A stretch of DNA of 42,002 nucleotides from Ignavibacteriaceae bacterium (GCA_014879635.1 JACSRR010000207.1:1-42002); one strand, 5' to 3'. Shown: positions 1 to 42,002, counted from the stretch's first letter. Made by a program: numbers and translations. Notes: a model not told the origin generated them from the letters alone.

Positions 1-19
1 AGATGTGTATAAGAGACAG
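1..19 (+). other. Nextera (Tn5) mosaic-end adapter, sequencing/assembly artefact
   Basis: Exact AGATGTGTATAAGAGACAG at the extreme 5' end; it creates the artefactual N-terminus MCIRDR in the ORF track. Confidence 0.97.
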
Positions 20-998
20 GTTTATTGCAAATCATAGTGAAGATGGGGACGGATTTGAGGAGTATGCAAAGTATGATAATGAAAAAAATAATGGCAAGAA
101 AAATGATAATTATGCCCTTCTTTCTGTTCTTAGAATGGATGTTGATAATCTTGGGGCTGTATTTTTGTACGGCTTAAAAGATATTCCCGGAGGGATAAAT
201 TATTATTCATTAGCCCGCTCAGTTGCGGTTTCGAGATTATTTAATCTTTTTTTTACCGTTAAAGTGAATTATCTAGCAGAAAAATACAAACTATATGTAA
301 CATATTCGGGCGGAGATGACCTCTTTATAGTGGGTTCTTGGATTAATATTTTAAAGTTTGCTCCTGAGTTACGTAAGTCATTTGCTGAATTTGCATGCGG
401 TAATAACAATTTGACACTTTCGGCAGGTATTCATCTTTGTAAACCAAAATATCCTATCGGAAAGGGTGCCGAAAAAGCCGGTAAAGCTGAGGAAAACGCA
501 AAAGGGTACATTTTTGAACAAAGTAATAGTGAAGAATTGCAAAAGGGTGCTGTTGATAGTCCGGTTATGAATAAGTACAATAAAGATAGTATTTCTATTT
601 TTGGCAGGGTATATAAGTGGAAAGAGTTAGATGACATGCTTGAATATGCAGCTAACATTCAAAAACTTATCGAAAAAGGGAAAATTAACGCGAGTTATAT
701 GCACTTCTTGTTAAACATGTTCGAAAAAATATTTGACAGTGATAAGAAAATGAAAATTAATGAATTTTTTAAGTATTTGCCAAAAATTAAATACAGTTTT
801 GCAAGAAAAGGAATAAATCAAAACGCAATAGATAGAAGTATAAATGACACTAATGAAAATAATGTTGTTAAGACTTTGAGTAAATTAATAGCGGGTAATT
901 ATTGGCAATATTATATGCAAAACTTTAGAATTGTCGCATATTATACAATTTTGAAAAATAGAAAAACTAAATACCAAGAGGAACAAAATGGCAGGTAG
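20..998 (+). CDS. cas10: Type III-A CRISPR Cas10/Csm1, C-terminal fragment (5' truncated)
   Basis: LLSVLRMDVDNLG and YSGGDDLFIVG palm/cyclase motifs, followed by csm2-csm5 in order. Confidence 0.93.
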
Positions 999-1389
999 AA
1001 ACAACTTGAACGAATTGACTGATTTGGCTCAACTTGACGCTGATGATATAACAATCATTGGAGAAAAATTAGGCAAGGAGTTAGCAAATCGCTTTTCCGG
1101 AATAAAAACAAATCAGGTTAGAAATGTTTATTCAGCTATTATTTCATTAAGAACTAAACTTAAAAAACCTGATGCCAATATGGAGGATATTAAGAGAGAT
1201 TTGATGCTCATTAAACCGAAGCTTGCTTATGCTGCAGGGAAGCAAAGAAGAGTTAAACCGTTATACGATCTTTTATCTCAAGCAATTGATCTTGCAAAAA
1301 ATTCAGAAAGGCAGAAAGAAAGTGTAGAGAATTTTATAACATTGGTTGAGTCAATAGTAGCATATCATAAATTTCACGGCGGTGAATAA
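988..1389 (+). CDS. csm2: Type III-A CRISPR small subunit Csm2
   Basis: 133 aa, helical, basic; position between cas10 and csm3; overlaps the end of cas10. Confidence 0.85.
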   Translation: MAGRNNLNELTDLAQLDADDITIIGEKLGKELANRFSGIKTNQVRNVYSAIISLRTKLKKPDANMEDIKRDLMLIKPKLAYAAGKQRRVKPLYDLLSQAIDLAKNSERQKESVENFITLVESIVAYHKFHGGE

Positions 1390-1403
1390 AAAGGAGTTTA
1401 GAA

Positions 1404-2171
1404 ATGACATTTAAAATGTTAGGAAGTATTGTACTTAAAGGCAAAATTGAAACTGTTACCGGTTTACATATTGGTGGCAGTAAAGATAAATTGGAGATAG
1501 GCGGTGTTGATAGTCCTGTATTGCGAGATCCAAACACCAATTATCCCTACATACCCGGCTCATCTTTAAAGGGTAAAATGCGTGCCTTACTTGAACTTTC
1601 AGAAGGAAAGGTTGACATTCAACCTGATCGTGATGGCAAGTTAAAAGGTAATCCTTCAAAAGATAAAACTATATGCAAAATTTTTGGGTCAACAGCTAAA
1701 GAAGCAACAGGCCCTACCAGAATTATTGTTCGTGACGCTTACCCGGACAATAAAACAGTCAGCATGTGGGAAACATTGGATTCAGAGCTTCAATATACAG
1801 AGTTTAAGGGTGAAAACACAATTGACCGGTTAACCTCAGAAGCAAATCCGCGCTTTACCGAAAGAGTTGTAAAGGGCTCAAAATTTGATTTTACAATTGT
1901 TTACAATGTTTTTGATCATGACGGTGACGGCGGTAACGATGATAAAGTTAATTTTTACACTGTTCTAAAGGCTCTAAAACTTTTAGAAAACTCAGGTATC
2001 GGAGGTAGTGTGAGCAGAGGTTACGGACAAATTAAGTTCCATTGTGAGAACCCGGTTTGGGTAACCGTAGATGACTATAGAGAAGGAAACGAAAACTACA
2101 AAAAAGCAGTTTCGCAGGTTGAAGGTGATGACTTACCTTCACTACATGAATTACAATTGCCAAACTTTTAA
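1404..2171 (+). CDS. csm3: Type III-A CRISPR RAMP protein Csm3
   Basis: RAMP motifs LHIGGSKDKLEIGGVDSPVLRDP, YIPGSSLKGKMRALLE, SGIGGSVSRGYGQI; the GGVDSPV Asp matches the known Csm3 catalytic region. Confidence 0.95.
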   Translation: MTFKMLGSIVLKGKIETVTGLHIGGSKDKLEIGGVDSPVLRDPNTNYPYIPGSSLKGKMRALLELSEGKVDIQPDRDGKLKGNPSKDKTICKIFGSTAKEATGPTRIIVRDAYPDNKTVSMWETLDSELQYTEFKGENTIDRLTSEANPRFTERVVKGSKFDFTIVYNVFDHDGDGGNDDKVNFYTVLKALKLLENSGIGGSVSRGYGQIKFHCENPVWVTVDDYREGNENYKKAVSQVEGDDLPSLHELQLPNF

Positions 2172-2183
2172 AGTAAGGTTACT

Positions 2184-3185
2184 ATGAAAATTGTTTATTT
2201 AAATCCGGTCTCCGGCTTTAATAACACATTAAGTTCCGATACTTTATGGGGTTTGCTATGTTGGGGTATCCGGCACATATATGGTGAGGAGGTATTGTTA
2301 AGCTTCATTAAAAGCTATTCTGATACTTCTCGTAAACCACTTTTAGTTACTTCAGCCTTCAGGTTTATTACTCAGGGCGATAAGAAAAAGTTGTTTTTTC
2401 CTAAGCCAACTCTCCCAACTTTTACATGGTCAGAACTAACAAAAGATATTAAGGTAAAATCGAAGCTTACTGAAATTTATTCTAAGGTCAAAAAATTCAA
2501 AAAGCTTAAGATGCTTGACTTTGAACAATACTTAAGAGTTCTTTCCGGCGAATTAACAGACTACGATTTATTGGATGCAAAAACTTCAAATTACAAAGAT
2601 CATTTTACCGGTGTAGATATACAGCACAACACAATAGATAGGTACAACGGCTCAACAATTGATGGGTCGCTGTTTGAAAAGTCTGTCGAATTTTCTAAAA
2701 ACTCAGGGATATATTTTTTGGTTGAAGGTGAAGAAGAGCAAATTAATTTGATAGAAGGGGCACTACGATATTTTGAAGTTAACGGTTTTGCAGGAGATTC
2801 TGCAACAGGTACCAACCATTTTAGAATTGAAATTGAAGAATTTACCGGTTTCCCGGTTAATAAATTTAACGCCTACACTAATCTTTCTTTAGTGATTCCC
2901 TCAAAAGAAGAAATTACTTTATTTAAGAAAAACACAAGTCTTTTCTATTATGACATGGCAATTAGAAAAGGGAAAATTTGGCAAGGTTCTCTAAAAGCAG
3001 GCTCAGATTTTTGGAAGCCTTCAGTGATAACATTTAGAGAAGGTTCACTTTTCCCGGCAGAAGGGGTTCAGCAAATAGGCTCAGTGAAGAAAATTGTTGA
3101 AAGGGGGAATCAATCACCTCATGATATCTATCACTATGGTTTAGGTTTTTTAGTTCCCGTATATATAAAGGGGTTTGAAAAATGA
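2184..3185 (+). CDS. csm4: Type III-A CRISPR RAMP protein Csm4
   Basis: Position in operon; Csm4-like N-terminus (SSDTLWGLLCWGI) and C-terminal YGLGFLVPV. Confidence 0.9.
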   Translation: MKIVYLNPVSGFNNTLSSDTLWGLLCWGIRHIYGEEVLLSFIKSYSDTSRKPLLVTSAFRFITQGDKKKLFFPKPTLPTFTWSELTKDIKVKSKLTEIYSKVKKFKKLKMLDFEQYLRVLSGELTDYDLLDAKTSNYKDHFTGVDIQHNTIDRYNGSTIDGSLFEKSVEFSKNSGIYFLVEGEEEQINLIEGALRYFEVNGFAGDSATGTNHFRIEIEEFTGFPVNKFNAYTNLSLVIPSKEEITLFKKNTSLFYYDMAIRKGKIWQGSLKAGSDFWKPSVITFREGSLFPAEGVQQIGSVKKIVERGNQSPHDIYHYGLGFLVPVYIKGFEK

Positions 3186-4861
3186 AGCTAACATTTAAAT
3201 CACTTTCACCTGTTCACATTGCTTCCGGAAATAAACTTCAACCTTTTGAGTATGTTGTTAGTGATGGTTTTTATCATCGGATTAATCAAAACAAAGCGTT
3301 TGAAATTATAGCAAAAGATTCAATTGAGAATATTGATAAATTTGAAAATTGGCTAAAAAACAGATCAGCTGATTTGGAGAAAGAAAAAGATAACTTCCGT
3401 AGTGCGCAATTAAGGGATTCATTTAATTTAAAAGTTTTTTGTGATTCTATTTTACACAATACAGAACTCACAACTAAGATACTTTCAGAAGCAATTTCTT
3501 ATAAGATGGAAATCCCGGGGGGTACGGGCGGCAAAAAAGAGATCAGTGAGTTACAGAAAGATGCCTTTAACAATCCCTACATTCCCGGTTCTTCTATTAA
3601 GGGTGCATTCAGAACGGCACTTTTTTATTCGGTTTATCGTGATTTAAGTGACAATGAGAGAAGTAAGTTCCACGATCAGACTTTAAAAAGTAGAAATTTT
3701 TTTGATAACAAGACTTTCAGAAGAAAAGGTGATTTGCTTGATGAAATTTTTCAGCAAGAATTTTTCCACTGCGGTCATAAATACTTTTCGAGAGCAGAAA
3801 ATAAAACCGTAACTATGTTTAATGACTTACGGTTTGATATGCTGAAATTAATTACAGTTACAGATGCTATACCCGTTAAAATAAAAACAGCTGTATATCC
3901 TTGTAATTTGTACCTAATTAACAAAGATCAACAAGAACAAACTCCCGCACTTGAAACCATCGATATCGGATCGGAATTTGAGTTTGAAATTAAAGTAAAC
4001 TTAGTATTATTGAAAGAAATTTTAAACCAAACAGTTCACAGAGATTGTAGTTTCTGGGTTGGTTTCGAGAATAAATTTAACAGATTATTTAATTTGGATA
4101 TCAGGAATGTTAAAGATGAGGATAAAGAAAAAAGAATAATTCAAGCAATTTTCGATATTTTATTTGATTTTAGCGGATGGGTTAAAGACAGGGAGGGTCA
4201 TTGGTTAGAAAGATACAACAGAATAGGAAGAAAATCTTTTGACCCATATAAAGGTTACCCCGATAAGTTAACATTAATCAAATTAGGCTTTGGAACGGGA
4301 TTTACAGGTATGACTCTTTACCGGCATAATGATTATTATCACAATGAAGGTGAAGGTTCTCAGTTTTTTATTGAGATTATCAAAGCTTTTAACATTGGTG
4401 TTCCAAAAGACAAAAAAATTGAAGAAAGGAAAATTAACGCTAAAAATATCCCTTCTTCTAAGAGGTTTATTTCACTTCATAACAATTCAATACCTGTTTA
4501 TAATCTTGGTTGGGGTATTATTCTTGAACCCGGTGAAGAATTTGAAATCACTGATGATATGATTATTGATCCCGAGTCAATACCGCAACAAGAATTTACT
4601 ATTTCTCAACCAAAACAGATGGCGGGTAAAAAAACCGATAAACCTAAAGATTACAAACAAGGTGATTTAGCCGAAGCGGAATTTGTGAAATCTGAGTCAG
4701 GTAAGGTTTTTATAAGGTTAGTTGATCAAAATTTAAGCGATAAAGAATTAAGCTTCAAGTATGGAGCTGCAGAAAGGTTAGAACAAGCCGGTAAGTTTTA
4801 TGTAAGAATTAGTGCTATGAAAAACGGTAAGGTAATTGAGATTCAATTCGGTAAGTTTTAG
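3182..4861 (+). CDS. csm5: Type III-A CRISPR RAMP protein Csm5 with C-terminal extension
   Basis: SPVHIASG N-terminus, YIPGSSIKGAFRTALFYS RAMP motif, LGFGTGFTGMT glycine-rich motif; 559 aa; 4 bp overlap with csm4. Confidence 0.92.
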   Translation: MKLTFKSLSPVHIASGNKLQPFEYVVSDGFYHRINQNKAFEIIAKDSIENIDKFENWLKNRSADLEKEKDNFRSAQLRDSFNLKVFCDSILHNTELTTKILSEAISYKMEIPGGTGGKKEISELQKDAFNNPYIPGSSIKGAFRTALFYSVYRDLSDNERSKFHDQTLKSRNFFDNKTFRRKGDLLDEIFQQEFFHCGHKYFSRAENKTVTMFNDLRFDMLKLITVTDAIPVKIKTAVYPCNLYLINKDQQEQTPALETIDIGSEFEFEIKVNLVLLKEILNQTVHRDCSFWVGFENKFNRLFNLDIRNVKDEDKEKRIIQAIFDILFDFSGWVKDREGHWLERYNRIGRKSFDPYKGYPDKLTLIKLGFGTGFTGMTLYRHNDYYHNEGEGSQFFIEIIKAFNIGVPKDKKIEERKINAKNIPSSKRFISLHNNSIPVYNLGWGIILEPGEEFEITDDMIIDPESIPQQEFTISQPKQMAGKKTDKPKDYKQGDLAEAEFVKSESGKVFIRLVDQNLSDKELSFKYGAAERLEQAGKFYVRISAMKNGKVIEIQFGKF

Positions 4862-4867
4862 AAAATA

Positions 4868-4892
4868 AAGGGGGACTGAGTTCCCCCCCTTC
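4868..4892. terminator. Putative bidirectional terminator between convergent csm5 and ftcD
   Basis: AAGGGGGA...TCCCCCCTT G/C-rich hairpin followed by a pyrimidine-rich tract between convergent genes. Confidence 0.5.
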
Positions 4893-4908
4893 TTTCCCTT
4901 ATTAAATC

Positions 4909-6753
4909 TTAAACAATCTTTTTATAGAGCGCATCTTTAACAAATTTTTCGCTGTTGCCAGCTAAGCCGGCGGCAGTTTGTTCTATACTTTCGCAAGCTT
5001 CTTTTATGTTTTGGATGTACTCTTTATCTTTTATATCCTTGAGGTTAATTAACACATTATAAATAGCACCCTTTAATCCTGCATAAGCCATTTGAACACC
5101 TACTCCCGTATCGGTTATTGAATTTGGATTTCCGTGAACCAGTACAACTTGAGCATTTTCCATAGCATTTAAACAAAGTTTAGCCGTGTTAAGCGGAACA
5201 GCAATAGCTTTTTTTAATCCCTCTTGCATTTTAGCAGTGCGATGTTCCTTCTCTTCTGCTGTGCGTTGTGGTAATCTCATTGCATCCATATAATCATTAA
5301 ATGCGTTTGTATCATCGTCAACGGCACGCATCAATTTGTCTTTGATTAATTGTGCAGTTACTGCTGCATTCTCTAAGATAGAATCAATTTCGCTTTCGGT
5401 TTTTTTATAAGCCGTTAGGTTTGAAACCATTGATGTTAGAGCTGCGCCTAATGAACCTGCTAAAGCTGATATTGAACCGCCACCCGGTGCGGGAGATTCG
5501 CGCGAAACTTCGTCGGTAAAGTTAGTAACAGACATTGAGACAAGTGCTTTAGGGTCATACTTAGGAAGTCCGAGAACTCTACTTTCAATATCAAACTTTG
5601 AAACATCGGTTAACCCGAGCGACTGAAGTGCGGTATTTAGCACATCCATAACCGGAATTCCGGTGCTTCTGCCTTGTAGCGACAAATAATATTTACCCGT
5701 TTCATAAAGAGCGTTAAACGGAACCATACCAACAATTTCGCTACCAGTTACTACAATTCCCCTCTCAAAAGCAAGTTTACGGGTTTCCTCCAAAACATGG
5801 TGCATTGAAGTAACTTTGTAATTAGTAAGGTTAATAGAAATTTGGGCGCGGTCAAACTCGGGCACCATCCAACCTATTGCTTTACAATGCTTAAATTTAC
5901 CGGGTACTTTAACAGATTCGCCTTCCGGTTTTTTAGGATTAACGCCGTTTAATTCTAAAAGCTCAAATAAGTCATATCCAAACTTATCTTTACAATATGC
6001 AGCGGTTTCTTCGATAGTTTTTCCGCAGAAGTCATCTAACCCGGTGGGATAATTACCTTCAGAATACTTGAGAATATCAGGGCGTTTTAAGTAGATTTTG
6101 CTATTGCTACCCGAACGGGCAGATCTTCCTTTTTCTCTCAGTTCAAAAGCTATATCGGTGGCGTACCTGACTTCGCGAGTGTTCAAATTTATATTATACG
6201 CAATAAGAAACTCTCTGACACCTATTACTGTAGCACCACTCTTTGGATTGAAAACGGCTTCTCCGAAATCCGGTTTCCATTCAGGATTCTTCAACTTTTC
6301 TTCTAAACCTTCGTACTCACCCTGTCTGATAATTGCAAGGTTTTCTCTTTTTGGGGAGCGAGCAGATTGTTCATACAAATAAACGGGGATGCGAAGTTTT
6401 GACGCTACTTCTTCGGCTAATTCTTCCGAAAGTTTAATCACTTCTTCATTAGTAACACCGCTAACCGGAATAAACGGACAAACATCAGTTGCTCCCATTC
6501 TTGGATGCGAACCTTTTTGTTTGGTCATATCAATTAATTCGGATGCCTTTTTAATTGATTCGAAAGCTGCAATTTTCACCTTTTCAGGAGCTCCGATAAA
6601 AGTTACAACTGTTCTGTTCATATCTGCACCCGGGTCAACATTTAAAAGTTTGACGCCTTCAACGGCTTCAATAGCAGCGGTTATTTGATTTATAATATTA
6701 AGATTTCTGCCTTCGGAAAAATTCGGAACGCACTCCACCAATCTTTCAGACAT
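4909..6753 (-). CDS. ftcD: Glutamate formimidoyltransferase / formimidoyltetrahydrofolate cyclodeaminase fusion
   Basis: N-terminal VECVPNFSEGRN and HPRMGATDVCPFIPV formiminotransferase motifs; C-terminal SPAPGGGSISALAGSLGAAL cyclodeaminase motif. Confidence 0.95.
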   Translation of the reverse strand: MSERLVECVPNFSEGRNLNIINQITAAIEAVEGVKLLNVDPGADMNRTVVTFIGAPEKVKIAAFESIKKASELIDMTKQKGSHPRMGATDVCPFIPVSGVTNEEVIKLSEELAEEVASKLRIPVYLYEQSARSPKRENLAIIRQGEYEGLEEKLKNPEWKPDFGEAVFNPKSGATVIGVREFLIAYNINLNTREVRYATDIAFELREKGRSARSGSNSKIYLKRPDILKYSEGNYPTGLDDFCGKTIEETAAYCKDKFGYDLFELLELNGVNPKKPEGESVKVPGKFKHCKAIGWMVPEFDRAQISINLTNYKVTSMHHVLEETRKLAFERGIVVTGSEIVGMVPFNALYETGKYYLSLQGRSTGIPVMDVLNTALQSLGLTDVSKFDIESRVLGLPKYDPKALVSMSVTNFTDEVSRESPAPGGGSISALAGSLGAALTSMVSNLTAYKKTESEIDSILENAAVTAQLIKDKLMRAVDDDTNAFNDYMDAMRLPQRTAEEKEHRTAKMQEGLKKAIAVPLNTAKLCLNAMENAQVVLVHGNPNSITDTGVGVQMAYAGLKGAIYNVLINLKDIKDKEYIQNIKEACESIEQTAAGLAGNSEKFVKDALYKKIV

Positions 6754-6873
6754 TTTAACTCCTCGTTCGTAAATAATTTAATTTCAATAGTTAAAATACA
6801 GAAATTGAGCGAAAAGTTAAGGGAGGAGAGGGAGTTAGAAATTGTAATTAAGTATAATCAAACAGGTAGTGCG

Positions 6874-7863
6874 TCAACTTTTAGTAATACCGGTACGAAC
6901 TAATACATTTTGAACGAGATCTTTGAAATCTCTTTGTGCGTTTAACACGGCTTGCGAATGTGCACCTATAACGCCATCTGCCGGTTTTAGCAAGAAAACC
7001 GGTTTTTTTGCTTCGGCTGACATTTGAGTTAGACTGTAATAATGTTTTAACAGAGATAAACAGTAATAATCATTATGAAGGTTTTTAGATTTAGGTTTTA
7101 CTTTATTCAAAACCGATCTGTAGTAAATTTCCGGGATTTGGTCTGACCAACTCTTAAAAGTTTTTACCGGACTGCTATTTCTAACCCCATTTTGCAAAAT
7201 GATATATCCTAACGGCTCAATTTTAGCGTTAGGCAACAAAAGCCCTTTATCATTATTATTGTCTATGATTTCTTGCCACTTACTTTTCCAAACATTAATT
7301 CTGTTACCTAATGACTCTAAACCATGAAGTGAGAAAATACCGGTGGTAACAGGAATTACAACATAATCAGCACTTATCAAAGCCGACCTATTTATTGCAC
7401 CAAAATTTGGACCGGCATCAATAATTGTAAAATCTGCATTAATCTTGGTTGCGGCTGCATTAATAATCCGATAAATGGAAGTTATAATTTTGAGAGCCTC
7501 CGCATCACCTGCGGCACAGTTATTCCATGCAAAACTTAACTTATCTTCAAAAAGTGATAAATCAATGTCTCCAGGTAAAAGAGCAAGATTTTCGTTAATA
7601 TTGTAAACCGGAACGGGAGCTATATCACCGGATCCTTTCTCATAAGGCTTAATACCAAAAGCAATTGAATTACTCCGGTTTTCATTGCTATATAAATCAA
7701 AAAGTTCTTCGCCTGATAAAAACATAGATGTGAGATTTGACTGTGGGTCTAAATCTACTGCAAGAGTTTTATAGCCAAGTTCACTTAACATGTAAGAAAA
7801 ATTGTAAACTAAAGTTGTTTTACCTATTCTACTTATATTGTTAAAAAAAATGAGGGTCTTCAT
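6874..7863 (-). CDS. ParA/MinD-like AAA ATPase (atypical Walker A)
   Basis: MKTLIFFNNISRIGKTTLVYNFSYMLSELGYKTLAVDLDPQSNLTSMF; Walker B-like FTIIDAGPNFGAINRSAL; stop/start overlap with the upstream gene. Confidence 0.88.
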   Translation of the reverse strand: MKTLIFFNNISRIGKTTLVYNFSYMLSELGYKTLAVDLDPQSNLTSMFLSGEELFDLYSNENRSNSIAFGIKPYEKGSGDIAPVPVYNINENLALLPGDIDLSLFEDKLSFAWNNCAAGDAEALKIITSIYRIINAAATKINADFTIIDAGPNFGAINRSALISADYVVIPVTTGIFSLHGLESLGNRINVWKSKWQEIIDNNNDKGLLLPNAKIEPLGYIILQNGVRNSSPVKTFKSWSDQIPEIYYRSVLNKVKPKSKNLHNDYYCLSLLKHYYSLTQMSAEAKKPVFLLKPADGVIGAHSQAVLNAQRDFKDLVQNVLVRTGITKS

Positions 7864-9038
7864 GATCTTTTATAAATTTTTACTGAAAAAGTTAGTAAAT
7901 CATCTTTATAAAACACCGGCGGGGGGTTCCCATTTTTTTCGAGACTTTTAATAGCAGCTTTAACACCAATATTAAAGCCGTTAACAAATCCTAAGTTTTT
8001 TGAAGCTTCTGCTAAAACAGGATTTCTATAGTCATTTTCATTTGGAAAATTTTCAGGTCGTGCTTTGCCATATAGACCCCCGGCATTCGAAATTTCAATT
8101 CTATCTTCATACTCATAAAATTTAATTGGAGCGTTAGATTGGTAATCCCTATGTACAACAGCATTAAAAAGAAGCTCTTTAATTGCTCGCTCGGGATAAT
8201 TGTAAATATATTGCGAGCCCAATTCGGGCAAAAGCTGTTTTACGATTGATGATTTAATGAAGTCATTCATACTTTTTAATTGAGTAGTTAAATCACCTTC
8301 AAATATTTTTTCGAATACAAAATCAACTTCGTCAGCTCCGGTAAATTTAACATATTGAACATAAGCCCCCGGAATAAAATATCGAGGATTAATACCAAAC
8401 ATAAGAATTCCGGCATTTGTAAGACAGTCAGATTTTAAATCGTAGAATTTTAATGATGCTAATTGAGACTTTAAATCCCTTCCGTTTTCTAATAAAGTAT
8501 CACTATCTACGGCAGCAGGTAAATAAGTTGAAAGAAAAACCCCGGTACTAATGTCTTCTAAACTCGAATTTAAGCATGGCAACAAATCAAAAGTATTGGC
8601 AGAAGAAGCTCTCTTTTCAGTTAAAATCCTTTCCTCAGATTCATTAGCAACACCTTTTCTAGGACCAACTCTTATACACACTTTCCCTTTATATCTAATG
8701 GGAGGCAAATAATGTGGTTGAACCTCAACAACTGCAATATCTCCTTGTTTAAAGTTAAACAATTTAACATTGAGTAATGGAGGAGGCACAATTCTACCAT
8801 CTGTTCTAAAATCAAGTAATTTCTGAAGAATTTGTTCATCTAATCTGAGTCCTGCCAAGGTGCCGTCATCATTAACACCAACTAACAAATAGCCGGGGAG
8901 TTTACTTTTAGTCAAGTCATTTGAGAATGAACAGATTGCCTCACCGAATTTGTCAGAATCATTTACCGAAATAGTTTTTTCTACTCTTTCCGATTCGGGA
9001 TTTTTTAAAAGCTCTAAAAGTTCTACTTCAGTTAACAT
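7860..9038 (-). CDS. AlbA_2 (Schlafen-type) DNA-binding / HATPase_c_4-like protein
   Basis: AlbA_2-type N-terminus (LLVGVNDDGTLAGL..., PPIRYKGKVCIRVGPRKGVANESE) and RecG-like C-terminus (YPERAIKELLFNAVVHRDYQSNAPIKFYEYEDRIEISNAGGL). Confidence 0.85.
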   Translation of the reverse strand: MLTEVELLELLKNPESERVEKTISVNDSDKFGEAICSFSNDLTKSKLPGYLLVGVNDDGTLAGLRLDEQILQKLLDFRTDGRIVPPPLLNVKLFNFKQGDIAVVEVQPHYLPPIRYKGKVCIRVGPRKGVANESEERILTEKRASSANTFDLLPCLNSSLEDISTGVFLSTYLPAAVDSDTLLENGRDLKSQLASLKFYDLKSDCLTNAGILMFGINPRYFIPGAYVQYVKFTGADEVDFVFEKIFEGDLTTQLKSMNDFIKSSIVKQLLPELGSQYIYNYPERAIKELLFNAVVHRDYQSNAPIKFYEYEDRIEISNAGGLYGKARPENFPNENDYRNPVLAEASKNLGFVNGFNIGVKAAIKSLEKNGNPPPVFYKDDLLTFSVKIYKRS

Positions 9039-9179
9039 ATAAATATAGTTGATTTAAGAACAAATTTTAATTGAACAAAAATATTAAAATAATAAAGTAA
9101 TAATAAAGAAGCTGAACCAAAATTAGGCAATAAAAACCATAAAAATTTTTAACCCCATTCAAAATAATTTCGAATTTGC

Positions 9180-9210
9180 TTGACTATATAAAAAATTTTG
9201 ACTAACTTTG
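9180..9210 (+). promoter_or_regulatory. Bacteroidota-type promoter (TTG -N20- TAACTTTG) for the glucan locus
   Basis: TAnnTTTG -7 element at 9203-9210 with TTG at 9180-9182; about 60 bp upstream of the first gene of the locus. Confidence 0.45.
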
Positions 9211-9230
9211 TACGCAAAACGAACAAAGTT
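9204..9230. promoter_or_regulatory. Candidate operator: perfect inverted repeat AACTTTGT-N11-ACAAAGTT overlapping the -7 element
   Basis: 8 bp perfect arms at 9204-9211 and 9223-9230. Confidence 0.4.
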
Positions 9231-9268
9231 TTATTTTAGAACTTACACATTCATGTACGGAGGTTCGC

Positions 9269-12200
9269 ATGACCTTAAATCAATCAAAATCTTCTTGGTT
9301 TAAGTTTATAATTTTTATACTCTTTATTACTTTCAATACTATAAATGCACAGGTTGACCGTGTTTCTATTGTACAAGACAATAAAGGGACAAAGCTGGTA
9401 GTTAACGGAAAAGACTTTATGGTTATTGGTATGAATTGGGATTATTTCCCGATTGGTACAAATTACACTTATAGCTTGTGGACACAACCCGATAACTTTA
9501 TCAAAGCTGCTTTAGATAGAGAAATGTCGCTCCTTAAAAATATGGGCGTCAATGTAATCAGACAATACTCAGGGGTACAACCCAAGTGGATTGAATACAT
9601 CTATCGAAATTATGGTATTTACACTGTTCTTAATCACTCATTCGGTAGATACGGGGTTACTGTTGACGGAGTTTACATCCCTAACACAGATTACGCTGAT
9701 CCAAAAACAAGAGCTCAAATTCTCACAGAAGTTAAGGTTCTTGCCGAAGAGTTCAAAAATGTTCCCGGTCTTTTAATGTGGTTATTGGGTAACGAAAACA
9801 ACTACGGACTTTTCTGGGGCGGTGCAGAAACCGAAGATATTCCGGTTGGTGAAACCTTAGAATCCGTTAGAGCAAGACACATGTACAATCTCTTTAGCGA
9901 AGGTATTGCCGAAATTAAAAAGATTGACCCAAATCACCCGATTGCTATTTGCAACGGTGATTTACTCTTCCTCGATATTATAGCTGAAGAAATCAAAAAT
10001 ATGGATGTGTTCGGTACCAATGTGTACAGGGGCGTTTCATTTGGCGATATGTTTGATAAAGTCAAAGAAAAATTAAATGTTCCTATACTAATGACCGAAT
10101 TTGGTTCTGATGCTTTTAATGCGGTTACTATGCGTGAAGATCAGTATATGCAAGCTAGATATGCGTTAGAAAATTGGAAAGAGATTTTCGAAAACGCTTA
10201 CGGTAACGGCAAAACAGGAAATTCAATTGGCGGTATGACTTTTCAATTCAGCGATGGTTGGTGGAAGTATTTGCAAGAATCAAACTTAAGTGTTCATGAT
10301 AATAACGCATCATGGTCAAACGGTGGTTACTCCGAAGACTACATTGAAGGCGAAAACAATATGAACGAAGAGTGGTTCGGTATTTGTGCAAAAGGACCAA
10401 CCGATGAAAAAGGATTTTACGAATTATACCCCAGAGCCGCTTATTACGCTTTAAAAGATGCCTATACAATTGACCCCTTAGATGAAAAAGTTGACGCTGC
10501 TGCAATCAGAGCGCACTTTGATAAAATTTCACCTACTCCATACATTTTAATGGCTCGTGGTGATAAAGCAGCTTTAGAAAGTTCTAAATTAAGCACCGTA
10601 AGATTGAGCGGTTTGCGTTTAGAATTTGAAACATTTAGTACCGGTGGTTCTAAAATTACAACTCCCGATAAAAGAGTTGACGGAAGCACAGAGTATCCTG
10701 CGTTCTTAGGCTTCGATCACATGCAATCATTTTACGCAGAATTTGAATCGCAACCTTCCGCTAACATTACTGCTAAAGTTGCACTTAACTTCTTAGCTAA
10801 TGTTCCTTCTAATCCGATTGACGAAATTTTCTACGAAAACAGAGGAAGACCTAAAACAGTTTTAACTCCTGACGGTAGAATGACACTTGAAGGAATCGAA
10901 AGAGTTAAAGTTTATAGAGCAAGTATGCAGTGGGACCACAGTTGGTTTAAACTTGACGGTTTTTACAGAACAGGTCATTACCATTGGGGTTACGAAGGCG
11001 ACTTTTTCGGTCTATACCCGGAGAGTAATTACGGAAACAATATCGATATTTACAACGGAAGCGCACCTCTCGGATTTGAAATCACCGGAAAGAAAGAGCT
11101 TGAAGGCTTAAAAATAGCTTTCGGTCCTGAACTTTGGTGGGGAGCAAACCCGGCAATACTTCTTAAATACAGCAGAAAATTAGGTCCGCTGAGTGTAACC
11201 GGTATTTATCACGAAGATTTAGACGAGCAAGGACAAGCAGTTAGCTCGTTTGCAGTTCCTCTTCCTCCCACAAGAAGAGCAACTTTATCATTTACTGCTA
11301 AACACGGAATTTTTGGTGTAGAAGCAGGCGGTATTTGGTCGGGTAGCAATAAAAAAGGGGAAACTTTTCAAATCGTAACCGGTACAGAAGACAATTACAA
11401 AATTCTACAAGATCAAATTCAAGACAAAGATGCATTTGGTGGTAAGTTAAAGCTCACTATTCAAAGCGGAATTTGGAATTGGTATGCAGAAGGATCGGTT
11501 CAAGGTTTAGTTGCTGATGGCGGTGTTAACCAAACTTTAACTTTTACAGGCTGGAGATTAAAAAACAGCGGAAGAGGTAATCAATACAGTTTATTAACCG
11601 GTATTGCCATTACAATGGGTGATTTTCAAATTGCACCTAATTTTATGTGGCAAAAGCCGATTGAAGGTCCTATTCCTAACACAGTACCTGCCCCCGGAAG
11701 ACCCAGAAATATATTATCTGACCCTTTTGCAGTTCTCGGAAACCGTGAAACCACTGCCGGCGAATTACTTATAACTTATGACCCTACTCCCGCAACTTGG
11801 ATGTATAATTGGGATAGTGATATCAGAGAAGACGCAAATCTTGCAGTTAGTGCAGGAGTTGTTTTCAGACATCACCCCACTACAAGAGATGCTGCTATCG
11901 GTATATTAGGTGACGGCAGAACTATCTTTGCTTTCCCCGGTGCGCCTCCTGCAAGAGACCTTTGGGAATTTCATAGCAGAATAGTTTCAAAATTAGGAAC
12001 AGGCTTCGGTATGATTGCAAACATTTATGCAGGCGAAGGCGAACCTAACGGTAGCGACCAAAGACTCATTCACCGTTACGGCGGAGATATAAGATTAGCG
12101 ATGAACTCTTTCAGATTTATTGCTCAAGCAAAGATTAATGATTGGGGTCCTTATGATTATCATAGAGATTTTAACTTAACATACCCTCTTCAATTAGTTG

Positions 12201-12427
12201 CAGATTTGTCTGTTCAGTTAGGAAAACAAGAATGGTTTGATTTACCTTCAACCAGACTAGGTATCCGCGGTACTTGGAGATCGCTTGATCAATATTCACC
12301 GAGATATAACCCAACTACAATTCTTAATGTTAACGGTGTACCGGTTCCAGATCCCAAAGCTCAGGGCTTTTCAAACGGCGATGAGTGGGAAATCCGTACA
12401 TATTTACATTTCAACTTGGGTATGTAA
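9269..12427 (+). CDS. TIM-barrel glycoside hydrolase/transglycosylase (clan GH-A-like) fused to a predicted outer-membrane beta-barrel
   Basis: Signal peptide; N-terminal LMWLLGNENNYG and PILMTEFGSD (putative acid/base and nucleophile); C-terminal ~550 aa of alternating amphipathic strands ending EIRTYLHFNLGM. Confidence 0.75.
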   Translation: MTLNQSKSSWFKFIIFILFITFNTINAQVDRVSIVQDNKGTKLVVNGKDFMVIGMNWDYFPIGTNYTYSLWTQPDNFIKAALDREMSLLKNMGVNVIRQYSGVQPKWIEYIYRNYGIYTVLNHSFGRYGVTVDGVYIPNTDYADPKTRAQILTEVKVLAEEFKNVPGLLMWLLGNENNYGLFWGGAETEDIPVGETLESVRARHMYNLFSEGIAEIKKIDPNHPIAICNGDLLFLDIIAEEIKNMDVFGTNVYRGVSFGDMFDKVKEKLNVPILMTEFGSDAFNAVTMREDQYMQARYALENWKEIFENAYGNGKTGNSIGGMTFQFSDGWWKYLQESNLSVHDNNASWSNGGYSEDYIEGENNMNEEWFGICAKGPTDEKGFYELYPRAAYYALKDAYTIDPLDEKVDAAAIRAHFDKISPTPYILMARGDKAALESSKLSTVRLSGLRLEFETFSTGGSKITTPDKRVDGSTEYPAFLGFDHMQSFYAEFESQPSANITAKVALNFLANVPSNPIDEIFYENRGRPKTVLTPDGRMTLEGIERVKVYRASMQWDHSWFKLDGFYRTGHYHWGYEGDFFGLYPESNYGNNIDIYNGSAPLGFEITGKKELEGLKIAFGPELWWGANPAILLKYSRKLGPLSVTGIYHEDLDEQGQAVSSFAVPLPPTRRATLSFTAKHGIFGVEAGGIWSGSNKKGETFQIVTGTEDNYKILQDQIQDKDAFGGKLKLTIQSGIWNWYAEGSVQGLVADGGVNQTLTFTGWRLKNSGRGNQYSLLTGIAITMGDFQIAPNFMWQKPIEGPIPNTVPAPGRPRNILSDPFAVLGNRETTAGELLITYDPTPATWMYNWDSDIREDANLAVSAGVVFRHHPTTRDAAIGILGDGRTIFAFPGAPPARDLWEFHSRIVSKLGTGFGMIANIYAGEGEPNGSDQRLIHRYGGDIRLAMNSFRFIAQAKINDWGPYDYHRDFNLTYPLQLVADLSVQLGKQEWFDLPSTRLGIRGTWRSLDQYSPRYNPTTILNVNGVPVPDPKAQGFSNGDEWEIRTYLHFNLGM

Positions 12428-12447
12428 TTAAAATAGTGGAGTTTATT

Positions 12448-14385
12448 ATGAATAAAAGAAAATATTTTTACCCGGTACTTACTCTTTTTGCTCTTGTTTC
12501 AGTTTTTTTCTTTACAAGTTGTGAGAGAGACCCTAACATTCTAACACCGGCTACTTATCCCGTTATTCCGGAAGTATTTATAGACGGATTTAGCTCCGGG
12601 CTTAATTATGCTGCCTTTGGCGGTTCTAAGGTTACTGCCTTTGATGTTGATAAAGATGTTAAATACAGCGGTACCTCATCAATGAAAATTGAAGTTCCCG
12701 ATTTTGAAGACCCTAACGGTGCATACGCAGGTGGTGCTTACTTTACAAGCGAAGGGCGCGATCTTTCAAGTTTTGACGCTCTCACTTTTTGGGCTAAAGC
12801 AAGTCAAGCTGCAAATATAGATGTTGTCGGAATCGGTAATGATTTAGGTGCCTCTAGAAACTTGGCTTCGGTTAACGGATTACCCGTTACAACAAACTGG
12901 AAAAAATATGCCATTCCTATTCCTGACGCCTCAAGATTCACTTCAGAAAGAGGGATGTTCTTCTACTCTGAAGGACCTGAAAATGGAAGAGGTTACACAA
13001 TCTGGTTTGACGAAGTTAAATTTGAGAAATTAGGTACAATTGCCCACCCAAGACCTGCAATATTAAACAGTCAAGACCAAAATACTATTGCAATCATGGG
13101 GCAAGTTCTTACCATTGGCGGTACTTCAATTACTTTTAATATGCCTGACGGAACTGACCAACAGGTTAATATCTCATCAAGTTATTTTACTTTTATATCT
13201 TCAAACGAATCTGTTGCAACTGTAAACGAAAACGGGCAGATTACGATAGTTGGTATGGGTAATGCAAAAGTTACAGCAAAATTTGGAGACCAAGCGGCAG
13301 CCGGTTCAATATCTGTTACCGTTGCTAATCTGCCTCCGCGTGCACCTGTTCCTACAAGACCCGCTACAGAAGTAATTTCAATGTTCAGTAATGCGTATAA
13401 TAATGTACCTATTGATACATGGGCAACAGGATGGTTATATTCAACTGCAGTTCTTACGGAAATCAAAATTGAAGGAGATGATGTAAAACTTTACACAAAT
13501 CTAAACTTCAACGGTATCGAATTTGCATCGCAACCTATCAATGCAACCACCATGACACATTTCCACATGGATATTTGGACTCCTGACCCAACAGCACCAC
13601 CGGCATCATTTAAAGTGTTACTGGTAGATTTTGGTGCTAACGGAGTTTTTGGCGGCGGCGATGATGTTTCGCATGAATTAACCTTTACCGCAAACACAAA
13701 CCCAAGATTAGCTACAGAACAATGGGTGCAAATTGATGTACCACTTTCGGCATTCACCGGCTTAACAACAAGAGCACATTTGGCTCAGTTAGTTATTTCG
13801 GGTGACCCGAACACAGTATATGTAGATAATGTTTATTTCTATCGTTCGGGCGGCGGCGGAACACCTTCGGTTCCAACGGCACCGGCACCTGCTCCAACAT
13901 TTCCTGCTAGCGATGTAATTTCATTGTTCAGCGATAGTTATGCTAATAATCCTGTAAATACATGGTCAGCTGATTGGGATATGGCAGATGTTGCAGATGT
14001 TGTTATAGCCGGAAATAATGTAAAGAGATATACAAACTTAGTGTTTGCCGGTATCGAATTTACGAGTCAAACAATAGATGCAAACGGAATGACTCATTTT
14101 CATATTGATATATGGACCCCTGACCCAACTGCATTACCTGCATCCGTTAAATTCAAGTTAGTTGATTTTGGTGCAAACGGTATTTTTGGCGGAGGTGATG
14201 ATGTAGAACATGAGCTAACTTTTAACGCAAGTTCTAATCCTCCTTTAGTAACCGGTAATTGGGTAAGGTATAATATTCCGTTATCAAATTTTACCGGATT
14301 ATTAACCAAAGGTCATTTGGCACAATTAATAATTGTGGGTGATCCTAACACTCTATATGTTGATAACATTTTGTTTCACAAATAA
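12448..14385 (+). CDS. Secreted lipoprotein: carbohydrate-binding-like N-domain, BIG2-like Ig domain, two tandem glucan-binding-like domains
   Basis: Lipobox VFFFTSCERD; ...SNESVATVNENGQITIVGMGNAKVTAKFGDQ... Ig-like; two copies of VI(S)xFS..Y...TW...DFGANG.FGGGDDVxHELTF...VDNVxF; start reassigned to ATG 12448 from ORF-track 12385. Confidence 0.8.
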   Translation: MNKRKYFYPVLTLFALVSVFFFTSCERDPNILTPATYPVIPEVFIDGFSSGLNYAAFGGSKVTAFDVDKDVKYSGTSSMKIEVPDFEDPNGAYAGGAYFTSEGRDLSSFDALTFWAKASQAANIDVVGIGNDLGASRNLASVNGLPVTTNWKKYAIPIPDASRFTSERGMFFYSEGPENGRGYTIWFDEVKFEKLGTIAHPRPAILNSQDQNTIAIMGQVLTIGGTSITFNMPDGTDQQVNISSSYFTFISSNESVATVNENGQITIVGMGNAKVTAKFGDQAAAGSISVTVANLPPRAPVPTRPATEVISMFSNAYNNVPIDTWATGWLYSTAVLTEIKIEGDDVKLYTNLNFNGIEFASQPINATTMTHFHMDIWTPDPTAPPASFKVLLVDFGANGVFGGGDDVSHELTFTANTNPRLATEQWVQIDVPLSAFTGLTTRAHLAQLVISGDPNTVYVDNVYFYRSGGGGTPSVPTAPAPAPTFPASDVISLFSDSYANNPVNTWSADWDMADVADVVIAGNNVKRYTNLVFAGIEFTSQTIDANGMTHFHIDIWTPDPTALPASVKFKLVDFGANGIFGGGDDVEHELTFNASSNPPLVTGNWVRYNIPLSNFTGLLTKGHLAQLIIVGDPNTLYVDNILFHK

Positions 14386-14408
14386 TAATTGAGAATCAAT
14401 TATAAAAA

Positions 14409-15665
14409 TTGAATAAAATGAATAGAATTAAAACAGCACCTACACTCGAGATTGATCATCTCGGAAAATTAACTCTTAAAGATGAGATGCTCAGGCTTAT
14501 ATGGCGTGAGCATCAAATCTCAAGGGCTGATATTTCAAGGAGACTTAAGTTATCTCGCTCAACGGTAACCGAGATTATTAGAGACCTGCTTGCAACGGGT
14601 TTTGTAAAAGAGACCGGTATCGGAGAATCAAGCGGTGGTAGAAAACCTATTGTTTTAGCTTTTCAAGATAACGCAAAAGTTATTTTAGGTATAGATATAG
14701 GTGCAAGGCATGTTTCGGTTGCAATGACAAACCTTAGAGGCAAACTTCTTTGGTGGAAGGAAGTTAAATTTCCCGTTAGAGAAGATTCGGAAGGTACTTA
14801 CGAATTAATTTACAGATTATGCAACGAAAGCCTAAGTACACTTAAAAAAGGTACAGAAATGCTTCTTAGTATTGGTGTCTCTGTTCCAAGTCCGGTTGAT
14901 CCTATTCGCCCGGAGTATTTATCCGAAACAATTATCCCGGCGTGGCACGGAAAGAGCGGTATTACAAAACTGCGTGAAAAATACAATGTTCCGGTTTATA
15001 TGGATAACGATGCAAACTTAGGTGCTTTAGCAGAGCATTGGTGGGGCGCAGGAAAAAATTGTAAAGATCTAATCTATATCAAAATATCTAACGGTGTGGG
15101 CGCAGGATATATTTTTGACGGCAAACTCTATAGAGGTTCTAAAGGTATTGCCGGTGAAATGAGCCACATGCCTATAGATCCAAACGGTAAATTGTGCGGT
15201 TGTGGTTTAAGAGGTTGTTTGGCAACGGTTGTATCTGCATGGGCATTAAAAGAGAGAGTTAAAGTGCTCTCAACTTTATATCCTAGCAGTAGTTTAATAT
15301 CCGGAGGTCCCGGTGTTACCGATATTGAAAATGCAGCTTTAGTTGGTGACCCTTTAGCGGTGCAGGTTGTGAGAGAAGCAACCGACTACCTATCGGGAGC
15401 TATTACTAGCGTTGTTAACCTGCTTAATCCTGATTTAATTATAATTGGCGGTAGTCTTTCAAGACTCGGAGATTTAGTATTTGAGCCAATTCGTGAAAAA
15501 ATGGATTCTTGCACTTTAGTTGGCAGTGTTAGTAAAACAAAATTGCAAGCCAGTGAGCTCGGTTCAAAAGGAATTGCAATTGGTGCAGCAACTTTGGCAA
15601 TAGAACAAGCTTTTATTGACCCAAAAATTTTAAATGTAAATGTAGCCCCGGCGGCTTTAAAGTGA
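14409..15665 (+). CDS. ROK family transcriptional regulator (NagC/XylR-like)
   Basis: N-terminal wHTH (ISRADISRRLKLSRSTVTEIIRDLL), ROK domain with LGIDIGARHVSVA, DNDANLGALAEHWWGAG, CGCGLRGCLAT zinc motif. Confidence 0.93.
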   Translation: MNKMNRIKTAPTLEIDHLGKLTLKDEMLRLIWREHQISRADISRRLKLSRSTVTEIIRDLLATGFVKETGIGESSGGRKPIVLAFQDNAKVILGIDIGARHVSVAMTNLRGKLLWWKEVKFPVREDSEGTYELIYRLCNESLSTLKKGTEMLLSIGVSVPSPVDPIRPEYLSETIIPAWHGKSGITKLREKYNVPVYMDNDANLGALAEHWWGAGKNCKDLIYIKISNGVGAGYIFDGKLYRGSKGIAGEMSHMPIDPNGKLCGCGLRGCLATVVSAWALKERVKVLSTLYPSSSLISGGPGVTDIENAALVGDPLAVQVVREATDYLSGAITSVVNLLNPDLIIIGGSLSRLGDLVFEPIREKMDSCTLVGSVSKTKLQASELGSKGIAIGAATLAIEQAFIDPKILNVNVAPAALK

Positions 15666-15711
15666 ATTTATTATTAATTTATATAAGAAATCAGAAGTAA
15701 CAGGAGAATTT

Positions 15712-16530
15712 ATGAACGCTAAGAAAAATCAATATTTAATACTTTTGGTTTGCGCTCTCTTTCTTATCACAGTTCCCTCATGCGAAAATTCTACCGCTAT
15801 AGAATCACCAACTTGGCAACTTGTTTGGCAAGATGAGTTTGAAGGAGCAGCTGGGCAGAGACCGGATTCCACTAAATGGACTTACGATATTGGTACTGAT
15901 TGGGGGAATCAACAGCTTGAATACGATACTGACCGCCCTCAAAATGTTTCTTTAGACGGTAACGGTAATTTACTAATTACGGCAAGAAGAGAAGCTTACA
16001 TGGGGCAACCTTTTACTTCCGGTAGAATAAAAACTCAAGGTTTGTATGAACAAACTTACGGCAGATACGAGGCAAGAATTAAAATGCCGTGGGGTCCCGG
16101 TATCTGGCCCGCATTTTGGCTGCTCGGCTCAAACATTGAAACTGTTGGCTGGCCCAATTGCGGTGAAATTGATATTATGGAATACAGAGGTCAACAACCT
16201 AATCTAATACACGGAACAGTACACGGACCGGGTTACTCGGGTGGTGCCGGCATTTCAAAAACTTACGGGTTTGAACATAAAAGATTTGATGTTGATTTTC
16301 ATGTATTTGCGGTTGAATGGGGCGCAGATTACTTAAAGTTTTTTGTTGATGATGTTATGTATCATCAAATTAAAAAAGGTGATGTACCCGGGCAATGGGT
16401 TTTTGATAGTCCGTTTTTTATAATTCTTAATGTTGCTGTGGGCGGTAATTATGTTGGTTTCCCGACAAGTCAAACGCCGTTTCCGCAAAGTATGGTTGTA
16501 GATTATGTTAGAGTTTACAAGGCATTGTAA
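15712..16530 (+). CDS. GH16 beta-glucanase (laminarinase-like), lipoprotein
   Basis: Lipobox VPSCEN; LVWQDEFEG; GEIDIMEYRG catalytic motif; FFIILNVAVGGNYVG. Confidence 0.95.
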   Translation: MNAKKNQYLILLVCALFLITVPSCENSTAIESPTWQLVWQDEFEGAAGQRPDSTKWTYDIGTDWGNQQLEYDTDRPQNVSLDGNGNLLITARREAYMGQPFTSGRIKTQGLYEQTYGRYEARIKMPWGPGIWPAFWLLGSNIETVGWPNCGEIDIMEYRGQQPNLIHGTVHGPGYSGGAGISKTYGFEHKRFDVDFHVFAVEWGADYLKFFVDDVMYHQIKKGDVPGQWVFDSPFFIILNVAVGGNYVGFPTSQTPFPQSMVVDYVRVYKAL

Positions 16531-16612
16531 ATTTTTATTGATTTAATTTTAAAATTAATCACAAATTAATTCATTATTTCATCTAAACTAATTCATTATT
16601 TCAGGAGTGTTA

Positions 16613-18082
16613 ATGAGTGGTAAAGAGATTCATAAAACAGCGCCGTCTGATAAAATTTCAAACGGACAAAAGTTTGCATACGGATTAGGAGCCATCGTTA
16701 ACAACCTGCTTGGCGGTGCAATCGGATATATGTCTATTGTACTCAATGTAGGTTTAGGAATTAATCCTGCATTAGTAGGTACTCTTCAAGCTATCCCCCG
16801 TTTTACCGATGCTTTAACCGACCCTATAATGGGGTATATTTCAGACAAAACAAACTCTAAGTACGGAAGAAGAAGACCCTATATTTTTATCGGAGCTATT
16901 TTTGTCGGTTTAGTATTTGCATTGATGTGGCAGCTTCCCGAAGGTTACAGCGAGATGTTCTATTTCTGGTTCTTCTTGATTGGTTCAATAATCTTCTATT
17001 TGTTTTATACAATGTTTGCAACTCCTTGGGTGGCATTAGGTTATGAACTAACCACAGATTATCATGAGCGAACACGGTTAATGGGTGTAATGAATTTTAT
17101 GGGGCAGTTTGCCTGGATTTCACTCCCTTGGTTTTACGCCTTTATGGAGAACGACAGGCTCTTCTCCAATTCAGTTGAGGGTGCAAGAACACTCGCAATA
17201 TTTATCGGAATTTTTGTTGCTGTTGTAGGTATTATGCCCGCAATATTTACGAAAGAAAGATATGTTGCAGTTGACGGTGAAATCAAAGAGAAAACAAAAA
17301 TACTAGCAGGATTAAAAACTAATGTTGCTCTTTTCTTTAAGGGATTGTTGGTAACAGTTAAAAGAGTCGAATTTTTGAAACTTTGTGCCGGTACATTTTT
17401 CTTATTTAACGGAATAATGCTTGTTGGTGCTTTCAGTTCATATATAACAATTTTTTATGTATGCGGCGGCGATACAAGTATGGGTGCTAAATACATGGGA
17501 TTGTTTGGCACAATTAATACAATGTCAACCTTGGCAGCAATTGCTGGTGTTACCTGGATTTCATCGAGAATAGGGAAAAGAAAGACATTCATAATTGCAA
17601 CATCTGTTACAATGGTTGGCAGTTTATCAAAATGGTTTTTTTATGACCCGATGAACCCATGGTTAGTACTTATTCCCGCACCTTTAATGGCGGTTGGTAT
17701 GGGTGCACTTTTCACATTAATGGGCTCTATGATTGCCGATGTTTGCGATTTAGACGAATTGGAAACCGGTGAAAGACGCGAAGGTATGTTCGGATCTATC
17801 TATTGGTGGATGGTAAAACTCGGAATGGCTTTGGCTTTCGGATTATCAGGTTTTCTATTAAATGCTACAGGATTTGTTGTCGATTTTGGCGGAGCTCAAA
17901 CTTCAAGTACTTTCTTCTGGATGAGAGTTGTTGATGTTGGGATACCGGCAATTGCTGCTCTTATAGCAATATTCTCGGTTGCCTCTTATAAAATTACCGA
18001 AGAAAAGTCTTATGAAATCAGAAGCGAGTTAGAAAAGAGGCGTGCAAGTGCTCAACCTGCGGCTGCAGAGATTCAGAGCTAA
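16613..18082 (+). CDS. GPH-family (MFS) sugar:cation symporter
   Basis: 12-TM-like protein; ALTDPIMGYISDKTNSKYGRRRPYIFIGA and MIADVCDLDELETGERREGMFGSIYWWMVKLG GPH motifs; likely ATG start 16613 after AGGAG. Confidence 0.92.
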   Translation: MSGKEIHKTAPSDKISNGQKFAYGLGAIVNNLLGGAIGYMSIVLNVGLGINPALVGTLQAIPRFTDALTDPIMGYISDKTNSKYGRRRPYIFIGAIFVGLVFALMWQLPEGYSEMFYFWFFLIGSIIFYLFYTMFATPWVALGYELTTDYHERTRLMGVMNFMGQFAWISLPWFYAFMENDRLFSNSVEGARTLAIFIGIFVAVVGIMPAIFTKERYVAVDGEIKEKTKILAGLKTNVALFFKGLLVTVKRVEFLKLCAGTFFLFNGIMLVGAFSSYITIFYVCGGDTSMGAKYMGLFGTINTMSTLAAIAGVTWISSRIGKRKTFIIATSVTMVGSLSKWFFYDPMNPWLVLIPAPLMAVGMGALFTLMGSMIADVCDLDELETGERREGMFGSIYWWMVKLGMALAFGLSGFLLNATGFVVDFGGAQTSSTFFWMRVVDVGIPAIAALIAIFSVASYKITEEKSYEIRSELEKRRASAQPAAAEIQS

Positions 18083-18086
18083 TAAT

Positions 18087-19154
18087 ATGATTATGACTAA
18101 AGCTAAAACAGGTCAAAATTCTAAAATGAAAATAAATAAAATAGTTTTATCCGGTTTGTGTTTACTGCTATTGGTAGCAATTCCAAGTTGTACAGATTCA
18201 TCTGACAACAACGATACAACAAAGCAAGAAAAAGTCAGGAATATTGTTATCACTATGATTCCTAAAAGTGCAGCAAATCCTGTTTTTCTTTCAGCTAAAA
18301 CCGGGGCGGAAAAAGAAGCCGAAAATCTTTCTGAAAAGTACAGTAAAATCAGTGTTACCGTAAAATGGAGTACGCCCGAAACAGAAAGTGCAACCGAGCA
18401 AGCTAAATTGATTCGTGATGCTATCAAAGCTAAAACGGATGCAATTATCATTTCTTGTTCTGATATCGATTCTATAACCCCTGCAATTAACGAAGCGGTT
18501 GATGCAGGTATTCAGGTTATGACTTTTGACAGTGATGCTCCAAAATCTAAGAGGTTTGCTTATTTCGGACCCGATGATATTGCTTTAGGTGAAGCCGTAT
18601 TAACAGAATTGAGCAAACTAATTGGCGGTAAAGGTAAAATAGCTATTCTCGGCGGTAATGAGAATGCCCCCAATCTTATTCAAAGAGTAAACGGAATTAA
18701 AAAAGCTATTGCCGCAAACAAAGGAATAGAATTAGTAGGTGTTTTTTATCACCCCGAAAACGAAGCCGCAGCCATTGCAGAAATGATGAGAGTGCAAGAG
18801 TTACACCCCGATTTAGCCGGATGGGCTATGGTGGGTGGCTGGGCAATGTTTGGTAAAGAGTTGATGAATAAAATTGAACCGGGCAAAATTAAAATTGTTG
18901 CCGTTGACGCTCTACCCGAACAATTAGAGTACATCGAGAAAAACTATGCTCAAGTTTTATTTGGGCAGCCAACATTTAGATGGGGTAAAATTACGGTTGA
19001 AACTGTGATCGAAAAAATTTACCGCAATAAGAAAGTTGACGAAATTATAAGACTCAGCCCCATTCCTGTCACAATAGATAATTTGGGTGGATGGTCAAGA
19101 CAACTAAGAGCTTGGGGTTATCAAAATATCCCCGATAATTATTTGAGAATGTGA
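18087..19154 (+). CDS. Periplasmic sugar-binding lipoprotein (type I PBP, ribose/xylose-type)
   Basis: Lipobox VAIPSCTDSS; ITMIPKSAANPVF, IISCSDIDSITPAINEAVDAGIQVMTFDSDAPKSKRFAYFGPDD; start trimmed to ATG 18087 (18126 also possible). Confidence 0.88.
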   Translation: MIMTKAKTGQNSKMKINKIVLSGLCLLLLVAIPSCTDSSDNNDTTKQEKVRNIVITMIPKSAANPVFLSAKTGAEKEAENLSEKYSKISVTVKWSTPETESATEQAKLIRDAIKAKTDAIIISCSDIDSITPAINEAVDAGIQVMTFDSDAPKSKRFAYFGPDDIALGEAVLTELSKLIGGKGKIAILGGNENAPNLIQRVNGIKKAIAANKGIELVGVFYHPENEAAAIAEMMRVQELHPDLAGWAMVGGWAMFGKELMNKIEPGKIKIVAVDALPEQLEYIEKNYAQVLFGQPTFRWGKITVETVIEKIYRNKKVDEIIRLSPIPVTIDNLGGWSRQLRAWGYQNIPDNYLRM

Positions 19155-19206
19155 GATTTATCTATGATTAATCACTTCAATATTATTTGAGGAATCCGGA
19201 GTTATT

Positions 19207-19698
19207 ATGCAAATTGCTGAAATTACATACAAGCACATATTATATACAACAGAATTTTCCGAAAGTTGGAATGAAGTATTTATTCACGCATTAGGAATTG
19301 CCAAACAGTACAAAGCAAAACTGACTTTTCTTTATGTTGTAAACACAGAGTTAATTGATTTGCTAACCTTTGATGTCGGCTTGGAAAGGTCATCAAGCAT
19401 CGACAAAAAATTTACCGAAGCAAAAGACTTCACTAATAACATTCTTCAGCAAATTCTTACAAAAGTAAGCGATTCATTTGGCAAAGAAATTTTAGAAGAT
19501 ATCAATATACTTGTTGAAAGAGGAAACCCGGCTAAAATTATTTTAAGCGTAGCTTATGAAAATGAGTGCGATTTAATAGTAATGGGCTTTAAAGGAAACG
19601 GTACAATGGATGATTCGGCAATAGGGAGCACTGTAAACAGAGTACTTCACAGGTCAAAATTACCGGTATTAGTAATTCACAATATTAAACAAAATTAG
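19207..19698 (+). CDS. Universal stress protein UspA family
   Basis: HILYTTEFSESWNEVFIHALGIAKQY ... DLIVMGFKGNGTMDDSAIGSTVNRVLHRSKLPVLVI. Confidence 0.93.
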   Translation: MQIAEITYKHILYTTEFSESWNEVFIHALGIAKQYKAKLTFLYVVNTELIDLLTFDVGLERSSSIDKKFTEAKDFTNNILQQILTKVSDSFGKEILEDINILVERGNPAKIILSVAYENECDLIVMGFKGNGTMDDSAIGSTVNRVLHRSKLPVLVIHNIKQN

Positions 19699-19710
19699 TT
19701 TAGAGGAACA

Positions 19711-20598
19711 ATGTCTCGTAGAGAATCCAAAACAAATTTTTTATCAGGTTTAGAAACTACAGGTTTAGGCAAATCAGAATTAGATAGCCTTTTTCTGCAA
19801 TTACTTAATTCAGGAATACACGGTATTTCATTTAGCGCTTATTTAGAAAATCAGGGTCCCGGGTCTTTAATTACCGAAGAACAAATTGAAGAGAGAATTA
19901 AGGTAATTAAGCCGTATGTTAAATGGGTAAGGTCATTTTCTTGTGTTGACGGTAATGAATTAATTCCCGCAGTTGCAAAAAAACACGGTATCAAGACTCT
20001 TGTAGGTGCTTGGATAGGAACTGATCTTGAAAAAAACGAGAGTGAAATTGAAGGCATAATAAATGTAGCTAAAGCAGGAAACGCAGATATTGTTGCTATT
20101 GGCAATGAAGTTATGTTGAGAGGCGATGTTTCTGAAGAAGAACTAATAAAATATTTACAAAGAGTAAAATTAGAAGTTACCGGAATCCCGGTCGGGTATG
20201 TTGATGCATATTATGAATTTGTTAACTATCCGCGTATCACAAATATTTGTGATGTTGTTTTAGCTAACTGTTACCCATTCTGGGAAGGTTACCCAATTGA
20301 GCACGCTCTGGCATATATGAAAAATATGTATCATTTAGCAGTTACAGCAGCACGCGGTAAAAAAGTTATAATTAGTGAAACAGGCTGGCCTGATAAAGGT
20401 ACACCCGATAGGGCTGCCGTTCCTTCCTATGAAAATGCATTAAAATATTTTATAGATGCATACAATTGGGCAAAAGAAGAAAATATCGACATTTTCTACT
20501 TCTCAAGCTTTGATGAATCTTGGAAAGTTGATGCCGAAGGTGATGTAGGTGCTTATTGGGGATTATGGGACAAAAACGGAAACCTGAAATACGGTTGA
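19711..20598 (+). CDS. GH17-like beta-1,3-glucan hydrolase, predicted cytoplasmic
   Basis: AIGNEVMLRGD (acid/base) and VIISETGWPDKGTP (nucleophile) GH17 signatures; no signal peptide. Confidence 0.85.
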   Translation: MSRRESKTNFLSGLETTGLGKSELDSLFLQLLNSGIHGISFSAYLENQGPGSLITEEQIEERIKVIKPYVKWVRSFSCVDGNELIPAVAKKHGIKTLVGAWIGTDLEKNESEIEGIINVAKAGNADIVAIGNEVMLRGDVSEEELIKYLQRVKLEVTGIPVGYVDAYYEFVNYPRITNICDVVLANCYPFWEGYPIEHALAYMKNMYHLAVTAARGKKVIISETGWPDKGTPDRAAVPSYENALKYFIDAYNWAKEENIDIFYFSSFDESWKVDAEGDVGAYWGLWDKNGNLKYG

Positions 20599-20619
20599 AC
20601 TTCATTATAAGAAAAAAAT

Positions 20620-22311
20620 ATGGAATTCGAATTTATGATTAAGATACTTTTATTTATTCCGCTTACCGTGATGATTATGAACGCTTTGACCTCATTTTCC
20701 GGTGAGCCCGGGCAAGTTTTAACCTCAAAAGAAGTTCTTGTAACTTCAGAAGCAGGCGATAAAATTGCGGTTAAAGAAAATATTTCGTTTACAATTGGTA
20801 ATGCTCCCGAGGGGAATATCATCAAAGTTGACCCTAAAATCATAAAACAAGAAATTGACGGAATAGGAACTTCGTTCACTGAATCCTCTGCTTTTGTACT
20901 TGCTCATTTAGATGTAAAGAACCGTCTTGAAGTGATGGAAAAAATTTTTGGCGAATCAGGGGCAAACTTTACACTTACAAGAACCCACATTGGTTCGTGT
21001 GATTTTAGTGTAGAAGGTAAATACTCTTATTTGGACAAAAAGGGGGATACAAGTCTTGAAAGTTTCAGCATTTTGCCAGATCTAACAGGGTTTGACCCTC
21101 AAAAGTATCCCGGAATAAAAGATTTTTCTTATGATTTATTACCTATGATTAGAGAAGCTCTTGAAATTAAACAAAAACAAGAGGATAAAGAATTAAGAAT
21201 TGTTGCTTCAGCTTGGACGGCACCTTATTGGATGAAAGATATTGAAGACTGGTTTATTAAAGGTACTCCCGAAAACAATTTTCACGGAACGGGCGGCAAA
21301 CTTAAACCCGAATACGAAGAATTATTTGCAGATTATATCATTAGATACTTAAAAGAGTATAAAAATGCAGGCGTAAATATTTGGGCTATAACTCCCGTTA
21401 ATGAACCTCACGGTAATAACGGTCAGTGGGAGAGTATGCACTTTACTCCTGAATCCCAAAACCTTTTTATTAAAAACTTCTTAGGTCCTAAGCTTGCAAC
21501 AGGGCTTTTCAGCGATACCAAACTCCTCATTTATGACCAAAACAGAGACGGCTTAGAGCATTGGACAGATATTATATTGGGCGATGAAGAAACCGCAAAA
21601 TATGTTTACGGAACTGCCGTACACTGGTACGAAAGCACATTTAAAGTCTATGAAGATGTTTTTCAGAGAGTAAACGCGAAATTTCCGAATCACACAATTA
21701 TACACACTGAAGGGTGTATTGATGACTTAGGAAAAGATGCACCGCAAGGTATTACTGACCCTGAAAGATTCAAAGAAAAAAACTGGTTTAACAATGATTC
21801 TTTTTGGTGGAATGCAAATGCTACTGATTGGGGCTACTCTGCAGTTTGGGAAGGAGTAAAAGTTGAAGATCATCCAATATACACTCCTGTACACAGATAC
21901 GCAAGAAATATTATTGTTAGCCTTGATAATTGGATGACAGGTTGGATTGATTGGAATATAGTATTAGACCAAAGAGGTGGTCCTAACCATGTAGGCAATT
22001 ATTGTGGTGCTCCAATAATGATTGATTTAAAGAGTAAATTTGTTTACTACACCCCTATCTATTATATACTTGCTCAATTGAGCAGAACAATAAGACCGGG
22101 AGATAGAGCCGTTCAGACTAACAAGTTCTTAAAAAACCTAGATAATGATGCCCTTCATTCTTGTGCTACCTTAAGTAAGGATAATGTTTTAACGGTACAA
22201 TTACTAAACACAACTAAAGAACCGTTAAAAATGAGCCTGCAGATAGAAGAACAATTTGCAGAGATTACAATGACACCTAATTCGATTCAAACAGTTCGTA
22301 TTCAACTTTAA
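20620..22311 (+). CDS. GH30 glycoside hydrolase (candidate beta-1,6-glucanase/beta-glucosidase)
   Basis: IDGIGTSFTESSAFVL, VASAWTAPYWMKD, WAITPVNEPHGNNGQWESMHFTPE, IIHTEGCIDD; N-terminal signal. Confidence 0.92.
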   Translation: MEFEFMIKILLFIPLTVMIMNALTSFSGEPGQVLTSKEVLVTSEAGDKIAVKENISFTIGNAPEGNIIKVDPKIIKQEIDGIGTSFTESSAFVLAHLDVKNRLEVMEKIFGESGANFTLTRTHIGSCDFSVEGKYSYLDKKGDTSLESFSILPDLTGFDPQKYPGIKDFSYDLLPMIREALEIKQKQEDKELRIVASAWTAPYWMKDIEDWFIKGTPENNFHGTGGKLKPEYEELFADYIIRYLKEYKNAGVNIWAITPVNEPHGNNGQWESMHFTPESQNLFIKNFLGPKLATGLFSDTKLLIYDQNRDGLEHWTDIILGDEETAKYVYGTAVHWYESTFKVYEDVFQRVNAKFPNHTIIHTEGCIDDLGKDAPQGITDPERFKEKNWFNNDSFWWNANATDWGYSAVWEGVKVEDHPIYTPVHRYARNIIVSLDNWMTGWIDWNIVLDQRGGPNHVGNYCGAPIMIDLKSKFVYYTPIYYILAQLSRTIRPGDRAVQTNKFLKNLDNDALHSCATLSKDNVLTVQLLNTTKEPLKMSLQIEEQFAEITMTPNSIQTVRIQL

Positions 22312-22349
22312 CAATTAAGATAACTCAAGATTATTAAAATAGAAAACTA

Positions 22350-23510
22350 GTGAAAAACATCAAAACAAATATTATAACCTTATTGATAATTCTCTATTCG
22401 GGCGGAAATTGTTTCTCACAGCAACTTAATAAGGAAGATATGGAGAACAAATTTTTCACTTTAGACTTTGAAAGTCAAAGTTATAAGATGTCTGATGTAG
22501 AGGAATATTTTTTTACCACTTTTCCGCACGATGACCCTACTCAAGGCGATATTGTGTACGATAGAGTAAAGTGGGTAAACGAGGATATGGTTAAGCTAAT
22601 TGATTTAGAAGGTTTTTATGGCTTTATCAAATATCGTTCAGACAGTGCAAGTTTTGACTCTTTTAGATTCACCTCTAAGCCGTTTTACAATCTAAATGAT
22701 GAAGTTCAAAAAGTACTTTTTGTTTTCAAAGGGAGATTACCTTCTGCTAAGGGAGTTTGGCCCGCTTGGTGGTTAAACGGTAGCAGGGAAAAAGAATGGA
22801 CATACAGCGAAAAAGATTTCGTATTAACAGATAGTGATTTAGATAGATATTCTGGCGTGGGTCAATTTTACAACACACCGAGTGCAGTGAATTGCACTGA
22901 TTGGCCTGCTGCCGGTGAAGTTGATATAATTGAAACAATTAACGGTGATAATATTATTCACAACACAATTCATACCTGCCCGCAGATGTGTAATTCAGAG
23001 TGGAACAATGACGGAATTATCATCAATTGTGCTAACGCCACTCAAACCGACCCAAATTCAGGGTGCAGCGGAAAATCTTATGAAGTTGACTCCCCCGAGG
23101 GCACATTTGCCTGTTTGTGGATGAATGGTGAAATAAGATTTTTCTATTGGAAACCGGGTCTTGATGTTCGCAGTGAAGGTGGTCCACTCAGCAATTCTCC
23201 TCAACCGGCGATGTGGGAGGAGAGTAATATGGTGAATTTTGTACGACTTTTTGACTCCGGTGAGAACTGTGATGATAAAATCCATAAAGATTGGCAATGC
23301 GAAAGTTGCTCAGGATTCAACAAATGCTCTTTTGTGAATATGAAAATGATATTCAACATAACTCTATGCGGCATTTGGGCGGGAAGAAATTTTGACAATA
23401 CAGAAAATGCGGTTGATAATTGCCAAAAATACATAATTGGTGAAGGGTTACCGGCAATAGACAACCAATATATCAGAATTGAATATGTTTCGGTAAAAAA
23501 GTTGGAATAA
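22350..23510 (+). CDS. GH16-like secreted endo-beta-1,3(4)-glucanase, eukaryote-like, cysteine-rich
   Basis: GTG start and signal peptide; GEVDIIETINGDNIIHNTIHTCPQMC catalytic motif; FNITLCGIWAGRNF resembles the F-D-x-T-x-C-G-D-W-A-G motif of fungal GH16. Confidence 0.83.
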   Translation: MKNIKTNIITLLIILYSGGNCFSQQLNKEDMENKFFTLDFESQSYKMSDVEEYFFTTFPHDDPTQGDIVYDRVKWVNEDMVKLIDLEGFYGFIKYRSDSASFDSFRFTSKPFYNLNDEVQKVLFVFKGRLPSAKGVWPAWWLNGSREKEWTYSEKDFVLTDSDLDRYSGVGQFYNTPSAVNCTDWPAAGEVDIIETINGDNIIHNTIHTCPQMCNSEWNNDGIIINCANATQTDPNSGCSGKSYEVDSPEGTFACLWMNGEIRFFYWKPGLDVRSEGGPLSNSPQPAMWEESNMVNFVRLFDSGENCDDKIHKDWQCESCSGFNKCSFVNMKMIFNITLCGIWAGRNFDNTENAVDNCQKYIIGEGLPAIDNQYIRIEYVSVKKLE

Positions 23511-23535
23511 CCTTTAAAGAAGTAGTAAAGATTAA

Positions 23536-24699
23536 TTGAACATTAAAAAATTATATAGACTAATTTTCATCCCGGGCATCATTTTGATGCTTATGCAGGG
23601 CTGTAAGTCAGGAGAAAATATCAATAATAATGAGTATTCAACTAAAAAAATTTCGATAATGAAAGATTTAGAAAAGAAATTGAAAGAAGCTAAACTTTCC
23701 GGAAAAGAAGATCCTTTTGTACAGAGAGAATTCACTCCGTATTTAAACGGTGAGTGGATAGGTAACGCTGTTTCTTACGGTTGTTACCGAAAAGGACAGG
23801 CTCCGGGAGTTAAAGGACCTTCAGAAGCCGAAATTTTAGAAGACCTCCAAATAATTATAAAATATTGGAATCTGATTCGTGTTTACGGCTCCGATGATGA
23901 TTCAGAAAGAATTTTAAAGGTGATTAAAGACAACAATTTACCCGTTAGAGTAATGCTCGGTGTTTGGGTTGAAAGCGAAACAAATAATCCCGTAAGAGAA
24001 AAAGAGAATATTGCTCAAGCAGTGAAAGCTGTTTTTTTGGCAAACGAATACAAAGAAATTGTAGCAGCAGTAAATGTAGGTAATGAAACACAAGTATTTT
24101 GGTCGGCGCATAAAATGGAAATGAATGACCTTATAAAATATTTGAGATTTGTTAGAAACAACACAAGCGTGCCGGTAACAACCGCAGATGATTACAATTT
24201 TTGGAATAAGCCCGAAAGTAAAATTGTAGCCGATGAAGTTGATTTTATAGTTGTTCACATTTATCCGCTTTGGAACGGGCAAACACTCGAAAATTCTATA
24301 GTCTGGTTAGATATGAATTATAATGATATCAAAAAAATCCACTCCGGTAAAATGCCGGTATTGGGTGAAATAGGGTGGGCTACAGATTATGACGCAACAA
24401 AAACGGGCGAGGGGCAACAGGGTTCGCTAATTAAAGGCGAAGTTGGTTTGAAAGCTCAAGAGCAATTTCTAAAAAAATTGACTGACTGGGTCTCTAAAAA
24501 TGAAGTCACTACTTTTCTGTTTGAAGCATTTGACGAGCCATGGAAAGGTGGCGGTGAAAACTCAGGTCCACGCGAAATTGAAAAACACTGGGGTGTTTTT
24601 TACGAAAACCGTACTCCAAAAGAATCTTTTAAAAATTACTTAAAACATTCCCCAGAATATGACGGAAAAACTGAAAACAAACAAAAGAATGAAAAATAA
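23536..24699 (+). CDS. GH17-like beta-1,3-glucanase, lipoprotein
   Basis: TTG start; lipobox MLMQGCKSG; NVGNETQVFW and MPVLGEIGWATD motifs; FLFEAFDEPWKGG. Confidence 0.85.
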   Translation: MNIKKLYRLIFIPGIILMLMQGCKSGENINNNEYSTKKISIMKDLEKKLKEAKLSGKEDPFVQREFTPYLNGEWIGNAVSYGCYRKGQAPGVKGPSEAEILEDLQIIIKYWNLIRVYGSDDDSERILKVIKDNNLPVRVMLGVWVESETNNPVREKENIAQAVKAVFLANEYKEIVAAVNVGNETQVFWSAHKMEMNDLIKYLRFVRNNTSVPVTTADDYNFWNKPESKIVADEVDFIVVHIYPLWNGQTLENSIVWLDMNYNDIKKIHSGKMPVLGEIGWATDYDATKTGEGQQGSLIKGEVGLKAQEQFLKKLTDWVSKNEVTTFLFEAFDEPWKGGGENSGPREIEKHWGVFYENRTPKESFKNYLKHSPEYDGKTENKQKNEK

Positions 24700-24739
24700 A
24701 AATAAATACAATACTAACTTATTTTCCGGGAGGGAAAAA

Positions 24740-26668
24740 ATGAAAAACACATTAGCGAAATTTTTCGTAGTACTGTTCATTGTTGCAATGAACGGTATGA
24801 TAAACGCACAAAACAACCCCATCAATTTTGAGGCGGGCGGTCATGGTGCAACATGGACTTGGACTGTATTTGAAAACAATACAAATCCACCGGTAGAAAT
24901 TGTAGCTAATCCTGATCCGTCGGGAATAAATACATCTTCAACCGTTGCCAAGTTTACTGCATTGCAATCAGGAATGCCTTGGGCTGGTTTTGAATCACAA
25001 CACGGTTCTGATATCGGTACATTCACTTTGAACGCTTCAAACAGCACTGTTAAAATTATGGTTTGGAAATCTGTTATAAGTGATGTTGGACTAAAATTTG
25101 TTTTACCTAACGGTGAAGCATTACCGGAAATCAAAGTTGCTAATACATTGATTAACCAATGGGAAGAGCTAACATTTGATTTTTCAGGTAGAATAGGTCA
25201 TCCTGCAACTATTGGTCAAGACCAAATAGTAATTTTCCCTGATTTCACAACAAGAACGGCTGATCAAGTTATCTATATTGATAACATTACTTTTTCGGCA
25301 AGTGGACCGGTAGCGGGCGAACCAACAGTTGCAGCTCCAAATCCTACTCTTCCTGCTACAGATGTAATTTCCCTTTTCAGCAATGCTTATCCTAATGTAA
25401 CTGTTGATACTTGGTCAGCAGACTGGGATCAAGCAGATGTTGTTGATATACAAATTCAAGGTAACGACACAAAAAAATACACCAACTTAGTTTTTGCAGG
25501 TATCGAATTTACATCACAACCTATTAATGCTACCGCAATGACTCACTTTAACATGGATATTTGGACTCCTGACCCAACCGCAGCACCTGCAGTATTCAGA
25601 ATTAAATTAGTTGATTTTGGTGCAGACGGAGTTTTTGGCGGCGGTGATGATACAGAGCATGAAATTACATTATCCGCAAGTACAACACCCGGAATAACCA
25701 CCGGTAATTGGGTAAGTCTTAAAATTCCTTTTACTCTCTTTACAGGCTTAATCAATAGAGGTCATTTAGCACAATTGATTATTTCAGGTGATCCAAACAC
25801 TGTATATGTAGATAATGTGTATTTCTCTATTGGCGGCGGCGGCGGAACTCCTACAGTACCAACAGTAGCAGCTCCTACACCTAATGTACCGTCTTCAAAC
25901 GCAATTTCTCTATTTAGCAACGCTTATACTAATGTACCCGTTGACACTTGGTCAGCTTCATGGGATCAAGCAGATGTTGCAGATGTTCAAATTGCAGGAA
26001 ACGACACCAAATTATATACAAACTTAGTTTTTGCAGGTATTGAGTTTATCACACAAACAGTTAATGCAACTGCTATGACTCATTTCCACATGGATATTTG
26101 GACTCCGGATGCAACCTCAACAGGTGTATTTAGAATTAAATTAGTTGATTTTGGTGCTGACGGTGCTTTCGGCGGCGGTGATGATACAGAACATGAACTT
26201 ACTTTTAATGCATCTTCTACTCCTCCGTTAGTTACAGGTCAATGGGTAAGATTTGATATTCCGTTTACAGCTTTTACCGGATTAGTTAACAGAGGTCATT
26301 TAGCCCAGTTAATTATTTCAGGTGACCCTAACACAGTATATGTAGATAATGTTTATTTCCACAATATGCCTACAGATATCAAAGAAATTACAACCGAAAT
26401 ACCTTCTGATTTTTCATTAGGTCAGAATTATCCGAATCCGTTTAATCCGTCAACAGTTATCAACTTTACTTTACCCGAAGCATCAGAAGTAACTTTAAAA
26501 GTATATAATATGCTCGGTCAAGAAGTGAAAACACTAATAAATCAATCAATGAGTGCCGGAAAATATGAAGTCACTTTTGATGCCGCCGGTTTACCTTCAG
26601 GTAATTATATCTATACCCTGAATACCGGTAGTTCACAATTAGTGAAAAAAATGATGTTGATGAAATAA
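24740..26668 (+). CDS. Secreted glucan-binding-like protein: N-terminal CBM-like domain, two tandem repeat domains, T9SS sorting domain
   Basis: Start reassigned to ATG 24740 after GGGAGG; VPTVAAPTP linkers; SLGQNYPNPFNPSTVINFTLPEASEVTLKVYNMLGQEV...LVKKMMLMK T9SS CTD. Confidence 0.88.
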   Translation: MKNTLAKFFVVLFIVAMNGMINAQNNPINFEAGGHGATWTWTVFENNTNPPVEIVANPDPSGINTSSTVAKFTALQSGMPWAGFESQHGSDIGTFTLNASNSTVKIMVWKSVISDVGLKFVLPNGEALPEIKVANTLINQWEELTFDFSGRIGHPATIGQDQIVIFPDFTTRTADQVIYIDNITFSASGPVAGEPTVAAPNPTLPATDVISLFSNAYPNVTVDTWSADWDQADVVDIQIQGNDTKKYTNLVFAGIEFTSQPINATAMTHFNMDIWTPDPTAAPAVFRIKLVDFGADGVFGGGDDTEHEITLSASTTPGITTGNWVSLKIPFTLFTGLINRGHLAQLIISGDPNTVYVDNVYFSIGGGGGTPTVPTVAAPTPNVPSSNAISLFSNAYTNVPVDTWSASWDQADVADVQIAGNDTKLYTNLVFAGIEFITQTVNATAMTHFHMDIWTPDATSTGVFRIKLVDFGADGAFGGGDDTEHELTFNASSTPPLVTGQWVRFDIPFTAFTGLVNRGHLAQLIISGDPNTVYVDNVYFHNMPTDIKEITTEIPSDFSLGQNYPNPFNPSTVINFTLPEASEVTLKVYNMLGQEVKTLINQSMSAGKYEVTFDAAGLPSGNYIYTLNTGSSQLVKKMMLMK

Positions 26669-26728
26669 TGAAAATTCACATTTGTACTAAACAAAGTGAT
26701 TTAATACTTTTTACCAAAAGGTAGTAAA

Positions 26729-28906
26729 ATGAAAAAGTTTAAAACTTTTATATTTGTGCTGATTCTGTTTTTTATATCAAACGGAATTTTATCAGCGCAA
26801 AGTAATCCGGTTAATTTTGAAACAGGCGGTTTTGGTGCCACATGGACATGGAATGTTTTTGAGAACGGAGACAATCCACCTGTTCAAATTATTCCTAACC
26901 CTGCTCCGGCAGGAGTAAACACATCGGCAACAGTTGCTAAATTTACTGTTAGAGTTGCCGGTGCACCGTGGGCTGGTACAATTACTCAAAATCAGGGTGT
27001 ATTCACTCTTGATTCAACCAATTGTACTATTAAAATAATGGTTTGGAAATCTGTAATAAGTGATGTAGGTATTAAATTTGAAGCAAATTTAGCCTCAACC
27101 GGAGAAATAAAAGTTGCTAATACACTTGTTAATCAATGGGAAGAACTGACATTTGATTTTTCAGGTAGAATTGGAGCACCATCTTCAACCAATATTGACG
27201 CTCTTATTGTATTCCCTGACTTTAATGCCAGAACAACCGAACACATAGTGTATTTTGATAATATAACTTTTTCACCAATATTAGCCGGTCCAACTACTCC
27301 TACAGTCGCTGCTCCTACACCAACATATCCCTCAGGAAATGTTATATCATTATTCAGTAATGCATATACTAATGTTCTAGTGGATACATGGTCAGCATCA
27401 TGGGATCAAGCAGATGTTGAAGATGTTTTAATTGCAGGAAACGATACCAAGAAATACACAAATCTTGTTTTTGCAGGTATTGAGTTTACTACTCAGCCGG
27501 TTAACGCTACTACAATGACTCATTTCCGTATGGATATTTGGACACCCGACCCTACTGCATTACCCGCAGTATTCAGAATCAAATTAGTTGATTTTGGAGC
27601 AAACGGCGTATTTGGCGGAGGTGATGATACGGAACATGAACTCATATTTAATGCTTCAACAAATCCTCCGTTAGTTACGGGTAACTGGCTCACCTTTAAT
27701 ATTCCTTTTACCGCTTTTACGGGATTGGTTAATAGAGGTCACCTTGCTCAGATGATAATTTCAGGCGATCCAAACACTGTTTTTGTTGATAATGTATTAT
27801 TTTATCAAGGTACCGTTGCACCTACAACACCAACTGTGGCTGCTCCGGCTCCGCCGTATCCTGCAGCTCAAGTAATTTCATTATTCAGCAATTCTTATCC
27901 AAATGTACTGGTTGATACATGGTCAGCATCATGGGATCAAGCAGATGTTGAAGATGTTTTAATTGCAGGAAACGACACCAAAAAATACACAAATCTTGTT
28001 TTTGCAGGAATTGAATTCACAACACAACCTATTAACGCTAGTCCGATGACACATTTCCACATGGATATATGGACCCCGGACCCAACTGCATTACCCGCAG
28101 TATTCAGAATTAAATTAGTTGATTTTGGAGCTAATGGTGTTTTTGGCGGAGGTGATGATACAGAACATGAACTTACTTTTAATGCATCTTCTACTCCTCC
28201 GTTAGTTACAGGCAATTGGATTGGTTTTGATATTCCTTTTTCTGCTTTTACTGGTTTAGTTAATAGAGGTCATCTTGCTCAATTGATTATTTCAGGCGAC
28301 CCAAACACAGTATTTGTAGATAATGTTTATTTCCACACGGGAATTGTTCCTGTTGAGTTAACAAGCTTTACTGCTTCTGTGGTTGATGAATCTGTGGTGC
28401 TTAATTGGACAACAGCTTCAGAAACAAACAATCAGGGCTTTTCAATTGAAAAAAGTTCGGATAATAGTGAATTTTCACAGGTTCATTTTGTTTCCGGTAA
28501 CGGTACAACACTTGAAACTTCACTTTATACTTATACTGATAATCAAGTTTTACCCGGTAAATCTTATTACCGCTTAAAACAAATTGATTTTGACGGTACT
28601 TTTGCATATTCACCTGTTGTTGAAGTAAATATTGAATTACCCGTTATTTACTCATTAGAGCAAAATTATCCTAATCCGTTCAACCCTTCAACTAAAATTA
28701 GTTTTTCGCTGCCCGCAACAAGTGAAGTATCTTTAAAGGTATTTAACATGTTAGGACAAGAGATGGCTACTTTAGTTAGCGGAATGATGAACGCAGGAAA
28801 ATATGATATCGCGTTTGACGCATCAGATTTTGCTTCAGGAAATTACATTTATGTACTTTCTGCAGGTAGTTTCAAATCTGTTAAAAAAATGATTTTAATC
28901 AAGTAA
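26729..28906 (+). CDS. Secreted glucan-binding-like paralogue: N-terminal CBM-like domain, two tandem repeat domains, FnIII-like spacer, T9SS sorting domain
   Basis: Same architecture as 24740-26668; VELTSFTASVVDESVVLNWTTASETNNQGFSIEKS spacer; SLEQNYPNPFNPSTKISFSLPATSEVSLKVFNMLGQEM T9SS CTD. Confidence 0.9.
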   Translation: MKKFKTFIFVLILFFISNGILSAQSNPVNFETGGFGATWTWNVFENGDNPPVQIIPNPAPAGVNTSATVAKFTVRVAGAPWAGTITQNQGVFTLDSTNCTIKIMVWKSVISDVGIKFEANLASTGEIKVANTLVNQWEELTFDFSGRIGAPSSTNIDALIVFPDFNARTTEHIVYFDNITFSPILAGPTTPTVAAPTPTYPSGNVISLFSNAYTNVLVDTWSASWDQADVEDVLIAGNDTKKYTNLVFAGIEFTTQPVNATTMTHFRMDIWTPDPTALPAVFRIKLVDFGANGVFGGGDDTEHELIFNASTNPPLVTGNWLTFNIPFTAFTGLVNRGHLAQMIISGDPNTVFVDNVLFYQGTVAPTTPTVAAPAPPYPAAQVISLFSNSYPNVLVDTWSASWDQADVEDVLIAGNDTKKYTNLVFAGIEFTTQPINASPMTHFHMDIWTPDPTALPAVFRIKLVDFGANGVFGGGDDTEHELTFNASSTPPLVTGNWIGFDIPFSAFTGLVNRGHLAQLIISGDPNTVFVDNVYFHTGIVPVELTSFTASVVDESVVLNWTTASETNNQGFSIEKSSDNSEFSQVHFVSGNGTTLETSLYTYTDNQVLPGKSYYRLKQIDFDGTFAYSPVVEVNIELPVIYSLEQNYPNPFNPSTKISFSLPATSEVSLKVFNMLGQEMATLVSGMMNAGKYDIAFDASDFASGNYIYVLSAGSFKSVKKMILIK
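27334..28335 (+). repeat. Two tandem ~160 aa domains (about 27334-27804 and 27869-28335) with near-identical DNA blocks
   Basis: Both encode VISLFSNxYxNVLVDTWSASWDQADVEDVLIAGNDTKKYTNLVFAGIEFTTQP...; 62 bp identical DNA at 27383-27444 and 27914-27975. Confidence 0.9.
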
Positions 28907-28925
28907 TTTTAATCGAATGTTATTT

Positions 28926-28966
28926 TTGCCGGTGCTTGTTTCTAAGGCACCGGCATTTATATTTTA
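28926..28966 (+). terminator. Rho-independent terminator
   Basis: TGCCGGTGC-N11-GCACCGGCA hairpin followed by TTTATATTTT. Confidence 0.85.
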
Positions 28967-29021
28967 AATTTTTTAAATACATAGTTTCCCTTAGTCACAA
29001 CTACAAAATTTCATAAAGAGT

Positions 29022-32000
29022 ATGAGCACACAACAGATTTACATTTTGAACCAAGAGAGTAAAATTACTGATTCACCCGTAAAAGGGGAGTTTGTAAAAC
29101 TAAATGACGAAACATTCTATAAAATTTCAAATTACGACAGAATGGATCCTTTCTTGGTGAGCATTGTTAGCGCTACCGATCATTGGATGTTTATTTCAAG
29201 TAAAGGGGGGCTTACTGCAGGGAGAAAAAACTCCGATAATGCAATTTTTCAATATTCAAACGATGATATTCTTCACGATAATAATGAAATTACGGGGAGT
29301 AAAACTATCATTAAAGTTTTGGATAATGAAAAGCTTCATTTATGGGAGCCCTTTTCTGAAAGGTATCGTGGTGTTTACTCAGTCACTAAAAACTTGTATA
29401 AAAATACTTCAAGTACCGAAATAATTTTCGAAGAAATTAATCATGACCTTAAACTTAAATTTTATTATAGCTGGACTTTCAGCGAAAAATACGGAATTGT
29501 TAAAACTTCAAAAATCTTTAACGAAAATGAAATTAAGAAAGAAATTGAGATCTTAGACGGAATTCAAAACATCCTGCCTTCAGGAGTGTATCAAAAATTA
29601 CAAACAGAATTCAGTACTTTAATAGACGGATATAAGAAAAATGAAATTATTCATGGCAGTGGCGTAGGATTATTTACGCTCAGTTCAATTCCATCGGATA
29701 GAGCTCTACCCGCAGAATCTCTATTGGCAACAACGGCGTGGTCAGCGGGAATAGATGTAGAAAAATATTTACTCAGTTCAAAACAACTTTCAAAATTCAG
29801 AGATAATATTCCGGTTGAAGAAGAACTTAATAAAAACGGAATAAGGGGCTCGTTTTTGATTACCTCTAAATTAAATCTAGAGGCACACGGTTCTCAATTT
29901 TGGCTGTTCCCCGTTGAAGTTAATCAAAACGCAGGCGATATTGTAAAATTAATTAAAACTAAATCTGATAAAGATGTTTTAATAAGCGTAATAGAAGATA
30001 TTAAAGAGAGCAAAAAACAATTAATAAGAATTGTGTATCAGTCTGATGGTGCACAGCTTACCGGTAGCAAGTTAAATTCGGCGAGACATTTTTCAAATGT
30101 TTTGTTTAATGTAATGCGCGGCGGTATTTTTAGCAATTCTTACATTGTTGAGAAGAAAGATTTTATTTCCTTTGTTAACAAAGCAAACCCTTTTGTTTTA
30201 AAAGCTCACAAATTGTTTTTTGAAAAACTTGAGAATGAAATTTCAATAATTGAGTTACAGGAAAAAGTTAAAACTTTAGACGATCCGCATTTTACACGGA
30301 TTGCACTTGAATATATGCCGCTCACTTTTAGCAGAAGACACGGTGACCCAAGCAGGCCATGGAACACATTCTCAATTGATATAAAAGATGAGTACGGCGA
30401 AAAAATCCTTAATTATCAAGGTAATTGGAGAGATATTTTCCAAAATTGGGAAGCACTCAGTTTATCATATCCTAAATATCTAGAATCTATGATTGCCAAG
30501 TTTCTTAATAATTCAACGGCTGACGGTTATAACCCTTACAGGGTATTCCGTGATGGTTTTGATTGGGAAGTCCCTGAGCATGATAATCCTTGGGCAAATA
30601 TTGGTTATTGGGGCGATCATCAAATTATTTATTTATTAAAATTATTGGAGCTTTCAGAAAAATTTAATCCCGGCTCATTAGAAAACTTTTTAGACACTAA
30701 ACTCTTTACTTTCGCAAATGTACCGTATAGAATTAAATTATACCAAGATATAGTAAAAGACCCGCGAAATACAATAGTGTTTGATGACGAATTAAATTCG
30801 CAATTAATTGAGAGCGAGAAATTATTTGGTTCGGATAGTAAATTCTTAAAGAAGAAGGATAATACTTTAGTTCAAGTTAATTTAACAGAAAAACTCTTAA
30901 TTCACCTTTTAGTTAAGATGTCTAATTTTGTACCCGGCGGCGGAATTTGGATGAATACTCAAAGACCGGAGTGGAACGACGCTAAAAATGCATTAGTAGG
31001 TTACGGCGTTTCAATGGTTACCTTGTACTATATCAGACGCTTTGTCAATTTCCTTCAAAAATTATTAAAAGAATCTTCGAGGAAGAATTTTGTTGTTTCG
31101 GAAGAGATTAAGACATTCTTCACTGGTGTTACCGGTGCGCTCTCTGAAGCTGTTGCCTCTAAAAACGGGGGAATTGATGACTTTAAAAGGAAAATCATAG
31201 TTGATAAATTAGGGGCTGCCGGCTCTGATTTCAGAAGTAAGATTTATCAAAGTGGTTTTTCAAATATTGACAAAGAAATTACTACCGATTCAATTTTGCA
31301 ATTTTGTGAGCAATGCATCACAATTATCGATAGCACAATTGACGAAAATAAGAGGGAAGACGGGTTATACCATTCTTACAATGTTTTGAGGATTTCGGAT
31401 AATAAACTTGGAATCTCCAATCTATACGAAATGCTTGAGGGGCAGGTAGCAGTTTTAAGTTCCGGTTATTTAACTACCGAAGACGCATTAAAATTATTAC
31501 GAGCCTTAAAGGAAAGCAAACTCTATAGACAAGACCAAAATAGTTATATGCTTTATCCAAACAAAAAGTTACCCTCTTTTATGGAGAAAAATCTAATTTC
31601 CGAAGATTTAGTCAAAAAGTCAAAACTATTCAACTATTTGATTTCTGAGGGGAATAAAAAGATAATTTACCGTGATATAAATGGCGGTATTCATTTCCAA
31701 AGCGATATAATTAATTCCGAAGAGCTAAAAAACAAATTAGACTCTTTAAGTGACCCTAAGCTTAAAAAATATGCCGAAGAAGAACTATCGCTCATAATGG
31801 AAATTCACGAAAAAACTTTCTGCCACAGTGAATTTACGGGCAGGGCTACAACTTTCTTCAAATATGAGGGTTTGGGTTCTATTTATTGGCACATGGTTTC
31901 TAAACTGCTTGTAGCCGTTGGCGAAGCTTATATCAAAGCTTTTTCAGAAAAATCAACAGAGGAACAATTAACCACACTAAAAAGTATCTACTATGATATA

Positions 32001-32486
32001 AAAGACGGAATTGGTGCCGGAAAACAACCCGCCGAATTTGGTGCTTTCCCTACTGACCCTTATTCTCATACGCCTATTTTCTCGGGAGTTCAACAACCGG
32101 GTATGACCGGTCAGGTTAAAGAGGATTTAATTGCACGGTTTAAAGAATCAGGTGTTAGAGTAGAACACGGTAAGATATTAATTTCGCCATCTCTTTTAGA
32201 TAAAGAAGAGTTTTTGGCGGAAGATGAAATTTTTGAATACTTAGATGTGCAAGGAAATGAAAGGCAAATCTTGTGTAAAAAAGGCTCATTAGCCTTTACA
32301 CTTTGTCAAGTGCCTGTTATTTTCCGGTTTTCAAACTCAAACGGTATATCGGTTCAAAAAGTATCCGGTGAAATACTTAAAATTGACGGACTTGAACTAA
32401 ACGAAGAACTGTGTAACTCCATATTCTTGCGTAACGGTAATATTCTAAGTGTGGAAGTTGAAATTACTCCTCAATTAATTACCTAA
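29022..32486 (+). CDS. GH149-like beta-1,3-glucan phosphorylase (large, cytoplasmic)
   Basis: 1154 aa, no signal peptide; GDPSRPWNTFSI...YQGNWRDIFQNWEALSLSYP...STADGYNPYRVFRDGFDWEVPEHDNPWANIGYWGDHQIIYLLKLLE phosphorylase-type (alpha/alpha)6 catalytic region; linked to GH16/17/30 genes. GH149 versus GH161 assigned from memory. Confidence 0.72.
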   Translation: MSTQQIYILNQESKITDSPVKGEFVKLNDETFYKISNYDRMDPFLVSIVSATDHWMFISSKGGLTAGRKNSDNAIFQYSNDDILHDNNEITGSKTIIKVLDNEKLHLWEPFSERYRGVYSVTKNLYKNTSSTEIIFEEINHDLKLKFYYSWTFSEKYGIVKTSKIFNENEIKKEIEILDGIQNILPSGVYQKLQTEFSTLIDGYKKNEIIHGSGVGLFTLSSIPSDRALPAESLLATTAWSAGIDVEKYLLSSKQLSKFRDNIPVEEELNKNGIRGSFLITSKLNLEAHGSQFWLFPVEVNQNAGDIVKLIKTKSDKDVLISVIEDIKESKKQLIRIVYQSDGAQLTGSKLNSARHFSNVLFNVMRGGIFSNSYIVEKKDFISFVNKANPFVLKAHKLFFEKLENEISIIELQEKVKTLDDPHFTRIALEYMPLTFSRRHGDPSRPWNTFSIDIKDEYGEKILNYQGNWRDIFQNWEALSLSYPKYLESMIAKFLNNSTADGYNPYRVFRDGFDWEVPEHDNPWANIGYWGDHQIIYLLKLLELSEKFNPGSLENFLDTKLFTFANVPYRIKLYQDIVKDPRNTIVFDDELNSQLIESEKLFGSDSKFLKKKDNTLVQVNLTEKLLIHLLVKMSNFVPGGGIWMNTQRPEWNDAKNALVGYGVSMVTLYYIRRFVNFLQKLLKESSRKNFVVSEEIKTFFTGVTGALSEAVASKNGGIDDFKRKIIVDKLGAAGSDFRSKIYQSGFSNIDKEITTDSILQFCEQCITIIDSTIDENKREDGLYHSYNVLRISDNKLGISNLYEMLEGQVAVLSSGYLTTEDALKLLRALKESKLYRQDQNSYMLYPNKKLPSFMEKNLISEDLVKKSKLFNYLISEGNKKIIYRDINGGIHFQSDIINSEELKNKLDSLSDPKLKKYAEEELSLIMEIHEKTFCHSEFTGRATTFFKYEGLGSIYWHMVSKLLVAVGEAYIKAFSEKSTEEQLTTLKSIYYDIKDGIGAGKQPAEFGAFPTDPYSHTPIFSGVQQPGMTGQVKEDLIARFKESGVRVEHGKILISPSLLDKEEFLAEDEIFEYLDVQGNERQILCKKGSLAFTLCQVPVIFRFSNSNGISVQKVSGEILKIDGLELNEELCNSIFLRNGNILSVEVEITPQLIT

Positions 32487-32533
32487 AAGCAGAGTGAACT
32501 AAACAGTATTCGAATTAAATTTTGCCGTAAAAA

Positions 32534-32965
32534 TTAAGATTTCTTGTTTTTGATAAGTAAATCTAAAGTCAGCTTATCGGGTATTCCGGCAAAGTATTTT
32601 TTTAGGACTTCTTCAAAAACGCGGCTTTTATTATTTACCTGACCGAAAAGAGTCATACAGGATTTGAGTTTAAGGGAATCTATTACACCAAAGATTTCAA
32701 CAGGGTTACTTTGATTTAACGATAAGAGTAATTCTGAAATCTCTATTAATCTGATTCCCAATATATTGTGATTTAAGAATTCTTCAGCTTCTTCAATATT
32801 TGCTATACCGTAATGAACAGCATAGTGACTGTTCCCGAGCCCTTTAAGTTGAGGGAAAATGTACCACATCCAATGACCGGTTTTCTTTCCGTGACTAATC
32901 TCGTCAAAAGCCTTTTTGTAATCACTATTTTGAGCGTCAAGAAAGCGCTGTAGGTTATACTTCAT
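32534..32965 (-). CDS. DUF1810 family protein
   Basis: MKYNLQRFLDAQNSDYKKAFDEISHGKKTGHWMWYIFPQLKGLGNSHYAVHYGI is typical DUF1810; start trimmed to the internal Met (32965). Confidence 0.92.
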   Translation of the reverse strand: MKYNLQRFLDAQNSDYKKAFDEISHGKKTGHWMWYIFPQLKGLGNSHYAVHYGIANIEEAEEFLNHNILGIRLIEISELLLSLNQSNPVEIFGVIDSLKLKSCMTLFGQVNNKSRVFEEVLKKYFAGIPDKLTLDLLIKNKKS

Positions 32966-33298
32966 TAATATAAACTTTATTAATTTTGAAACGAAATTAA
33001 TATATTTCATTCGTATTGAAAAATGGAGTCCAATTTCTGAAACTTTTTGATTGTCTTGTCCTAAATATGGTTGTCACTAATTTAGTGAATAAAAAATATA
33101 AATGATTAAGTGAAGTCAAAATCTCATAGGGATTGTTAAATGCTGTATTGTGATATATTAGAAAAATTCTATTGATTGTCCCGTTAATTACAACTCACCT
33201 CAATCCCGATTGGGTCGGAATGGGAATCAGGGCAGTTTCCCCTCTGCGTGCACTTTGCTTAATAAAATAATATATCTAGAAATACCAAAATGTTTTTT

Positions 33299-33611
33299 GA
33301 CGCCGGAGGTGTCACATGAAAAAGTAGTTGACAAAATTAGTGGGTAGTTCGCTACGCTTGCAGTGGATAGTGGGTAGAAAAACGCAGTTGATAGTTCTCC
33401 CGATCCCGACTCTTGTCGGGATTGTCGGGATCGCTGGCAGCAAAAATTCTTTTTTAAAAAAACACCGGTGGCTTAAATTTAAGATAATTTGCCAAACAGA
33501 GAACACACAGGGGAAAAGTGAAAAACACAAATTTATTTTTGACGCCGGAGGTGTCACATATTTGTAGTATAAAAGAAATTTAGAATTGTTCGACCCCGGA
33601 GGCGGTCGCAT
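33299..33611 (+). repeat. Three copies of a short palindromic motif: GACGCCGGAGGTGTCACAT (33299-33317, 33541-33559) and GACCCCGGAGGCGGTCGCAT (33592-33611)
   Basis: Two copies identical over 19 nt; stem-forming GACGCC-GGA-GGTGTC with G.T wobble. Confidence 0.85.
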
Positions 33612-33800
33612 ATAATTAGAAAAATTGTTTAGTGGGCTGTCAAAGTTAGTGGGTAGATGCGAAACGCAGTTGGGGAAGTTCGGAGTTCGGAGTTCGAGGT
33701 TAAAATAACTCTGTGCTCTCTGCGTGCTCTGCGGTTGATAAATTAGTGGGCTGTCAAAGTTAGTGGGTAGTTCGCTACGCTTGCAGTGGGTAGTGGATAG
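33337..33800 (+). repeat. Direct repeats TTAGTGGGTAGTTCGCTACGCTTGCAGTGG (33337-33366, 33760-33789) and TTAGTGGGCTGTCAAAGTTAGTGGGTAG (33629-33656, 33743-33770)
   Basis: Perfect 30 bp and 28 bp direct repeats in a non-coding interval. Confidence 0.95.
33401..33433. repeat. Inverted repeat CGATCCCGAC-N13-GTCGGGATCG with nested hairpin CCCGAC-TCTT-GTCGGG
   Basis: Perfect 10 bp arms at 33401-33410 and 33424-33433. Confidence 0.9.
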
Positions 33801-33840
33801 GAATTTAACCCTGAACCTCGAACCCCCGCACTCCGAACTT
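33677..33840. repeat. Long interrupted inverted repeat (AAGTTCGGAG...GTTCGAGGTT / AACCTCGAAC...CTCCGAACTT)
   Basis: Two pairs of perfect 10 bp arms: 33677-33686 with 33831-33840, and 33692-33701 with 33814-33823. Confidence 0.85.
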
Positions 33841-33988
33841 TTTTCTGTGTTCTCAGAGGTTAAAAAAGTTTGCGGGTAGCGGATAGAAAAATAGAGTTAA
33901 ACAAAAATTGGGTAATTATTTAAGAAGATTTTGTTTTTACACGCTTAAAATATAAATTTGTTGTTCATATTTAGGAGAATTTTGAGAA

Positions 33989-34153
33989 ATGGCTAAACAA
34001 CAAACCTTTGCCGATAAAGCAAAAGCCAAGAAAAAAGATACTCATGTTACCGTAAAAGTAGTTAAAGCTGTTAAATCAGATAAAGGGACTTTTAAGTTTA
34101 ACGAAAAATTAGTTAGACTCGAAGATATTAGCAAGGTAACTGATATTAAGTAG
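33989..34153 (+). CDS. Small basic protein, 54 aa (unannotated in ORF track)
   Basis: TTAGGAG upstream, ATG...TAG: MAKQQTFADKAKAKKKDTHVTVKVVKAVKSDKGTFKFNEKLVRLEDISKVTDIK; followed by an intrinsic terminator. Confidence 0.85.
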   Translation: MAKQQTFADKAKAKKKDTHVTVKVVKAVKSDKGTFKFNEKLVRLEDISKVTDIK

Positions 34154-34158
34154 TAATT

Positions 34159-34187
34159 AAAGCGGTGTATTACCGCTTTTTTTATTT
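34159..34187 (+). terminator. Rho-independent terminator
   Basis: AAAGCGGT-GTATT-ACCGCTTTTTTT. Confidence 0.88.
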
Positions 34188-34206
34188 TAAAAAATGAGTT
34201 TTCAAT

Positions 34207-34704
34207 ATGACACACAAAAGCGCTTATTATTGGATAGAGCTTTTAGGAATGCACAAGCACCCTGAAGGCGGCTATTATAAAGAAACCTACCGGTCAGGTG
34301 ACATTATTTCTGATCTTCCCGGTAGATACGGTGGTGAAAAAAGAAATTTTTCGACCTGTATTTATTTTCTTTTAGAGGGAAATGATTTTTCATCCTTTCA
34401 CAGATTAAAAAGTGACGAAATTTGGCATTTTTACGATGGATCTCCTTTAATTCTCTATATAATTGACGAAACGGGAGAATTACATAAACACAGAATCGGA
34501 AATGACCCTTCAACGGGTGCTTACCCGCAATTTGTGATTCCCAAAAATGTTTGGTTTGCCGCAGAGGTTGAAGAAAAATCAGAATATACTCTTTTTGGTT
34601 GCACTGTTTCACCCGGCTTTGATTTCCTTGATTTCGAGCTTGCAAATCAGGATGAACTTTACGCTAAATACTCTTATCCCGAGGTTAAAAGATTAACCCG
34701 TTAA
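34207..34704 (+). CDS. DUF985 cupin-superfamily protein
   Basis: LGMHKHPEGGYYKETYRS; STCIYFLLEGNDFSSFHRLKSDEIWHFYDGSPL; TLFGCTVSPGFDFLDFEL. Confidence 0.95.
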   Translation: MTHKSAYYWIELLGMHKHPEGGYYKETYRSGDIISDLPGRYGGEKRNFSTCIYFLLEGNDFSSFHRLKSDEIWHFYDGSPLILYIIDETGELHKHRIGNDPSTGAYPQFVIPKNVWFAAEVEEKSEYTLFGCTVSPGFDFLDFELANQDELYAKYSYPEVKRLTR

Positions 34705-34730
34705 TTAAAATTTAAGAAATAGAGGCTAAA

Positions 34731-36122
34731 ATGGAATACAGAATTGAAACCGATACCATGGGCGAAGTTAAAGTACCTTCTGATAAATATTATGGTGCTC
34801 AAACAGGCAGGTCTTTAATGAATTTTAAAATCGGCGGTGAAAAGATGCCCCCCGAACTTATAAGAGCCTTCGGAATTTTGAAAAAAGCGGCTGCGCTTAC
34901 AAATTTTGAACTTGGTATATTAAGCGAAGAAAAAGCAAATTTAATTTCACAAGCTGCTGATGAGGTTATTTCCGGTAAACTGATTGACCATTTTCCGTTA
35001 GTTGTGTGGCAAACCGGCAGCGGTACCCAAACTAATATGAATGTTAACGAAGTTATTTCGAATCGTGCTATTGAGATAGCCGGCGGTGTTATAGGCAGTA
35101 AAAAACCTGTTCACCCAAACGATGATGTTAACAAAGCTCAATCATCTAACGATACTTTCCCTACCGCCATGCACATTGCCGCTGTTGAAGAAGTTTATGG
35201 TAATTTAATTCCCATGGTTACAAAATTAAGAGATGCACTTGCTGCTAAATCAGTGGAATTTAAAGATATTATAAAAATTGGCAGAACTCATTTAATGGAT
35301 GCAACCCCGCTTACATTAGGACAAGAGTTTAGCGGCTATGTTCAGATGTTATCAAACGGTTTGGATAGAATTAATTCTGCACTCCCGAGAATTTGTCAAT
35401 TAGCCTTGGGCGGCACGGCAGTAGGTACGGGGTTAAATACTCATCCGGAATTTGCAGTAAAGTCAGCTGCTAAAATTGCTGAGTTAACAGGTAAACCTTT
35501 CGTAACTGCTCCTAACAAGTTTGAAGCTTTAGCAGGTCACGATGCATTGGTTGAATTTCACGGTGTATTAAAAACTTTGGCTGCATCTCTTATGAAAATT
35601 GCTAACGATATTAGATGGTTAGGGTCAGGTCCACGATGCGGTATTGCCGAATTAAATTTACCCGAAAATGAGCCCGGTAGTTCAATAATGCCTGGAAAAG
35701 TAAACCCTACTCAATCTGAAGCCCTTACTATGGTTTGTGCCCAAGTATTCGGGAATGATGTTGCCGTTAACATTGGCGGTGCTTCCGGAAATTTTGAGCT
35801 TAATGTCTTTAAACCCGTTATTATCTACAATGTACTTCAATCAATTAAGTTAATTGCAGACGGTTGCGACAGCTTTACCGAGCATTGTGTTGCAGGAATT
35901 GAAGCAAATGTAGTAAATATTGATAAACACTTAGAAAATTCATTAATGTTGGTAACGGCGTTAAACCCTCACATCGGATACGATAATGCCGCTAAAATTG
36001 CCAAGAAAGCTCATAAAGAAAACAAAACTCTGAAGCAAACCGCAATTGAACTGGGTCTTTTAACAAGCGAAAAATTTGACGAGGTTGTAAAACCCGGAGA
36101 TATGATTTCGGCAAAATTATGA
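34731..36122 (+). CDS. fumC: Fumarate hydratase class II
   Basis: [66 protein letters not shown]. Confidence 0.98.
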
Positions 36123-36418
36123 GAAAATTGCTTTTTATATTCACTTTCCTTTTTCTCTCTTTATTTGCTTTATCTTGTGAAGATGGCGAAAGAAGAGGCG
36201 AAGGTACTGTAATTTATATGGATTTAGAAGGTGGTTTTTACGGAATACGGGATATTTCGGGTAGGAACTTGTACCCAGTAAATCTACCTAAAGAATATCA
36301 AGTAGATGGCTTGTATATTTCTTATGATTATAAAGAAGTGGAGGTTTTCACAATTGCTCAGTGGGGGCAACCTGTTGAGATTGTTAATATTAGTAAATCA
36401 GTAAGAAAAGGATTGTAA
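36119..36418 (+). CDS. Small lipoprotein of unknown function
   Basis: Lipobox [10 protein letters not shown]; overlaps the fumC stop (ATGA). Confidence 0.75.
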
Positions 36419-36419
36419 A

Positions 36420-36485
36420 TTAGTTTAACCGGCTATTCTACAAATATAGTTCAGTTCCACAACAAAACAGCGATGGTTAAACTAA
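36420..36485. repeat. Inverted repeat TTAGTTTAACC-N44-GGTTAAACTAA
   Basis: Perfect 11 bp arms at 36420-36430 and 36475-36485. Confidence 0.85.
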
Positions 36486-36550
36486 CTTATGCCTTACTTC
36501 ATTTTATCAAAATAAATCAAATCTAACTATCACAATATTTATGAAGAACC

Positions 36551-36579
36551 CTGTCGCTAATACCGTAAATTAGCGACAG
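36551..36579. repeat. Hairpin CTGTCGCTAAT-N7-ATTAGCGACAG upstream of the 36607 gene
   Basis: Perfect 11 bp arms; no U-tract, so not an obvious intrinsic terminator. Confidence 0.85.
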
Positions 36580-36606
36580 AGAACTCATAAATTAGAATTA
36601 CAAAAA

Positions 36607-38187
36607 ATGCTTAAAAACCCATCGATAAAAATAGAGTATCTTTATAGCTATCTGTATTTCTTTGTACCGGTAGTGTTGCTTATACTTTTCGGATTTTTGG
36701 TGTTTAATATAGATTTTTCTTTTCTTGTTGCATTTATGCCCGATGATGCGTTTTACTACCAACAAATAGCATATAATTTTAACAGGGGTTTGGGATTCTC
36801 ATTTGACGGATTAAATCAAACAAACGGCTACCAACCTATTTGGATGTATATACTTACCGGCATTTACGCAATTTTTGATTTTCCGAAAGAAATGATGATT
36901 AGAATAACTCTGTTTATTCAGTTGATAATAATCGTTTTAACCCTCTATTTTTTTTACGACACCTTGAAGCAAATAATAAATAATTCTGTGGTGCGTTACT
37001 CTGCATTCAGCATACTGTTCTTTCTATTGTTCTTCAGGTCACTTGGCGGAATGGATACGGCAATACTTATACTTTTTTACGCTATCCTTCTAAAATTATT
37101 TATAAACAGGAAAAAATTTGCTGAATTAACATACACCATCTTGGCGGCGGTTTTAACTGGAGTTATAATATTAACCAGATTAGATCAAGCTCCGTTGGCT
37201 CTTATTATTCCGTTATTACTTTTTGAGAGAAAAGATAAGTTCAAGGTAAATACAAAATCGCTAATGATATATTGGGGAATTTCGGGTGCAATAATTGCAC
37301 CTTATTTAGCCGGGAACTTGCTGCAATGGGGTCATTTAATGCCAGTTTCTGTGTGGATAAAATCAAGTTTCCCTAATATAATTTTACATTCTACCACATT
37401 TAAAGCAATGAGTGAAAACATAACGGTTGTTTTGAGTGCTGTACTAATTTTGATTTACCCCGTCTGGCTTCTGATTGCAAAAATTATAAATTACACTCCG
37501 GAAAGCCCGGCTCTGAGAAAGTTTACAATTTTAATCTGGGTAACAGTAATAATCCACTTTTTCCATCTTATTCTGTTCCTTACTTTTGGATTTGCACCTT
37601 GGCATATTTCAATGTATCTATTTGCAATTAGTTTAATAATAATTGAGCCGGTACACTATTTCCTAAAAAGCAAAAAATTTGTGTACATTACCGTAATAGC
37701 CTTAATAACGATTAATCTTTATAGTGGTTATAAATTTTGGAACAAATATTATGAAGCTCCTTTAGGCAAATGGGGCGTTATTAATTACACAATAGCACAA
37801 CATCAAAATAAAACACTCCCGGAAGATGCAAGGGTTTTTTATTCCGATTGCGGTGTTTTTGGTTTCTTCTCTGAGAGAAATACAATTAATGCAGATGGTT
37901 TAGTTAATAATTATGAGTACCAAACAGTATTAAAAGAACAGAGGTTAAAAGAATACCTAATAAAAAACAAAATTTCCCATATACTGCTTGAATTAAGTGA
38001 TAATTTCGTTTTTGAAGAAATTGGAAGAGAACATCAAGCATCATTTCGTTTTTTTTCACACAAATATCAGGTTTTAAGCGATGAGTTTACAATTTACCTT
38101 AAAGACTTGCTCTATTTATCTTCGCCGAGGTATGATAATGAAATTATTTCTCGATACCTGATATTTAAGGTTAATTTGGGAGAATAG
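36607..38187 (+). CDS. Polytopic membrane protein, probable GT-C/dolichol-phosphate-mannosyltransferase-like
   Basis: FMPDDAFYYQQIAYNFNRGLGFSFDGLNQTNGYQPIWMYIL, multiple TM helices and a C-terminal soluble domain. Confidence 0.75.
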   Translation: MLKNPSIKIEYLYSYLYFFVPVVLLILFGFLVFNIDFSFLVAFMPDDAFYYQQIAYNFNRGLGFSFDGLNQTNGYQPIWMYILTGIYAIFDFPKEMMIRITLFIQLIIIVLTLYFFYDTLKQIINNSVVRYSAFSILFFLLFFRSLGGMDTAILILFYAILLKLFINRKKFAELTYTILAAVLTGVIILTRLDQAPLALIIPLLLFERKDKFKVNTKSLMIYWGISGAIIAPYLAGNLLQWGHLMPVSVWIKSSFPNIILHSTTFKAMSENITVVLSAVLILIYPVWLLIAKIINYTPESPALRKFTILIWVTVIIHFFHLILFLTFGFAPWHISMYLFAISLIIIEPVHYFLKSKKFVYITVIALITINLYSGYKFWNKYYEAPLGKWGVINYTIAQHQNKTLPEDARVFYSDCGVFGFFSERNTINADGLVNNYEYQTVLKEQRLKEYLIKNKISHILLELSDNFVFEEIGREHQASFRFFSHKYQVLSDEFTIYLKDLLYLSSPRYDNEIISRYLIFKVNLGE

Positions 38188-38343
38188 ACTAATTAGAAGT
38201 AAAACGATTATCAGGCAGTGGTTATCTCGAAAAGTTGAAAGAGTTGAAAAAATACCGTAAATTACTTTCGGTTGATAAATATGCGGAAAATTCTCTTCAT
38301 ACTCAAAAGTTAGAATCAGAACATTCCGCATAAAAAAAGTTTA

Positions 38344-38997
38344 TTAATAAATCACATCCGTACCGGAGGGTTCAGATTGATGAATTTTCCAAAATTCGTC
38401 TGCAATTGAAGTGGGGTTATATTTCGGATCATTTTGACTTACATACCCGCAAACAGTAACCGACCCAACTTTTACCTGTGTACCTTTAAGCGCTGTTGCA
38501 AGAGATTGAGTTAAGTTTTTAATTCCGGCTTTTCCTAAAGAGAGAGCCCCATAATCCGGGTTTGGAAACATAGAAAATCCGCCGCCGGTTAAGAGAATTG
38601 ACCCCCCGTGAGTTCTCATTCCGGGTAAAACTGCTCTTACGGCAACAATAGCGCCAGCAACATTAACTTTAAAACTATTCACGATATCATCATAATTTTG
38701 CTCTAAAATATTTGCTCTTTGTAGAATAGCAGCGTTGTAGAGCAACACAGTTGATGTAACCCCACTCTGTTTGTGAATAGAATCAATTGCCGAAATCAAT
38801 TCCTTTTCATTGCCGGCATCTGCTTGAGCAATGTAAGAATCAATTCTCAACCCTTCAAAACCTGAGCGATAATATTTTAAGGCATCCAAATTTCTGGCAA
38901 TCATACCAATTTTAAAACCGTCTTGAGCAAAGCGGTTAGCTACACCGGAACTTATACCGTTTCCCATACCTACAATAGTTATAAGTTTATGTGACAT
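38344..38997 (-). CDS. Short-chain dehydrogenase/reductase family protein
   Basis: Rossmann VGMGNGISSGVANRFAQDGFKIGMIARN; LLYNAA; LTGGGFSMFPNPDYGALSLGKAGIKNL (YxxxxxK). Confidence 0.9.
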   Translation of the reverse strand: MSHKLITIVGMGNGISSGVANRFAQDGFKIGMIARNLDALKYYRSGFEGLRIDSYIAQADAGNEKELISAIDSIHKQSGVTSTVLLYNAAILQRANILEQNYDDIVNSFKVNVAGAIVAVRAVLPGMRTHGGSILLTGGGFSMFPNPDYGALSLGKAGIKNLTQSLATALKGTQVKVGSVTVCGYVSQNDPKYNPTSIADEFWKIHQSEPSGTDVIY

Positions 38998-39008
38998 TTA
39001 ATAAACAC

Positions 39009-39863
39009 CTATTTTTTATGAAAATGTTTCCCGAAGAATTTCAAGCTATTAGCCAATGCATCGTTTGCTGCATTGTGGTCATAATCAGGATTACTTGGGT
39101 TTGCGAAAGCATGAACTGCGTCATATAATAAAATTTGTACAGATTTTCCCAGTTCATTCATTTTAGACTCAAAATCTGAGGCAATCTGAGGAGTTATCCA
39201 GCCATCTTTTTCGGCAATAATACCCAGAACGGGAGCCGAAATTTTAGACAATTTTGCGGGGTCATTTTCTGGCATACCGTAATAAAACACACACGCCTTC
39301 ACTTTAGATTCACCTAAAATTGCGGTTTGAATAGCCCACCCGCCTCCAAAACACCAGCCAACCACGGCAACTTCACCGTCATCACCCGTATAATTAAGTG
39401 CAGCAACTATGGTTTCGGTTGCTAAAGCAGGGTTAACTTCTTTAATATAAGTTGAAGCTTCTTGCTGAGTTGAAGCAATTTTTCCTTCATAGAGGTCTAA
39501 TGCAATTAGATTCACTCCTTCAAGATGTAAAGCAAAATTGTCTGTTTCTTTTTTAATATGATCATTTAACCCCCACCACTCGTGAATAACAAAGAGATAT
39601 TTATTTGATGGAGTAGCCGAAGGTACAAGGTACATTTGGGCGGTAAAACTGTTGTTAACCTTTAAAGGAACCATTGAACCCTTAAAATCAGTATAATCAG
39701 CCGAAAGCGGATTTTTGTGGGCTTCTACAAAATTTTCATCACCGGCAAATTTTGCCATTTTATCTTCACTGCAGCTATCTTCTTCGGCAGGGCAACATGA
39801 TTCGGTTGACTGTGCAGAGACTAAAACTGCAAAAAAGAGAAAAATTAAAGCAAAATATTTCAT
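39009..39863 (-). CDS. Dienelactone hydrolase family protein, secreted
   Basis: Signal peptide; VIHEWWGLNDHIK; VVGWCFGGGWAIQTAI nucleophile elbow; DAVHAFANPSNPDYD. Confidence 0.93.
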   Translation of the reverse strand: MKYFALIFLFFAVLVSAQSTESCCPAEEDSCSEDKMAKFAGDENFVEAHKNPLSADYTDFKGSMVPLKVNNSFTAQMYLVPSATPSNKYLFVIHEWWGLNDHIKKETDNFALHLEGVNLIALDLYEGKIASTQQEASTYIKEVNPALATETIVAALNYTGDDGEVAVVGWCFGGGWAIQTAILGESKVKACVFYYGMPENDPAKLSKISAPVLGIIAEKDGWITPQIASDFESKMNELGKSVQILLYDAVHAFANPSNPDYDHNAANDALANSLKFFGKHFHKK

Positions 39864-39921
39864 AAATACTCCATGTTTTTTATTGGCAAGCCAATCACAA
39901 ATTTAAATAAAATGTATCTTC

Positions 39922-40662
39922 TTACAAATTGAGAAATTCTTTCAGTTCTTTGTATAGAGATCTGCTAACGGGAAGAAATTCGCCGGTGCTCAATTTAATT
40001 CTATACTTATCCTTTTCAAACAATTCTAAGCCTGTAATAAATTCCAAATTAACGATATATGAACGGTGAATCTGAATAAATTCCTTTCCATTTAGATTTT
40101 CGGAGTAGTAAGAAATTTTTCCCTTTTTAATAAACTTCCCGCCTTTTGTTCGTAAATAAATATAGTCATCAGCGGCTTCAACATAAATTAAATCGCCTAC
40201 CGGAATAATCAAAATGTTGTTCTTATCTTTAACCGCAATTCTGGTAATAGGCTCTGATTTATTTAAAAGCGTTCCTGATGAGTTTTTGTTGTGAGCAGGT
40301 TCGGAAAGTTTTAACCTGATTTTCTGAACAAGTTTATCAAATCTCTCATCAGAAACAGGCTTTAAAAGATAATCGAAAGCATTTTGTTCAAAAGCTTTAA
40401 TAGCAAAATTATCGTGTGCCGTAACAAACACAACTTCCGGTAAGTGGTCTAAGAGTTCTAAAACTTCAAATCCGTTTAATTTGGGCATTGAAATGTCTAA
40501 AAACAGGAGTTCAGGCTTCAGTTCATTAACTAATTTTACGGCTTCAAATCCATTTTGAGCAACTGCAATAACTTCAAATCCTTCGTACATCAAGATAAGT
40601 TTTTTGATTAAACCCGAGCCTAAAGGTTCATCATCGGCAATTATACATTTAATTACTTTCAT
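39922..40662 (-). CDS. LytTR-family response regulator
   Basis: Receiver domain (LLFLDISMPKLNGFEVLELL, FDYLLKPVSDERF) plus LytTR domain (FIQIHRSYIVNLEFI). Confidence 0.95.
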   Translation of the reverse strand: MKVIKCIIADDEPLGSGLIKKLILMYEGFEVIAVAQNGFEAVKLVNELKPELLFLDISMPKLNGFEVLELLDHLPEVVFVTAHDNFAIKAFEQNAFDYLLKPVSDERFDKLVQKIRLKLSEPAHNKNSSGTLLNKSEPITRIAVKDKNNILIIPVGDLIYVEAADDYIYLRTKGGKFIKKGKISYYSENLNGKEFIQIHRSYIVNLEFITGLELFEKDKYRIKLSTGEFLPVSRSLYKELKEFLNL

Positions 40663-41370
40663 TGTAATGCGGGTAAAGTTAATTCTACAACGAATAAATT
40701 ATTATACTCTGAGATCTTAACGAGATTAACATTGTTATAATGAAGTTTTAACCTCTCTTTAACATTCTTTAACCCTACTCCGTCCTTTTTTTTCATTTTG
40801 GTAAAATCCTCGTAATTGTTTTCAATACTGATTAATATCATGTCACTGTAATTTTTGATTCTAAAGTTAATATTAACAGTTTCCGAAGTGTTTTCGACAC
40901 CGTGTTTAATACAATTTTCAATTAACGGTTGAATAATTAGGGGAGGTACCTTAAAATCGGAAGAGAAGGGCTCAAAAAATTCGTTATAATTTATTCTACT
41001 CCCAAATCTAATTGATTCAATTTCAATGTATTTCCTCACATTTTCGATCTCATCATTAAGACTAACAAAATCATTTTTCCCTGCCGTAAGAGAAAAGCGA
41101 ATATAATCTGCGAGCAAGATAATCATAGATTTAGCTCTACCGGGGTCTAAAGCTGTTAAGGCGGAGACCGAATTAAGCGAATTAAAGATAAAGTGGGGGT
41201 TAATCTGAAGTTTTAACGAATTAAGTTGAGCCTTTGTAAGCTCATTAATCAACTCTGCTTCGCTTTTCATTTTAATTGCGTAATCTTCGTAAAAAGAGGT
41301 CAGAGTCATCGAAAAAATTGCCATAAAGTAGAGAAGAACGCCCGAAAGTAACCGGAAATAAAATAAAGCT
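40659..41370 (-). CDS. LytS-type sensor histidine kinase, 5' (N-terminal) truncated at the probable join
   Basis: AQLNSLKLQINPHFIFNSLNSVSAL and PPLIIQPLIENCIKHGVE; the frame stays open upstream of the annotated ATG (ALFYFRLLSGVLLYFMAIF...) until about 41370; 4 bp overlap with the regulator. Confidence 0.88.
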
Positions 41371-42002
41371 GGATGACCTTCGTAAGTTTTATACGGTAAA
41401 AGGAAATGTGATCATGACGCATAAAGAAGAAAATCTGATCATTTATGGTGATGATGCATTTTTTGATAAGCGGAGGAGCATCGCAAAAGTATTTACAAAT
41501 GCATGGCTTACCAAAGTAACCGATGAAGGCGATACCCTGTTTATGTCGGCTGACACCTTAGTCTCGATCGATAGTGAAGACCCAGCCAAAAAAAGATTAC
41601 TGGCCTATAAAAATGTAAAGATCTTCAAAAAAGATATTCAAGGTTTGGCAGACTCGCTGGAGTACCGCCAGGCAGATTCCATTATGTTTTTGTATAAAGC
41701 ACCTGCGCTATGGACTGCCGGAAACCAAATGACTGCAGATACCATCAGTATGTTGATTGAAAATAATACCATCAGTAAGATATTTTTAACCGTCAATGCA
41801 TTTGTCATCTCAACGGATACACTTAAAAATTTCAACCAGATAAAAGGCAGAAAAATGACTGCACTTTTTAGAAAAAATCAGCTGCACCAGGTAAATGTGG
41901 AAGGTAATGGAGAGAGCATCTATTTTGCGCTGGAAGATAAGACAAGTCTGCTGATGGGGATGAATAAAATAATTTGTAGTAACATCATCATCCGCTTTAA
42001 GG
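41366..42002 (+). CDS. OstA-like (LptA/LptD N-domain) protein fragment, open at both ends; foreign to the upstream sequence
   Basis: Plus-frame translation KLDDLRKFYTVKGNVIMTHKEENLIIYGDDAFFDKRRSIAKVF...LFMSADTLVSIDSEDPAKKRLLAYKNVKIFKKDIQGLADSLEY...NFNQIKGRKMTALFRKNQLHQVNVEGNGESIYFALED...MGMNKIICSNIIIRFK; the ORF track omits it because there is no stop before the window end. Confidence 0.85.

Follow-up and report, generated by a model that had tools for sequence, protein, structure and literature searches.

A predicted outer-membrane beta-barrel fused to a clan GH-A glycosidase in mostly SusCD-less beta-1,3-glucan loci of Ignavibacteriota and Bacteroidota

Beta-1,3-glucans of the laminarin type make up some of the largest pools of carbon that Bacteroidota turn over; their uptake is usually credited to SusC/SusD. 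In these importers, a TonB-dependent transporter barrel of the outer membrane is encoded beside the gene for a surface-type lipoprotein, together with GH16. Loci containing GH149 but no SusCD were reported in 2018 as CAZyme clusters of Bacteroidetes (PMC5827456); the passages of that paper concerned with these clusters name no outer-membrane barrel-glycosidase fusion as importer. Laminarin loci of Bacteroidota are known to include a single protein that combines a transporter with a beta-1,3-glucan glycosidase, FbGH17b of Formosa, an inner-membrane MFS transporter with a C-terminal GH17, whose authors were aware in 2018 of no other transporter-CAZyme fusion (PMC6246565). Classical autotransporters (PF03797) likewise join an N-terminal enzyme to a C-terminal barrel, which has 12 strands and is spanned by a helix.

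We describe a gene that codes for a glycosidase and a predicted outer-membrane beta-barrel in a single chain. It was found in a 42,002-nucleotide stretch of DNA from an Ignavibacteriaceae bacterium, hereafter the window. The locus is of the same kind as the published GH149 clusters, with GH149, GH16, GH17, GH30 and an MFS transporter. FbGH17b is the nearest published precedent in kind, but the protein described here has its barrel in the outer membrane and its enzyme, a clan GH-A member of another family, at the N-terminus. A literature search, which reached few subscription journals, found no description of an outer-membrane barrel fused to a glycosidase. The family member of Bacteroides finegoldii is labelled 'glycoside hydrolase family 2 TIM barrel-domain containing protein' in PLSDB/RefSeq; this public annotation names the TIM-barrel half only, and the predicted channel half is therefore likely to have been overlooked.

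The fusion gene, its enzyme and its neighbors

The open reading frame is uninterrupted over 1052 codons and heads a series of genes that share its strand (Table 1). A chance or mis-joined reading frame was ruled out, as the same architecture occurs in about 80 orthologues. At the signal-peptide junction, Q28 is kept in 96% and A27 in 79% of 78 homologues, and a conserved ARGDKAAL motif in the linker runs into the first strand of the barrel. A preliminary description of the sequence had proposed a glycosidase followed by a barrel; that order stands, although the sizes differ, with the enzyme at about residues 29-400, a linker at 401-443, and a barrel of about 609 residues where ~550 had been claimed. 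An alternative call of the partner lipoprotein gene begins at an upstream GTG at 12385, and a Pfam search of this protein found no clear domain besides Big_2. A Usp gene lies between those for the sugar-binding protein and GH17. The 386-aa protein encoded after GH30 faintly resembles a GH16-type enzyme at its C-terminus. No Rfam families were found within the window, and promoter-like sites were rarer there than in shuffled sequence. At its left end (3-4861), the window holds a truncated operon of Type III-A (Csm) CRISPR genes, including a Cas10 palm domain, RAMP proteins and Csm4.

Table 1. Features of the fusion gene and its locus, with positions in the window
Feature	Position	Strand	Basis
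Glycosidase/outer-membrane beta-barrel fusion (predicted), 1052 aa	9269..12427	+	locus's first gene
Signal peptide, type I, residues 1-27	9269..9349	+	sequence; conserved A27/Q28 junction
Clan GH-A TIM-barrel glycosidase domain, residues 29-400	9353..10468	+	PF02836, fold, invariant Glu
Acid/base E176	9794-9796	+	invariant
Nucleophile E277	10097-10099	+	invariant
Linker, residues 401-443 (43 residues), two predicted helices	10469..10597	+	AlphaFold, alignment
Predicted outer-membrane beta-barrel, residues 444-1052, ~24 strands, 12 long loops	10598..12424	+	AlphaFold, Foldseek, conservation
Partner lipoprotein, FFTSC-ERD lipobox then acidic residues, Big_2-like domain and repeats	12448..14385	+	sequence
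ROK/NagC-like regulator	14409..15665	+	family search
GH16 beta-glucanase, lipoprotein-like signal	15712..16530	+	family search
GPH-family sugar symporter (MFS_2)	16607..18082	+	family search
Periplasmic sugar-binding protein (Peripla_BP_4)	18042..19154	+	Pfam
GH17, no evident signal peptide	19711..20598	+	Pfam; N-terminus
GH30 with C-terminal sandwich	20620..22311	+	Pfam
386-aa protein, signal-peptide-like N-terminus, between GH30 and GH17-like	22350-23510		no Pfam match
Second, divergent GH17-like protein, lipoprotein-like signal	23536..24699	+	Pfam; N-terminus
T9SS-exported protein, C-terminal sorting domain	24659..26668	+	family search
T9SS-exported protein, C-terminal sorting domain	26729..28906	+	family search
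GH149 beta-1,3-glucan phosphorylase	29022..32486	+	NF058639, 1596 bits vs cut-off 1150

The fusion's sole Pfam match was to the GH2-type TIM barrel PF02836 (residues 42-294; 34.8 bits against a cut-off of 21). The TIM domain directly follows the signal peptide, without the N-terminal sandwich domains of a full GH2 enzyme. The two catalytic-type motifs of the preliminary description, GNEN and TEFG, are present at residues 174-177 and 276-279, and 78 homologues all keep their glutamates, E176 and E277. This pair follows strands 4 and 7 of the TIM barrel, as in clan GH-A. Together with the above-cutoff Pfam match and the fold matches, it confirms the proposed glycosidase domain. Five tryptophans (W57, W107, W183, W331 and W332) are likewise identical in 78/78 aligned homologues.

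The enzyme's closest folds in Foldseek were the beta-1,3-glucanases BuGH158 (6pal, E 2.4e-13) and LaGH157 (9g5g, E 2.9e-13), and 6pal was also the top match of a profile search (E 1.5e-8) in which the GNE and TE motifs line up. These enzymes share with the fusion the clan GH-A TIM barrel and the GNE and TE catalytic motifs, but identity is about 15%, and where they have a C-terminal Ig-like domain the fusion shows none evident and continues into the linker and barrel. Similarity to GH158 is remote (best E 0.0043 in a single-sequence search), and the gap between TIM barrel and linker is too short for an Ig domain. The enzyme thus cannot be placed in GH158 or GH157 by sequence. Its locus and its fold neighbors suggest that it acts on beta-1,3-glucan.

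No SusC or SusD family was found among the window genes scanned, in agreement with the earlier view of the locus as SusCD-less. It is therefore not a PUL in the strict sense, as there is no adjacent SusC/SusD pair, and its genome contains no PF07980. The same held for all six fusion-bearing genomes of the window's order, its own included, none of which encodes a SusD of family PF07980 anywhere; glucan must cross the outer membrane of these organisms by some other route. Elsewhere, SusC/D-like genes were detected by BLAST near the fusion in 3/80 stretches (the best 80 of at least 507 relatives) and in a further fused locus, L147. Strict mutual exclusion of barrel and SusCD is thereby ruled out, and the barrel does not always replace SusC/D.

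The C-terminal barrel and its orientation

The 610 or so C-terminal residues have no Pfam family match, porin families included, and no PDB chain matched them above chance in a profile search. An AlphaFold model built from six sequences (pLDDT 42.8) was set aside in favor of one built from a 78-sequence alignment, which has a mean pLDDT of 78.5 and a pTM of 0.53 over the whole protein. In this model and alignment, residues 444-1052 form about 24 amphipathic antiparallel strands. Hydrophobicity alternates from side to side along the strands with a score of 1.39, against 0.69 +/- 0.11 for shuffled columns (0/1000 as high) and 0.62 for the soluble domain of the same protein. Alternation is nearly absent from strand 1 (0.13), which leaves room for a count of 22-26 strands. 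Long loops and tight turns alternate regularly: median lengths are 26 after odd strands (19, 34, 34, 10, 18, 31, 26, 31, 26, 9, 16 and 30) and 2 after even strands, most of which are followed by exactly 2 residues (p = 0.00026). Outer-membrane barrels end in an aromatic-rich strand, and the last strand of the fusion, YLHFNLGM, is of this type. Foldseek matched the barrel to TonB-dependent transporters (BtuB3, FepA and PfeA) and to Campylobacter MOMP; a search of a viral structure library returned nothing informative besides generic porins and one SusC-like protein. With its Sec signal, the protein has the features of an outer-membrane beta-barrel, and the preliminary assignment of the C-terminal half is upheld. 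The predicted strands, the alternation statistics and the fold matches rule out a soluble beta-sandwich or beta-helix, the outcome that would have spoken against it.

The barrel resembles those of TonB-dependent transporters in fold, but the fusion has no plug, carboxypeptidase-like or SusD domain, bears an enzyme on the barrel itself, and shows no sequence relation to SusC/SusD that could be found. A Pfam scan likewise detected no plug family that would place it among TonB-dependent transporters.

Two features of the barrel suit a substrate-specific channel better than a mere anchor. Conservation is higher at strand positions that face the lumen than at those facing the lipid (entropy 0.83 vs 1.33, p 1.6e-7; 31 vs 8 invariant positions), with the qualification that facing was assigned by hydrophobicity, which biases entropy on its own, so that part of the difference is expected because hydrophobic positions interchange freely. 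The long loops, which usually vary most in porins, are conserved here as strongly as the strands and carry 21 conserved aromatic or His residues.

In bacterial outer-membrane barrels, the tight turns and the C-terminus lie on the periplasmic side. In the fusion, the N-terminal domain leads into strand 1 from the side of the tight turns, opposite the 12 long loops, and the number of strands is even; both termini on this side with an even count should make the glycosidase periplasmic. Judged by these loop lengths, the enzyme's most probable place is the periplasm, at the exit of the channel. The suggestion in the preliminary description that it could be anchored at the cell surface runs against the same topology and is probably wrong.

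Conservation of the fusion and its partner genes

A scan with one genome per species returned at least 507 relatives, the best 80 of which were used for locus counts. All of these 80 are fused, at 58-78% identity, and full-length except for a few at contig ends. They come from Ignavibacteriota, Bacteroidota and single genomes labelled Zixiibacteriota and Neomarinimicrobiota; the family also occurs in Flavobacterium, Chryseobacterium and Bacteroides. In the best 80 of at least 507, where flanks are often cut by contig ends, a homologue of the partner lipoprotein was present in 78/80 loci, GH16 in 70/80, GH17b in 51/80, GH149 in 50/80, GPH in 45/80 and GH30 in 39/80. The order fusion-lipoprotein-GH16 is conserved, the lipoprotein gene mostly lying directly 3' of the fusion and usually 10-30 bases on, and lipoprotein and GH16 again follow the fusion in eight further fused loci. 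Surface lipoproteins of Bacteroidota carry a cysteine followed by acidic residues. Most of the partner lipoproteins have a lipobox-like cysteine with acidic residues after it, by which they would lie on the cell surface.

The partner lipoproteins range in length from ~465 to >1300 aa (L044, L053, L058, L062 and L059), apparently through added copies of one ~170-aa repeat that is shared with the T9SS-exported neighbors. Just upstream of fused Bacteroidota loci, Y_Y_Y / Reg_prop / LuxR-type regulators of 930-980 aa are encoded (L041:6838-9651 and L019:6582-9518); two were checked by Pfam and others are of similar size, and the window and its near relatives have the in-operon ROK regulator instead. 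In the Bacteroides finegoldii record annotated as 'plasmid 29' (L095, NZ_OY725931.1), the fusion, lipoprotein, GH16 and BglX lie on a 45.8-kb circular record that also carries rpsA, valine-tRNA ligase and glutamine synthetase, and so it is probably a piece of chromosome and not a plasmid.

A full-length profile was searched against 396 genomes drawn evenly from the phylum. Matches were found in 58/396 genomes, many of them merely weak TIM-barrel matches, and the barrel was found in 35. No barrel was found without the enzyme in the 396 genomes, other than in broken genes or as fragments at contig ends. The converse does occur: in nine genomes, a close enzyme domain (55-60% identical to that of the window) stands alone, at least one of these genes being cut by a contig end. 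In a tree of the enzyme domain, constructed by a quick method and having several weak branches, most standalone enzymes fall in several separate spots among fused ones, and starred branches force at least five label changes, counting a very distant sequence (L136). For most of them, this scatter makes loss of the barrel the simpler reading. One standalone gene (L134) ends in a stop codon that is followed by a barrel remnant of ~54 residues. More distant still are ~450-aa lipoproteins (L007:1006-2358, L008-L010) in which a carboxypeptidase-regulatory-like domain precedes a glycosidase domain of 26-28% identity; the gene in L007 lies between GH3-like and GH16-like genes.

The partner lipoprotein was found in 0/9 standalone-enzyme loci. 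These loci, without barrel and lipoprotein, mostly retain GH149, GH17 and GPH, and two of them (L128 and L130) have SusD or SusC plus SusD beside the enzyme, which indicates that the outer-membrane module is what was exchanged. Barrel, lipoprotein and GH16 thus act as a unit at the outer membrane, one that a locus can lose or exchange, and the enzyme mostly stays with GH149, GH17 and the symporter. A universal replacement by SusCD after loss of the barrel is unsupported, as SusD lies within the stretch in those two standalone loci only.

Proposed glucan entry route and alternatives

What the computation itself shows is the presence of both domains and of the catalytic pair, the conservation of the fusion, its association with lipoprotein and GH16, and a setting among beta-1,3-glucan genes. 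The reading that we favor, with a probability of roughly 0.6, is that the fusion is an outer-membrane glycan channel with a tethered glycosidase, serving as the entry gate of a SusCD-independent utilization system for laminarin-type beta-1,3-glucan. On the outside, the neighboring lipoprotein would bind glucan, cooperating with the barrel's conserved aromatic loops in the way that SusD partners SusC, and GH16 would cut the polymer. Oligosaccharides could then diffuse through the barrel lumen, there being no plug domain and hence no reason to invoke TonB. At the periplasmic mouth, the tethered glycosidase would shorten or rearrange each arriving chain; such cutting on entry is proposed to keep the gradient inward and prevent back-diffusion, making uptake one-way. 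GH30 and GH17 would trim the products further, the GPH symporter would import them, and GH149 would phosphorolyze them. The preliminary proposal of a combined cleavage and channel role is therefore retained as the most economical reading, with channel function as a prediction. More tentatively, the family as a whole may represent an importer independent of both SusC/SusD and TonB, in which a substrate-specific channel with a periplasmic glycosidase and a dedicated surface lipoprotein has spread across Bacteroidota and related phyla, and cutting, not ion-motive energy, makes uptake one-way.

The alternatives differ in where the enzyme sits and in what the barrel does. The linker could pass through the barrel, in the manner of classical autotransporters, so that the enzyme cuts polymer outside the cell and feeds the partner proteins. 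The helix at residues 422-441 that leads directly into strand 1 does resemble an autotransporter's pore-spanning helix, some standalone enzymes have lipoprotein signals and could be surface-tethered, and Bacteroides GH158 enzymes are expected at the surface (PMC7157763). We nevertheless consider this arrangement unlikely, and less likely than periplasmic placement: the fusion matches no autotransporter family (PF03797 included), has about 24 strands and not 12, lacks a long extended passenger, and has its N-terminus beside the tight turns. An open, functional channel is moreover what the conservation of the polar lumen and of the loops suggests. If the enzyme is periplasmic, the barrel might still do no more than hold this beta-glucan glycosidase at the outer membrane, glucan entering via other transporters. 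Fusion genomes beyond the window's own order do encode SusD elsewhere, and the existence of lipoprotein-type standalone enzymes implies that membrane tethering alone may suffice. Some 610 highly conserved residues with conserved lumen and loops would be excessive for an anchor, though, and the near-strict co-occurrence of the barrel with the adjacent lipoprotein and the absence of PF07980 SusD from six fusion genomes make a mere anchor distinctly improbable.

A channel with a periplasmic enzyme also leaves room for other chemistry or for the opposite direction of transport. The enzyme could be a beta-1,3-glucanosyl transferase or a branching enzyme that remodels chains at the pore, which would alter the chemistry alone and is compatible with the favored entry gate. 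Weak, below-cutoff matches to GH72 (fungal glucanosyltransferase) in two standalone relatives (E 0.0013 and 0.0076), a SKN1/KRE6 match of the GH16 neighbor and a known marine GH17 transglycosylase (PMC11005184) point this way. The type of activity is not readable from the motifs, but the hydrolytic GH158/GH157 folds match better and the neighbors are catabolic, and we regard a transferase as rather unlikely. Polysaccharide exporters also pair barrels with periplasmic enzymes or domains. By this combination, the locus could be read as one that makes and exports beta-glucan, with the barrel as exporter and the glycosidase trimming, as in PgaA or AlgE systems; it is highly improbable, because no polysaccharide synthase is among the families found in the locus, and GH149, the GPH symporter and several hydrolases point to uptake.

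The fusion of predicted channel and glycosidase is a widespread, apparently unrecognized variant of glycan-uptake machinery. It offers a testable alternative route of glucan entry in organisms without PF07980 SusD genes, and the occurrence of fused and barrel-less loci within one genus is a natural series that makes the role of the barrel directly testable.
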